From Pohlia nutans (lineage: Eukaryota; Streptophyta; Bryopsida; Bryales; Mniaceae), in contig CM040107.1 in the NCBI GenBank assembly GCA_022496805.1, positions 11,304,501 to 11,368,500 on the forward strand: a stretch of 64,000 nucleotides of DNA. Direction: 5' to 3'. Each line of letters starts with the position of its first letter. Position 1 is the stretch's first letter. Both the position numbers and the translations under genes were made by a program. Shown here piece after piece: positions 1 to 64,000 of this stretch. Below the pieces are notes generated by a model. It had not been told where the DNA came from, made no database searches, and was given only the letters and a program-made list of their open reading frames with translations.

Positions 1-722
1 CGTCCCCTAGTGGGAAGGAGGTAGGGACGCCAGCACCTTCGACTCTAATGAAAGCTATGAATTGACTCCCAGAGAAGTACAACCTAAGGATGTGAGTACA
101 ATCGAAGAAGAGGAGCAAAACGTCGAGGTGAATGTTGCCAACCTTATTACACCTTTTTCTGTGGAGGGTTTTTGTTCAAGTGTCGAGGAGGCCCCATCAG
201 ACCCGGAGCCCTAACTATTCATGCCTTGGCGCTGTCCACGCCCAGACGCTGTCCACGCCCTGGCCCTTTCCACGCGCTGCTCGTTTTCGTCGTGGTCCTC
301 CTCACTAGGTCGCCTAAAGCCTTGCTATGGTTGCGACAACCACACAGCCTTGCTTTGCAACGAATTGACTGTTGTCGACATGGTCTTCCTGACACTGGTC
401 ATCGCCCTGGTCGTGCTTCTCAGAAGCCGTGAAGCCTGACCTCTGTTCGTCCTGGACTTTACCGTAGGCGAGAAAAATGGGGTAGGTTTTAGAATTTCTA
501 GACTGGCCCTAGTCGTTGCTGCCATTCCTGAACTCGCCTTGGACAACAGAGATCCTGGCCAAACTCGCCGTCCAGTAGAACTAGCCGTAAGCACGTATTT
601 AGGGTTTTCATTTTGCATGTTCAAGAGCATTACATAGAGCAATTCCTTGCTTCCAACCCTATCTTCTGATTGAGCGAATGCATGTACTAACGTATGACTC
701 GTGTTTGCCTTGAATGTACCAG

Positions 723-878
723 ATAGAGGTTTCATCAGACACTGAGGTCCTTGTGGTTGAAGCAAACAAGGAGGGTAGAATAGAGGAGGTACAAAGTGAG
801 CATGTCAAGAATGAGAGGACGTTGGATTCTAGGTTGGTGGCCAACGACGTCGTGGAAGCAGACCACAATGATCAACAA
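723..878 (+). other. Possible acidic exon, divergent from the MULE gene
   Basis: An open stretch of about 52 codons, rich in Glu, Asp and Val, lies between an AG (721-722) and a GT (879-880). It sits upstream of the MULE start and on the opposite strand. It recurs at 11677-11832. The MULE gene at 17887-21519 has comparable acidic exons at 22012-23147. I recognise no domain. Composition and splice-like edges are the only support, and it may be chance. Confidence 0.2.
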
Positions 879-1239
879 GTTACAATTCTCAATATCGTGC
901 AACGGATTTCATGTTCAAGAAATATTGAAATGTTTAGTGTCCCGGCCACCCACTGCCTGGTCATGATCCAGACCGTGATCATCTCCTGGTCCTAATCCAG
1001 ACCTTGCTCATCTCCCTCGTGTTCGTCCCGTCAATGGCACTCGTGACATGAACAAGGGTGCCTCTAGCACATGGCCGATACTGGCCACCCTCTCGAAGGC
1101 CCTCTCGCAAGTGTTCATCTCCCTCGTGTTCATCCTGCTCCTTGCACTCGTGATGTAATTAGGAATGCCTGGGAAAAGCTTGTACGTGAGCGGAGAGCAA
1201 AAAATGGAGAGCGAAGAGTAGAAATTTGAGCCGAGAGCA

Positions 1240-2660
1240 GAAAAATAGGGACCTCTATGACCACGGAATTAAGTAATCCAGACTAAAAATAGAAATAAAA
1301 TTCCAAATTTAGGCGTAAATTTAGTCTAAATTTAGAAGAGAAATCCTATAACCGTGCGGTCACATATTCTCATTACCGTGTAGTCACACAACTTATGACC
1401 GAGTGACATTGTTATCTATCACCGTGTTTGTATTGGACCTAGAAACCGTGCATCCCCATGTTACCACGGGTTATATTTTCCGTGTAACATGGTGATTACT
1501 AGGCAATAAATAGCAATTGGGCCAAACCATTATTACATGCAAATCGCAGTCATTGTGATGTCCGCATTAATGAAATCGAGGTATGTTAAATATATACATC
1601 TCATAATGCAAATCCTTATGATGGCAAAAAATCTGAGACCAGCCCTTCTTCATCCCACATAGTAAATTTAGACGCAACCAACTCGATCTCACATTTGATA
1701 GCGATATCTTTCGAGTCCAGCATTCTCATAGTCCGTGTCTTCAATCTCTGCTAAGGGGGTTTTCTAGGAACCGACCTTAAACGAATGAAGCTACTCCGCC
1801 CAAGACTATTCCATTCAAGACTAGTTTCTAGAGATTGAGAGGAGTAGTAAGAGGTTTCTACTAAGAAGAACGGACTGTCAGCTAAGGAAAAGCACCAATA
1901 TGCTAGTAAGTCGGCTCCTGCATACCCACAGACTACTGCAACTAACCAAGATACAACCACAAGGAATGATTCAAGAGCAGGAAACAGCAGTAGTCTAACA
2001 TACTAGTGCGCACAAGAAGAGTTTAAGACAAGAACGAAGTACAACTAAGGCTGCCAAGAAGATGTACAAATCGTATAGCAACAACTCTCTCAAGGAGAGT
2101 GAAGATACATATAGGAGACTGGTCTGACAGTGTGTCAGACTGGTCGACCGGAAAAGTCGGGTCGACCAGTCTGTACCAGCCTGTACTGCCACGTATCGCC
2201 TGCCGGGTCTATTCCTGCCGGGTATGGACTAGCCTACTCTTAGCCTAAGGGAATATCAACTAATATTCGGTTAACATTGCCCTCCCTCTGAGCTAAGTAC
2301 ACTCCTGTGGACTTTAGACTACCCCGGTAGGCGACTAGGGAAAAATGGTCACGAGGAATGAGAAAATTACCCGCGGTCGAGTAATCGACCCAGCTAAGGT
2401 CGACTCGTCACTCGTGGACGTCGCTAGAGTCCTGGGTCATGCCTGGTGAGCGTATATCTGGAGGCATTCCTGAGAAGTCGATCCCCAGAGAGTGTGGTGA
2501 AGAGATTACTGGTAAGTCGACTAGGGTATTGTCGACAATGGTGTAGGTGCTATCCTCATCTGGTCGGGTGCTAGGGGCTGCTGATCCTGCTGCTGCTGTG
2601 GAGAAGGAGGGTGTGGAGCTGCTGGCTGCTGTTGCACCGTGTCTTAAGGGTTGACTGGCG
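1240..2660. other. Non-coding stretch with ACCGTG motifs and possible LTR remnant
   Basis: No credible gene. From 1350 to 1500 the hexamer ACCGTG and relatives recur five or more times. Similar motifs reappear at 6470-6660, so the two stretches bracket the Gypsy fragment and could be ends of older elements. From about 1700 to 2650 the sequence may be the 3' LTR and 3' untranslated part of the minus-strand Gypsy element, but I found no matching second LTR. The same stretch recurs at 12194-13614. Confidence 0.35.
2137..2172. repeat. Inverted repeat, 13-bp arms
   Basis: AGACTGGTCGACC at 2137-2149 is matched by its reverse complement at 2160-2172, with 10 bases between. The arms are perfect here. 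In copy 2 (13091-13126) the arms have picked up substitutions, so the hairpin is not conserved. It lies in the 3' untranslated part of the Gypsy fragment, which is unusually rich in GTCGAC throughout. Confidence 0.75.
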
Positions 2661-5600
2661 GTGGCTGCTAGTCTTGTTGCTGCTGATCGCGATCCTCGTC
2701 TTCATTGGTCGACTCGCAATCGTCTTCGTCGTCGTCCTCACTTAACTTGACGTCGGTAGTCAAGACCTCGTCGTCGTCATTTGACTGGTTCTCCCAGAGT
2801 GAATGGTCGGGTTCGAGGTGGCTCGTATCCTTCTCTTTGTCTTCGTCGACTGCTGGAATCTCCAAGTCCGGGTGGTCGAGCTGAATTTGGTCGAGTTGCC
2901 TGCGGTACATGTTGAGTTGGTGGCGGTCGGTGCTGAGGGTGTGCTTGAGAACCTTGATACGGTTTCTTGCCTTGAGTCCGAGTCGGTACTTGCGCGCTCG
3001 AAGTTTGTGGAATTGCAGCTCCCGACTTGCGAATTGGCGGGACTTCTCCTCGTTGTCATGGAACAGTAGGTCGAGTCGGTTGTTGGAGTCGACTATGTCC
3101 CTCCGAGCTTGCTGAAGACTGAGCTGGGTTGCTGCTACCTCGGCTCGTGCTGCTCCGAGTTTGTTTCGTGCTACCACAAGCTCGCTCTAGTGTTTCTTAT
3201 CCTACTGTCGACTGGTGTGGAGGTCGACTTCAAGCAGGGCCAGTCTGTTGTCAGTTTGGCTCTTCTCCTCCGTGACGGTGGTGAGAGTAGTACGCATTCT
3301 TGCCAGTTCGGTAGTGAGGTTGTTGACCTGTTGCTTGTAGGTTGTGGAGTCCTTGGTCAATCGACTACTCTCTAATCGATGGCGGTCGAGCTCAGCTTGA
3401 AGGGTGGTCTTTGCTTGAACCGCCTCAAACAAGAGGAGGTTCACTCGGGAGCCAACATCCTCGAGTCAACTAACTGCTCCTTGGACGTCATCCTGGCGTA
3501 GGCGCCAGTGCATCGCTAATGTGGTGGCGCGTGATGTTGGTGAGTCGGGTGCGGGTCGATTGACCCCGGGTGATGGCGGAGGTCGAGTCGTGGGGGAGAC
3601 GGGCGGTGGCTGGCGAAATTCGCCGGTTGGTGCCACTCCATATGCCGCTTCGAGGTTGAGTAGCGCGAAGTCGGATAGAGACGGCGGAGGTGTGTCAGGG
3701 ATGGGAGTCTCACTTGGCATTGGTGGTGGAGTTGATTGGGCCTCGCTGTCGAATGAAGTCAGGTCGACCTGTCGAGGTATAAACTGACTCAACGGTGTGA
3801 GTCTGCCTCGCTTGGCACGCTTCTCTTGTCGCTCCTGGTCCCGCTTGCGTGCATGTGCGGAGCGTGTCTCTCTTTGCTCTGCAGTTGGTTGACTCCCGGT
3901 AGTGGCTGTCGGTGCCACTAGGTCGGGTGTGGTTTGTCGACTAGGGGGCCGGGCAGTCGATGTTTGGCCTAGGTCGACTGGTCGGGGGGGCCGAACATGG
4001 TCCTTCGATGTGCGGTCGGCTCCAAGCCCGCCTTGGAAAACGATGTAGTCGGGTCCTCGGGAGCTGTTTTCCGAGTTCTCCGACTGTCGACGTCGGTCTT
4101 TGGTGTTCTGCTGGGCGACTGTTTGGTGTATATACTCTTTGTCAGTGCTAGGAAAATAAGACTCAAGGAGGAAGTCCAATACCTTGGCTGAAGGGCAGAT
4201 CGTGGTCTTCGTGGTCTGCATCGTCTTGATGTCGATGGCGATCGAGTTGAACATCCATGTCGCCCACTCCCATTGCATGGCGCGGTCGATCAGGGCCTCG
4301 ACTGTGCACACTACGTCAAGCATTTCCTTGCTGATGTAGGTCGTCTTGCGTTTGAACCCGAGGCCTTGAATGAGTGTCGTCAGTCGCTTGTGGTGTTCGC
4401 GTTTGCAGTGGCAGATGCTGTAGCCCTTAGCAGTCTTGCCGGCAGCAGAATACTCTTCGAACCGACCCGGTGGGTACTCCGCAGGGTCGATTGGCTATAT
4501 AGGAATGCCAAATGGCAGTTTTAGGACCTCGTAAATCACAGTCGGGTCGACTGTGACTGTATGTGTGCGGACGCGGGCGGTGATCGATTTGTTAGGGAGG
4601 TCGACTATCGCGACGTTGAAGAACTCCTCGATCAGCTCCATGCGTGGCGCGCGTTGAGGGTTGTCCCAGTCGAGTGCTTCAAAGTGTGAAACGCCTTGAT
4701 GAAATCGGCCTCGGTCGTGTGTTTAGCGGCGTACTCGCGCCATTCCCGAATCGGCTAAATCGACTGAAAGGCGAGGGTTGTGTAGAGTCCCTCCCTAGTG
4801 CGGATCGGAGTTTCGTAAGTCGGTGGTGCGGAGGACCAGAGGCGTCGGGGGCCGCGATCAGTCGACTTGCCTTTTGTCATCAATCGGTCGACTGTAAATC
4901 TGCGCACAAAGAGACAAGAGAAAGGCCGGCGTAGTCCAGAAGTCGGCTCGCACACAGTCGGCTGTAGTGGCGATGGGCGCGGTCGTTTCCTACTCTGTCT
5001 ACTCTCGATGATCTCTCGCACAGTTGGGCTACGGGGTCACTTGACTACTCTTCGCCGTTCTACTCGTGATTGTCTAAATCGCTTGCTAAGAATGCATAAG
5101 GCAAGGGCTGCGGAGTGGCGGTCCGCCGGAGGAGAAGGGAAGGAGGGAGGAGAGTAAGCAAGGGGAGATAGGAGGCGCGCGACCCGTGGGTCGGCTGGAG
5201 AGGAAGCTAATGACAATGGCGTGGAAGCAAGAGGAGGAAGAAGGGGTGCGGCCATAGTCCTAAATACTTGCCCTATTGGCCTTGCATTCAAAATTGAGAG
5301 GATAGGTGAGGGCGGTGGCTATAAATATGGCGGCTCTTCTAGGGTTTGACGGGTCGGGTTGATCGGTCGGGTTGACCAGTCGGGTCGACCAACGGTAACT
5401 AGGTCGGGTCGGGTCCGTTGGTGTTGGTTGGGCTCATCTTCGTTCTGTTCTAGTGTGGACCTAATCTCTGATTTGCTTGTGAGGGAGCTAGTCAATTCGG
5501 TGGGAGGTTGATTGCCTAGGACTCGGTAGGGTATGAGTTTGTTGACGTTGACCACTACCGGGTCGGGGTCAAAGTGCTGAATGCTGACTAGGAGGACAGT

Positions 5601-6420
5601 GTTGTTGGGAAGGGTATACTAGACACGATACGGGCCGAACCATTTGCTGTGAAGTTTACCGACATGGACATTTGTCCCTTTCGGGTGCCAGAGGACGTAG
5701 CCACTCACGTTGTATAGAGTCGACTGGCCTTGGGTCTGGGCCCACTGTGCTCGATTCCACTGTTGTGCGCCGTGGTGGGTGCCTGCTGCCAGTGAAGTCT
5801 CGTCTAACTTCTCGAGTTCGGCGACTCGGGCTGCTAGTACTCGCCTTGGAGTGAAGTCGGTAATCGATGTCGACCGTTGGGTCGGGATGATGTATTCGGT
5901 TGGCATCAACGGCGTCAGACCATACACCAATTGGAAAGGTGTGTGGCCCGTGCCAACTTTGTATGCCGTTTGGTAAGCAAATAGGACCGTGTGGAGCTGT
6001 AAGTCCCAGTCGGTTCGATTCTCGTTGACTAGCTTCTGGAGCATGCGGACTATGACCTTGTTGGTCGACTCGGCTTGGCCATTGCCTTGCGGATAGTATG
6101 TTGTTGAAGTCGTGTGTCGGAGTAAAAAATGCTCGGTGAGAGTGTGTACCGTGCTGTTGATAGAATGGGTACCTTGGTCGCTGACGAGGTGGAGTGGACA
6201 TCCAAATCCGGTAAGGATTGCCTCGTACAGGAACTGTGTGGTCTCCCTGGCTGTGTTTCCTCGGAGAGCTCTAGCCTCGACCCATTTGGTGGCATAGTCG
6301 GTAGCCACCAAAATGTATCGACAGGCTGTATGTCGGGTCTTCTTGACGGGGCCTATGAAGTCGAGTCGCCATTTCAGAAACGGTTCTGAGGGGGACGGCG
6401 TAGTGGGCGCGCGGGGAGCG
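2200..6420 (-). mobile_element. Truncated Ty3/Gypsy-type retroelement, copy 1
   Basis: On the minus strand the order is integrase (6390 to 5320) followed by a long extra ORF with a globular part, a Pro/Ser-rich part and a coiled coil (4640 to 2668). Gag, protease, reverse transcriptase and RNase H are missing. The integrase homology starts abruptly near 6390, next to unrelated TTTAGGG-containing sequence, so the 5' half has been deleted. No LTR pair was found. TCGA is strikingly frequent, at one to three per 60 bases. An identical copy lies at about 13154-17374. Confidence 0.7.
2668..4640 (-). pseudogene. Extra ORF downstream of Gypsy integrase (globular, P-rich, coiled coil), broken
   Basis: Read on the minus strand, one frame stays open from about 4640 to 2668 except for isolated stops: TAG near 4498, TGA at 3466-3468, TAG near 3195 and 3182, then TAG at 2668. 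The first 150 residues look globular and faintly resemble the 'putative plant transposon protein' domain found in plant LTR elements (weak inference). Then come about 130 residues rich in Pro, Ser and Arg. Heptad-like helices from about 3444 to 2900 should form a coiled coil, and an acidic tail ends in a Gln run. Its position after integrase matches the additional ORFs of Athila-like Gypsy elements. Function unknown; it could be a Gag- or Env-like structural protein. Confidence 0.5.
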
Positions 6421-6506
6421 GGGAGCGGTGAGCAGCGAGCGGAGATATATGGGATGACGAGCAAGAATTTCAGGTCAACCGTGGTCAACGTTACTATAAT
6501 TAGCAA
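5319..6506 (-). pseudogene. Gypsy integrase, C-terminal pol fragment, amber-interrupted
   Basis: Retroviral-type integrase core on the minus strand. The DDE triad can be followed as Asp in the segment reading KWRLDFIGPV, Asp in LVSDQGTH, and Glu in QAESTNKV. The conserved ATKWVEA and TGHTPFQLVYG segments lie between and after them. Homology starts about 40 residues in; the first residues are unrelated sequence joined at the truncation. After the ending WFGPYRV a TAG at 5619-5621 breaks the frame, but it continues with the usual Gypsy C-terminal segment (VVVNVNKLIPYRVLG) to about 5480. The zinc-binding N-terminus, RT and RNase H are absent, so the element cannot be autonomous. Confidence 0.85.
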
Positions 6507-6509
6507 ATA

Positions 6510-6930
6510 TTCGAATATTCGGTTATATTTAGTAAGTTTTTGGACCTATGACTGTGGAACATTTGGTACCTATTACCGTGGTTTAGGGTTAGTGGTTTAG
6601 GAATAAAGGCACATTAAAGGCACACTCTGTCTCTATAACCGTGGTAATTAGGGTTTAATTTGGGTTTAGGGTAGAAAGAGATTGTTATTTCAGCATCTTA
6701 ATAGGGGCCAATCCACTCGTTTGGGCATAATTATTTGGAATGCATAGCAAGTTTAGCGTTAAGATCAGTTTGGGTACAAGATAGAAAAATTACCAGAGTT
6801 TAGGGTTTAGGGTTTCGTAAATAGTACAACACGATTTTCAAATCTGCAGTAGTGGCCCTTTTAGTCTCACTACAATTTCATTGATTTGGAGAGTGAACAT
6901 GTCAACAATGGAACCAACGACATTTTAGTA
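6510..6930. other. Non-coding spacer with interstitial telomere-like repeats
   Basis: No gene. TTTAGGG or a one-base variant occurs at about 6584, 6590, 6650, 6665, 6810 and 6817, mostly singly, with only two or three in tandem. ACCGTGG occurs at 6480, 6570 and 6640. This is A+T-rich sequence between the Gypsy truncation point and the 3' end of the MULE gene. The identical copy is at 17464-17884. The telomere-like units are too few to suggest a former chromosome end. Confidence 0.5.
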
Positions 6931-6932
6931 TC

Positions 6933-9900
6933 CTATGATGTTGGATGAGTCAACAATCCGCTCTCAAGAACTAGCTTAACTTCGTTGAAGCTAACAGTGG
7001 GTGCATGTATGAAGGCATCTACATCAGCATCAAACCCACAAATGACCGTGAAGACAAAATAGAGATGTTTGCAGTGAGCCCATTGGTTGCGTCCTCTTTT
7101 TGCCTTGGTCACCATCTCCTTGAAATAAGGGCAGGAGCAGTCTGGAAACTGGGAAATTGTGAGAAGGTATTGTTGATTTGTCGGAGGCGTGCCAGAATCC
7201 AACGTGACGATGCAACCCAGGGCAGGGACTGGAACCATGTCCACCTTCCTTATGCAACCCTTGAATGCTGCAGCGCTAGCACAGTTGTTGGCTTGCTTGA
7301 TGGATGGGCTCTTCTTGTTGCGGCGGACATTCTTGCCATGACGTCGCTTGGGAACTTCAGCAGGGAAAGCTGGAGTTACATATGTGGACAGTCGACGGGG
7401 AGAGGGTGGTCTTGGGAGAGCCTTCGCGGCGATATGACCTCGCGCTGTGGAAGTCGAAAGCTGGCGTTTTCTAGGGCAAGTATCTCCTTGCGTGTTAGGT
7501 TAGTACCGTTCTTGACGGGCCAGATGTCGGGGCCCTCAGGGCGGGACATAACCCACTTTCTGCGGGTTCCTTTGACACACCTCTCGATGTCGTCGTTGCA
7601 GAAGAAGAATTGCATGCGCTCCTTGCGATTCTTCTTGTAGTTGTCCATCATGCCCGTGTACGTAGGAGCAACGGTAGATTTCCCGTCTTGTATGATTCGA
7701 GCGATGCACTTCTTCTTAGTCACAGCCTGCTGCGCGAAACAAGCCTTCGCACATGGGGCTTTCTGCCTAGCTATGTGCCACTGACTCTCGTCGCAAGCCG
7801 ATTCTTGCACGGAAGTAACGTGGTGTACAGTTGCTGCTGGGGTTGCATCCTGAACCTGCACTGGTACATCAGACTTCTCTAGTTCTTGGGGAGAGACTGA
7901 CAGCTCTACAGGAGAAGCATTTAGGTTTAGGGCGTTGTTCCTTGCACCCCTGGTCTGGACTCGAGGACGAGAGATGCTGATCTTGTCAGGTCTGTGAGAG
8001 TCATACTCCGAACCGATGGGAACGTCTGCTTTCCACTTCAACGACAGGAAGACTTCTTCTCCTTCGAGTTGAGGCATTCGAGTGCAAAACTCCTCCGCTC
8101 CAGGCATCTTTGCTAATGCATCGTGTAGGGATTTTGAGTTCCCCGTGCGCTCAGCAGACTTCTGTGCAATCCGGAGTTTCAGTTCTTCTTTGGTAGGGCC
8201 AGTTCCACCTCTATCCCCCTTGAGGTATTGGTAGTACGCGCCGCTCTGCATGAAGGATCGGACAAAGTCATCCAGAGCAGCGACAAACAGGTCTGACCCT
8301 CGATCACCAGATTGTTGTTTCCATTTGTTGTGGATACTTTCGGCTAAGTTGCAAGAGGGCATTTCCGCATTGAGGTTTAGGGCGTTGTTCCTTGCACTCC
8401 TGGTCTGGACTCGAGGACGCGAGATGGTGATCTTGTCAGGTCTGTGAGAGTCAAACTCTGAACCGATTGGAACATCTACTTTCCGCTTCAACGACAAGAA
8501 GACTTCCTCTCCTTCGAGTTACGGCATTCGAGTGCAAAACTCCTCCGCTCTAGGCATCTTCGCTAGTGCTTTGTGTAGGGATTTCGAGTTCCCCGTGCGC
8601 GCTGTAGACTTCTCTGCAATTCGGAGTTTTTATTCTTCTTTGGTAGGGCCAGTTCCAGCTCTATCCCCCTTGAAAAATTGGTAGTACGCGACGCTCTGGA
8701 TAAAGGATTGGACGAAGTCATCCACAGTAGCGACAAACAAGTCTGAGCCTCGATCAGGAGACTGTTGTTTCCATCTATTGTAGATACTTTCCGCTAAGTT
8801 GCAAGAAGGCATTTTAGCCAACTGCTCCTGAGTGAGGTCCTGGTATATAGAAAGTAGAGCATGCTTAGAATTTGCATGTGAGAAGAGGAAAATAAGCAAT
8901 GGCAAAGACTTAGGGTTTCCGCTTTAGAGTTCATGAGCTCACCTGCTGCATGAAGCCACTCCATTGCCGGTATCAAAAATGCCGGAAGGCAAGCCAGAGG
9001 TCGAGACGTGTCAATCCATCTTCTGTTGTAGCTCCCGAGGACAACCACCAAGCTCGGATTGCTAGGTATTTTGAATTTCCCTCCGCTTGTGTAGAGGCGT
9101 TCGTGTATTGCTTGCAGAGCATGCGATGCTGGTCTTGAAGGTCAGCTCTGATGTCAGCCTTCGTATGCTTCTCCAACGATTGCACCCAATGGAAGAGACA
9201 AGTTCGTTCTTAATTCGGCATTCGGATTGATGCATCTCCACTTCCGTACACAATGCGTACAGCATTCAAGTTCGCTTGCGCGCACTCAGCTATGAAGTCT
9301 TGAAGTTGGGTCCTGAAGTCCGTGGCGAGCAACGACGGCATTGAGATTCCTCCCAACTACCAATTGGGCTGCGACGTCTTTAGAATGCATATCGCACAAT
9401 GCAATGGTCATGACACGACAATAAGTGGAGTCGTAAACGTGGCAGCCCATGGTTGTCCACTACTTCACCCTCTTGACGTGATCAAACATGAGCCATGCGT
9501 TCTGCAAGTCTCCACCAGGCTGCATGGGTATGACAAGGTCGACTCCTCTACCGGGACCAATCTCTTAAATTTTGAAGACGAAGACCTTGTCTGACTCCGA
9601 TTTTTGACCAGGGAACTTGTTCTCTTGGACAAATGGCCAGTTGCAGGAGCCGCGAAGCTTGGCGATGCTATCCATGACACCAAACCGGCGGGAGTACTTG
9701 AAGCCCGTTACTTTGTTGCGAATGTTGGGGGATGTCAACTCCTTGCATTTGTCAAAGAGTGGAAGGAGCTCGTGAGCTAAAGAGTCTATGATTCTACACC
9801 GTCAGCTGCAACGAGCATCTCTCCAACCATATCCTTTGTTGCCTCCAAGACAATTGCTGAGTTGGTGGCAGAACGAGTTCGCCGGACGTGCACCGCCACC

Positions 9901-11029
9901 AAACTTTCGCCTCTCGCAATTTCATCTTGGTAAGCCCCAATTTTGATAGGGTGGTCGTGAGTTCCAAGATGCTTACAAGCTCTAGTCATGCTGTCTCTAC
10001 CTAAATCATAATAAATCTTGGCATCGCAGGTTGCAATACAGGAGGGAGGAACCTTACAACAGTTGCAAACTAGAGTGGATCCTTTTGGAGGGTTAGGTCC
10101 CACATCAAAAACAAAGGAGGACACTCCATCCCATTCTGTTTCATTGACAGCTGACGTTCGATGCACTCGTGTTAGAAAATCGCAATCCACGTTTTCACAT
10201 CGCAAATGACCACAGCAAGATGAGGTACGAAAAACCAAACCAAAATTGTCGACAATGTTGGACGTGTGAGTACGGGTCCATGCATGCCCGTCATAGTGTT
10301 TGTCTATGAAAAAGAGTTGCCCTGGGCTGCTAGATTTAGAAGTTGAACCCAACGGCGGAAACTCAAAGATGACATCTCCATTGTACTCGGGCGGAAGGAA
10401 CTCGACTCGCTTGATAGTTGTAGAGCTGTAGTCAAACTTTTTAAAGATATACCTAGAGCCCTTTCTAGATAGAAGCATTTTCATGCACTCCACGACACTA
10501 TGATTTGCAGGCAAAGAGAGGAGGATGGGCTGCTTACTAGTGGACAGACAACTGTCTGCAAAAGATTGAGGGTTAGGCAGAGACGGAGGAAGAATAGGAC
10601 CGTGATCTACACTCTATGGTTCTTCATCGTCGCTGAGCTCATAAGTCGTCTCTAGACCGGGCTCAATTTTTACGCAAGTAGGGACGCTAGTTTGCCTAGT
10701 GCAAGTAGATGACTCATTCGGAGTTAGGAGTTCAGTGGACGCGCCCATGAGGCAATCCGTGAGACCGTAAGCTCTATATCTACCTGGCCTAAGCAACCAG
10801 ACCTTTCCATCTTCTGTAACTGTTGAGGGTTGCCTAACGGTGTACGTAAGTTGACCAGACTCAGAATCGAATACCTCTTCATCAACGTGCACTGTTGCAG
10901 CAAGAAATTGAAATGTAAGACTAAAGCTGAATGCCGAGACAACTGCAACTCCATCGTCCCCTAGTGGGAAGGAGGTAGGGACGCCAGCACCTTCGACTCT
11001 AATGAAAGCTATGAATTGACTCCCAGAGA
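6933..11029 (-). pseudogene. Chimeric MULE (Mutator-like) transposase gene, decayed
   Basis: A Mutator-superfamily DDE transposase on the minus strand, built from two diverged parents. 10614-11029 gives the N-terminus and 9786-10514 the Cys-rich zinc region. 9062-9700 is the frame-broken catalytic core. 8620-8905 holds the E-containing segment (CNLAESIYNRW). 7376-8368 repeats that segment (CNLAESIHNKW) and runs into the C-terminus, with the SWIM finger (CSCPYF...CKHLYF) at 6933-7200. The parents join at 8368 out of register, so about 450 bp is present twice. The start codon of the better copy is ATA here (at about 11028), the core has frameshifts, and a TGA lies at the exon end near 8979. A conserved intron lies between GTGAGC (about 8942) and the acceptor before GACCTCAC (about 8840). 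Not functional. Confidence 0.8.
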
Positions 11030-13153
11030 AGTACAACCTAAGGATGTGAGTACAATCGAAGAAGAGGAGCAAAACGTCGAGGTGAATGTTGCCAACCTTA
11101 TTACACCTTTTTCTGTGGAGGGTTTTTGTTCAAGTGTCGAGGAGGCCCCATCAGACCCGGAGCCCTAACTATTCATGCCTTGGCGCTGTCCACGCCCAGA
11201 CGCTGTCCACGCCCTGGCCCTTTCCACGCGCTGCTCGTTTTCGTCGTGGTCCTCCTCACTAGGTCGCCTAAAGCCTTGCTATGGTTGCGACAACCACACA
11301 GCCTTGCTTTGCAACGAATTGACTGTTGTCGACATGGTCTTCCTGACACTGGTCATCGCCCTGGTCGTGCTTCTCAGAAGCCGTGAAGCCTGACCTCTGT
11401 TCGTCCTGGACTTTACCGTAGGCGAGAAAAATGGGGTAGGTTTTAGAATTTCTAGACTGGCCCTAGTCGTTGCTGCCATTCCTGAACTCGCCTTGGACAA
11501 CAGAGATCCTGGCCAAACTCGCCGTCCAGTAGAACTAGCCGTAAGCACGTATTTAGGGTTTTCATTTTGCATGTTCAAGAGCATTACATAGAGCAATTCC
11601 TTGCTTCCAACCCTATCTTCTGATTGAGCGAATGCATGTACTAACGTATGACTCGTGTTTGCCTTGAATGTACCAGATAGAGGTTTCATCAGACACTGAG
11701 GTCCTTGTGGTTGAAGCAAACAAGGAGGGTAGAATAGAGGAGGTACAAAGTGAGCATGTCAAGAATGAGAGGACGTTGGATTCTAGGTTGGTGGCCAACG
11801 ACGTCGTGGAAGCAGACCACAATGATCAACAAGTTACAATTCTCAATATCGTGCAACGGATTTCATGTTCAAGAAATATTGAAATGTTTAGTGTCCCGGC
11901 CACCCACTGCCTGGTCATGATCCAGACCGTGATCATCTCCTGGTCCTAATCCAGACCTTGCTCATCTCCCTCGTGTTCGTCCCGTCAATGGCACTCGTGA
12001 CATGAACAAGGGTGCCTCTAGCACATGGCCGATACTGGCCACCCTCTCGAAGGCCCTCTCGCAAGTGTTCATCTCCCTCGTGTTCATCCTGCTCCTTGCA
12101 CTCGTGATGTAATTAGGAATGCCTGGGAAAAGCTTGTACGTGAGCGGAGAGCAAAAAATGGAGAGCGAAGAGTAGAAATTTGAGCCGAGAGCAGAAAAAT
12201 AGGGACCTCTATGACCACGGAATTAAGTAATCTAGACTAAAAATAGAAATAAAATTCCAAATTTAGGCGTAAACTTAGTCTAAATTTAGAAGAGAAATCC
12301 TATAACCGTGCGGTCACATATTCTCATTACCGTGTAGTCACACAACTTATGACCGAGTGACATTGTTATCTATCACCGTGTTTGTATTGGACCTAGAAAC
12401 CGTGCATCCCCATGTTACCACGGGTTATATTTTCCGTGTAACATGGTGATTACTAGGCAATAAATAGCAATTGGGCCAAACCATTATTACATGCAAATCG
12501 CAGTCATTGTGATGTCCGCATTAATGAAATCGAGGTATGTTAAATATATACATCTCATAATGCAAATCCTTATGATGGCAAAAAATCTGAGACCAGCCCT
12601 TCTTCATCCCACATAGTAAATTTAGACGCAACCAACTCGATCTCACATTTGATAGCGATATCTTTCGAGTCCAGCATTCTCATAGTCCGTGTCTTCAATC
12701 TCTGCTAAGGGGGTTTTCTAGGAACCGACCTTAAACGAATGAAGCTACTCCGCCCAAGACTATTCCATTCAAGACTAGTTTCTAGAGATTGAGAGGAGTA
12801 GTAAGAGGTTTCTACTAAGAAGAACGGACTGTCAGCTAAGGAAAAGCACCAATATGCTAGTAAGTCGGCTCCTGCATACCCACAGACTACTGCAACTAAC
12901 CAAGATACAACCACAAGGAATGATTCAAGAGCAGGAAACAGCAGTAGTCTAACATACTAGTGCGCACAAGAAGAGTTTAAGACAAGAACGAAGTACAACT
13001 AAGGCTGCCAAGAAGATGTACAAATCGTATAGCAACAACTCTCTCAAGGAGAGTGAAGATACATATAGGAGACTGGTCTGATAGTGTGTTAGACTGGTCG
13101 ACCGGAAAAGTCGGGTCGACTACTCTGTACCAGCCTGTACTGCCACGTATCGC

Positions 13154-16100
13154 CTGCCGGGTCTATTCCTGCCGGGTATGGACTAGCCTACTCTTAGCCT
13201 AAGGGAATATCAACTAATATTCGGTTAACATTGCCCTCCCTCTGAGCTAAGTACACTCCTGTGGACTTTAGACTACCCCGGTAGGCGACTAGGGAAAAAT
13301 GGTCACGAGGAATGAGAAAATTACCCGCGGTCGAGTAATCGACCCAGCTAAGGTCGACTCGTCACTCGTGGACGTCGCTAGAGTCCTGGGTCATGCCTGG
13401 TGAGCGTATATCTGGAGGCATTCCTGAGAAGTCGATCCCCAGAGAGTGTGGTGAAGAGATTACTGGTAAGTCGACTAGGGTATTGTCGACAATGGTGTAG
13501 GTGCTATCCTCATCTGGTCGGGTGCTAGGGGCTGCTGATCCTGCTGCTGCTGTGGAGAAGGAGGGTGTGGAGCTGCTGGCTGCTGTTGCACCGTGTCTTA
13601 AGGGTTGACTGGCGGTGGCTGCTAGTCTTGTTGCTGCTGATCGCGATCCTCGTCTTCATTGGTCGACTCGCAATCGTCTTCGTCGTCGTCCTCACTTAAC
13701 TTGACGTCGGTAGTCAAGACCTCGTCGTCGTCATTTGACTGGTTCTCCCAGAGTGAATGGTCGGGTTCGAGGTGGCTCGTATCCTTCTCTTTGTCTTCGT
13801 CGACTGCTGGAATCTCCAAGTCCGGGTGGTCGAGCTGAATTTGGTCGAGTTGCCTGCGGTACATGTTGAGTTGGTGGCGGTCGGTGCTGAGGGTGTGCTT
13901 GAGAACCTTGATACGGTTTCTTGCCTTGAGTCCGAGTCGGTACTTGCGCGCTCGAAGTTTGTGGAATTGCAGCTCCCGACTTGCGAATTGGCGGGACTTC
14001 TCCTCGTTGTCATGGAACAGTAGGTCGAGTCGGTTGTTGGAGTCGACTATGTCCCTCCGAGCTTGCTGAAGACTGAGCTGGGTTGCTGCTACCTCGGCTC
14101 GTGCTGCTCCGAGTTTGTTTCGTGCTACCACAAGCTCGCTCTAGTGTTTCTTATCCTACTGTCGACTGGTGTGGAGGTCGACTTCAAGCAGGGCCAGTCT
14201 GTTGTCAGTTTGGCTCTTCTCCTCCGTGACGGTGGTGAGAGTAGTACGCATTCTTGCCAGTTCGGTAGTGAGGTTGTTGACCTGTTGCTTGTAGGTTGTG
14301 GAGTCCTTGGTCAATCGACTACTCTCTAATCGATGGCGGTCGAGCTCAGCTTGAAGGGTGGTCTTTGCTTGAACCGCCTCAAACAAGAGGAGGTTCACTC
14401 GGGAGCCAACATCCTCGAGTCAACTAACTGCTCCTTGGACGTCATCCTGGCGTAGGCGCCAGTGCATCGCTAATGTGGTGGCGCGTGATGTTGGTGAGTC
14501 GGGTGCGGGTCGATTGACCCCGGGTGATGGCGGAGGTCGAGTCGTGGGGGAGACGGGCGGTGGCTGGCGAAATTCGCCGGTTGGTGCCACTCCATATGCC
14601 GCTTCGAGGTTGAGTAGCGCGAAGTCGGATAGAGACGGCGGAGGTGTGTCAGGGATGGGAGTCTCACTTGGCATTGGTGGTGGAGTTGATTGGGCCTCGC
14701 TGTCGAATGAAGTCAGGTCGACCTGTCGAGGTATAAACTGACTCAACGGTGTGAGTCTGCCTCGCTTGGCACGCTTCTCTTGTCGCTCCTGGTCCCGCTT
14801 GCGTGCATGTGCGGAGCGTGTCTCTCTTTGCTCTGCAGTTGGTTGACTCCCGGTAGTGGCTGTCGGTGCCACTAGGTCGGGTGTGGTTTGTCGACTAGGG
14901 GGCCGGGCAGTCGATGTTTGGCCTAGGTCGACTGGTCGGGGGGGCCGAACATGGTCCTTCGATGTGCGGTCGGCTCCAAGCCCGCCTTGGAAAACGATGT
15001 AGTCGGGTCCTCGGGAGCTGTTTTCCGAGTTCTCCGACTGTCGACGTCGGTCTTTGGTGTTCTGCTGGGCGACTGTTTGGTGTATATACTCTTTGTCAGT
15101 GCTAGGAAAATAAGACTCAAGGAGGAAGTCCAATACCTTGGCTGAAGGGCAGATCGTGGTCTTCGTGGTCTGCATCGTCTTGATGTCGATGGCGATCGAG
15201 TTGAACATCCATGTCGCCCACTCCCATTGCATGGCGCGGTCGATCAGGGCCTCGACTGTGCACACTACGTCAAGCATTTCCTTGCTGATGTAGGTCGTCT
15301 TGCGTTTGAACCCGAGGCCTTGAATGAGTGTCGTCAGTCGCTTGTGGTGTTCGCGTTTGCAGTGGCAGATGCTGTAGCCCTTAGCAGTCTTGCCGGCAGC
15401 AGAATACTCTTCGAACCGACCCGGTGGGTACTCCGCAGGGTCGATTGGCTATATAGGAATGCCAAATGGCAGTTTTAGGACCTCGTAAATCACAGTCGGG
15501 TCGACTGTGACTGTATGTGTGCGGACGCGGGCGGTGATCGATTTGTTAGGGAGGTCGACTATCGCGACGTTGAAGAACTCCTCGATCAGCTCCATGCGTG
15601 GCGCGCGTTGAGGGTTGTCCCAGTCGAGTGCTTCAAAGTGTGAAACGCCTTGATGAAATCGGCCTCGGTCGTGTGTTTAGCGGCGTACTCGCGCCATTCC
15701 CGAATCGGCTAAATCGACTGAAAGGCGAGGGTTGTGTAGAGTCCCTCCCTAGTGCGGATCGGAGTTTCGTAAGTCGGTGGTGCGGAGGACCAGAGGCGTC
15801 GGGGGCCGCGATCAGTCGACTTGCCTTTTGTCATCAATCGGTCGGCTGTAAATCTGCGCACAAAGAGACAAGAGAAAGGCCGGCGTAGTCCAGAAGTCGG
15901 CTCGCACACAGTCGGCTGTAGTGGCGATGGGCGCGGTCGTTTCCTACTCTGTCTACTCTCGATGATCTCTCGCACAGTTGGGCTACGGGGTCACTTGACT
16001 ACTCTTCGCCGTTCTACTCGTGATTGTCTAAATCGCTTGCTAAGAATGCATAAGGCAAGGGCTGCGGAGTGGCGGTCCGCCGGAGGAGAAGGGAAGGAGG

Positions 16101-17374
16101 GAGGAGAGTAAGCAAGGGGAGATAGGAGGCGCGCGACCCGTGGGTCGGCTGGAGAGGAAGCTAATGACAATGGCGTGGAAGCAAGAGGAGGAAGAAGGGG
16201 TGCGGCCATAGTCCTAAATACTTGCCCTATTGGCCTTGCATTCAAAATTGAGAGGATAGGTGAGGGCGGTGGCTATAAATATGGCGGCTCTTCTAGGGTT
16301 TGACGGGTCGGGTTGATCGGTCGGGTTGACCAGTCGGGTCGACCAACGGTAACTAGGTCGGGTCGGGTCCGTTGGTGTTGGTTGGGCTCATCTTCGTTCT
16401 GTTCTAGTGTGGACCTAATCTCTGATTTGCTTGTGAGGGAGCTAGTCAATTCGGTGGGAGGTTGATTGCCTAGGACTCGGTAGGGTATGAGTTTGTTGAC
16501 GTTGACCACTACCGGGTCGGGGTCAAAGTGCTGAATGCTGACTAGGAGGACAGTGTTGTTGGGAAGGGTATACTAGACACGATACGGGCCGAACCATTTG
16601 CTGTGAAGTTTACCGACATGGACATTTGTCCCTTTCGGGTGCCAGAGGACGTAGCCACTCACGTTGTATAGAGTCGACTGGCCTTGGGTCTGGGCCCACT
16701 GTGCTCGATTCCACTGTTGTGCGCCGTGGTGGGTGCCTGCTGCCAGTGAAGTCTCGTCTAACTTCTCGAGTTCGGCGACTCGGGCTGCTAGTACTCGCCT
16801 TGGAGTGAAGTCGGTAATCGATGTCGACCGTTGGGTCGGGATGATGTATTCGGTTGGCATCAACGGCGTCAGACCATACACCAATTGGAAAGGTGTGTGG
16901 CCCGTGCCAACTTTGTATGCCGTTTGGTAAGCAAATAGGACCGTGTGGAGCTGTAAGTCCCAGTCGGTTCGATTCTCGTTGACTAGCTTCTGGAGCATGC
17001 GGACTATGACCTTGTTGGTCGACTCGGCTTGGCCATTGCCTTGCGGATAGTATGTTGTTGAAGTCGTGTGTCGGAGTAAAAAATGCTCGGTGAGAGTGTG
17101 TACCGTGCTGTTGATAGAATGGGTACCTTGGTCGCTGACGAGGTGGAGTGGACATCCAAATCCGGTAAGGATTGCCTCGTACAGGAACTGTGTGGTCTCC
17201 CTGGCTGTGTTTCCTCGGAGAGCTCTAGCCTCGACCCATTTGGTGGCATAGTCGGTAGCCACCAAAATGTATCGACAGGCTGTATGTCGGGTCTTCTTGA
17301 CGGGGCCTATGAAGTCGAGTCGCCATTTCAGAAACGGTTCTGAGGGGGACGGCGTAGTGGGCGCGCGGGGAGCG
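13154..17374 (-). mobile_element. Truncated Ty3/Gypsy-type retroelement, copy 2
   Basis: The same fragment as 2200-6420, carried by the tandem duplication and keeping the same truncation point and the same stops. It therefore moved with the block and did not transpose on its own. The differences I saw from copy 1 inside it are single bases, such as A to G at 15845. Confidence 0.7.
13622..15594 (-). pseudogene. Extra ORF downstream of Gypsy integrase, copy 2
   Basis: Second copy of the 2668-4640 ORF, with the same stops at +10,954. The coiled-coil section lies at about 13850-14398 and the Pro/Ser-rich section at about 14420-14800. Nothing distinguishes it functionally from copy 1. Confidence 0.5.
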
Positions 17375-17460
17375 GGGAGCGGTGAGCAGCGAGCGGAGAT
17401 ATATGGGATGACGAGCAAGAATTTCAGGTCAACCGTGGTCAACGTTACTATAATTAGCAA
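16273..17460 (-). pseudogene. Gypsy integrase fragment, copy 2
   Basis: Identical protein to the 5319-6506 copy, including the in-frame TAG at 16573-16575 and the same artificial N-terminus from the truncation. DDE residues are retained. Missing RT and RNase H make it a dead fragment. Confidence 0.85.
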
Positions 17461-17886
17461 ATATTCGAATATTCGGTTATATTTAGTAAGTTTTTGGACC
17501 TATGACTGTGGAACATTTGGTACCTATTACCGTGGTTTAGGGTTAGTGGTTTAGGAATAAAGGCACATTAAAGGCACACTCTGTCTCTATAACCGTGGTA
17601 ATTAGGGTTTAATTTGGGTTTAGGGTAGAAAGAGATTGTTATTTCAGCATCTTAATAGGGGCCAATCCACTCGTTTGGGCATAATTATTTGGAATGCATA
17701 GCAAGTTTAGCGTTAAGATCAGTTTGGGTACAAGATAGAAAAATTACCAGAGTTTAGGGTTTAGGGTTTCGTAAATAGTACAACACGATTTTCAAATCTG
17801 CAGTAGTGGCCCTTTTAGTCTCACTACAATTTCATTGATTTGGAGAGTGAACATGTCAACAATGGAACCAACGACATTTTAGTATC

Positions 17887-20800
17887 CTATGATGTTGGAT
17901 GAGTCAACAATCCGCTCTCAAGAACTAGCTTAACTTCGTTGAAGCTAACAGTGGGTGCATGTATGAAGGCATCTACATCAGCATCAAACCCACAAATGAC
18001 CGTGAAGACAAAATAGAGATGTTTGCAGTGAGCCCATTGGTTGCGTCCTCTTTTTGCCTTGGTCACCATCTCCTTGAAATAAGGGCAGGAGCAGTCTGGA
18101 AACTGGGAAATTGTGAGAAGGTATTGTTGATTTGTCGGAGGCGTGCCAGAATCCAACGTGACGATGCAACCCAGGGCAGGGACTGGAACCATGTCCACCT
18201 TCCTTATGCAACCCTTGAATGCTGCAGCGCTAGCACAGTTGTTGGCTTGCTTGATGGATGGGCTCTTCTTGTTGCGGCGGACATTCTTGCCATGACGTCG
18301 CTTGGGAACTTTAGCAGGGAAAGCTGGAGTTACATATGTGGACAGTCGACGGGGAGAGGGTGGTCTTGGGAGAGCCTTCGCGGCGATATGACCTCGCGCT
18401 GTGGAAGTCGAAAGCTGGCGTTTTCTAGGGCAAGTATCTCCTTGCGTGTTAGGTTAGTACCGTTCTTGACGGGCCAGATGTCGGGGCCCTCAGGGCGGGA
18501 CATAACCCACTTTCTGCGGGTTCCTTTGACACACCTCTCGATGTCGTCGTTGCAGAAGAAGAATTGCATGCGCTCCTTGCGATTCTTCTTGTAGTTGTCC
18601 ATCATGCCCGTGTACGTAGGAGCAACGGTAGATTTCCCTTCTTGTATGATTCGAGCGATGCACTTCTTCTTAGTCACAGCCTGCTGCGCGAAACAAGCCT
18701 TCGCACATGGGGCTTTCTGCCTAGCTATGTGCCACTGACTCTCGTCGCAAGCCGATTCTTGCACGGAAGTAACGTGGTGTACAGTTGCTGCTGGGGTTGC
18801 ATCCTGAACCTGCACTGGTACATCAGACTTCTCTAGTTCTTGGGGAGAGACTGACAGCTCTACAGGAGAAGCATTTAGGTTTAGGGCGTTGTTCCTTGCA
18901 CCCCTGGTCTGGACTCGAGGACGAGAGATGCTGATCTTGTCAGGTCTGTGAGAGTCATACTCCGAACCGATGGGAACGTCTGCTTTCCACTTCAACGACA
19001 GGAAGACTTCTTCTCCTTCGAGTTGAGGCATTCGAGTGCAAAACTCCTCCGCTCCAGGCATCTTTGCTAATGCATCGTGTAGGGATTTTGAGTTCCCCGT
19101 GCGCTCAGCAGACTTCTGTGCAATCCGGAGTTTCAGTTCTTCTTTGGTAGGGCCAGTTCCACCTCTATCCCCCTTGAGGTATTGGTAGTACGCGCCGCTC
19201 TGCATGAAGGATCGGACAAAGTCATCCAGAGCAGCGACAAACAGGTCTGACCCTCGATCACCAGATTGTTGTTTCCATTTGTTGTGGATACTTTCGGCTA
19301 AGTTGCAAGAGGGCATTTCCGCCAACTCGTCCTCGGTGAGGTCCTGGAATATAGAAAGCATTGCACATTTAGAGTTTGTAGTTGTAGAGAGGAGAACAAG
19401 CAACGGCATGGACTTAGGGTTTGCAATATAGGGTTTAGAAGCTTACAAGTTGCATGAAGCCTCCCCACTGGCACTATCGAAAATGCCAGAAGGCTAGCCA
19501 TAGGTCGAGACGCCTCAATCCATCTTCAGTAGTAGCTCCGGAGGAGTGCCACCAAGCTCGGATACTAAGATAGCGGGAATCTGCCTCCGCTTGCGTCGAG
19601 GCGTTCTTGTATTGCTTGCAGAGCATGCGATGTTGGTCTTGGAGGTCAGCTCTGATGTTAGCCTTAGTGTGCTTCTCCAAAGACTGCACCCAATGAAAGA
19701 GACATGTTTGCTCTTTATTAGGTATTGGCGTTGAAGCATCTCCACTCCCGTACACAATGCGTACAGCATTCCAGTTTGCTTGCGCGCTGTCTGCCATGAA
19801 GCCCTTGAAGTTTGGATCTTCAAGTCCGTGGCGAGCGACGACAGCATTGAGATTCTTCCAAACGACCATTTGAGCTGCGACGTCTTCCGACTGCATATCG
19901 CACAACGCAATGGTCATAACACGGCAATAAGTGGGGTTGTAAACATGGCAGCCCATGGTTGTCCACTGTTTCACCCTCTTCACATGATCGAACATGAGCC
20001 ATGCGTTCTTCAGGTGTCCACCAGGCTGCATTCGCTTCACAAGGTCAACTCCGCTACCGGGACCAATCTCTGACATTTTGAAGACGAAGACCTTGTCCGA
20101 CTCCGATCCTTGACCAGGGAACTTGTTCTCCTGGACAAATGGCCAGTTGCTGGAGCCGCAAAGCTTGGTGATGCTATCCATGATACCAAACCTTCGGAAG
20201 TACTTGAAGCCCGTCACCTTGTTGCGAATGTTGGGGGAGGTCAACTCCTTGCATCTGTCAAAGAGCGGCAAGAGGTCATCGAGTTCAAGAGTATTTGATT
20301 TCGCACCTTCGCCTGCCACAAGCATATCCCCTACCATCTCTTTTGTGGCCTCTAGGACAATCGCAGACTTGGTTGCAGAAGGAGTTCGGTGCACGTGCTC
20401 CTCCACCAAACTCTCGCCTTTGGCAATATCGTCTCGGTAAGCCTCGACCTTGACAGGGTGGTCGTGAGTTCCAAAATGAACACAAGCTCGAGTCATGCTG
20501 TTTTTACCTAGGACGTAATATATTTTTGCATCGCAGGTTGCAAGACAGGAGGGAGGAACTTTACAGCATTTGCAAACAAGGGTGGAGCCCTTGGGAGGAT
20601 TAGTTCCCACGTCAAAAACAAATGAGGATACACCATCCCATTCAGTTTGGTTAACAGCACTCGTGTGGTGAACGCGGGTTAGAAAATCGCAGTCGACATT
20701 TTCACATCGTAAATAACCACAACAATAGGAGGTGCAGAATATCATCCCAAAATCATTGACAATGTTGGACGTGTGAGTACGAGTCCACACATGCCCATCA

Positions 20801-21519
20801 TAGTGTTTGTCCATGCCACGGAGTTGCTTCGCTCTGTTAGATCCTGAAGAGGATCCCAAGGGAGGGAACTCAAAGATGACATCGCCATTGTACTGGGGTG
20901 GCAAGAACTCGACTCGTTTGACAAAGGTAGAGTTGTAGTCAAATTTTTTGAATATAGTCCTAGAACCCTTCCTAGCACATAGCAATTTCAGGCACTCTAC
21001 GACACTTTGTTTTGGTGACAGAGAAGACGGTGTAGGCTGCTTACTAGTGGATGGAAAACTGCCTGCAGAAGTTTGTGGATTAGGCTGAGAAGGAGGAAGG
21101 TGGGGATCGTGTTCTACATTCTCTGGGACGTCATCATCACTAAGTTCATAGATCGTCTCTAAACCTGGCTCAATTTTCACTCGGCCTGGCATGGTGGTTT
21201 GCACAGTGCAAGTGGATGACTCCCTTGGAGTCAAGAGTTCGGAAGATGCACTCATAAGGCAATCGGATAGACCGTAAGCTCTATACCTACTTGCCTTAAG
21301 TAACCACACTCTTCCATCTACAGTAGTGGTTGGGAGCTGCCTAACGGTGTGCGTAAGCAAATTAGATTCAGCATCGAATACCTCTTTGTCAACGTGCACC
21401 GTTGCTGCGAGAAATTGAAACGTTAGACTAAGACTGAATGCAGAAACAACTGCTACTCCATCGTCTTCTAGCGGGAAGGAAGTAGGGACGCCTGCTCCTT
21501 CGACACGAACGACCGCCAT
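17887..21519 (-). CDS. MULE (Mutator-like) DDE transposase with SWIM finger, nearly intact
   Basis: About 1,170 codons on the minus strand. It starts at ATG 21519 (MAVVRVEGAG), the best start because the paralogue has ATA at this site. Residues 240-360 hold a Cys-rich region (pattern CCG, CENVDC, CKCCKVPP, CATC) that may bind zinc. The catalytic Asp are in LMFDH (about residue 509) and FMADSAQ (about 576), with the typical C-x2-H (CLFHW) after the second. The Glu is in CNLAESIHNKW in exon 2. The C-terminus has a SWIM finger (CSCPYF...CKHLYF, 18020-18095). The 103-bp intron 19344-19446 has GTAAGC and CCAG ends and joins the exons in phase. Two breaks are visible: an in-frame TAG at 19474-19476, and a one-base frameshift near 18330, after which the reading continues with VRRNKKSPS. 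It would cut and paste its element; TIRs were not found. Confidence 0.85.
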
Positions 21520-22011
21520 GCTCTACTCTTGGGGAAGTGTAAATTCAAGACATTCAATGCAATCCGGAATGAGAGTGAGCATCTGGGAAATTAGCGCTTA
21601 AATCTACATGTGTGTTTCTGGATCTCTATACCCTAAACCTAGATGTCCGCTTCTGTAGATAGATATAATTGTAGGATGCAGCTGTTGCCTTCGGAAACCA
21701 CTGTGATTGGAAGTAGCCGTCCAAACTATGACAGATATCTAAAAACATTTGCACAAATGCTACACGAGGAGCACGATGGCAAGTTGATACTAAAGTCTGC
21801 AGTCAGGATTAGACTCTCTTAAAGAATGAATGATTCTTACCTCAATATTAGGTGCTCATATATTTGAATTCCCTGTGTTAGTCTAACGCACCCTAAACCA
21901 AGCTGACATGTTCTAATCATTCTGTCAATAGTAATTATTCAAAACAAAAGTCAGAAATGGCTAGTGCCGGTTCAAAGCTGTTAACTGCATGAACGATGGG
22001 AGTTATTCATT
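21520..22011. other. Intergenic stretch upstream of the MULE gene
   Basis: About 490 bp between the MULE start and the plus-strand acidic exons. It is A+T-rich and has no ORF or repeat that I can support. As the upstream side of a divergent pair it should contain promoters for both, but no clear TATA or initiator stands out. Confidence 0.3.
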
Positions 22012-23147
22012 ATGCATAGAGGAGCCCAGAAGAGAAGACGAAAGAGTAGTCTCAAGTTTAGTAGTAGAAAGCAATTGATGCGAAGCAAGATGAAGTTGAG
22101 GAGTGGAAGTACTCAGGAACCTGCAGAGGTGGACACGCAAAGAGGTTTGGATTATAGCAACATTGTGTCTGAGCGGGAGCTGGAGACAATTGTAGAGACA
22201 AACTTTGAGACGCCCAGACAACAGCCTCCACAACAAAGCGATCAACCACACATTTGTGAGGACGAGGAAAGTGATTCGGAGGAAGAGTCGCATGATGTCG
22301 AGGTAATATTGTGTTGTTTATGTAAGCAGTCGGAGCTATCATTTTGCGTCTTACAGTAAACTCCAATGACACTAAAGTTTTTTGCTATCTATGGACCATT
22401 TTTTTAAGAGAACAATGTTTACTATCGATTAGCGCCTCGACGACTACATTGTCCAAAAATCATAATATATATATATTTTTTGGCCCCTGGACTTTATCCA
22501 AGCCTTTACATTTCAGCCCCTAGCCTTGCCTGAGTCTTCAAATTCTAGAACACCGGCTTGCTTGCCATCGAAACCATGGCGCTGGTCCTCGTGAGGTGGG
22601 CCCTAGCCCTCTTAGGGTTTTTGAATCGCCCTCGTCTATTGCACTGTCCTATGGCAGCGCTCACTTGGGCTTGTCCATACGAGCTTTCCATCGTGGTTGC
22701 TCCTGGCCCTTGTCGGCTGCTACACATCTATATCCAGGCCCTCGTCTCCATCTTCTGGGTCTCGATCTTCTCGTGTTTTCCACAGCGTTTGTTTGTCTTT
22801 CTCCTGTCTAGACACGCTCACCTGGGTCTCAGTATCCTCACTGCCGTAGACACGCTCAGGGTTTGCTCTCTTCCCTCAACAGTAGAATTACACCTCTACA
22901 TTCAATGCTTTCGATTAATTACTTAGAAGAACACCGCACATTGATTAATAAACTAGTTAGTACTAGTGTCTCAGCATTTTGTATATTGTATTCAGCAGAT
23001 GGAGAGCGTACCAAAAGGTGATGATCAAGGGAATGAGGAAAATGCTGGTGAACAAATTCAGGAGGACTCAGTCACGGAAGAATTGGAGACGGGAGCCTCA
23101 GTGGAGAATGAGATCATGGCCATCGGTACTCAGCGTGTGCAACCAGG
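22012..23147 (+). other. Possible two-exon gene for a basic/acidic protein, divergent from MULE
   Basis: Exon 1 (22012 to about 22302) encodes a Lys/Arg-rich start (KRRRKSSLKF, a possible nuclear signal) followed by an acidic stretch (CEDEESDSEEE). It ends at a GT donor in GTAATATT. Exon 2 (22998 to about 23147) follows an AG and encodes about 49 mostly acidic residues before GTATGG. I recognise no domain. Comparable acidic exons lie upstream of the chimeric MULE gene, so a divergent accessory ORF of this MULE family is possible. Chance is not excluded. Confidence 0.3.
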
Positions 23148-23164
23148 TATGGATGCTTCGGCAA

Positions 23165-23812
23165 TCTGTGTGAATTCTCAAAGCAATCTAATCCATGTGG
23201 AAGCGCTGTCCTTACCCAGCCCGTATCGGACTCAATGTGGAGGTCAATTTTTGATTTTTTTGAACACTCAACTTTGTTTTTGTTGTGTGAATTCTCAAAG
23301 CAATCTAATCCATGTGGAAGCGCTGTCCTTACCCAGCCGGTACCGGCCTCATTATGGAGGTCAATTTTTGATTTTTTTGAACACTCAACTTTATTTTTTT
23401 TTGTGAATTCTCAAAGCAATCTAATCCATGTGGAAGCCTTGTCCTTACCCAGCCGATACCAGCCTCACTGTGGAGGTCAATTTTTGATTTTCTAAACACT
23501 CAACTTGGTTTTTGTTGTGTGAATTCTCAAAGCAATCTAATCCATATGGAAGCCTGTCCTTACCCAGCCGGTACCGGCCTCACTGTGGAGGTCAATTTTT
23601 GATTTTTTTGAACACTCAACTTGGTTTTTGTAGTGTGAATTCTCAAAGCAATCTAATCCATGTGGAAGGCCTGTCCTTACGCAGCCGGTACCGGCCTCAG
23701 TGTGGAGGTCAATTTTTGATTTTTTTGAACACTCAACTTCGTATTTGTTGTGTGAATTCTCAAAGCAATCTAATCCATGTGGAAGCCCTGTCCTTACCCA
23801 ACCGGTACATCC
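23165..23812. repeat. Tandem array, six copies of a 116-117 bp unit
   Basis: The anchor GAATTCTC occurs at 23172, 23289, 23405, 23521, 23637 and 23754, giving spacings of 117, 116, 116, 116 and 117. Units differ by a few bases each. Each carries a CAATCTAATCCATGTGGAAG segment and a T-rich end. The last unit is partial and abuts element T at about 23812. The mixed 116/117 spacing breaks reading frame, so coding use is unlikely. Confidence 0.95.
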
Positions 23813-24602
23813 TTCTCCCGGATCCTGCGGAGTTTCCTCTCGAGCTTTCGGATCCGGTCCGGGTACATCTGTGCGTCGTCTGTCCGGAGGAGGGTGCCTA
23901 CCTCCCGAAGTGCAGCAAATACCGGAGTATACTTCTCCGTGACCAGGTCTAAGGCAACCCAAGTTGTCAGGAGGATGTTCTCCACTGCAAGCCGGGCCTC
24001 CTCCTCTTCCTGTACACCTCCGGACGGTCCTACCTCCCGGACTCGTCCTTCTCCCGCGGCCGATCCCTGCTCCTCGTCTCCCTCGTCCCAAAACTCCTCC
24101 CAGTCGTCCCCTCCGTCTCCTGCTTCCTTGGAACGCTTCTTTTGGTTGTTCAGGGGCGTAGTCTTCCTCCTTCTTCTTCCGAGGGGTGGTCTCCTGAACG
24201 TCAGGATCCTCATCCCACTCAGACGTGAGGACCAGCTTCTTCTTCCGGTCCGGGTAGCCTTCGGGTTGTACCTGGGACGAACCTCCTTCCTCCGGTCTGT
24301 TCTCCACCACCGGCTGCTCCTGTGGACACACCGGGGTAGGATCTTCTTCCATAGGTCCGGAACCTGCTTTCGGTTGCTCCTGTGGATGCGTTGGAGAAGG
24401 CCCTGTCTCCTCCGCCGGTCCGGACTCCAATATCGGCTCCACCTAAGGCCGCGTTTGGGAGGAACCTCCCCCATCCAGTTGAAAACCCGCTGTCGGTTCC
24501 ACCTTCTTTTTCCGGGTCAGCTTTGGCTGTGGAGATTCTTTCTCCTCCTCGTCTTCTCCCGTGTCCTCCTTTCGCTTCGTCCTCAACTCTTGTTGAGGTC
24601 GT
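23813..24602 (-). pseudogene. Element T protein, coiled-coil/acidic part, truncated
   Basis: The minus-strand frame ends with VALDLVTEKYTPV and LLRTDDAQMYPDRIRKLERK, matching VALDMVTEQYNPM and LLRTNNAQEYPARVRKLQRK in the copy at 47792-48286. It stops at 23813, where the tandem array begins, so the rest of the coiled coil and the acidic tail are lost. Upstream is a Gln/Pro/Glu-rich stretch that continues across the Copia insertion. Function unknown. Confidence 0.5.
24598..24602. repeat. Copia target-site duplication, left
   Basis: GTCGT directly precedes the 5' LTR. GTCCT directly follows the 3' LTR at 30012-30016. Four of five bases match. The intact relative of the insertion site, near 48600, reads through this point with a single GGCCT-like copy, which supports a 5-bp duplication with later change. 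Confidence 0.65.
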
Positions 24603-24861
24603 TATTGAGGTAATTGATGTACGGTAGTATTGCTAGGAGCCAAAGAGGTTCGGGTGCTAAATAATGGTGTGTGGGAAGAGGGGTTAGGCATGGGCTGATC
24701 TCTAGAGTGTCCTTGTGATGAGTTATCCCATATGGTTTGTCCATGGTGACCTCCTAGTGTACACTACTTAAGGTGGAAGGCCTTTGAGTAGAGATCATCT
24801 CTTTCTACGCATTCCTTGTGTGTGTGTGTGTGCCTTGTGCTCTCATCTCTTACCTTCAATA
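24603..24861 (+). repeat. Copia 5' LTR
   Basis: 259 bp, from TATTGAGGTAA to TTACCTTCAATA; these ends form a short imperfect inverted repeat. Offset to the 3' LTR is 5,150. The mismatches are at 24752, 24791 and 24830. The LTR contains a (GT)n run near 24818-24832 that could be part of the transcript leader. Confidence 0.93.
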
Positions 24862-25687
24862 GGTTATGGGCCCACTCATGTGTGTTGCATGAGTCTTTGA
24901 TTGCATTGAGGCAATTAGTTCGAGGTCGTTGCGGAAGGGGTTGATTTGGAGCTTTTGGGAGCATTTTGGAGCGTTTTGGAGGAGTCTTCTCTCTTGGAGG
25001 TGTGCACGGGCTGAAGTTACACGTGGGAGCACTCTTCTTGGTCGATCTCTTCCTTTGGATTTCCAAGTTTTTCATTCCAAGCCACTTTTGTAAGTGGAAC
25101 GTCGTTTCGTTCAATTTGATGCACTTGTGGTCATACAAGTGATTTGTGAGGTGTTGAGGCTCTAAGGGAGGGTCTATGGTCTGATCTAAGTGATTGGGCA
25201 CTTGCATTGAGGTGTTGCATGTGTTTCATAGCCTTGGAGTGCTCAAATTTTCATTTGGGGTTACTTTATGCACTTGGGCGCACAAAGGTGCGGTTTTGAG
25301 CAATTTCAATGCATTTAGGGTTTCAAGGGGCTTATGTGAGTCCATGAGCATTGATATAGTGCTATTGAGGGACACAAAGGTGTTGATTACGTGCATTGAG
25401 TGATTGGGAACACTAAGGTGTTGATTTGGGTCAATCGGAGTAGTGGGAGCTCCATTGAGTGATTTGAGGTGTTTTGGTTAACATCTTTGCAATTTGGGTG
25501 AGCTACCTTCGCATTTGAGTGTTGGAAGGTGTGTGTGGAGCACAAAGGTGCTGATTTGTTGTTTAGGGTTGAACTAGAGGCATCGGAAGCACAAAGGTGC
25601 TACTTTCTATCAAAAAATTATAAAAACCAGTGTGGTTATTGAGTTTGAGGGTTTAATTGAGTGAGAAGGCATTTGTGAGTAAGGATC
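24862..25687 (+). other. Copia leader with short repeated motifs
   Basis: 826 bp between the 5' LTR and the gag start, with no credible ORF. CACAAAGGTG or a one-base variant recurs near 25271, 25371, 25407, 25542 and 25588, often followed by TGATT. A primer binding site should lie directly after 24861 (GGTTATGGGCCC); I could not match it to a specific tRNA. The repeats may be part of the packaging signal (inference). Confidence 0.5.
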
Positions 25688-26650
25688 ATGGCATCTTATG
25701 AGGGTGAGGGTCCCAAAGTGGTGGACAAGTTCGATGGCGTGAATTTCCACTTGTGGAAGTTCAAAATGGAGATGGTCATGGCGGAGAAGGAGTTGTGGGA
25801 CATTGTCGATGGTAGTGAGGAGCCTCCTCAATCTACTACCGACCCGGGCGTGATGCAAGCATATTTGAGGCGCGAGAAGAAGGCATTTGCCATCTTGGCT
25901 CTCAATCTTTCGGATTCCCAACTCGAGCACATTCGTTCGTGCAAGACACCCCGCGAGGCATGGGCCAAGCTTTGCAACATTCACGAAGCAAAGAGTTTGG
26001 CCAACATATTGTTTTTGCGGCGCAAGTTCTTCACCATCAAGATGGAGGAAGAAGACGACATGTTGGCGCACATCAACAAAGTCAAGGCACTCGCGGATCA
26101 ACTCAACGGTGCAGACGTGACCATTTCCGATGGGGATGTTGTGATGACCCTTTTGGAAAGCCTACCACCCTCGTACGAGTATCTCATCGTGCCCATGGAG
26201 TCAAGGCCCATTTCGGAGCTCACATTGGACTATGTGACCTCGCGGTTGTTGCACGAGCTCTCGCGGCGAAAGGAGAATGAGTCTCGTGGAGATAGTGCGG
26301 CTCTCATGGCAAAGCAATCCAAGAATGGAGGCAGTGGGAGCTCTAGCGACAAGGCGTGCTTCTATTGCGGTAAGAAGGGCCACATTGCTAAGTTTTGTTA
26401 CAAACGCAAGAGGGATGAGAGGGGGGAGAGTGCAAACAACACTAAAACTCCTGATGATGATGATGAGTATGCGTTTACTACGCGGTATGTCTGTTGGGAT
26501 GCAAGCATGAGTGATGGCAAAGACGAGTATGCAATGATGGCAAGCAATGTATCGTGCAATGGTAGTACGAGTGATTGGATTGTTGATTCTGGGGCTACAA
26601 GCCACATGTCACCGCATAAAACTTGTTTTCAAGTTATATGCTCTCATTAA
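25688..26650 (+). CDS. gag: Copia Gag and start of protease
   Basis: 320 codons from ATG 25688, the first ATG after the leader. Residues 1-210 are the Copia-type capsid region (LWKFKMEMVM, AWAKLCNIHE and LLESLPPSYE are typical family stretches). A zinc knuckle of C-x2-C-x4-H-x4-C form (CFYCGKKGHIAKFC) follows at about residue 227, then a short acidic linker. The aspartic protease active site DSGA is at about residue 305, in WIVDSGATSHM. The frame ends soon after it, and the next frame carries on with INPRRVILGDD, so protease is interrupted by a frameshift. Gag forms the cytoplasmic virus-like particle and binds the RNA. Confidence 0.93.
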   Translation: MASYEGEGPKVVDKFDGVNFHLWKFKMEMVMAEKELWDIVDGSEEPPQSTTDPGVMQAYLRREKKAFAILALNLSDSQLEHIRSCKTPREAWAKLCNIHEAKSLANILFLRRKFFTIKMEEEDDMLAHINKVKALADQLNGADVTISDGDVVMTLLESLPPSYEYLIVPMESRPISELTLDYVTSRLLHELSRRKENESRGDSAALMAKQSKNGGSGSSSDKACFYCGKKGHIAKFCYKRKRDERGESANNTKTPDDDDEYAFTTRYVCWDASMSDGKDEYAMMASNVSCNGSTSDWIVDSGATSHMSPHKTCFQVICSH

Positions 26651-29600
26651 CCCAAGGAGGGTGATTTTGGGAGATGATACGGTGCTTGAGGCCATTGGCA
26701 AAGGCCAACTTGTTGTAAACACCGAGGTGAGGGGTTGTATGAAGACAATCACTATTCAAAATGTCCTCCACGTTCCCAAATTAACGGCAAATTTACTATC
26801 GGTGCGGCAATTAGTGGCAAAGCACTTGAGGGTTGAGTTTAGTGATAAGGGGTGTTATGTGTTGTCACTGAGTCGAGATGAGGTGGCCATCATTGAAGAA
26901 CACGAGGGCTTGTACCACATCAACTTCTCGAAGGTGCATTCCAAGGAATTGGCGGCGTTGGCGCATTCAAACTTGAAGGACGACAAGTTGGCGTTGTGGC
27001 ATCGTCGACTCCGCCATTTGAACATCAAGAGTGTGAAGACACTACGCGGCATGGTAAGTGGCATGGACCTTCATCAATTGAAAGTGGATGCTTTTTCATT
27101 CACTTGTGAAGGTTGCATTGAAGGCAAGCAACAACGGTTGCCATTTGCGGGTGAAGCGGCGACTCGGGCCACGAAGGTTTTGGAGATCGTGCATTCGGAT
27201 GTGTGTGGCCCAATGAAGACCACGTCGATGGGAGGTTGCAAGTACTTTGTGACCTTCATCGATGACTTTTCAAGGAAGATTTGTCTCTACCCAATCAAGG
27301 CCAAGAGTGAGTGTTTCGACAAGTTCAAGGAGTTCAAGACATTGGTGGAGAACCAATCCGAGATGAAGATCAAGGTGTTTCGATCGGACAATGGCGGCGA
27401 GTACATGTCCAAGAAGTTTGACGAGCTATTGAAGAAAGAAGGCATCGCACGCCAAACTTCGACCCCGTACACGCCTCAACAAAATGGAGTTGCGGAGCGC
27501 GCAAATCGCACCATTGTAGAGATGGCGAGAAGCATGTTGCACGCTCAAAACTTGAAGTTGGACCTTTGGGCGGAAGCGGTGGTGAATGCGGTGTACACTC
27601 GCAATCGGTGTCCAACAACCGCGGTTGAAGGCATGACACCGGAGCAAGCGTGGAGTGGGAGGCAACCATGTGTTGCACACATGCGCATCTTCGGATGCAT
27701 TGCATACGCAAAGGTTCCCGACGAACGGAGGACTAAACTCGAGGCTAAGGCCTTAAAGTATGTGTTTCTTGGGTATTGTGAAGGTACCAAGGCGTATAGA
27801 CTCATGTCGGTGGACACGAGGAAGATCATTCGGTCACGTGATGTGACGTTTTGTGAGGAGTCTACGATGAAGGGTCCTTTGGAGGTTGCTCCAAGTGGGA
27901 GTAGTGGAGACATGTTGGTGGACACACCCTCCAAGTCTCCTAGTGTTGTTGATGTAGGTGATGAGGACGGTGATGACGAAGATGGTGACACGGAGGTTGT
28001 TGAAGCGCCATCGAACTCAAAGGCCAAGAATGGCGCAAAGGACGCGCAAGAAGAGCAAATTTCTTCAAGCGAGCGGCGGTACCCCGAGAGATTGCGCAAG
28101 CCACCTGGAGAATGGTGGAAAAATCACATCTTCCCTCAAGAGGATGACGAGCATGCGAATGTGGCATTATCGGATGGTCCATTGACCATTCGTGAAGCCA
28201 TGCAAGGTGAGGATGCGGTCAAGTGGGAGCGTGCCATGCAAGAGGAGTACGACTCTCTAATTGCTAATGGTACGTGGCAATTAACTTCCATTCAAAAGGA
28301 TCGCAACCCCATTGGTTGCAAATGGGTGTTTCGGACAAAGAGGGATGTTTCGGGTAATGTGGTGCGTGACAAGGCAAGACTAGTAGCCAAGCGGTTCGCG
28401 CAAGTGCATGGGGTAGACTTTCACGAGACGTTTGCTCCTGTGGCCAAGTTCACCACCATTCGATGCATTCTTGCGATTGGAGCGGCCATGGACTTGGAAA
28501 TGCATCAAATGGATGTGAAAACCGCATTTTTGAATGGCGATTTGGAGGAGGACATCTACATGGTGCAACCCAAGGGCTTTGTGCAACAAGGTACTGAGCA
28601 CCTTGTTTGTAAGTTGCAAAAATCATTGTATGGGTTGAAACAATCTCCAAGAGCGTGGTACCAAAAGATTGACACGTTCTTGCTTGCACACGGGTTTACT
28701 AGGAGCATTGCGGATCATAGTCTCTACTTCATGCAAGAGGGACAAAATGTGGTGATTGTGATCATATATGTTGATGATTTGATCATTCTTGCAAGCCTCA
28801 TGAGTTCAATGAATGCATTAAAAGGCATGCTTGAGAGAGAGTACGAGATGAGTGATCTTGGAGAATTGCACTTTTGTCTTGGTGTTGAGTTTGTGCGAGA
28901 CAGGGCTACACGCACTATCACCATGAGTCAAGGCAAGTATGTGATGGACGTGCTCAAGAGATTCGGGATGGAGGATTGTAAGCCCGTGGCAACACCATTG
29001 GATGCAAACTCCAAGCTCGTCAAGCTTTCGGAGGAGGAGTATGCGGCGGAGGCCAAATCCATGGCGGAGGTGCCATACAAGCAAGCGGTGGGGTCGTTGA
29101 TGTATGCGATGATTGCGACACGGCCCGACCTCGCGTATCCAATTAGCGTGGTGAGTCAACACATGGCGAGACCGGGCTCAATGCATTGGATGGTGGTCAA
29201 GAGGATCATGCGCTACTTGAAGGGCACAAGCGATGTCAAGTTGTGTCTTGGCGGCAAAGACATTGTGTTGAGCGGCTATTGCGACGCGGACTACGCGGGA
29301 GACACGAGCAATCGAAGATCGACAACGGGCTACATGTTCAAGGTCGGATCGGGAGCGGTATCGTGGAATAGCAAGCGGCAACAAACCACGGCGACATCAA
29401 CGGTGGAGGCCGAGTACATGGCTACGAGCCATGCCACGAAGGAGGCCATTTGGTTGAGGCAACTAATGGTGGATGTGGGTTGCACACAAGGTGAGGCTAC
29501 AACGATCATGTGTGACAACCAAGGGTGCATTTCACTTGCAAAGAACCCTACACATCATTCACGCACAAAGCACATTGATGTGCAATACCACTTCATTCGG

Positions 29601-29777
29601 GAGAAGTTGGAATTGGGAGTTATACGGTTGGAGTATTGTCCAACGGAGCACATGGTGGCGGATGTGCTCACAAAGGGTCTTTGCAGAGACCGACACCAAC
29701 GATTAGTAATAGCATTTGGACTTAGAGGCTTTGGCTCTACGCAAAGTGGGAGTATTGAGGTAATTGATGTACGGTAG
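26547..29777 (+). CDS. pol: Copia Pol: integrase, reverse transcriptase, RNase H
   Basis: Recognisable from about 26650. An HHCC zinc domain (HRRLRHLN...CEGCIEGK) is at about 27000-27130. Integrase DDE is Asp in IVHSDVCGP, Asp in FRSDNGGEY and Glu in QNGVAERANRT. Reverse transcriptase has MDVKTAFLNG and the YVDD active site near 28770. RNase H has CDADYAGD and STVEAEYMA, and ends with ADVLTKGL. All catalytic residues are present with no internal stop. The predicted start at 26547 overlaps gag in another frame and is probably not used; translation would need a frameshift near 26630. The frame ends inside the 3' LTR. It makes cDNA and inserts it. Confidence 0.93.
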   Translation: MYRAMVVRVIGLLILGLQATCHRIKLVFKLYALINPRRVILGDDTVLEAIGKGQLVVNTEVRGCMKTITIQNVLHVPKLTANLLSVRQLVAKHLRVEFSDKGCYVLSLSRDEVAIIEEHEGLYHINFSKVHSKELAALAHSNLKDDKLALWHRRLRHLNIKSVKTLRGMVSGMDLHQLKVDAFSFTCEGCIEGKQQRLPFAGEAATRATKVLEIVHSDVCGPMKTTSMGGCKYFVTFIDDFSRKICLYPIKAKSECFDKFKEFKTLVENQSEMKIKVFRSDNGGEYMSKKFDELLKKEGIARQTSTPYTPQQNGVAERANRTIVEMARSMLHAQNLKLDLWAEAVVNAVYTRNRCPTTAVEGMTPEQAWSGRQPCVAHMRIFGCIAYAKVPDERRTKLEAKALKYVFLGYCEGTKAYRLMSVDTRKIIRSRDVTFCEESTMKGPLEVAPSGSSGDMLVDTPSKSPSVVDVGDEDGDDEDGDTEVVEAPSNSKAKNGAKDAQEEQISSSERRYPERLRKPPGEWWKNHIFPQEDDEHANVALSDGPLTIREAMQGEDAVKWERAMQEEYDSLIANGTWQLTSIQKDRNPIGCKWVFRTKRDVSGNVVRDKARLVAKRFAQVHGVDFHETFAPVAKFTTIRCILAIGAAMDLEMHQMDVKTAFLNGDLEEDIYMVQPKGFVQQGTEHLVCKLQKSLYGLKQSPRAWYQKIDTFLLAHGFTRSIADHSLYFMQEGQNVVIVIIYVDDLIILASLMSSMNALKGMLEREYEMSDLGELHFCLGVEFVRDRATRTITMSQGKYVMDVLKRFGMEDCKPVATPLDANSKLVKLSEEEYAAEAKSMAEVPYKQAVGSLMYAMIATRPDLAYPISVVSQHMARPGSMHWMVVKRIMRYLKGTSDVKLCLGGKDIVLSGYCDADYAGDTSNRRSTTGYMFKVGSGAVSWNSKRQQTTATSTVEAEYMATSHATKEAIWLRQLMVDVGCTQGEATTIMCDNQGCISLAKNPTHHSRTKHIDVQYHFIREKLELGVIRLEYCPTEHMVADVLTKGLCRDRHQRLVIAFGLRGFGSTQSGSIEVIDVR
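29741..29752 (+). promoter_or_regulatory. Copia polypurine tract
   Basis: GCAAAGTGGGAG lies directly before the 3' LTR start at 29753. Purine-rich AAGTGGGAG at this place is the usual plus-strand priming site in plant Copia elements. Confidence 0.75.
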
Positions 29778-30011
29778 TATTGCTAGGAGCCAAAGAGGTT
29801 CGGGTGCTAAATAATGGTGTGTGGGAAGAGGGGTTAGGCATGGGCTGATCTCTAGAGTGTCCTTGTGATGAGTTATCCCATATGGTTTGTCCATGGTGAC
29901 CCCCTAGTGTACACTACTTAAGGTGGAAGGCCTTTGAGTAAAGATCATCTCTTTCTACGCATTCCTTGTGTGTGTGTGTATGCCTTGTGCTCTCATCTCT
30001 TACCTTCAATA
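29753..30011 (+). repeat. Copia 3' LTR
   Basis: 259 bp matching 24603-24861 except at 29902, 29941 and 29980. The pol stop codon lies 22-24 bp inside it. It is followed by the right target duplication GTCCT at 30012-30016. Confidence 0.93.
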
Positions 30012-31550
30012 GTCCTGCCCCACCCGGTCGTCCTACCTTCGGGTCCTTCCTCTTCTCCTGCCCCTCCTCCTGCAGCGGCTTGACACCACCCGGTTGGTCT
30101 CTCTCTGGGCTGTTTTCCCTCCTCTTCGTCCTCAGCTCCGGGATTGTATTGGCTCCACCCAGTCGCACCAGGTCTTCCCTCTTCTTCCTGTGCTCCTCCC
30201 GGATGCTGCTCCTGTCCGGTTGAGGTGCCGGTGGAGCCATCCTCCTTCTTCCGGTTGGAGCGAGGATCCGGGCCAGCTGGTCCCCGCTCCTCATCCCGGA
30301 AGTGTTGTCTTCTTCTAGGCTGGGCTCCTCACTCCCGAAATAGGAGGAATCTCCAACCTCTTCTTCTCTTCCTCCGTGATGCACCCTTCCTTCTCGTACA
30401 GGTGGTAGAGAAACGGGGCCAGCAAACATTTCTTCTTGTTGTCGAGGTTCCAGGCCCACTTCTGGGTGTTCCGATGCACCAGGTGCGCCTAGTTGATCTT
30501 CTTTGTCCGGAGGAGTGTGGAGAAGATGTCCCTGGCAAGTGTAACTGTGAGGGTGGTGGGCTTCTTTGAGTTGAAGATTGGCACCACATACTGGAGCAGC
30601 CGTTGCTCTGGGGGATCCTTGCAATCCGCCACCTTGAACCCGTCGTCGGTAAATGAAGCGCGCCTTCACCCAATCTGTGTCGCCCTTGCTGCCCGGTTCC
30701 AAGTCCTCGTTCGCGTCGGGGAAGTTGTACACGGCCCGCCAAGCCTGGGTCCAATTCCCGTACTTCGCCCGGATGGTCGCCCGGAAGGCAGGATCCATAG
30801 CCCCACCCTCAATTTCTTCCAACATTCGAGCGTCCTGCACATCCCACACTTTCTCAAACAACGCCAAACACCCCATCTTCTCAAGGTCCTTGAGCAGCTC
30901 TTCGAAGTCCTCCGAGTGATGCGGGATGTCCGAAACAATCCTCTTCTCTGGGATTTAGGATCCGGCCTCCCTGCGCGCCATAGCCGCGGACTCTTGATGC
31001 GCTTTTTCATCTTCCGGGAATGGCGCGGCTTCCTCTCCCGGTGCGCCTTTTCTCTCTCCTGCGAATCACACGCTTCTTTCTCCGAACGCTTTCCCTTCCG
31101 CTTCTGTGATGTGCGCCTGACCTCCTGGAGCCCTCGCACCTTTCTTCCCGGGTGCGCACTTACTCCCTTCCGCAAACTTCGCCTAAAATTCCGGCGCTCA
31201 CTGACCGGGTGCTCGCTCTTCTCCAACTCCAACCTCGCACTACTTTCCCTCCCCGAGCACTCAATTTCCCTAACTCGCGAGCGCTCAAAATCTCCAAATG
31301 TCGGTCGCTGACTGCTTTCTCTCTCCAGACGCGCAATGGAAACCCTAACACTCTCCGGAAATGCATAAGGAGGTGCGTGCGGAGGGCTGGAGGAACCAAG
31401 AGGAAATGAATAGTAAGCCGCCCAATTTAAGGCGGCCCAATTCAAATCCCGGATCGTGGCCGGGTCCGTCAGGGGCCCGTCCCCCGACATCCGGTTTTCC
31501 ATCTGGTTTCCCGTCCAATCCGCCGCCATTCCAAGTTCCGTAGTAAACAC
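30012..31550 (-). pseudogene. Element T protein, N-terminal and globular parts, frame-broken
   Basis: Minus strand. 31550 to about 31000 gives a basic, Arg/Ser/Glu-rich N-terminus (DPATIRDLNWAALNWA matches DPATVRALKWAALNWA in the copy at 50157). From 30876 the stretches MLEEIEGGAM, TIRAKYG and GSKGDTDWVKARF match the globular domain at 49371. A frameshift near 30650 moves the homologous sequence to another frame. The tail is charged and Pro-rich and is cut by the Copia 3' LTR at 30011. No known enzyme motif; weak likeness to the plant transposon-associated domain seen in LTR elements. Confidence 0.55.
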
Positions 31551-31744
31551 TTAAGCGTGCACCAGAGCACCACTCTCTCGGAATAAATAAAATGGCCATC
31601 ATGAACACTACTTCTTCCATTTATGGTGGCTGGGGCTACCCCTTACTGCCCTACAAACCCTAACTGCCTATTTTTGAATAAAACGAGGTTCGAACGCAAC
31701 TCCACTCAAAATCTCAGCTAGGTTGACATGACAAGTTGACTACA

Positions 31745-32640
31745 TTTCACGAGGAAACATGTTCTCCAGGTCAAATGACTAGTCGACCAGGGACACCTAT
31801 GAAAGAAAACCAGTACCCGACTGGCCCAAAGGACTTCGACATCACCTTCGTTGATAGGATTAGGGAGGTTTTTAACTGGAACCAAAGAGTCGATCCCAAA
31901 GCATCTTGACCTAGTGTGCAGACTATTTGAACTCAAACTCATAAGGGGAATATCCTGAACATAGAACAGTGAAGGATCGCCCAAACTACAACTCCTTGAA
32001 TGTCGACACCCACGACTAGTTTTCCACCAAGTTACTAACTCCAGCCCGTACTAGGTGTATCCATTAACAGGTCCAATCCCCAACCATTGTTCTCGCAGGC
32101 TTACACCTGGCCTCTACCATAGAACACTTTTAATCAACTGGTAGCACCCCAGCCTCTGGTTCCACCAACCACTAGCCTACCAACCGTCAACCAGTACCAA
32201 ACCGCGATACTTCTTTGTGCAACCTGTGGTTTCTACGGCCACGACATGGAGCAGTTCGCAATGTATACCCACCCTCTGTTAGGATATTCCGCTAGTTCTC
32301 AATAGAGTCCTCAAAACTATCAACAACCTTAGAACTATCAACACCACCAACTAGAGCTAGATAAGCAACTAGCACTTGATTGGCTGTTTTTTCTACCTTG
32401 CCCAAAGCGCAGCACGATCCAACCACTTCTTTAGAGTGTCCTCACCTGCAAGATACTTTGGTAATTTTAGGTCCAATCGAAGGTTTGATGGACTATTCCA
32501 CCATTTTAGCCAGCGCACCTTCTACTTCGGCTCTACTACCGCTGTTGCCACCAGTTGCAATTTCTCTAGTGTCATCTGGACTTTAGCAGCAACATGCGCA
32601 CAGTAATGCTCTACAATCTGCATCTCAAAGAGAAATACAT
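31745..32640 (+). pseudogene. Decayed gag-like fragment
   Basis: One plus-strand frame reads as protein with more than ten scattered stops: Pro/Gln/Asn-rich sequence around a knuckle-like motif CATCGFYGHDMEQF at about 32216-32260 (C-x2-C-x4-H, last Cys replaced). Tyr/Gln/Pro-rich sequence follows, as in the C-terminus of Gypsy/Athila Gag proteins. It starts within about 50 bp of the right end of element T but is on the other strand, so it is an older, separate remnant. No LTR or pol is attached. Confidence 0.4.
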
Positions 32641-32846
32641 TCAAATGTCAATAGAACTACACACTTAAGTCTAGTACCATCGGACCTGACCATCACGCGC
32701 ATAATGGGTCACAAGATTCCCAAGCACGCTTGTTCAAAACTCTCCTACCCATATTCACGTAGTATACAAGTACTAAATGAGTATACAAGTGGCTCTGAAA
32801 TGAGAAGTATACACGTAGAATTAATACAAGTGACTAAATGAGAAAT

Positions 32847-33963
32847 CGGACCCAAACCCTAATTATGGTCTTCTCACAGCTCATGCATCACTCGCACATC
32901 TCAGCATCCTCAATGAGATGTTGGACCCAAACACTGATTATGGTCTCCCACTGCTGATGTGTCACTCCCACAACTTAGTTGCTCAGGTGCACCTGTCGGT
33001 CCCGAACCCGTGATTATGGCATCCCTCAGTTGGTGCATCAATCGCACCCATCAGCGGCTAAATGGAGTGTTGGACCCGACACATGATTATGGACATCCCT
33101 CAGCTTGGAGCATCACAAGCACAACTCACTAGCTAAATGAGAGGTTGAACCCGAACCCTTGATTATGGCATCCCTCAGCTTGGTGCATCACAAGCACAAC
33201 TCAGTGGCTAAATGAGAGGTCGAACCCGAACCTCTGATTATAGCATCCTTCAGCTTGGGTTTTTTGTTTTTTTGTTTGCAAACTCAATATTTGGCAGTTT
33301 TGGGCGTGTAATATATCGTTGGAAAGGTCTTGAAAGCACCTTTCCAATGGTATATTAAACCCCCTTAGGAGAGGTGTCGGACCCGAACTCCTGATTATGA
33401 GCATCTTACAGCTCAAGCATCACTGAAATTACGTAGTGGCTAAATGGAGTGTTGGACCCGAACCTCTGATAATGGGCATCACTCAGCTCATGCATCACTC
33501 AAATTACTCAGTGGCTAATTGGAGTGTTGGACCCGAACCTCTGATTATGGCATCCCTCAGCTTAGTGAATCACTAGCAAAACTCAATGGCTAAATGGAGT
33601 GTCGGACCCAAACCCTTAATTATGGCATCCCTCAGCTTGGTGGATCACAAGCTCTACTCAGTGGCTAAATGTAGTGTCGGACTCGAACCTATGATAACAC
33701 GCATCCCTCAGCTCATGCATCATTTAAATTACTTAGTAGCTAAAAGGAGTGTCGAACCCGAGCCCCTAATTTTAGGCATCTCACAGCTCATGCATCACTC
33801 AGATTACTCAGTGGCTAAAAGGAGTGTTGGACCCGAGCCCTTGATTATGGGCATCCCACAGCCCATGCATCACTCAAGTTACTGAGTTGGCCTTTCCACA
33901 GCTCATGCATCACAAGCACAAGTCAATGCCTATATAGAGTGTCGGACCCGACCCACGGTTTCT
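32847..33963. repeat. Tandem array, about 14 units of 74-76 bp
   Basis: Units start with GGACCCGAACC or a variant at about 32848, 32924, 32998, 33073, 33148, 33223, 33379, 33455, 33530, 33604, 33678, 33753, 33828 and 33942. Each contains TGATTATGG, CATCCCTCAGCT, and CAGTGGCTAAATG near the end. Unit 6 is interrupted by about 110 bp that includes a hairpin. Units are 75-90 percent alike by eye, so the array is not very young. It falls downstream of gene C and may lie in one of its introns. Flanking 32740-32830 has shorter GTATACAAGT repeats. Confidence 0.93.
33309..33357. repeat. Hairpin, 20-bp imperfect arms, inside the 75-bp array
   Basis: The left arm 33309-33328 and right arm 33338-33357 are complementary except at two positions, with a 9-base loop. 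The core is TTGGAAAGGT pairing with ACCTTTCCAA. It sits in the roughly 110-bp insert that splits repeat unit 6, so it may be a tiny foldback element or the core of a larger one. Confidence 0.8.
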
Positions 33964-34081
33964 ACATGTCCCAATATTGTTGTCTACACTTCAAGCCACA
34001 ATCTGAAAAGGCTGGGTCTCAAACTCTAAAACCCTAAATCCTAAACTTGACACATTAATTGCAATTTATCTCAATGCTTAC

Positions 34082-34905
34082 CTGCTCTATAAAATCAACT
34101 CCTAAGGTTGGGTTAGCAACTGATGACGCCTTGTTGAACATAGTAAAAAGCTCCTCTTTCTTTTTGACAATAGCTTTGTCAAGATACTCCTGAAGTCCTA
34201 ACTCACTTTGAGTGCTCTCCTCTACCTCTTCCCAGTACAGCTGCCCAGCCTCATTTGCAACTTAGAGAATCTCATCCTGCATTGTCACGCGAAAGTAGAG
34301 TTCAACCCTCAGTTATAGAGTTACTGGTTAAACACCTGAAGATAGTATTGATTGAGAAGATACTTACGCTGAAAATGAAGTTCACCATTGAGTCTTGAGT
34401 GACTAGATACCAAGTCTTTATAGACTTTGTTTGGCATGACTTGAATTGCTCTACTGTAAGCATTGGCTTAAAGTCATATGATCCATACTTTTTAATTCGG
34501 TGAAGCATGTGAACCACACTAGTTTTGATATGAGCTGTATGATTTGAACTGCACACTTATCATTTTAAGGATCCTCAATCTCAATTTGAAGAGACAAATT
34601 CAACAGAATTCAAGCAACCAAAATCAAGCAATCCAAGTATATATCATAGCTTACGAGTTGATATTGTGCATGGCACTGAGGATATCTCCACGGCCTCGAG
34701 CAATGTCAAGTACAACGCACTCGGGATTTCCATTCTTTGAGTACCACTCTTGATCATTTGCATGTAGACTTTCAATCACCTCCTTCCACGCCATAAGTCT
34801 ATGGTTCCCATCATAGACAAAGAACATTGAGCCACTTAGGCAGTGTAGATCAGGATCTGACCTCAACTTTTGCTCAAATGCATCATTCTCCAGCAGCCAG
34901 CACAA
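34082..34905 (-). CDS. Gene C: ParB/sulfiredoxin-like domain, three exons, partial
   Basis: Three minus-strand exons fit in phase: 34905-34655 (donor GTAAGC), 34548-34368 (donor GTAAGT, 181 bp) and 34276-34082 (donor GTAAGC, 195 bp). Exon 1 contains YDGNHRLMAWKEVI, the pattern of the ParB/Srx phosphate-binding motif (compare INGQHSVKAS in loci A and B), followed by ECVVLDIARG and HNIN, which line up with CFVVWTENN and YNRVN. Exons 2 and 3 are Lys/Glu-rich helices with no known domain. One stop (TAA, about 34264-34262) interrupts exon 3 in DEIL*VANE. The 5' start and the 3' end were not found. This family may bind or cut DNA; its actual role is unknown. Confidence 0.5.
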
Positions 34906-35054
34906 GTTCCATGACTTCTTGGTTCAACATCCTCACCTCACCACTACAAAGAAATGGGTGTCCAAATGACATAAAGATGACAGCAAAATGTCCACGATGA
35001 CGAACTGAACATTTTCCATTGAGAGTCATGTCACAGTGCTCGAATTCTGACGTT

Positions 35055-35229
35055 CTGTCAATTTTTTGTCAATTTCTTCTTCACTTTCCAGCGTGGACGA
35101 GCAAACTTCACTGGATTTCAGGAGAATCTTCTAAACCGGGTTAAATTTTGAGGTTTGTCAATTTTTAGTCAATTCGGTTGTCACTTTCCAGCGTGGACCC
35201 GCAAAGTTTGCTGGATTTGAGGAGATTTT
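35055..35229. repeat. Tandem duplication, about 100-bp unit
   Basis: CACTTTCCAGCGTGGAC with surrounding TGTCAATTTTT and CTGGATTT blocks occurs twice, about 100 bp apart (35055-35130 and 35156-35229). The copies differ at several bases. No coding content. Confidence 0.8.
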
Positions 35230-37042
35230 TATTACCTTTTGTGGCGTGCTACAAATGCGCGTGTAACTTCTTATCTTCTCTTTTACCATATTATATCACA
35301 CTGAGTTTATCGATGAAGAAGATGACATGTGTTAGTCGCAGCTGTCACTCCTACAAATTCTAGTAGTGGTTTAGCAACGTAGTTTGACCTCTGCCAGTAT
35401 GTAATTTCTACAGTTATTATTCAAATATTGTGGTTAGTCAATGCTGTGGTAACTTTCCTTCTATTATGTTACGTATACAATCCAAGTAGTATGAATTACA
35501 TATATTCAAAAATTTATTGCATAAATTTCCGTTAACCTGGACTCTCTCTCAAATGGACTTCAATTTAACACAGCGCACTACTTCAAGAAAGCATGAAACA
35601 CAAGTAATATTCACATAAAAATTAACAAGTACATATTACAAAAGATCCCAATAATTGATAATATGTACTGATTGAGGTAGAACTCTAACTATCTTATCAT
35701 AGGTTTTTAAGAATACTGCATGTGTTCTACGAAGAAGATGACATTGACAATGTACCACCCACTTCATTTTCTCCCTCTGATGTGCGACGCGCGCTCCTCT
35801 TGAAAGTCGCATTGATGTCCAAACAATAAACACAATTTCAGTCAGAATATTAAACACATGTTCAGCGACAACACATTTGTAGACGCTATCGGAAGGAAAC
35901 TACTGGAGCACAGTACAACAGTTTCTTCATAATTGTCACGGAACTGTAGGAAAAAGCCATTTTCATCTTAGAGTCCTCTTGTAATCCTCGTTTCTGGGGA
36001 ATGCAGATTTCGTGAAGCTGTCTAGGCCATTCCATTCACTGTTCCTACACGACATTGTATCTTTCAGGTTTTGTCATTGATGAACATAATCTTGTTTTCG
36101 CATTGCCAATTTCTGATACCTTTTTTGATATTGGGGGAAAAAAAAACACGATGGATTCATTCACAGCTTACATCCTTGCGTCTCAGATATTCATGTTCAT
36201 GTCCGTTAATATTAGTTCATGCATTTGTAGCTTCACATTGAGTACTCTCCAATATATGCTGTCTATGATATATTACAAAGATTATATTAGTGGACTCTGT
36301 CCATTTACTACTCACTTCATGTTGTAGTATTCATGTTCCCACTTAATTTGCTAACAAAAGGTTCACAAAAGACTGAAAAAACAACACGACATTCAGCAAA
36401 TAAACGGCTCTCAGTAGACCACTAGCATACTTAACTTGAACACTTCATAACGGAACAGAAAATGAAAGGGGTTGGAATAACTTGCCTCTCCACTGGATCA
36501 ATAGTCTTCCAGCAATAACTTTCCATTTCTAGTACATGTTTGACGATGGCAATGGATGGCATCACTCATTCCCGTGGTCTCAAATGGCATTGATGATGTT
36601 TCACCTTCCACAACTCAGTGTTCATCCTTCATCAACACAACTGTCGTGTATTAGTGCACCTTCGTTTTTTCGAGCCTTTTTATGGAAACCACTACCTGCA
36701 CAATTGAATTGCTAAATATGTCCTTGCAAATTTCATATCAATACAGTGTTGCATTAGTGCACGTTAAGTTCAGGTAGCCTGAACGGTGCTTCCATTCTTT
36801 TGTTGGCGATGTCCATGTGATATATGCTTTCACATTATATACGCTTGAAGCAAAATACTACTTCTGTCATGACACTTATTCAACTACCATGGTAATTTTT
36901 TGAACACCCCCACAGTTTGGACACATACTATTACTTTCAGGTTATTTCAAATTTATTCTCAAACATAATTAAATCTACACAATTCCTTTCCATTAGTATA
37001 TAACCAGTACGTTATCACTTCACTGACTATGACATTCACGAA
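35230..37042. other. A+T-rich stretch without a supported gene
   Basis: About 1.8 kb with no convincing ORF on either strand. One short minus-strand piece (35820-35727) reads as a Ser/Glu-rich chain ending in TAG and could be a last exon of an upstream gene, but nothing else supports it. The rest is compatible with intron or intergenic sequence between gene C and the RGG-rich gene. Confidence 0.35.
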
Positions 37043-37105
37043 TCAATAACCAAACCCCGATTGACTACTACTGTGACTCAAAAACATGTAATCTACACAA
37101 CTGAC

Positions 37106-37751
37106 CTGCTCATACTCGGTGTCCTCTAAATTTGTGGACGAAGATTCGAAGGTCAGGTTTTCATCGTAACTACACTCTTCTTCCGAGCTGGTACCTATGT
37201 CCCTGTCAGGGTTTTCATGAACTTCAAGTTTTTGCCACACTGTTTTGCTCCTAATAGATTCGTGTTCAGTTGTTCTTCCTGTATTATCTGGCCCTGCACC
37301 GTCAAATTCTCCTCTGAACCAGCGTTCTTCTTGTGCCGCATCATCTCCTTCACTGGTTGAACTCGCTTCTGCCTCTTCTGCTTCTCTTCCCTGAGGACCG
37401 CCACGTCCGCTATGCCCGCCACGTCCGCTATGCCCGCCACGCCTGCCCCTTGTGCCTCCTCGGTTAGTACCACGAGCATTGCGTCTCCCTCCTCTTCCTC
37501 TATTTTCTTGTTCTGACCGACTGTAGTAACACATCCTCTCCTGAAGATGCTGGAGGAAGCTCTTGCTCTCCAACCTCTAGATCGGGCTGTAAGCCCTCAA
37601 AGTCCTCATCTCGGCTCATCTGGAATAATTCTGCTTCCTCTTCGCTGTTGTTGTTTGGTTTTACATGCATTCGTCTGACCTCTTTTCTCAACACCACTCT
37701 CCAACCGAGACACTCTTTAGCGTTGGAATAAAACACTTGTTGACAGTGCAT
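37106..37751 (-). CDS. RGG-box, acidic protein, partial
   Basis: Minus strand. 37751 to about 37510 encodes KECLGWRVVLRKEVRRMHV followed by an acidic Ser/Glu/Asp stretch. From about 37540 another frame continues with GRGGRRNARGTNRGG and three tandem RGGHSG-type repeats (18-bp DNA repeats at about 37390-37445). After these comes an acidic Ser-rich segment ending at a donor (GTCAGT, exon end 37106). The frame change near 37540 is either a small intron or a frameshift. RGG boxes usually bind RNA or nucleic acid. It lies upstream of gene C on the same strand and could be its 5' part. Confidence 0.4.
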
Positions 37752-37759
37752 GGGAAATG

Positions 37760-38135
37760 CAAAACTATCTATACAAACCCTACCGTATCTACTTTCAACA
37801 TCATATTCATTAAAATGAGAGTATACTCTGAAAATGAGAATTTAGATGTGTCACAATATCCATGAATTTGATTTGAATATGCAACACAAATGGAGTGAAA
37901 TCATTACTTTGCAAGAGAATTGAGACACTGGCCATTGAAATGTAACGTAATATATGTTTATTTATAGAAATTGCATTGAGCAATAGACAATTGGTGAGGA
38001 ATTGTTGCTTATCATTACCAGAAGGAGCTACACTCTAATAGCATTTAGGTACAAGATACACAACTAAACAACGGTTCTGTACATCACTACAGTATACTAC
38101 TTCTATATAGTAATCGCAAATACCATGCAAAATGT
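37760..38135. other. A+T-rich spacer, nothing recognised
   Basis: About 375 bp between the RGG-rich gene and the last exons of locus B. No ORF, repeat or RNA gene that I can support. Confidence 0.3.
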
Positions 38136-38137
38136 TA

Positions 38138-39056
38138 TCATGAATGCAATCGCGTCTTAAGCTCAGCTACTTCCTTCAACCTAAATTCAGCTGCTGCCTT
38201 CAACATCTGAGGACTACGAGTATAGCCAGTATATATCGAACATCGTGTATCGAGATCTCTCGCCTTTGTTGCGCCAACATCCGTTCCTCCCACGCATCTC
38301 GAACAGGAGGGGATCTCCTTCTGAAAAATCCGTCGTGTGACTGAGTCTCTCAAAGACCCTCATTCAATAAAGGGTGTCGAGTACGCAACAGAGCATGAGG
38401 AGGCACATCAACACGGGGTAGGGTAGGTGGAGGCGCGACAGTTGATTGCCCGATAGGTTTCGAAGATTGCCGGTTAGGTTTCGAAGAAGCCCGAGGGCGT
38501 GGCAACGGCAGAACCTTCAAAAGAGAAGATGCGGAACAGGGTGTAGGATTCACAGCCCGAGAGTCACAACCATTGGTTTTCAACTTGATTTCTCCACCTG
38601 CAGACTACATCCAAGTAAGAGACGTATGAGTATATGAAAATGTCTCATGACAATAAAAGCATGAGATGCAAGAAATAAATGAATATTTAACTTCACACGC
38701 ACCTCTACCATAATGAGATCCTCCTTCATCTCAGAATCATCATAAAGCTTCCTCTGAGACGGTCCAATAGCACTTGATCGGTTATTTGGCGAAGGAGGCA
38801 TGGCTTGTGCTTTCAAAGGCGAAGGTGAACTCACAGGTCATGGTCTTTTACCACCACTGGGTGGGCTATCTACAACACCATGATTGATTGGCTTGACAGA
38901 AAAGTCCATTGTCGATTGCGCAGTAGCTGCCGAGTACATGATATGCCCCAGCCCACTCTGCGAAATTGCGTATTGTCCGTAGTCCAAAATCGAATCAGCA
39001 GAAGCAGCGCAACGGCAATCAAAATCATTGTCCATATCCAAGAAACAGCGCAACAC
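38138..39056 (-). CDS. Locus B 3' exons, Ser/Pro-rich, no known domain
   Basis: Exon 39056-38703 (after TTCAG, donor GTGCGT, 354 bp in phase) encodes DNDFDCRCAASADS, a Ser/Pro-rich middle and the end SEMKEDLIMVE; a TGA near 38842 interrupts it. The next piece begins about 38605 with GGEIKLKTNGCDSRAVNP and is rich in Pro, Ser and Arg. A shift near 38350 moves the reading to a last piece ending KEVAELKTRLHS. Two palindromic sites (39119-39139, 39185-39205) lie in the intron before it, as in the rest of locus B, so I assign it to that transcription unit. Function unknown. Confidence 0.4.
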
Positions 39057-39331
39057 CTGAATACGAAAAGATTTAAGAGGAGACCTCAACAAGAATAGAG
39101 TGACTGTGCTACCGTCGATTCAACTCGACTCGAATTAAATGCAGCCAGCTATGACTTGGCAACAAGGATTACGAACAAAGTCAAATCAACTCGACTCGAG
39201 TTGAATGGAGGCAGCAATGAACATGAATCATACAGATCTAAACCATAAAAGTGATAAATGAAAGAATACTCACGTGTGATTCTATGATTAACAATGCGAT
39301 GAAAGCATCCACAATAGAACTACTAAATCCA

Positions 39332-40141
39332 TCATCGACGAATTGACTGATCCAACATTAGAGTCTTGGAGTTCTCTATGGCGGTCATGAGTTCATTATA
39401 TTCTTGCGTATCGGGCTCCTTAATGAGCATCCGACGCCCAATGTTATCTTCCCGGCGGAAAGACAGCAAGCCCTGACCCCAGCACTGATGCAGCCGTTGG
39501 ATCCAAGGGAGGAGCTCGTCAACCAAGAATCTATCAACAGCATGATGTTGCCACCATGACATGGGCAGAACAACATTCTTTGGTTCATTAAGGACGTGCT
39601 TCTCACGGCTATTGTCTACGATGATGGTGTTTGAAGAGCTAAACTTGGAATTCTGGGGTTCAAACAGTTTGTCCAAGGGTTTGAGGAATAAGTCCTTGTT
39701 AGTCCCTTTCACTTTCAGAATGGACAACTTATTCCGCAGTCCACGATACTTGATAACATCGCAGGAATCCTGCCTCATTATATGCAACGGGAGCTGTAGA
39801 CCCCTGAACAAGTATTCGCAAATCAATTTAGTTGTGGTAGTCGCCATGGAACTCCATACGGAGACATATGCGAGAAGCGATAACTCACGAAGGAAATCAA
39901 GGCAGTGCGGACGAACGTAGACGTCCATGGGACCAACCACCGCGGGTAGAATATAAGAGTGGGGTTGCGAGATGTCATTATATTCTTGGTCCTTGGCGAT
40001 GTGTCTCCGTTCCAGACAGACACAAAGAATACCATTGAGATCCAGAATGACATTGAGCCATCTGCCTACCGCGCTAGATAGAAACGCATGATCGACAGGT
40101 TCCACTGCTGCACCTACCCCACTGTGCGATAGACTGGTCCC
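39332..40141 (-). CDS. FCP1-like HAD phosphatase domain, in locus B
   Basis: One 270-codon exon on the minus strand after an acceptor in CTGAACAG. The FCP1/NIF-type pattern is followed throughout: LDLNGIL near the start (normally DLDxT), VYVRPHCLDFLRELS, VSVWSSM, a Lys-containing middle (LFLKPLDKLF) and IIVDNS with PKNVVLPMSWW. In this family the first motif supplies the nucleophile Asp and the acid/base Asp two residues on; here the second is Asn, so activity is doubtful. FCP1-like enzymes dephosphorylate the RNA polymerase II tail. The exon shares the intron palindromes of locus B, which suggests it belongs to the same gene or element. It ends at TGA after LDQSIRR. Confidence 0.65.
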   Translation of the reverse strand, partial: GTSLSHSGVGAAVEPVDHAFLSSAVGRWLNVILDLNGILCVCLERRHIAKDQEYNDISQPHSYILPAVVGPMDVYVRPHCLDFLRELSLLAYVSVWSSMATTTTKLICEYLFRGLQLPLHIMRQDSCDVIKYRGLRNKLSILKVKGTNKDLFLKPLDKLFEPQNSKFSSSNTIIVDNSREKHVLNEPKNVVLPMSWWQHHAVDRFLVDELLPWIQRLHQCWGQGLLSFRREDNIGRRMLIKEPDTQEYNELMTAIENSKTLMLDQSIRR

Positions 40142-40320
40142 CTGTTCAGAAGGGGGAGAGACAAATGTGCAGACAGTTAAGGACTGCACTGACACATTTT
40201 CGACTCACCCAAGTCATTGCAAAACAAATATGAAATCCCAACGAAGATCAAAAATCAAATGCAGAATCGCCGAATGAAACAGAACCGTTTGCCTTGAACA
40301 GGATGACTTACAGGATTGTC

Positions 40321-40604
40321 TCATGGATTGGTCATCAGTGCAGGATTGGGGACGACGACAGAGGATGGAAGCGGAATGTGGACCTCGAGCAGAACAGCGT
40401 CAGGAATGTCGGAGTCACTCTTGTTGTCCACACGTATGGCGTCACAATCAGAAGTGGATGCTAGGCGATCACGTTCTACCGCGTCGAAGGACTCTGGTGG
40501 TGGGACTTGCTCGATAGTAAGCAAACGCTGAGGACTACTCAAATGCCTCGGGGACGCATCAAGGGATGGATTTTCGCATGGTATACTCAGGACATTGGCT
40601 GAGC
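40321..40604 (-). CDS. Locus B linker exon, low complexity
   Basis: Minus strand, after an acceptor in TTGCGCAG (exon begins 40604). About 90 codons, rich in Ser, Pro, Asp and Val (SSPQRLLTIEQVPPPESFDAV), ending at TGA just before a GTAAGTC donor. No domain. It lies between the Lys/Ser-rich exons and the FCP1-like exon and is probably a disordered linker. Confidence 0.35.
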
Positions 40605-40851
40605 CTGCGCAATGCGAAAGTGCAATAGAATAATATGTAAGAAGCAGCATTATATTTCATTCTCGGTAAAAATGAACAGCATTTACAAAAAAGGAGTAGC
40701 ATTTACAAAAATGTACAGCATAATTGTTTTAATAGTATTGTCATGTCCTACTTCAGATTTGAACTAACAAAACTCCTATATCCTGATGCTGGGGATCCCC
40801 GTGAAACTGGAAGCGAAATTCAACTCGAGTCGAGTTAAATGAAAAACAAGA

Positions 40852-41759
40852 TCACGAAGATGAACCTGGTGGCACATCTGACGCCACAAGTTCCATCGCA
40901 TCACAAGTAATGTCGACCTCGGGTTCCAGACCTGTATCTGGACTGGGGTGATTCTGAGATCGATCTTCCACTTGATCCGTCTGCGCGGTATTAGATGTTG
41001 GTGCAGGTGACGCACTTGATGTCTTGCGCGTGACGGGGGCAGGAGGAGACTGAGGAGTGGCAGCTCCACTATCGGAGGAGTTCGCCGGGCGATTTGACAG
41101 TAGGAGCTGTCCGCCATGACCATGCGCTGGATCAAAAATCATCATCGGCCTCGGTCCACTTCTACAACCAACGTCTTCAGCATTGAAGGAATCTTCTCCG
41201 TCATTAATAAGGTCCACTTGTCATCATGGGCCTTTCGCTGTCGCTCCATCATATCAAACATGAGCTGATTTGTACGCTCCTCCATCTTCATCATCTTGTC
41301 CGAAAGGCGGTCGAACAGAGCCTCAGCTAGATCAACACCTCCACCTTCCTTTCGTTTCTTCTTTTTTGGCTTTGAAACGGGAGAAGGATCTGGCATCGAC
41401 GAATCAGATGAGTGAGTCTTGCCATCTTCATTTAACTGCGAACATGATCCGAGACCGGTATGGGGCGTCACAAGAACCTGCCATCCCGGCAGTTTGATGT
41501 CTTCATCCTCACTTGAAGAATGTAGTATGAATGGTTTGGTGATGTCCTCGCCACGGTTGGCTTGGCTAGACTCTCGTGGCCTCTTGCCCTTGCCGGATGA
41601 AGAGGCTTCTTTGTCGCCTCTTTTAGGATGCTTGGACTCATCAACGTTGGATCCGAGCTCAAAATCCCTCCTGTCTAAGTTCAGGGTCTTCTCAGACAGG
41701 TCAAGAAATGCAGCGGTCTCGCTGCTTGGCCCCATGATGTAATTCTCCAACGAATTCAT
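40852..41759 (-). CDS. Locus B exon: end of methyltransferase-like fold, NLS-like and coiled-coil segment
   Basis: The exon starts at 41759 (after CTCCAG) in phase with the previous one. MNSLENYIMGPSSETAAFLDLSEKTLN would follow motif I as strand and helix of a methyltransferase fold (inference). Then come basic stretches (GKGKRPRESS, KPKKKKRKEGGG), which look like nuclear localisation signals, and a helical segment (LFDRLSDKMMKMEERTNQL) that could dimerise. Near 41150 the frame moves to a Ser/Pro/Thr-rich tail that ends at TGA 40852 or at a donor just before it. No homologue recognised for the tail. Confidence 0.4.
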
Positions 41760-41925
41760 CTGGAGTATGAAACAAAACAGCATTAGAGGTTGGTGATTGA
41801 ACGACACAAGTCATGAAAGTCAGTACCTGGACAGTTCAACTCGAATCGAGTTGAAAGTATCATGTAGAGTTACTCCCTGGACAGTTCAACTCGATTCGAA
41901 TTGAATGAGTTGGTTCGGTGAGTAC

Positions 41926-43281
41926 CCAGGCAGCACACGACAGTTTCCCACCGCCAAACACGGTCAGCACTGCGTCCCCTTCCTTGCAGAATAGGTCTAA
42001 TAACTTCAAGCATAATTCCATTCGCAACTCCGTGTTGTAAATCCGGTACTCCAATTTGTAGTAACCACCTGGAGTTGTGAATATCGTCGTTAATGGAGCC
42101 TCAAACAAATTGGGCAGGTTCTTGCGCCTAATCCTCAGTCCCTTCTTGAACATGTAGATGATCTGCACATTAGTGTGTGCATGCTTGCTGGTCGCGGGAT
42201 GATCTTCTAACCCCTCATATTTCGCCGAAGCATAATCAGCAAACTCGAGAGTGTAGTTATCTCCATATTCGGAAGCGTGAAGGTGAGGCAAAATTTTTGC
42301 CTGTGCCACTTTGTCACCACAGATCCATACCCATACGGGGAGTTTAAAAACGTCGAGATCATCGATCCCTGAGAGCACGGAGAGCACGTTGTAAAAGTAC
42401 GGTGAGTCATTTGAAGACCCCGCCTGTTCAAGCGCACTAGGGAGATTTCTGAAGTCCATAATCGCCACCTTAATCCTCTTGGCGGTCGTCTCATCCCATG
42501 CGTCTATGGTCCATTCCGCCAGGACATCCTCATCCAAATCATAGGGCCTGTAGTATGCATTGCCCTTGGGAATCTGAAACTTGTTGGTGAGGAACACCTT
42601 GAAGAATTCATTAGCATAGGGAGACATATCCTCAATGCTCTTGTTCTTATTGTGCGGAAGTTTTGCGGCTGTGAAGTAGTCCTCTCCAAGAGCAGATAGC
42701 AGGACATTGAGAGCAGCTTTTGTAATTCTGAATTCCGCCTTAAAACGCTTCCAGCTATCCTTCTTGAACTCGCCGCTGGAGCTGTGAAGAGGGAACTCTG
42801 GCCGCATGCTATGAATCTGCCTCTTCACAATGGTCTTCCTCTTGCATCTCTCCAGCCAATCCTTGTAGCTGTAGCAGTTGGGATGCACTCCCTTGATCTG
42901 TTTCATCGTGACTTTGGGGTAGTACTCTTTCCTTTTGGGGTCTGGCCTGTTGAGCAGGTGCTCGGCAAACCTCTTTAGTTGCGCTTCGTTCAGGTTCCCC
43001 AACCACTTGAAGAACTCTCGGGTCATGACTCCATCCTTCTCCAGATTCCAACTGTTGAGTTCCTTAAACTTCTTCCCCGTATCAGGATCCATGAGTTCCC
43101 CCTGAGAGCATGCAGAAATGAGCTCGCCCCACAGGCTGTACACCTCCTCAGACGCAGTGATGATCTTCAGCTCGTTGTGAAGAGCCAGCTCCTGCTCTCT
43201 GGGCTTCTTCCCGCTCAATGCTTTCTGGGTCTTCTTTACGTCTATCAGTGCAAAGCGAAGTTTCACCGCGTCCTGGAATTC
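41926..43281 (-). CDS. Locus B: beta-class methyltransferase-like exon, 452 codons
   Basis: One open exon in phase with its neighbours, homologous end to end with 62592-63944 (for example TREFFKWLGNL, YPKVTMKQI, HEFFKVFL versus NEFFKVFL, FRNLP, LRMELCLKLLDLF). The C-terminus GDAVLTVFGGGKLSCAAW fits motif I of DNA N4/N6-adenine or cytosine methyltransferases (usual form VLDPFxGSGTT). About 160 residues earlier VAIMDFRNLP and PVWVWICGD occupy the places of motif IV (DPPY) and the next strand. Motif order IV then I is that of the beta class. DPPY is not preserved, so it may bind SAM or DNA without methylating, or the assignment may be wrong. The splice acceptor has CAA where CAG is expected, so this copy may be dead. 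Confidence 0.5.
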
Positions 43282-43394
43282 TTGTGGCATTCAATACACG
43301 AGTAGTTGGATTAGTAATACAACTCGAATCGAGTTAAACAGTTTTGTCTGTCTATTCCGTGCTTAACATTAATTGAGCGTATGACCTATGTCGT

Positions 43395-45105
43395 AGCATG
43401 TGATACCGGATATTCCCCTAGAACGCACTTTTTCGTATTAAGAGCGCTCGTAGAGGTGATTTCCAGGTCATCATTCCGCGGAGACTCTGTGAAGTGGGAA
43501 GCTTCCGGAGATGGTCCCGGACTGGTGACTACTCTCTCTCTGTCACCAGCTGAATCCCTCTTACCTACTGAACCGGGCCTTTTCCTACTGACTGACCCGG
43601 TTACGACTAGATCCGGTATCTTTCCGGGGAGGACTTTTCACTAATCTTCCTCTCCCCCGGTCCACCGGTATGACCTGATCCGGTTTCGTTTAACCTCTGT
43701 TTCCCCTCAGAGGGTTCTCCATTCACATTAGTGGTGCTGGATTGAAAGACACACCCCTCCCTACTGATTCAAGTGATGGGAAATTCACTACTTTCCGGTT
43801 ATACTCACAAAAACTCCTCTCTTCAATCTGGGTAATTCCCGTACTGCACTTCAGCTGCAGATTCATCCCAAACCCACAGCCGGTCACTTAAGTGCAACCC
43901 GGGTTTCCCCCTTCTAAAGATTACTACAACGACTTGATAACCGAGATGGACCCTTATCCGGGGATTCCGGAATTGGTTGGACTCCTAATCAGTTCGTTTT
44001 ACTCTGATCCTTCTGGCTTTCCTTATTACTTGGTCTACCCAGGTACTAGCATCTCAACCGGACTACCCGTCCAGGAGTTCTGAGAGAACCGGAGTACCCC
44101 CTCCTATTCACTCAGCCATTAATCCGGATTATACCTTGTAACCGAGCATGAAACAACCCACCTTCAAACAATCTCTGAGTTTTCCCAATACCCAGACTCT
44201 TAACTGGATCTACAACAGAACCCGGTCACTCTAGCTATTCCGGACTCATCTATCACATGGTCTACCCAGGTGCTGGCACCTCAACCGGACTACCCGTCCA
44301 GGAGTTCTGAGAGGACTAGAGTACCCCCTCCTATCCTCTCAGCCACTAACCCGGATTATACCTTGTAACCGAGCACGAAACAACTAGATCCACAACAGAA
44401 TCCTATCAACCCTTCCGGTTACCAAGGGACTAATTGGACCACGATCTCAATCAACAACCACACACTCATACACACACACACACAAACACTCCGGTCCATA
44501 GAAGAGTATGCCTATGATCATTTACAAAGAGAAAATGGTACACAAAAAGACAACTGGAATGAAGAACATCCCTGGATAAAAAGAAAACACAAAGCCGACC
44601 AGATCCGGGAAACCCGCAGATCCGGAAAAACCGGGGGACTACCCCACGATTTAGTTCTCTTCCTACACTGCAACTAACATTAGAATCCTAAGAAAACAAC
44701 TCCCAATCGGAGTCCTACCCAACTTGCTCAAAAAGGGTCCCGTTCAAACCGGCCGGATCCACAAAGTTCGGGCCACTGATTCCGGGCCTCCGATGACTCC
44801 GGGCAGCCGTTGGTCCTCCGGCGGCTACTCTTCCTCATCTTCCGGACTTCCCACTACAATTGGATCAGCAGGCCTATCTCCCTGAGTTCTGTGCGCCGCC
44901 GACTGGCCCTCCTGTTGCTTTTCCGCCTTGTTTGGTTGGACATCCATTGCCTCCATACCTTCGCTCAAATCCCGGACTTCTTCTGGGCTCACTCCCGCTG
45001 GTCGGACCATGTGGATGGGTTCCACATCTACCATGGTCCGGGAGGTAAGTTCTTCCTGATCCGACTCCTCCGAAGAGCTTTCCCGGCTGAAGTACCCTTC
45101 TTGTT
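43395..45105 (-). mobile_element. Element T, 3' fragment
   Basis: Homologous to 46218-47745: the same left end (TCGTAGCATGTGATAC versus TCGTAGCACGTGATAC), the same CCGG-rich untranslated region, the same (CA)n run near 44465, and the same acidic C-terminal coding part at 44825-45050 (VEPIHMVRPAGVSPEEVRDL). It stops at 45105 against a transposase fragment. An internal duplication makes 44031-44160 recur at 44259-44390. It lies in the intron of locus B. Confidence 0.7.
44031..44390. repeat. Local direct duplication inside the element T fragment
   Basis: About 130 bp containing GGACTACCCGTCCAGGAGTT and CCGGATTATACCTTG appears at 44031-44160 and again at 44259-44390, 228 bp apart. The sister copy at 46855-46980 has only one. 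A replication-slip or unequal-exchange event after the copies separated would explain it. Confidence 0.8.
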
Positions 45106-46217
45106 GTCCCCGGTAGCATTGTCCATGTGCACATGGAGAACGGGCGGCAAAGGAGTCGCTAGAGGAGAGGTTCCAGCGGTAGGACACAACGATGGTTCAC
45201 AAGTCTTTGCCCCCTTAAGCACAACATCAAACAATGGAGATGACCTTGATCCCACAAACAATTCCCCAGATGCAAACTTAGGAGGCAACTCTAGATCTCG
45301 CAACAACTTGGCCATTGAGCCGATGGTGTAATTGGAATCGTGCGAGAATAGATCCTGACCGTGTTGCGCATAGCGCACATCGCCGTGGCCATGTGCAAGC
45401 ATACTTGTAACGGAAACGGGCAACTTCACAAGGCCATCAATCTCTTTGCTCTTGTGGGAGAAAACCGGAGAAGCCGTTTTCGCGTGGTCCATCTTGTCAT
45501 GCATGATCGTGAGATACTCGTGGGGGAAGTTGAAAGATCGGGTGCGGTTGGCGTAATAGAACTCTCGGTGCGCACGCGCAAGAGCCAGATGCTTGTCTAA
45601 TCTCTTGGCCCAGAGCAATGCTTACTGGGATCCAGCTATTGATCCCCTCCTAAGAGAATGATATTTGTCGCACGTTGCGCACCGAGCGAAATTGTCACCT
45701 GGTTTCTATCCGTCAAACTCACTGAACCTGGATGTCCTAATCTTGCTCAAGTTTGAAGGCGAGACATCCTTCAACCCAAACGCTGCATTCACCCTGTTCA
45801 GTTCGGGAATGGTGTCTTTCCACTGAAAGGTTGCTGGCAGAATCATGGAAACGACCTTCTCCCTGGATTTGAGCGTCCACGTGCGGTGGGGCATATGGTC
45901 TGCGGATATCTCTAGAATATATCGCAGCGTGGCGGTGGCTTGAACAGTGTGATTACGAGGCTTCCGGATCCCGTATTTCCATGAGGATGCGCTTGCCGCC
46001 CCCGCACTGCGTATGTTTGATAACGGTAGAATGTTGCTTCGGGGACACGTGCAATATGCATCCATGCTCGCACGCAAACATCAATACCTTCGATAGTCAC
46101 AACCCTCCAGTTTTGAGAATCACGGTGAATGTGCCTGTGGATTTCCATCCTTATATGGAATCTTAACAGAAAAGAGGTGCCTTGATACATACGTTCGCAG
46201 AAGGCACGAATCTTCTC
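45106..46217 (-). pseudogene. DDE-type transposase-like gene fragment (DUF7869-like)
   Basis: Minus strand. The chain reads VCVRAWMHIARVPEATFYRY, a HGNTG loop, HTVQATATLRYILEISADHMPH, FARCATCDKY (zinc-like CxxC), AHREFYYANR, MHDKMDHAKTASP, LAHGHGD, a SNYTIGSMAKLLRDLE helix and VHMDNATGDNKK. The spaced Asp residues and the DN-x-x-x-DNK motif match a plant transposase-like family often annotated DUF7869 (from memory, moderate certainty). Breaks: a frameshift near 45970, TAG at 45706-45708 and TAA near 45626. Both ends are cut by element T copies (45105 and 46218), so only the middle of the gene survives. Confidence 0.5.
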
Positions 46218-47416
46218 GTAGCACGTGATACTCGATATTCCCCAAGAACGCACTTTTTCGTATTAAGAACGCTCGTAGAGGTGATTTCCGGGTTATCGTT
46301 CCGCGGAGACTCTGTTAAGTGGGAAGTTTCCGGAGATGGTCCTGGACTGGTGATCTCTCTCTCTCTCTGTGTCACCAGCTGAATCCCTCTTTCCTACTAA
46401 ACCGGGCCTTCTCCTACTGACTCACCCGGTTACGACTAGATCCGGTATCTTTCCGGGGAGGACTTCTTACTAATCTTCCTCTCCCCCGGTCCACCGTTAT
46501 GACCTGATCCGGTTTCGTTTAACCTCTGTTTCCCTTCAGAGGGTTCTCCATTCACATTAGCGGTGCTGGATTGAAAGACACACCCCTCCCTACTGATTCA
46601 AGTGATGGGAACTTCACTATCTTACGGTTATACTCACAAAACTCCTCGATCCGGGTAATTCCCGTGCTGCACTTCAGCTGCAGATTCATCCCAGACCCAA
46701 GCCGGTCACTTAAGCGCAACCCGGTTTTCCCCCTCCTAAAAATTACTACAACAACCTGATAACCGGGATGGACCCTTATCCGGGGTGTCCGGAATCGATT
46801 GGAGTCCTAACAGTTTGTTTTACTCTGATCATTCCGTCTCTCCTTATCACATGATCTACCCAGGTGCTGGTACCTCAAACGGACTACCCGTCCAGGAGTT
46901 CTGAGAGAACCGGAGTACCCCCTCCTATCCACTCAGCCACTAACCCGGATTATACCTTGCAACCGAGCACGGAACAACCAGATCTTACAACAGAATCCGA
47001 TCAACACTTCCGGTTACCAAGGGACTAATTTGGACCCCGATCTCCATCAACAACCACACACACACACACATACACAAACACTCCGGTCCGTACAAGAGTA
47101 TGCCTAGGGTTATTTACAAAGAGAAAATGGTACACAAAAAAGACCCAGGAATGAGGAACATCCCTGGATTAAAAGAAAACACAAAGCCGACCAGATCCGG
47201 GAAACCCGCAGATGCTAAAAACCCGGGATCCGGAAAAACCGGGGAATTACCCCACGGTTCAGTTCTCTTCCTACACTGCAACTAACATTAGAATCCTAAA
47301 AAAAACCTAACTCCCAAACGGAGTCCTACCCTACTTACTCAAAAAGGGCCTGTTCTAAGTAGCCGGATCCACTAAGTCCGGGCCAGTGATTCCGGGACTC
47401 CGATGACTCCGGGCAG

Positions 47417-48480
47417 CTACTGGTCCTCCGGCGGCTGCTCTTCCACATCTTCCAGGCTCCCCACCGCGATCGGATCCGCCGGCCTATCTCTTCGAGTTTC
47501 GCGCGCCGCCGGCTGTCCCACCTGTTGCTTTTCCGCCCTGTCCGGTTGGACATCCATTGCCCCCATACCTTTGCTCAAATCCCGGACTTCCTCTGGGCTT
47601 ACTCCCGCGGGTCGGACCATGTGGATTGGCTCCACATCCATCACGGTCCGGGAGGTAGTTTCCTCCTGATCCGGCTCCTCCTCCGAAGGGCTCTCCCATA
47701 TGTACTCCGCCAGTACCCGGAACTCCACCAAGTATGCCTCTACCTTGTCCGAGTATTCCCGGACTACATTCTTCATCCGGGCTGCTCCCTCCTATCCTGG
47801 TTGAAGTACCCGCTCGTCGTACAACCGGGCCTTCGTTTGTGCCTCCCCATTCGACTGGAACAACCCGGATAGTTTGGAGACGCACTGCCGGCTTGTCTCT
47901 GCTACATTCCGGATGGTATCCTCTTGCTCCCGGATCTGCAACTCCTTCCTCTGTACGTGGGCCTCCATCTTGTCAATGTAGGCTACCTTTCGTTGCAGCT
48001 CCTCCTCAAATCCCTTCAAGAGAGCCGCCGATTCGCTCTCTGCTTTCCGGATACCCTGCAGGTGTCCGGTTAGCTCATTCTCCCTTTCCCTGCTCCGGAT
48101 GAGTTTCCTCTGGAGCTTCCGAACCCGCGCCGGATACTCTTGAGCGTTGTTTGTCCGAAGGAGAGTCCTTGTCTCCAGAAGAGCAGCGATCATGGGGTTG
48201 TACTGCTCCGTCACCATGTCCAGTGCCACCCGTGTCTGCACTAACATGTCCTCCATCCGGAGCGGTTCTTCATTCCACGGGCACATTCCCGGATGGTCCT
48301 GCCTCCTGGACCGGTTCTGCTCCCGCTGGCATTCCCTGCTCCTGGTCCCCCTCGTCTCCGGTTTCCTCTTCGTCCTCCCCTGCTTCCTTGGGACGTTTGT
48401 TGAGTGGGGTCACCTTCCTCCGGGCCGGTCCCTTCTTCTTTCCAAGCGTGGTATCCGGTCCTTCTGGTTCTTGCTCTCAT
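47417..48480 (-). pseudogene. Element T protein, coiled coil and acidic tail
   Basis: From 48286 to 47792 the chain is mostly helical with heptads (VRKLQRKLIRSRERENELTG, RKVAYIDKMEAHVQRKELQI), predicting a long coiled coil. A stop near 47792 and a frame change lead into the acidic tail 47776-47417 (EYIWESPSEEEPDQEE, VEPIHMVRPAGVSPEEVRDL). The piece upstream of 48286 is Gly/Arg/Glu-rich. The architecture (globular, charged linker, coiled coil, acidic tail) parallels the extra ORF of the Gypsy fragment at 2668-4640 although sequences differ, so a similar structural role in a retroelement particle is possible. Confidence 0.45.
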
Positions 48481-48645
48481 TCAACCGGGAGGACTAACTT
48501 CCTCTTCCGTCCCTGGGATCGCGGCTGAGACGGACCTCCCTCCCGGTCCATCCGGTTCTCTTCTTCTATAAGTTCCTTCCTGCCGCTCCTCTTGTTGCGG
48601 CCTGGCGACACCCGGTCGGCCTCCCTCCGGGCAGTCTTCTCTCCA

Positions 48646-49371
48646 CTAGGTTCTGTTCTCCGGATTAGGGCTAGAATCGCCCATTGGCCTTTTTACCGGT
48701 TGGTCTTCCTTCTCCTTCCGGAGCTCCTCTCCCTGGACCCTACTCCTATCCGGTTGGGTTGCAGGTGGAGCCATCCTTCTTTTCTCCGATCGGGACGACG
48801 AACCGGTTCTGCTGGTCCCCGCTCCTCCTCCTGGAAGCGCCGTCTTCTTCTTGGCCGGACTTCTCACCTCCGGAATAGGAACTACCTCCAACTTCTTCTT
48901 CTCCCCGGCCGTGAGGCACCCATGTTTCTCGTACAGGTGGTAGAGAAATGGGGCTAACGGGCATCCCTTCTTGTTGTCGAGGTTGCCCGCCCACATCTGC
49001 GTGTTCCGGTGGATCAGGATCGCCCAGTTGATCCGTTTCTTCCGGAGAAGGGCGGAGTAGATACCCCGGGACAGCGTCACAGTGAGGGTGGAGGGCTTCT
49101 CCGGACTGAGGATGGGCACTATGTACTGGAGCAGCCGTTGCTCTCGGGGCAGTATGCAATCCGCCACCTTGAATCCGTCCTTGTCCGAGAGATGACTGAA
49201 CCGCATCTTCACCCAGTCCGTGTCGCCCTTGCCTCCCGGTTCCAGGTCCTCGTTGGTGTCCGGGAAGTCGTACAGTTCCCGCCACATCTCCCGGGTCCAA
49301 CTGCCATACTTCGCCCGGATGGTTGTCCGGAAGGCGTTCACCATTGCCCCGCCCTCGATTTCCTCCAGCAT
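48646..49371 (-). CDS. Element T globular domain
   Basis: 241 codons on the minus strand, starting MLEEIEGGAM. A globular stretch (GDTDWVKMRFSHL, ADCILPREQRLLQYI, LTVTLSRGIYSALLRKKRI, NWAILIHRNTQMWAG, PLAPFLYHLYEKHG) is followed by a Lys/Arg/Pro-rich end. Homologous to 30876-30330, where the same segments occur in broken frames. The pattern of a hydrophobic IYxxLxxKKINWxxxI helix and a terminal FLYxLYEKHG helix recalls the domain called 'putative plant transposon protein'. Low certainty; function unknown. Confidence 0.45.
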   Translation of the reverse strand: MLEEIEGGAMVNAFRTTIRAKYGSWTREMWRELYDFPDTNEDLEPGGKGDTDWVKMRFSHLSDKDGFKVADCILPREQRLLQYIVPILSPEKPSTLTVTLSRGIYSALLRKKRINWAILIHRNTQMWAGNLDNKKGCPLAPFLYHLYEKHGCLTAGEKKKLEVVPIPEVRSPAKKKTALPGGGAGTSRTGSSSRSEKRRMAPPATQPDRSRVQGEELRKEKEDQPVKRPMGDSSPNPENRT

Positions 49372-49439
49372 ATAGGAGTCCTACACATCCCACACTCTCC
49401 CAAACAATCCCAAACACCCCATCTTCTGGAGGTCCTGCA

Positions 49440-50157
49440 TCAGCTCGTCGAAGTCTTGCTCGTGCTGCGGAATGTCCAGGCAGATGCGTTTCTCCGGAAT
49501 CTTGGCCCCGGCTTCCCTGCGTGCCATGGCTGCGGACTCCGGGCGGAATTCTTCACTCCTCCGGACGTGGCGCAGCTCCTTCTCCGGATGCGTCCTCTCT
49601 TTCCTCGGTAAACCTCGCGCCTCCCGCTCCGGACGCTTCCCTTTCCGCTTCCGTGGTGTTCTTCTAACCTCCCGAAGACCCTGCGACCCTCTTCCTGGCT
49701 ACACACTTCCTTTCTTCCTCAAACTCCGCCGGAAATGGCGGTGCGTGCTGTTCGGATGCTCGCTTACTCCAAATTCTAACCTCGCGTCGCTGATTCTCAC
49801 CGGGTGTTCAGTTTCCCTTAGTCCCGGACGCTCACAATCTGCACAAGACAGTCGCCCAATGCCCTCTACTTTTGGTTCCACACTATCAACTCTACTGTGA
49901 TCCGGACGCTCAAAGTTCTGCTGGCGCGGACAACTGGAACAGTAGAGAGTGAATGAACAGTGGGTCGCCCAATTTAGAGCGGCCCACTTCAATGCTCGGA
50001 CCGTGGCTGGGTCCATCGGAGACCCGTCCTCACTTATCCGGTCTCCCATCCGGTTTCCCACCTGAATCTGCTGTCGGTCTAGTCCTGTAGTAATCCCTCT
50101 AGGCTGCGCACGGATGCTACTCTCTTTCCAAATAAATAACTGGGCCGTTAAGGCCAT
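49440..50157 (-). pseudogene. Element T N-terminal basic region
   Basis: Minus strand, 50157-49699: a Ser/Arg/Glu-rich chain including DPATVRALKWAALNWA and HRHFRRSLRKKGS, matching DPATIRDLNWAALNWA and RNFRRSLRKGVS in the copy at 31550. The frame then shifts to 49706-49440 (charged, Arg-rich). Probably unstructured. Start codon uncertain. Confidence 0.4.
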
Positions 50158-50295
50158 TACTTCTCTTATTTATGGCGGAAAGATTACTCCTAGCTGCCCT
50201 AGAAACCCTAACTAGCTGCTTTTGGGAAAACGAGGTTTGACAACCTACTCAGATTGAACGCATTCAACTCGAATCGAGTTGAACTGCATGATTAC

Positions 50296-51728
50296 CTTGT
50301 ACTTCTCTGCATCTTCCAGTTGCTTCTTTGTTCTCTTAGTGGGTAAGGCCCTGCCAACCTGTGTAGCCGCCTTCAAAGGTGTTGGACATTTGAGGCTTTT
50401 CTACACCGCACGAGCGCCTATGATGTTCGTGGCCCACGTTGGGTTGAAGTTCTGAAAATGGTTCACCCGGTTGCAGTAGGCAGAAATTTTTCTTAGGATC
50501 GACTTGTCATCATTCCACACGATGAAGCACTCACACTTCTCGAACTTGTCCTTGATCTTCTGACTGATCTCAAGCCTTGTTTTCATAAGCTTTGATGCTT
50601 CCACGCTGTGCTGGCCGTTGATCATATAAAATTTTCCATCGTTGATGTCCTCCCAGGTGCGCGGTTTAACCGTAAAGTCCTTGGGGATCGCTCACAATGT
50701 GAGTTTTTAATCCTTGTTCGGCATCTCGTCAAGGAAATAAATTACTTGCTGCACCTTTCTTTGCTCCAGGCTACGAACATTGAGCTCTGCAAGGGGAGTC
50801 AGCAGCTCATCGATGGAAATCTCAAACGACTTTTCGATCCCCCATATGTACGAGTCGGTGCATTACGACGAGTAGTTCTGGTACACCTCCATGGAGATTT
50901 GTAGTCAATCTTCTTCTTGTCGTAATCGGTTGGAATGTCTGTCAGTGCTGATTCCATCCTGAATTCTCCCTAGTGAGATGGCTGACCTTCGTCTGCTAAA
51001 AGGGACTTCCGGGTTTGGATAGCCCTTAAGTTTCTAGGAGTCGCCGGTGTCCTGGGGGTCTGCGATGCGGAGGGTTTTCGTTTCTTGTTCCCACTCGTCC
51101 CAGTGTTAGGGGTTTCAAACAGCAAGGATTCCTGGCTTCCACCCTGGCTACTTAATTCCCTGCTCAAATGTAATGGCTTCATCTGCTTCCTGATGACGTC
51201 GAGCTTCATCTTGTACATCTCAAGAGCTGTCAGCAGACTCCCCAAGCGCGGTGCAAGGATATGCATAGGGTGCTGGTCCCCGATTGCAGTTTTATACCGA
51301 TAAGTATCAGGGTGAGCCTCCACATCCTTTGCGAGGCTCTCGAAATTTGTGTCCTTGAGGCAAGCAATGTGTGGAGTTATGTTGAAGGGAGTCTTCTCCG
51401 GCTCCATCATGTACGTGAAGCGGTAGTCGTGGTCAGTCCCTTCATCCCAGACCACGCTTGTGACGCAGACGTAGCCGTTCAGATGAGGGGCTACATCCAC
51501 GACCTCCTCGTTTAGGAAGACTGGTAGAGTGGGATCGCAATTCTTGTATTTGTTTATTAGTGCCAGCTTTTCAGTGTTGGGAACCAGAGTTAGGCTCCAC
51601 CACTCGACGTTTTCCGGGTCCTGAAACTCCCAGCACTCACCATGAGTAACCTCGTCGCCGAATGGTACTCCATCATTGCCAAATTGATCGAACCGCTTGA
51701 AGAAGGCAGCAAGCCGAGCTTGTTGGTT
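50296..51728 (-). pseudogene. Locus B: ParB/sulfiredoxin-like gene, exon 1 with several stops
   Basis: Homologous along its length to 60894-62370. The N-terminal domain includes WWSLTLVPNTEKLAL and FNITPH, then a Ser/Lys-rich linker (KKRKPSASQTP). The ParB/Srx-like part follows: ISIDELL, KFYMINGQHSVEAS (about 50604-50637) and ISAYCNRVNHFQ. Stops interrupt it: TGA at 50970-50972, a TAA near 50865, then TAA and TGA near 50710-50690, with one frame change near 50970. TAG at 50401-50403 follows IIGARAV. In-frame sequence then continues for exactly 35 codons to the donor GTAATC (exon end 50296), as in locus A. The start is an acceptor (GCACAG) at 51729. The element insertion lies in the next intron. 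Confidence 0.65.
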
Positions 51729-52183
51729 CTGTGCGTGTGAACCAACGTAAACTAAGTATTAGTTGTTATTCCTTTAGTTTTTCATTGTTGATTCGTGGAA
51801 TTCAACTCGATTCGAGTTGAATAGGCTCGCAACAACCTGATTTACGTCTGTCAGGGTTATTCGCTGCAATTTAACTCGACTCGAGTTGAATGTTTATAAT
51901 TGATACCATATAAAAGTTTGCAATTAAACATTAAGGACAGGATTACCTTATGAGTTTATATTGTTTCATTAAATTAAAACTTTTAACTCGAACCGAGTTG
52001 AATATTTTTTATCTAGTGGTTGACTGCGCGAATGACATTTGTGGGTCTTCTTAGCATTCTCTTGTGTATTAGGCAATTCAACTCGATTCGAGTCGAATTA
52101 CCTGATATAGAATTTGTTTATTTTTGACTGTAGATTATGGAATATGGAATATGTTTATTTTATTCAACTTGATGGGAGTGAAA

Positions 52184-52900
52184 TGTCTTTTAGCACTGTC
52201 TGTTAGTATCAGGGTTGTCTATCCCGACGTGACGCCACTGATTTCCGTCAGGATGTCATGACGCGTCAGGATTGCGTCTGCATTCCGACGCGAAGGTAAA
52301 AACTGTGGAAATTTTTACCCTTGCGGTTTACCCAAAGTAAATTATCTGGATGAATTTCATCCAAGGCCGTCCAGGTGGCCGTCCACTGGACGGCCCGCCC
52401 GTCGACCGGACGGCCTGCCCGTCCACTGAACGGCCCGCCCGGCGTCTGTACGGTTTAAGGTGCCCGGCCATCGACTGGACGGTTTGGCCCGCACGCCCGT
52501 TGACTGGACTGCTGGACTGGCCCGCGTGCCAACTGGACGGCCAACCCGTCAACTTAATTACCTAGCAGAGTGTTCAGATTTTAATTTTTGGAACAAATGA
52601 AACGAAATTGCACTATAGAAGGGCACACTACGAACCAACCATCCACAAGGCCACACTGCGTATGATTATTGGAATGGTCACGACTTCGGACATGGTTTGT
52701 GCATCATCTGTACTGTACAGTGCACACATATGCGTAGGAAAATGAATCCTCATTTTGATTATTTATTTGAAATAACAGTGAAGGAAAACATGGCGATTAC
52801 ATATCGAAGTATAATAATGTATACCGTATGCCCAATGCCTGAGCATTGCATGAGAAGCTACCCTAAGCCCTGTATGTCTTAGAGGCATAAGTTATAACCC
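52184..52900. repeat. GC-rich array and spacer at the left side of the hAT element
   Basis: 52350-52550 carries 8-10 diverged units of about 20 bp containing GTCCACTGGACGGCC or its partial reverse complement. 52200-52330 has repeated GTCAGGAT and GACGCG motifs. 52560-52900 is A+T-rich with no ORF I can support. The GGACGGCC core is shared with the larger array at 56260-56760 on the far side of the hAT gene. Subterminal repeats that bind transposase are normal in hAT elements. Confidence 0.6.
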
Positions 52901-55900
52901 TCAATGTACTGCATTCCTAGTTACTCGGACAGAGGTGCCAGCGTCAGGTGCTCCTGGGTCCGCTCTATCGTTGTCAGGGCTTGGGGATGGGCCCAGTCGG
53001 TTCACTACGAAATCACCTGCGGTGTCGTCTGTGGTTTCATTATCGTCAGATCTTGTACTGCTACTCCCGGCAGGGCTATTGCGACGTCGGTTTCCGATGC
53101 GTGGTTCAAGAGAGGAAAGTGTTTTTAGAGGTCGTCGACCGCTTGCATCCAAAACACCATCTGTATTTGGCCCTCCTAAATTGACTTCGCCAGCAAACGG
53201 TTGGGTAGATTGCCGCATATGCTTATTTTTGCGGGTGGTCCGGGTAGTTGGAGTTGCACGGTCGTTGTGAAAAAGGCGAAGGAGTTGTTCTCGTGGACGC
53301 TTTTGGGCATTGGTACTTTGAGGTCCACTTCTTTCTATCGGTCGGATTTCTCTCGTGCGCAGTGTCATATTCAAAGTTGGGCCTAAACCGGTCAACCGCG
53401 TACCTATCGATGGACCAATTTCACGGGGGCGTGTTGGGGGCATTGCTGACGAGGACGGTACTGATGAGTCTTGGGTGGATGGAGTAAGAACATCCACACT
53501 GTCCGACGGGGGGCGACGAAGCCTACGAAAGGCTGCTTGCAACTGTACCGGTGCCATTTCCTGTCGATCACCTGAATTACCTTCTCGGTGTGGAGAATTT
53601 GGAGACGATTCTTGGGTACCAACTACTTCATTAGCCTCCTCTCCTTGTCCATCTTGTTGCTCCTCGAGGCTTGCCATAATTGCTGGTTCTTCAACCACTA
53701 TAATGTCATTGTTTTTTTCTGGTACTGGCGGTACTGCAGGGACATCCTCGTTCTCACCATTGTCCATTGGATTGGCTAGCTCCGGCCCTCCACCGTTGTC
53801 TCCGTCGTCGTCACCGTAGTTATTGTCAACGTCATTAAAATCAAACACGGCTGGGTCAATTAGTGGGCGTTTTGGTCCCCTTCCAGGGTTCCCGCCGAAT
53901 GGTGCATCATCGTCGTCGTCCGAGTCGTAATTATCTGAATCAGAAAATATAGACCCCCGGTCCAGACCATCAGATTCCTCCGTCATAGAGTCTTCGGACA
54001 ACATGTTGTTCGCATACGATGCTGTGGAGTTTGCGCCGCCCCTATCTCGGAGGGTCCTTGCGTTGGTGTAAATGTAAACCAACTCCTCTGCTCGTTCGGA
54101 TGTTAGTCGGTTGCGGACCTTGTTGTGTACAAATGAGTACATGCTCCAGTTTCTTTCGCAAGATGAAGCAGAACACACTTGTGCAAGAATTCGTTTTGCA
54201 ATTGGTACAAGCGTGTGAGCTCCAGCGCCAAGTAGGTCCCACCATTCATGTGGTTCCAAATTCAACGCAGCCGCGACTGGAAGTCCAGCAAATACTCCTC
54301 GGTGGTCCTTGAATGACTGATATTCTGACAACGCTGATGCGAATGCAACATCGTTCGTCGTTAATTTGCGCAACACTCTGACTACGGCCTCTGTAGCCTC
54401 CCAGTCATCTATCAGGGTGACCTCGTCCAGTAGATAGTGATTCATGAGAGCGCCTGCGTAGTGCAGATCTGTCCTCAACATGTGCCAGCGGGACTGAAAT
54501 TGGTCTTCTGCGCTCTCGGCAAGTTCCTCGTTCAATGAAAAGACGTGCTTCTCTACATTCTTCATTACTAACCATGCTTTTCCCATGCATAGGTGCTTCC
54601 CGTCGAACTCGCTCAACGCTACTAACACAGGCTCCACTATGTGCACAAAATTTACACAGGTCCCCCAGAACCCATCTGATCGCACGTATCGTCTAGCCGT
54701 GTTTGCTTTTGTGCTTGTCGCCGGTTTCGTTAGCCTGTCCACGTAGTCGTTCCAATCCGGGTCCACGACCGTCTGTTCCACGGCTTGTCGGACTTTCACC
54801 AACCGATCCACCATTAGAAATGTAGTTGCAAACTGTGTTTCAGCCGGATTCTTCAGTATCAAATTCGGAGAATGTCGACGGAATATGGCAAGCGGCATGT
54901 GGTGCGTGCATATGAAAGACACTATGGCCCGCGCACGTTTCATCATGTTCTTCACCCATCTTTCCTTCCCCTAGTCTTCCAATGAGAGATCTAAAGCGTG
55001 TGCAGCACACCCTTGAAAATAAACGTGTGGGAATCGACGTACCAACAGTTCGCCTGCTGCAATCATGTTTGCAGCGTTGTTAGTGCAAACTTGTACCACG
55101 TTCTCTGCGCCAACCGCCTCAATGTAATTGATCATGCAATTTGCCACGTAATTTGCGTCTTTACGTTCTCCCGTAGTGTCCACCGAACCCAGAAAAACCT
55201 CTCCGCTTGTACATGCCAACATAACATTGATCAACGGTCGGTTTATCACATTGTCCCATCCATCTGAGCAAATCGTCACGCCATACTTGTGGATCGAGCC
55301 CTTTGTTTTCTCGTTCACCATTGTTGCGACCTCGTCCTTTGCGGCTTTCATAAGCTTCGTCCGAATCGCATTGTACGGGGGAGGCTTGTACACGACTTTG
55401 GATTTGGACGTTGCCTCAACTGCGTCCACAAAGGCGGGGTGCTTTGCCACGTTGAACGGTATGTTAGCCTCATAAAAGAAATTAGCCCACTTCTTGTCCA
55501 ACAGTTGTTTATTCGATGTATTCATACCTTCCGGTAATGATACTTGCCTCATGGTCTGGATGGGTGTTACATTTGACTCTAGCGGCTCCGATGAACGAAC
55601 GTGTGAACCCGTGACAGTGGTGTTTCCCCCTCCTCCTACTGACGCTGACACCGATGCCTCCATGTTCCTATCTCCGCGCGGCCCGTCCACGGGATTTGCT
55701 GCCGGTGACGTATCCTCCATCTCGCGGTCATTCTCAACCTCAAGAGTTGGGGGCACATTACCCCCGCAATTATGAAACAAAGCTTTCACAGCTGCACTCG
55801 CTTTAGTACAACGCCTGACCCCTGATATGTTTTCATCCCGCCTCCAACCCAAATGCCACAACAGGCGGTCCTTCCGGTAGCTGATTGCTGTTGAACATAG

Positions 55901-55969
55901 TTTGCACTCCATTTTACTATCGGGTTTTATAATATACCATGGCTCCCATAAGGTCCTCCCCCCTCCCAT
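52901..55969 (-). CDS. hAT transposase with BED finger and long acidic tail, one amber
   Basis: 1,023 codons from ATG 55969, open except for TAG at 54971-54973 in SLED*GKERWVK. Residues 15-55 form a BED-type zinc finger (CKLC, HLGWRRDE, GVRRC). The first catalytic Asp fits in CSDGWDNV. The place of the second, normally TDNAAN, reads VCTNNAANM, an Asp-to-Asn change that would kill catalysis. The dimerisation region is EPHEWWDLLG to SSCERNWSMYSFVHNKVRNR (about residues 575-630). The last 380 residues are an acidic, Asp/Asn/Pro-rich tail (DNYDSDDDDDAPFGG, DDGDNGGG) not usual in hAT enzymes. It cuts out and reinserts the element; this copy is probably inactive. Confidence 0.88.
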
Positions 55970-56229
55970 TGCCTCTATTAACTATGGTCCACAGCCCCAC
56001 ACTGCCCACAAGGAAACACAAGGGAACACACAATTAGTATTCTGAATGTAGTGCGGTTGGGGCAAAACACTTGCTGGTGTAACAGCCTGTGCTCCTCCAA
56101 CCCACTCTTCCTGGGCTCCGTTCTAACACAATGGCTGGACACCAACCAGGTCGGAAGACCAAAGCACACCAAGGAAAGGTGTTGGCAAAAGCCTCAAGAG
56201 CCTCCTATATAGTGGGAGGGTGGCTGGGG

Positions 56230-56800
56230 GCAGGGTTACTACACGTGCGCCCAACGGATTTCGTCGAGACCGGGTTGGACGGCCCGGTGGGACGGGCCGG
56301 GTAGGACGGACACGTGGGTTGGGCCTGGTTAGACGGCCAACTCGGACGGGCCGGCTTTGACGGTTAGGGTCTATTTGAACGGCCAGATCGGATGCGCCGG
56401 TTTGACGGCCAGGTGAGACGGGCCTACTTGGATGGCCAGATCTGACGGGCCTACATGGACGGCCATGTCGGACGGGCCTAGTTGGACGGCCAGATCTGAC
56501 GGGCGTAGTTGGACGGCCAGATCGGAGGGGCCTAGTTGGACGGCCAGATCGGACGGGCCAAGTTTGACGCCCACGTGGGACGGGCCTAGTTGGACGGGCA
56601 CATCCGATGGGCCTAGTTGGATGGCCAGGTGGGATGGGCCTAGTTGGACGGTCATTCGGACAAGTTGGACGGTCCCTCCTAGACGGTCTCGGGTTGACGG
56701 AGTGGGTTGGACAGGCCAAGTTGGACGGTCAACCCGTGGACGGACCGGACTGGACGCTCTTGCCCTAGTACAATCCGTCCATCTCGTTGGACGGTCCTGC
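56230..56800. repeat. 27-bp tandem array at the right side of the hAT element
   Basis: About 15 diverged units of TTGGACGGCCAGATCGGA plus CGGGCCTAG. Because 27 is divisible by three, it reads as a nine-residue repeat (SDGPSWTAR) on the plus strand. This is a by-product and not a gene. It lies upstream of the hAT transposase start and shares the GGACGGCC core with 52350-52550. Confidence 0.9.
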
Positions 56801-57009
56801 AATAACACAGAGGCTCTACAACGGACCCAAACCATTATCCAAACGTAATACGCGAGCAATGAGAGTTGTGAACATGGGCATTTATTTATATATCGATGTA
56901 AAGTTCATACAAAAAGGGTCAGAAGCGTACCCCGCACGGTGGAACACGCCGATGCTATACTAAACACTAACCTCATCTCCTAATTTGCACTCTTCTGACT
57001 GAATACTAT
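56801..57009. other. Short spacer, nothing recognised
   Basis: About 200 bp of A+T-rich sequence between the hAT array and the kinase-like gene. No TIR or ORF that I can support. Confidence 0.3.
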
Positions 57010-58173
57010 TTACCTTTGTCTACTCTTCGATCTCCTTCTGCTTCGCCAAGATATCTTGTTCCTTGCGAGTCTCGCGGTAGCAGGATTCCCTTCAAGGCTC
57101 CTCACCGCATGCGTAACTGAACGTCGATCCCTTGATTTTGGAGCACATAACTCTTTCAGATTCCTATCAAACCACATTGCTGCATTGTTGTCTGGAATCA
57201 TTCAAACATTCTTCCATTCCTCATTCCATATACGCTTCGCTATTTCCCCAACCGAGTAGCCGTCTGTGTGTATGTTATAACATGGCTTTCGCACACGGCT
57301 TGGAGATAGATCGCTTCCATGCTCTCCAACGAGGTAGTGCATCTCTGCAGCCACATACCACCGGCTTCCCTTCGAGTTCTCTAATTCGGTAATGCTTCGG
57401 TGGGGGTACAAGGATGGTGTTTTCTCTTTGATGTGGCTGCCCATTCCCCAATCGCATATCCCGATCCACACGATCAATCCAGTTTCATCCGGGAAATGAA
57501 GCAATATATTTGATAGGGTGATGTCGTTGTGCAGAACTCGATCTTGTTGTACTGCGTCCACTATGCACACCAATGCCCACGCCAACTCCGTACGATTCCG
57601 TCTGTACGCTATAAGACGTTTTCTTTTCTGCAATGTTTGCGGATTTGGATCATATCCAATGTCACCTACCTCATCCGGATCGCGATACTCTTGGTCCACT
57701 TGAAACATATCCTTCAGCGTCCCCCCATTCCACCATTGAGCATAGCATTCCATCGTGGTGTCATTGAGGGCAAAAAACTTAATGACCCGAGGGTGAGTGC
57801 ATGGACAGACCAGTGCCTCGATCAACAACTTCTCCCTCGCTCTCTTCAAATTTCCAAAGTCCAGCGGCAATTTCCCTGCTAATTCCATGTGCGACGGAAT
57901 GTGCCGGGAGTTCTGAAGCGTCACTCTACGCACTCTCCCATTCCCCCCTCGTACCGAAGAGCCAGACAACGGAACCACCACGACCCCTTTCTCCAAGAAC
58001 ACTACGCCACCGGCTGCCCCTTGTCCAAAGGCAAACTCCCGGCTTTTTTGCCACCAAGGAGCCCCGTGCAGGCCTTGCTTAGCAAAACCCTTTACAGCAT
58101 CGTGCCACCAAAACACTTTTTGGTGCACGTCGCGCAGTTTAGAGTTGGGCTCGATCTCCCGTCTTATCCCCAT
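57010..58173 (-). CDS. Protein-kinase-like domain, TGA-interrupted near its end
   Basis: Minus strand from ATG 58173. Kinase landmarks in order: a glycine-rich loop-like FGQGAAGGVVF, an N-lobe with EALVCPCTHPRVIKF, catalytic loop HNDITLSNILL (HND in place of HRD, with the Asn kept), CDWGMG in the DFG position, WYVAAEM in the APE position and TDGYSVGEIAKRIW. The VAIK lysine is not obvious. A TGA at 57202-57204 is followed in frame by IPDNNAAMWFDRNLKEL to 57010, probably the end of the C-lobe. The altered HRD and DFG point to a divergent or weak kinase. The ATG overlaps the stop of the ORF upstream (TGATG). No transposon motif; may be a host gene remnant. Confidence 0.6.
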
Positions 58174-58670
58174 CAATTTTTCCGCGACGTGGCTGAGGGT
58201 GAAGATGCAGTTTGCACTTGCTCATCTAACCATCTCTCGAAATCTTCCTTCTTGCGTTCTTCGTCCCACTCGTCCTCTCGCATAGCAGCCCAAAACAGTC
58301 GATCCAAATGGCTTCTTAATTTGTCAATTCCAACCATACCCTGCTTTATGTAAGCAACATTCAGCTGTGTGGTCGAATATTGCTGGAAAAAGTCCAACGC
58401 CACTTCATGCACTTTTGTTGTGGCAGCCTTGGTGGGCCACCCCGGGGAGTTTGCAGGCTTGTGCCTATTCCTTTGCTGCCCCTTCTTCTTGGGTTTTGAA
58501 GACTCTCCAGCGCATGACGGATTGGCCACACCTGCGTCAGCGGCTTCAGATATGCATTCATGTGTGTCAGGGGATATTTGAGGAACGGATTCCAGTTTTC
58601 CCCGTGAACCAGTCATCCACTTTGCGTTTCGAATGTCCATCCCTGGCCATGAGAGCAACGTGTGATGCAC
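58173..58670 (-). CDS. ORF upstream of the kinase-like domain
   Basis: 165 codons on the minus strand with a Lys-rich stretch (KPKKKGQQRNRHKP, NLS-like) and a charged helical end (MREDEWDEERKKEDFERWLDEQV). Its TGA overlaps the ATG of the kinase-like frame. In a nuclear genome the simplest reading is one gene with a frameshift near 58175, next to an A run (GGAAAAATTG). No domain recognised. Confidence 0.4.
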   Translation of the reverse strand: MHHTLLSWPGMDIRNAKWMTGSRGKLESVPQISPDTHECISEAADAGVANPSCAGESSKPKKKGQQRNRHKPANSPGWPTKAATTKVHEVALDFFQQYSTTQLNVAYIKQGMVGIDKLRSHLDRLFWAAMREDEWDEERKKEDFERWLDEQVQTASSPSATSRKN

Positions 58671-58747
58671 TGCTATTAGGGTTTCAAGGATGAAATTTCA
58701 AAAAAACCCCCCCTCCTCCGGTGTAAACATCGACTGGTACTCATTCT

Positions 58748-59695
58748 TCATTCCTCGGTCTTGATGATGCCAGCTGCCAGCAGAATATTTTTAACCTCGT
58801 CTAAGCTGAGAGTAGGGGCATGGATGTACGTGTCAACTTTATAGTCCAGCTTGCAAAAGAAACGAAAGATATAGTAAAGGTGTTTGCAGTTGACGTACTG
58901 GCCACGCCTCCCAACAGCTGCAGAGTTCATGCTGGCGTAATGTGGGCACGTACATGACGGAAAATTGCACAATGTGATATTGTACAAATTATCATCGGGC
59001 TCCACCCCGGACTGGAGCACGATGATGGCACCAAGCCTGGGATAGGGGAGTAGGTTTACGCGGAGAATATTCGCCTTAACGTTTCGTGCACTCTCCCATT
59101 GATTGCAGTGAGCTTCCGAGGGAGCCTTGGTGTTCCGACGCACGTTTTTGCCGTTTCGAGATGACGGGACTCTGTCAGCATGCAATGGCCGTGGGTGAGT
59201 CCAGAGCACCGGCTCAAACACTTTCGAGGTCGTAAAGAGGCGTCGAGGCGAAAGGGCTGTAGTGGACTGCAGACGAAACCCGGCCTCCTGGAGCTCTAGG
59301 ATCTCCAAACGCGTGAGGTTTGTACCAGAGAGGACGGGCCAAACGTCTGGGAGTTCCGGGCAATCTATGACAAAGAATCGCTTCGGACCCATGACACATC
59401 GTGCGATTTGGTCAGGACAGAACCAAAAATCAGCCGTCTGAGGTTTAGTCCCTTTGTACTCCGTCCTAGTCCCTCGGTAGGTTGGGGCAGCTGTAGCCTT
59501 TCCGCCCTTCACAATCAACATCTTGCACTTGTTGCCATTCCCCGCTTGCACTGCGTGACACTGCTTTCTGGACTTGTGTGACATCCTTGCAATGTGCCAT
59601 TTTGAAGTGTCACAGTCAGTCTCCAACACCCTAGTTGTGAATGGAACCGGAGAAGTAGATCTTGATGATTGCTCCGAACATCTAGGACAATTCAA
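58748..59695 (-). pseudogene. MULE transposase C-terminal fragment with SWIM finger
   Basis: 315 open codons on the minus strand, homologous to the C-terminal third of the MULE gene at 17887-21519: KWHIAR, KATAAPTYRG versus KSTVAPTYTG, DVWPVLSGTNLTR versus DIWPVKNGTNLTR, LSPRRL, GKNVRRN. SWIM pattern CTCPHY...CKHLYYIF, then VDTYIHAPTLSLDEVKNIL. The catalytic part is absent upstream (59700 onward is locus A palindrome sequence). A more distant member of the same family; truncated, so it has no transposase activity on its own. Confidence 0.8.
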
Positions 59696-59830
59696 TGTGC
59701 TATTTGTAGAGTGTGAGATTCATACTCCAGAAGATTAGGTACGTGATGTATGACAGACAAGAGCTCTGAATCAAACAAGAGCTTTGAATCTGTCAATATT
59801 GAGGTCCATGTCAGTTTAGGTTGATGTCAG

Positions 59831-60867
59831 TTTACGTCGAGTCGATGTAAATGGACACGGAAACTGTCGAGGCAAACAGTAATTTGGATCGACTCCATCT
59901 AAGTACACACATAAAAGTCCTGCCTGAAACGGTATTTCAGATCGTGCCGACCTAAAATTCACCAGTAAATGCCTCAGATCAGCTCGGATCGACCTAAATG
60001 ACAGTCCGTTGAGGTCGACCCAACCAAAACTACCATATCTTTAAACGAATAGAAAGAAAACCGAGACGCAAAGATTCGGAAGATGGATTCTCCCATCCAG
60101 CAGATCGGGTCGAATCGACCTAAATTCACGACTATAGATTATATCTGTCAAATCCTAGAGTAGGAGGACTTGCCAATGTGCAAATTAACACTAAATTACC
60201 CCAAACATCGATATAACTGCAGTCCATTCAGGTCGATCCGACCTAAAGATCTATTACTCATAATCAATAGAACGAAAACATAGAAGATCACATAAGAAAG
60301 AAGCACTCAACCAGTCCAGAAGATCAGGTCGTACCGACCTAAATCCGTTATTACGAACCGGATTTACTGAAATCTAGAGTAAAAAGTCTAGCACATAAGC
60401 ATGTTCCAGATGTAAATTTTGATTGAGATGGCCAAAGATACCGCAATTGCAACAAAATTGAAGTCCATTTAGGTCGACCCGACCTAAACTACTACATCAA
60501 ATAATGAAAATCCTAAGTGGCCCCAAATGTCCTGCGTCCAAGCCATGACAAATTCCAATGAAGCCCATTCAATCTATATTCTAAGCACCACCGAATATAT
60601 CCGTCACTCCTAAATCACCAAAGTCCTTGTCAGTAATTTTATTTAGGTCGGATCGACCTAAAGAGTCCTACTTAAAGAATTGTATCATATGATAAGTATG
60701 AAGCGCAATATAGCCGTGAAACATACAGGCCGGTCTAACTTCAGGTCGTTCCGAGCTAAACCCTGATGTGAGACTTATCGAAATAGACGTCTAGGAAATG
60801 GTGATCATGCATGATATCATTGGTATTAGATATTTGTGTCGCACACTTTAGCTCGTACCGACCTAAT
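59831..60867. repeat. Locus A palindrome array (TTYAGGTCGA half-site), 12 sites upstream of the gene
   Basis: Half-site TTYAGGTCGA, one spacer base, then its reverse complement. Sites: 59831-59851, 59883-59903 (weak), 59936-59956, 59978-59998, 60009-60029, 60104-60124, 60227-60247, 60323-60343, 60468-60488, 60642-60662, 60740-60760 and 60847-60867. Spacing is mostly 30-155 bp. The best copies are 60468 and 60642. The last is 26 bp before the exon acceptor at 60893. Four more lie in the introns at 62377, 62443, 62531 and 63969. There is no ORF in this 1.1-kb stretch. Probable cis sites of locus A (inference). Confidence 0.9.
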
Positions 60868-60893
60868 TCTTTGTCTGACCGTGCTGTGAACAG

Positions 60894-62370
60894 AATGGCA
60901 TCAGAGAAGCAGACACTAAAGGAACAGCAAATGCCAAAGCTCGAGCTCTACTACGAGAGGGCAGCTCATCAGCCACACGCGGATGATGACCAGGCTGGCG
61001 ACGACCTAGCAAACTTTGGGGAGTTCTGGGACATGAAAGACCAGGATTTGCAGGAGTACTGGAGCTTACATATGATAGGAAATACACGAGACATTTGCTT
61101 CACAACGAAGGCCAAGAATGCGCCGGCCTTCCTCCCTCTTTCATACAACGAGAAGATCAAGGACATCAGCGCTGCTGGAGGGTCCAAGATATTGATTCAT
61201 TGCGTAACAACGAGAACGGAATGGGATAAGAAGCAGCAGTACAACTTCACGCTCACCTTCGACTCAGCTGTGATCCCATTCAACATCACCCCCCTGCTGC
61301 AATCTCTTGAAACGACCGAGTTCAGTGGATGCATTAAGGAGCTAAAGGACGACTATGACAATAATTACTTCCAGACCAGAAACGGTCAGCCGCTGCGTGG
61401 GGCCGAGCTCTGCTTAAAAGTCCGAAAGCTCATCCAGAACTTTGACGTCTTGAAGGCGAAGGTGGAATCGCATCAAAAATCGATGGCACCTGTAAGCGTG
61501 TCCCTCGATAACCATAGCCAGGGAGGAAGTGCGGGATCCATGGGCAACTTCTCGCCAACTGCAAGACCGCAACACAGCCGAGGCAAACGCAAGCCCAGCA
61601 CGCCTCTGACACCCTCTGGAGCACTACGCCAAAGCAACCTCGCCTCCTCCTCAAAGAAGAGGCAACCTGCGGAGAAGTCGGCGCGTGAGGCTGTCAACGA
61701 GGATAGCTTGGCGTCCGCTGTGACGGAGTTACCGGAGCCCCTGGTCGGGAACAACAAACCCGACTACGGACGCTCGGCGGAAGTGTACGGGACGTTCTGG
61801 ACGTCTTGCATCGACGCGTTTGTATTCGACGTCGACAATAAAAAGTCAATCCCCATAGAACAGCTAATCGATGCGCCTCCGCACATGAACATCAAGAGTT
61901 ACGAGCCGGAACATGCGAAAAAGATTATGACCTTCCTTCTGAGCATGCCAGATAGGAGCATGAAGCAGACTCTGTGCGTAATGCCTGTCGACCAGACCAC
62001 TAAACCGACAAGTTGGGACGCCATCAAAGATGGAAAGTTCTGGCTGATCAATGGGCAGCACAGCGTCAAAGCCAGTTACATGATGCGCGATGAAGGGCTT
62101 GACGAGAAGGACCTGAAAGACTTCGCGTCATGGAACTGCTTTGTCGTCTGGACGGAGAATAACGAAAAACTTCGTCAAATTTCCGCCTACTATAACCGCG
62201 TAAACCACTTCGGCGCCATCAAGCCGTCATGGGCGACAAACATATTAGGAGCGCGGCAAGTATAGATAAATCTCCACCGCCCCAAGAACCCAAAAGAACT
62301 CAAGGATGTCGGAATGGCTTATCAAGCCTCCAGGACGAGGGAGGCCGAAAAAAACAAAGCAAAATTCAAG
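60894..62370 (+). CDS. Locus A: ParB/sulfiredoxin-like gene, exon 1
   Basis: The exon starts after AACAG at 60893; ATG 60895 is the likely start. Residues 1-210 form a domain without a known match (EYWSLHMIGNTRD, VIPFNITPLL). A Ser/Lys/Pro-rich linker follows (RGKRKPSTPLTP, SSKKRQPAEKS, NLS-like). From about residue 300 the ParB/Srx pattern appears: IPIEQLID, HAKKIMTFLLSMP, KFWLINGQHSVKAS (about 384), then CFVVWTENNEKLRQISAYYNRVNHFG. In ParB and Srx folds this Gly/His loop binds nucleotide phosphate. TAG at 62263-62265 follows ILGARQV; 35 further in-frame codons lead to the donor GTAATG. It may bind the locus palindromes. Confidence 0.6.
62263..62370 (+). other. In-frame TAG plus 35 conserved sense codons
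   Basis: After the TAG at 62263-62265 the frame stays open for exactly 35 codons (ending NKAKFK) up to the donor at 62371. Locus B has TAG at 50401-50403 and again exactly 35 codons (ending AEKYK) to its donor. Identical residues at positions 3, 6, 10, 15, 16, 18, 23 and 35 show that this stretch is coding and homologous. Either the stop is read through, or the same codon was lost twice. Confidence 0.8.
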
Positions 62371-62376
62371 GTAATG

Positions 62377-62551
62377 TTCAGCTCGAGTCGACCTAATACG
62401 CTTCGTAGGCTATCCAATAGAGTACATCCGAGTCGGCACGAAGTTAGGTCGGCTCGACCTAATACGCTCGTTCTGTGCCATGCCTCGCCTACTACCTTGC
62501 CATCCATGCGCTTCACGAACATTTGTTCTGTTTAGATCGAGTCGACCTTAA
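62377..62551. repeat. Three palindromes in locus A intron 1
   Basis: Sites 62377-62397 (six bases after the donor), 62443-62463, and 62531-62551 (40 bases before the acceptor). Half-sites TTCAGCTCGA, GTTAGGTCGG and TTTAGATCGA, each with a near-complementary right half. Intron 62371-62591 is only 221 bp, so palindromes take up over a quarter of it and are near both ends. Confidence 0.9.
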
Positions 62552-62591
62552 TTCACTGTATGATAGCTAACGGTGTGCGTACCCACTGCAG

Positions 62592-63944
62592 GAGTTTCAA
62601 GCTGCTATGAGGTTGCGTTTCTCAATGCTCGACGTGGCGCAGGCGCAGAGAGACGCAAAGAAAAGTAATGCCGAAGCGTTGCTCGACATCCACAATGACC
62701 TGAAACTGATCACTGCGCCGGACGACGTGTTTGCTCTTTGGAGCGGAGCGATATCTAGCGCAGGAGCCGGCGAGCTTTATGACCCGGATAGTGATGGGAA
62801 GTTTTGTGAAAAGTCGAACAGGAATCCCGAGAGTGGGAATCTCACGCGCGAGTTCTTCAAGTGGCTGGGGAATTTAACCTACGATGACCTCGCGAAATTG
62901 GCCAAGCATATCCTTCATCGCGAGAACCCCAAGTGGACCAAGGACTACCCGAAAGTCACGATTAAGGCAATATCCTCGGTTCTAGACAGGTGCTATTCCA
63001 CCAAGGAATGGGTGGAGAGGAGGAAGCGGAAGCACCTTGTGAAACGGGAATTGCACAACATCGATCGTTCTCTCGGGCTCTTCAATCCGGCTGGGGAATT
63101 AGTGCCCGAGAAGTGGGGGCAGTTCAAGAAGGACTACAACGTCACAAGAGCGACCATGAATGTCCTCCTCGAGGAGCCGGGAGAGCAGTACTTCAAAGAG
63201 GCCAAGCAGGTGAGGAGCAAAAATAAGAAGACCGCGGACATCTCACCTCACGCGCACGAATTCTTCAAAGTCTTCCTGGAAAAACGAAAAGAATTCGTGA
63301 AGCCGTCTGGTAAGGCTCACTACCGGCCATACGACCCGAAGGAAAACATCCATTCCGACTGGGCGGACGGCGTCTGGACAGACGACGAGGCCAAATTCAT
63401 GAGATTGGGGGTCATCGACTTCAGGACCCTCCCCGGGGTAGAGCAAAAAGAGAAGTCATGTACGGGGATGCCGTACTTTTTCGAATTCATGACCTCTCTG
63501 AAAAGGAGAGGTGAACCGGACTTCGATCAAGTGCCTGCCTGGCTCTTTATCTGCGCCGACATGGAAGAGATGCACCAGGCAGTTCATTTTGCGGAGGGCG
63601 ACGACGTCCTCCACAAATACAAGAAAAAGTTTTCCACCTACCTTCTGGCTAAGAACGAGCGTTTGTACGATTTGCCGGCGAATTCTAAGAAGGCGCGAGC
63701 AAAAGTGGAGCTCCTCTTCTTGCAGAACCCCGAATTACCGATGGTGCGGATGATCCCCGACGAATTCAAGGCGCCAGACACTACGGTATATACGAAGCCT
63801 CGGGCGTACGATGAGCTGCAGTACCGCCTGTGCAGGGGGGAACTCAGAATGGAGTTCTACTTGTCGCTCATGAAGCTGTTCACGACAACGGGGTCTAATA
63901 TCTTCTCCGTCTACGCGGGATCCAAGATCACGTGTGCTGCTGTG
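62592..63944 (+). CDS. Locus A: beta-class methyltransferase-like exon, 451 codons
   Basis: An open exon between CTGCAG and the donor GTACGT, phase 0 at both ends, homologous to 41926-43281. The N-terminal half is helical and Lys-rich (LTREFFKWLGNL, YPKVTIKAIS, HEFFKVFLEKR). LGVIDFRTLPG (about residue 272) sits in the motif IV place and VPAWLFICADMEEM (about 313) on the next strand. LRMEFYLSLMKLF plus IFSVYAGSKITCAAV (about 437-451) sits in the motif X/I place. The fold assignment is inference; catalytic DPPY is absent in both copies, while the surrounding hydrophobic pattern is kept. No stop or frameshift, so this copy could be expressed. It continues beyond the window through an intron with a palindrome at 63969-63989. 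Confidence 0.55.
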
Positions 63945-63968
63945 GTACGTAGCATGCATGACTCGATC

Positions 63969-63989
63969 TTCAGCTCGGGTCGAGCTAAA
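63969..63989. repeat. Palindrome in locus A intron 2
   Basis: TTCAGCTCGG, spacer G, then TCGAGCTAAA, 24 bases after the donor at 63945. Same position relative to the donor as the site at 41885-41905 in locus B, but with the locus A version of the half-site. Confidence 0.85.
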
Positions 63990-64000
63990 CATTTGTAGTT

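Follow-up and report, generated by a model that had tools for sequence, protein, structure and literature searches.

Clade-specific palindromes in the non-coding DNA of a moss transposon family point to probable self-recognition by a ParB/methyltransferase-like protein

To our knowledge, few systems by which transposons counter silencing or recognise themselves are known in detail. In En/Spm (CACTA) elements, the element protein TnpA binds many short motifs of the element and is linked to demethylation. In the VANDAL elements of Arabidopsis, VANC relies on a short motif whose copies lie in introns, between genes, in the terminal regions and ahead of the transposase gene; these motifs have spread by tandem repetition, and motif and protein differ together between families (PMC5735166). 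Binding and loss of methylation have both been demonstrated for VANC, whose family is DUF1985, and the VANC21 motif, 9 bp long and arrayed in one orientation, is not termed a palindrome in the parts of that article drawn on here (PMC5735166). The two loci analysed here, A and B, lie within a 64,000-nucleotide stretch of DNA (the window) from the Antarctic moss Pohlia nutans and are damaged copies of one DNA transposon family, which makes VANC their closest known analogue. Within what those parts of the article describe, the likeness consists of a transposon-encoded protein family accompanied by family-specific motif arrays in the element's non-coding DNA. The best reading, by analogy, is that the moss system would work like VANC with unrelated proteins: the moss proteins have ParB and methyltransferase folds, and a Pfam search at E ≤ 1 matched none of 7 window proteins to DUF1985. 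Unlike VANDAL elements, with their Mutator-like transposase, the moss element carries a DUF7869 transposase-like gene; and unlike those of VANC, binding and demethylation by the moss proteins are predicted.

The family numbers about 300 gene copies or more in the moss genome, and a hand count placed 60 of the 150 best copies on the 16.7-Mb contig C23. In the copy showing both ends, identical 25-bp terminal inverted repeats at C23:2111372 and 2132928 lie 21.6 kb apart, and the flanks of this one copy carry a putative target duplication, AAAG. A composite drawn from several copies has the DUF7869 transposase-like gene at one end with a palindrome array adjoining it and, on the opposite strand, a gene whose product combines a ParB fold, a methyltransferase fold and a phosphatase-like domain; further palindromes lie upstream of this gene and in its introns. 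The transposase-like open reading frame of one copy (L063) matched PF25273 (DUF7869) at E 9.6e-32. Among the top matches in the open-access literature, we found no description of the transposon, no paper pairing DUF7869 with a transposase and none reporting a eukaryotic transposon with a ParB-like protein.

Locus A, of GG type, is the 3′ part of a transposon copy (59703..64000, plus strand) that runs beyond the window to C23:11372736, with 7 further palindromes past the window end. The 5′ half is absent: L050, L052, L053 and L054 extend upstream of the position matching 59703 but locus A does not, and a first reading of 59703 as the element's 5′ end was dropped for this reason. The 3′ end, L005:8736, is common to L056, L058, L060 and L008, with differing flanks; among five clade A 3′ stretches it was shared by three and absent from L057 and L059, and L049 diverges ahead of its own 3′ end. 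A putative 5′ exon, proposed because L008 has the same GT donor, would end near 59738. Between it and the ParB-like exon lie ten near-palindromes, mostly GG (59831..60867; starts at 59831, 59936, 59978, 60104, 60227, 60323, 60468, 60642, 60740 and 60847). The ParB-like exon (60895..62265, plus strand; open reading frame listed as 60811-62265) encodes a weak N-terminal PH-like domain, a disordered linker and a ParB/sulfiredoxin-fold domain with NGQHSV, and is broken by a stop at 62263-62265 through which homologues read. The following intron holds three palindromes (62377..62551; starts at 62377, 62443 and 62531), the first beginning a few bases past the splice donor. Next come the beta-class methyltransferase-like exon (62592..63947, plus strand), with DFRxxP where a DPPY-type motif is expected, and an intron with a palindrome at 63969..63989, which is followed in L005 by the 7 beyond the window, up to 5799. 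An open reading frame at 58748-59695 falls outside the element as bounded at 59703.

Locus B, of AC type, is a degenerate clade B copy on the minus strand (37797..52183), the far 5′ part of which was not seen in the window. Four AC-type palindromes (51801..52097; starts at 51801, 51870, 51982 and 52077) lie upstream of its ParB-like exon (50404..51797, minus strand), which is broken by in-frame stops and closely followed by another AC-type palindrome at 50263..50283. An insertion of ~7 kb separates this exon from the methyltransferase-like exon (41923..43290, minus strand), directly before which an AC-type palindrome occupies 43318..43338. The succeeding intron carries two more (41835..41905; starts at 41835 and 41885) and leads to a third exon (41145..41807, minus strand) with no Pfam match and 70% identity over 164 residues in L016. 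Beyond a further AC-type palindrome (40819..40839), a NIF/SCP-like phosphatase domain (PF03031; 39335..40195, minus strand) shows DLNG in place of DxDx(T/V); two AC-type palindromes (39119..39205; starts at 39119 and 39185) follow this exon, and the 3′ terminal inverted repeat, AACATCATATTCATTAAAATGAGAG, closes the copy at 37797..37821 (minus strand).

With at most two mismatches to TTYANNTCGNNNCGANNTRAA, the window contained 25 palindromic sites, all within the two loci: locus A (59831-63989) accounts for 14 of them and locus B (39119-52097) for 11, whereas 100 dinucleotide shuffles of the window gave a mean of 0.74 sites and a maximum of 3. Genome-wide, the shared frame had 5,343 exact matches against 31 for the reversed pattern. 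The shuffle control and these counts rule out an origin by chance or low complexity, and a simple tandem repeat was rejected because, although arrays are present, single sites also recur at fixed intron places. A stricter frame with up to three mismatches returned 15 sites in locus A and 11 in locus B; the palindromes reported in a preliminary description of this DNA are real, but its counts of 16 and 12 become 14 and 11, or 15 and 11, by mismatch search. The general form is 21 bp long: six clade-specific bases, TCGA, N, TCGA and the mirror of the outer bases. The frame with one central base that the same description gave to both loci holds for the other types, whose core is mostly TCGANTCGA, but not for locus A, where the fixed part is TCG-NNN-CGA and the three central bases vary.

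Across 8 loci, one of which (L049) is a near-copy of locus A, none of 151 palindromes lay in true coding sequence. Seven fell within translated alignment blocks, compared with 39 expected by length, and on reading the sequence all seven were found either to precede a splice acceptor or to follow a splice donor. The placement first noted in the window, upstream of the gene and in introns but never in exons, therefore extends to this larger set. All three palindromes of the intron between the ParB-like and methyltransferase-like exons were present in 27 of 30 clade A loci (L019-L048, L019 being locus A), and homologues from other sources, distant ones included, carried palindromes at the same intron position.

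The palindromes proved to be linked to the gene family rather than strewn over the genome: 46 of the 50 frame places listed on C1 lay within 20 kb of a family gene, a distance that covers ~1.3% of the C1 stretch. Against such linkage, 22 of the 50 places listed for the AC type had no nearby gene from the compiled family list, and these sat in two clusters. At half-site positions 5-6, clade A sites (three loci, n = 148) read GG in 92, GC in 36 and GA in 13, and clade B sites (two loci) read AC in 80 of 90, so that the difference originally described between the two loci was recovered between clades; position 3 was also type-dependent, mostly T in A and C in B. Each locus had a single dominant type instead of mixing many unrelated ones. 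Four palindrome types follow the protein clade, namely GG, AC, GC and TTATCYTCGA, the last belonging to a clade absent from the preliminary description. As that description had anticipated, type and protein clade change together, in a comparison in which 25 of 40 tree rows were without an assignable palindrome type.

The proposal that the family encodes a ParB-like protein held at the level of fold, a match to the ParB/sulfiredoxin N-domain. The Pfam search (E ≤ 1) gave no match to a ParB family, exon 1 yielding only a sub-threshold hit to PF23182 (16.1 of 27 bits); a profile from 25 sequences matched no PDB chain at E ≤ 1, and neither model had a Foldseek match at E ≤ 0.001. No helix-turn-helix (HTH) or other known DNA-reading domain was recognised in the structure model, parts of which have low confidence. 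The CTP motifs of ParB are GERRxRA and an ENLQR-type motif; at their presumed places, alignment A1 shows NGQHSVxAS and YNRxNH, which are altered signatures. The second domain has the fold of beta-class amino-methyltransferases, its best fold matches being N6-adenine DNA methyltransferases including CcrM. Enzymes of this class carry a DPPY-type motif IV and an FxGxG motif I. In alignment A2, with motif places inferred from fold order rather than residue-level superposition, PP(Y/F/W) occurred at the expected place in none of 38 rows, D-x4-P standing there instead, and the glycine-rich motif was GxK in nearly all rows. The phosphatase-like exon of locus B matched PF03031 (NIF/FCP family) at E 2.9e-14; the catalytic motif of these phosphatases is DxDx(T/V), in place of which six copies had DLNG (four) or ELNG (two). 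Judged by these motifs, the methyltransferase-like and phosphatase-like domains both look catalytically degraded, and for this reason we interpret them as modules for binding and recruitment.

We consider it fairly probable that the transposon scatters predicted binding sites, the palindromes, in its own non-coding DNA and that the ParB/methyltransferase-like protein reads them for self-recognition, most likely against silencing. A dimer of the protein would sit on each palindrome, with one subunit on either half-site; a conserved part of the protein would read the invariant TCGA-N-TCGA core, and a diverging part the outer six clade-specific bases. By coating the promoter, the introns and the array at the transposase end, it would allow the element to tell itself from host DNA, most likely protecting it from the host's DNA methylation and silencing. 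Such clade-specific self-recognition would let each clade act without waking others. The self-marking element envisaged in the preliminary description is supported in this form, as a predicted self-recognition system, but a plant-genome ParB-parS pair is not: no Pfam ParB match was found, and the site is unlike the known bacterial parS.

A weakness of this reading is that linked sites and protein would co-diverge too if another element protein bound the palindromes. That protein could be the DUF7869 transposase; the palindromes would then correspond to the subterminal repeats known from other DNA transposons, with the ParB-like gene as a mere passenger. We see this as a genuine but lesser possibility. 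The dense array adjoining the transposase end would fit, as would linkage, by which palindrome type follows any gene that the element carries; however, the sites recur at fixed places in introns of the ParB-like gene, at a distance of ~10 kb from the DUF7869 gene, and are retained in distant homologues. A transposase would also need sites near the 3′ terminus, where L005 and L008 have none in the final 3 kb. Self-recognition might also involve active marking: a modification placed by the methyltransferase domain on adenine or cytosine of the TCGANTCGA core would be read by the ParB-like part. The core contains GANTC, the sequence on which CcrM acts, and CcrM is among the best fold matches, but the motif replacements in alignment A2 and the partial retention of GANTC among the sites of clade A, where position 10 carries A at a frequency of 0.70, make this idea improbable.

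The ParB N-domain fold, the arrayed palindromic sites and the crowding of gene copies on C23 would each suit a clamp or partition system of the ParB-parS kind, spreading along DNA from the palindromes and helping to segregate or retain the element or its chromosome. Dispersed, chromosomally integrated transposons need no partition, though, the HTH domain and intact ParB signatures are missing from what was recognised, and the crowding also fits ordinary transposon build-up; we hold such a function to be highly improbable. That the palindromes work at the RNA level, perhaps as splicing signals or hairpins of the transposon's introns, is barely credible: several of them are indeed only tens of bases away from splice sites, but the transposase-gene arrays stand ~8-10 kb upstream of the ParB-like exons and probably outside that transcript, a one-base centre makes a poor hairpin loop, and clade-specific outer bases are unexpected in a splicing signal. 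A further reading, unlikely in our estimation, is a ParB-derived eukaryotic clamp that would load at clade-specific palindromes via a ParB-like nucleotide switch, spread through introns and promoter, and shield the element from methylation and silencing. If true, it would constitute a parS-like epigenetic identity system in a plant genome with naturally diverged protein-site pairs.

With bacterial ParB-parS, the moss system shares the fold and twofold-symmetric sites clustered near the gene; it differs in its altered nucleotide-binding motifs, in having no recognised HTH, in a 21-bp site with another core, in residing in a dispersed eukaryotic transposon and in its methyltransferase-like partner domain. 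That domain departs from the beta-class amino-methyltransferases CcrM and M.BceJIV and the eukaryotic MTA1 and N4CMT in that its catalytic and SAM motifs appear degraded. As with TnpA of En/Spm, a predicted element protein is paired with many short motifs in the element, but termini, transposase and site are different. Should predicted self-recognition be correct, anti-silencing or self-recognition would have been invented independently from prokaryotic-type parts. The analysis places a ParB-fold protein inside a eukaryotic transposon, and at least four predicted protein-site pairs among some 300 or more gene copies in one genome would offer a natural experiment on protein-site co-change and might yield 21-bp DNA-recognition pairs that are mutually independent. 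Searches for relatives gave no convincing match in PHROGs (best E 0.028) and no confirmed case among 22 and 43 pattern matches in viral contigs; in genome contigs, at least one relative was confirmed among the 597 pattern matches listed.

At up to two mismatches from TTYANNTCGNNNCGANNTRAA, we found 25 sites in the window, 14 of which lay in locus A (59703 to the window end and beyond) and 11 in locus B (37797-52183, minus strand), the two transposon copies, with none elsewhere; shuffled windows contained a mean of 0.74. The palindromes of the preliminary description stand, although its counts of 16 and 12 were slightly high. Throughout the 697.8-Mb moss assembly that contains the window (G000:C23:11304501-11368500), the shared frame occurs 5,343 times versus 31 for the reversed pattern, and the strict AC type, named after positions 5-6 of the half-site, 1,195 times versus 0. 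The commonest half-site is TTTAGGTCGA in loci of protein clade A, with a loose centre and minor GC or GA forms, TTCAACTCGA in clade B and TTTAGCTCGA in a third group, C. Some palindrome CpGs in two compared stretches, L016 (4424, 4655 and 8356) and L007 (4874), carry changes of the C-to-T type, as methylation of silent copies would be expected to cause.

Queries with the ParB-like coding core returned 788-814 first-look candidates each, the best 150 of which were scored. With the clade A query, all 150 matched at 68-100%. Among the matches listed, closer rows counted by eye numbered roughly 85 for the clade B query, with clade A next at about 50%, and roughly 60 for the clade C query; some rows in both counts are pieces of the same copy. 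A fourth clade, D, stood at 35-38% to the clade C query. Open frames across the core were kept in many other copies among the best 150 scored, and the homologues include a Physcomitrium patens protein (P0087). By hand count, the 16.7-Mb contig C23, on which the window lies, carries 60 of the 150 best copies versus 2.4% of the genome; it could be a sex chromosome or some other chromosome rich in transposons.

The proposed link between palindromes and this gene family was supported: of the 50 frame places listed, all from the 0-12.2 Mb stretch of C1, 46 have a core listed for the clade A, B or C queries no more than 20 kb away (16, 18 and 12, respectively), versus about 1.3% of that stretch, the place lists covering part of one contig and the core lists the best-scored matches. 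Two of the four unlinked places are in L007, where a phosphatase-domain relic alone was found; the others are an isolated site (L014) and a poor palindrome (L017). For the AC type, 28 of 50 listed places are near clade B cores and none near A or C cores; the remaining 22, in two clusters, had no core among the matches listed, which is evidence that linkage is not complete and may be due to copies whose gene was lost. At G000:C1:26529027-26541349, 15 AC palindromes fall into two groups that mirror each other at a distance of about 10 kb, and the matches listed include no ParB-like core there; this is possibly an inverted or non-autonomous derivative.

Only seven of 151 sites in eight loci fell inside translated alignment blocks versus 39 expected by length, the loci not being independent (L049 is 96% identical to locus A). 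All seven precede an acceptor or come after a donor in the sequence as read; thus, as far as these exons go, no site lies in true coding sequence, in agreement with the non-coding placement reported initially.

A sharp 3′ end, ...CTCTCATTTTAATGAATATTATGTT, with differing flanks is common to locus A, L008, L056, L058 and L060, and locus B shares it except for one changed base; it was not seen in L057 and L059, two of the five clade A stretches retrieved to look for it. In the copy at C23:2111372-2132928, which was read at both ends and in parts of its interior, the 5′ end is the exact reverse complement of the 3′ end and AAAG lies on both flanks. L015 shares this 5′ end, which over 28 bp matches the 3′ termini of locus B and L008 at 96%. 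Just inside the element's 5′ end, on the opposite strand, lies a transposase-like gene, represented by an L063 ORF that matches the Pfam domain DUF7869 and by related sequence in L015. It is followed by a palindrome array spaced at 76 bp in L009 and partly in L063, and at 34-36 bp in L015; across about 8 kb beyond the array, no long gene was seen in the one copy looked at. Further on come a putative 5′ exon, a palindrome-rich intron and then ParB-like, methyltransferase-like, third (seen in locus B and L016 only) and phosphatase-like exons.

Co-divergence of palindrome and protein was tested on clade D, using two introns new to the analysis (from L065 and L066, 1.46 kb). In both loci, the intron that follows the ParB-like exon contains two near-palindromes with a TCGANTCGA core and a new flank, the perfect form being TTATCCTCGACTCGAGGATAA; a few near-palindromes without this core also occur, as chance predicts. 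Furthermore, 15 of 95 homologous proteins read through into sequence that encodes one of the listed 21-bp palindrome types exactly, versus a mean of 0.05 over 20 shuffling rounds; three of the 15 fit GC and AC alike, and P0089 has one extra match ahead of its tail. The D-type tails of P0089 and P0094 group with clade D in the tree. P0055, another read-through protein, is probably L018 itself, where TTCAGCTCGANTCGAGCTGAA occupies the same introns as in other family genes, and P0057 comes from the same MAG. L018 (CADCWO010000243.1) is filed under a cyanobacterial MAG, yet carries spliced genes of the ParB-like family, which points to probable contamination of the MAG with plant or algal DNA. That palindrome type tracks protein phylogeny, as anticipated, was supported by the methyltransferase-like region, where the four types, assigned to 15 of 40 rows, require three changes, the minimum, in a quick maximum-likelihood tree with 25 rows not typable, D5 21% filled and two long-branch warnings.

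Collectively, these are symmetric sites that occur in clusters, lie only in non-coding DNA, belong with a single element and change along with its protein. A pattern of this kind is reported for VANC, the anti-silencing proteins of Arabidopsis VANDAL transposons (PMC5735166). The moss element's protein parts are unrelated to VANC. Because the site pattern is alike and the proteins are unrelated, we propose a convergent self-recognition system, for which anti-silencing would be the most likely role, a role we consider about evenly balanced. The ParB/methyltransferase-like protein quite probably binds the palindromes; in the main rival explanation, they serve the DUF7869 protein or some other protein of the element.

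Both window loci are damaged copies, because in locus A the whole part upstream of 59703 is missing and a stop closes the ParB-like ORF, and in locus B the ParB-like exon contains stops and is followed by an insertion. Within an intron of locus B, direct repeats at 43391-45084 and 46216-47697 (about 86-90%) flank a 1.1-kb DUF7869 gene piece; the unit may be retrotransposon-like, with a captured fragment of the transposase gene. An ORF at 52901-54955, immediately upstream of locus B, is hAT transposase-like by eye, and its insertion may have cut off the 5′ part of the locus. Elsewhere, 1-8368 and 10955-19322 are direct copies, 99.9% identical across 8.4 kb with ORFs integrase-like by eye, pointing to a duplication that is either very recent or an artefact of assembly, and 25688-29777 holds what by eye is a retrotransposon of the Copia type, its open frames long.
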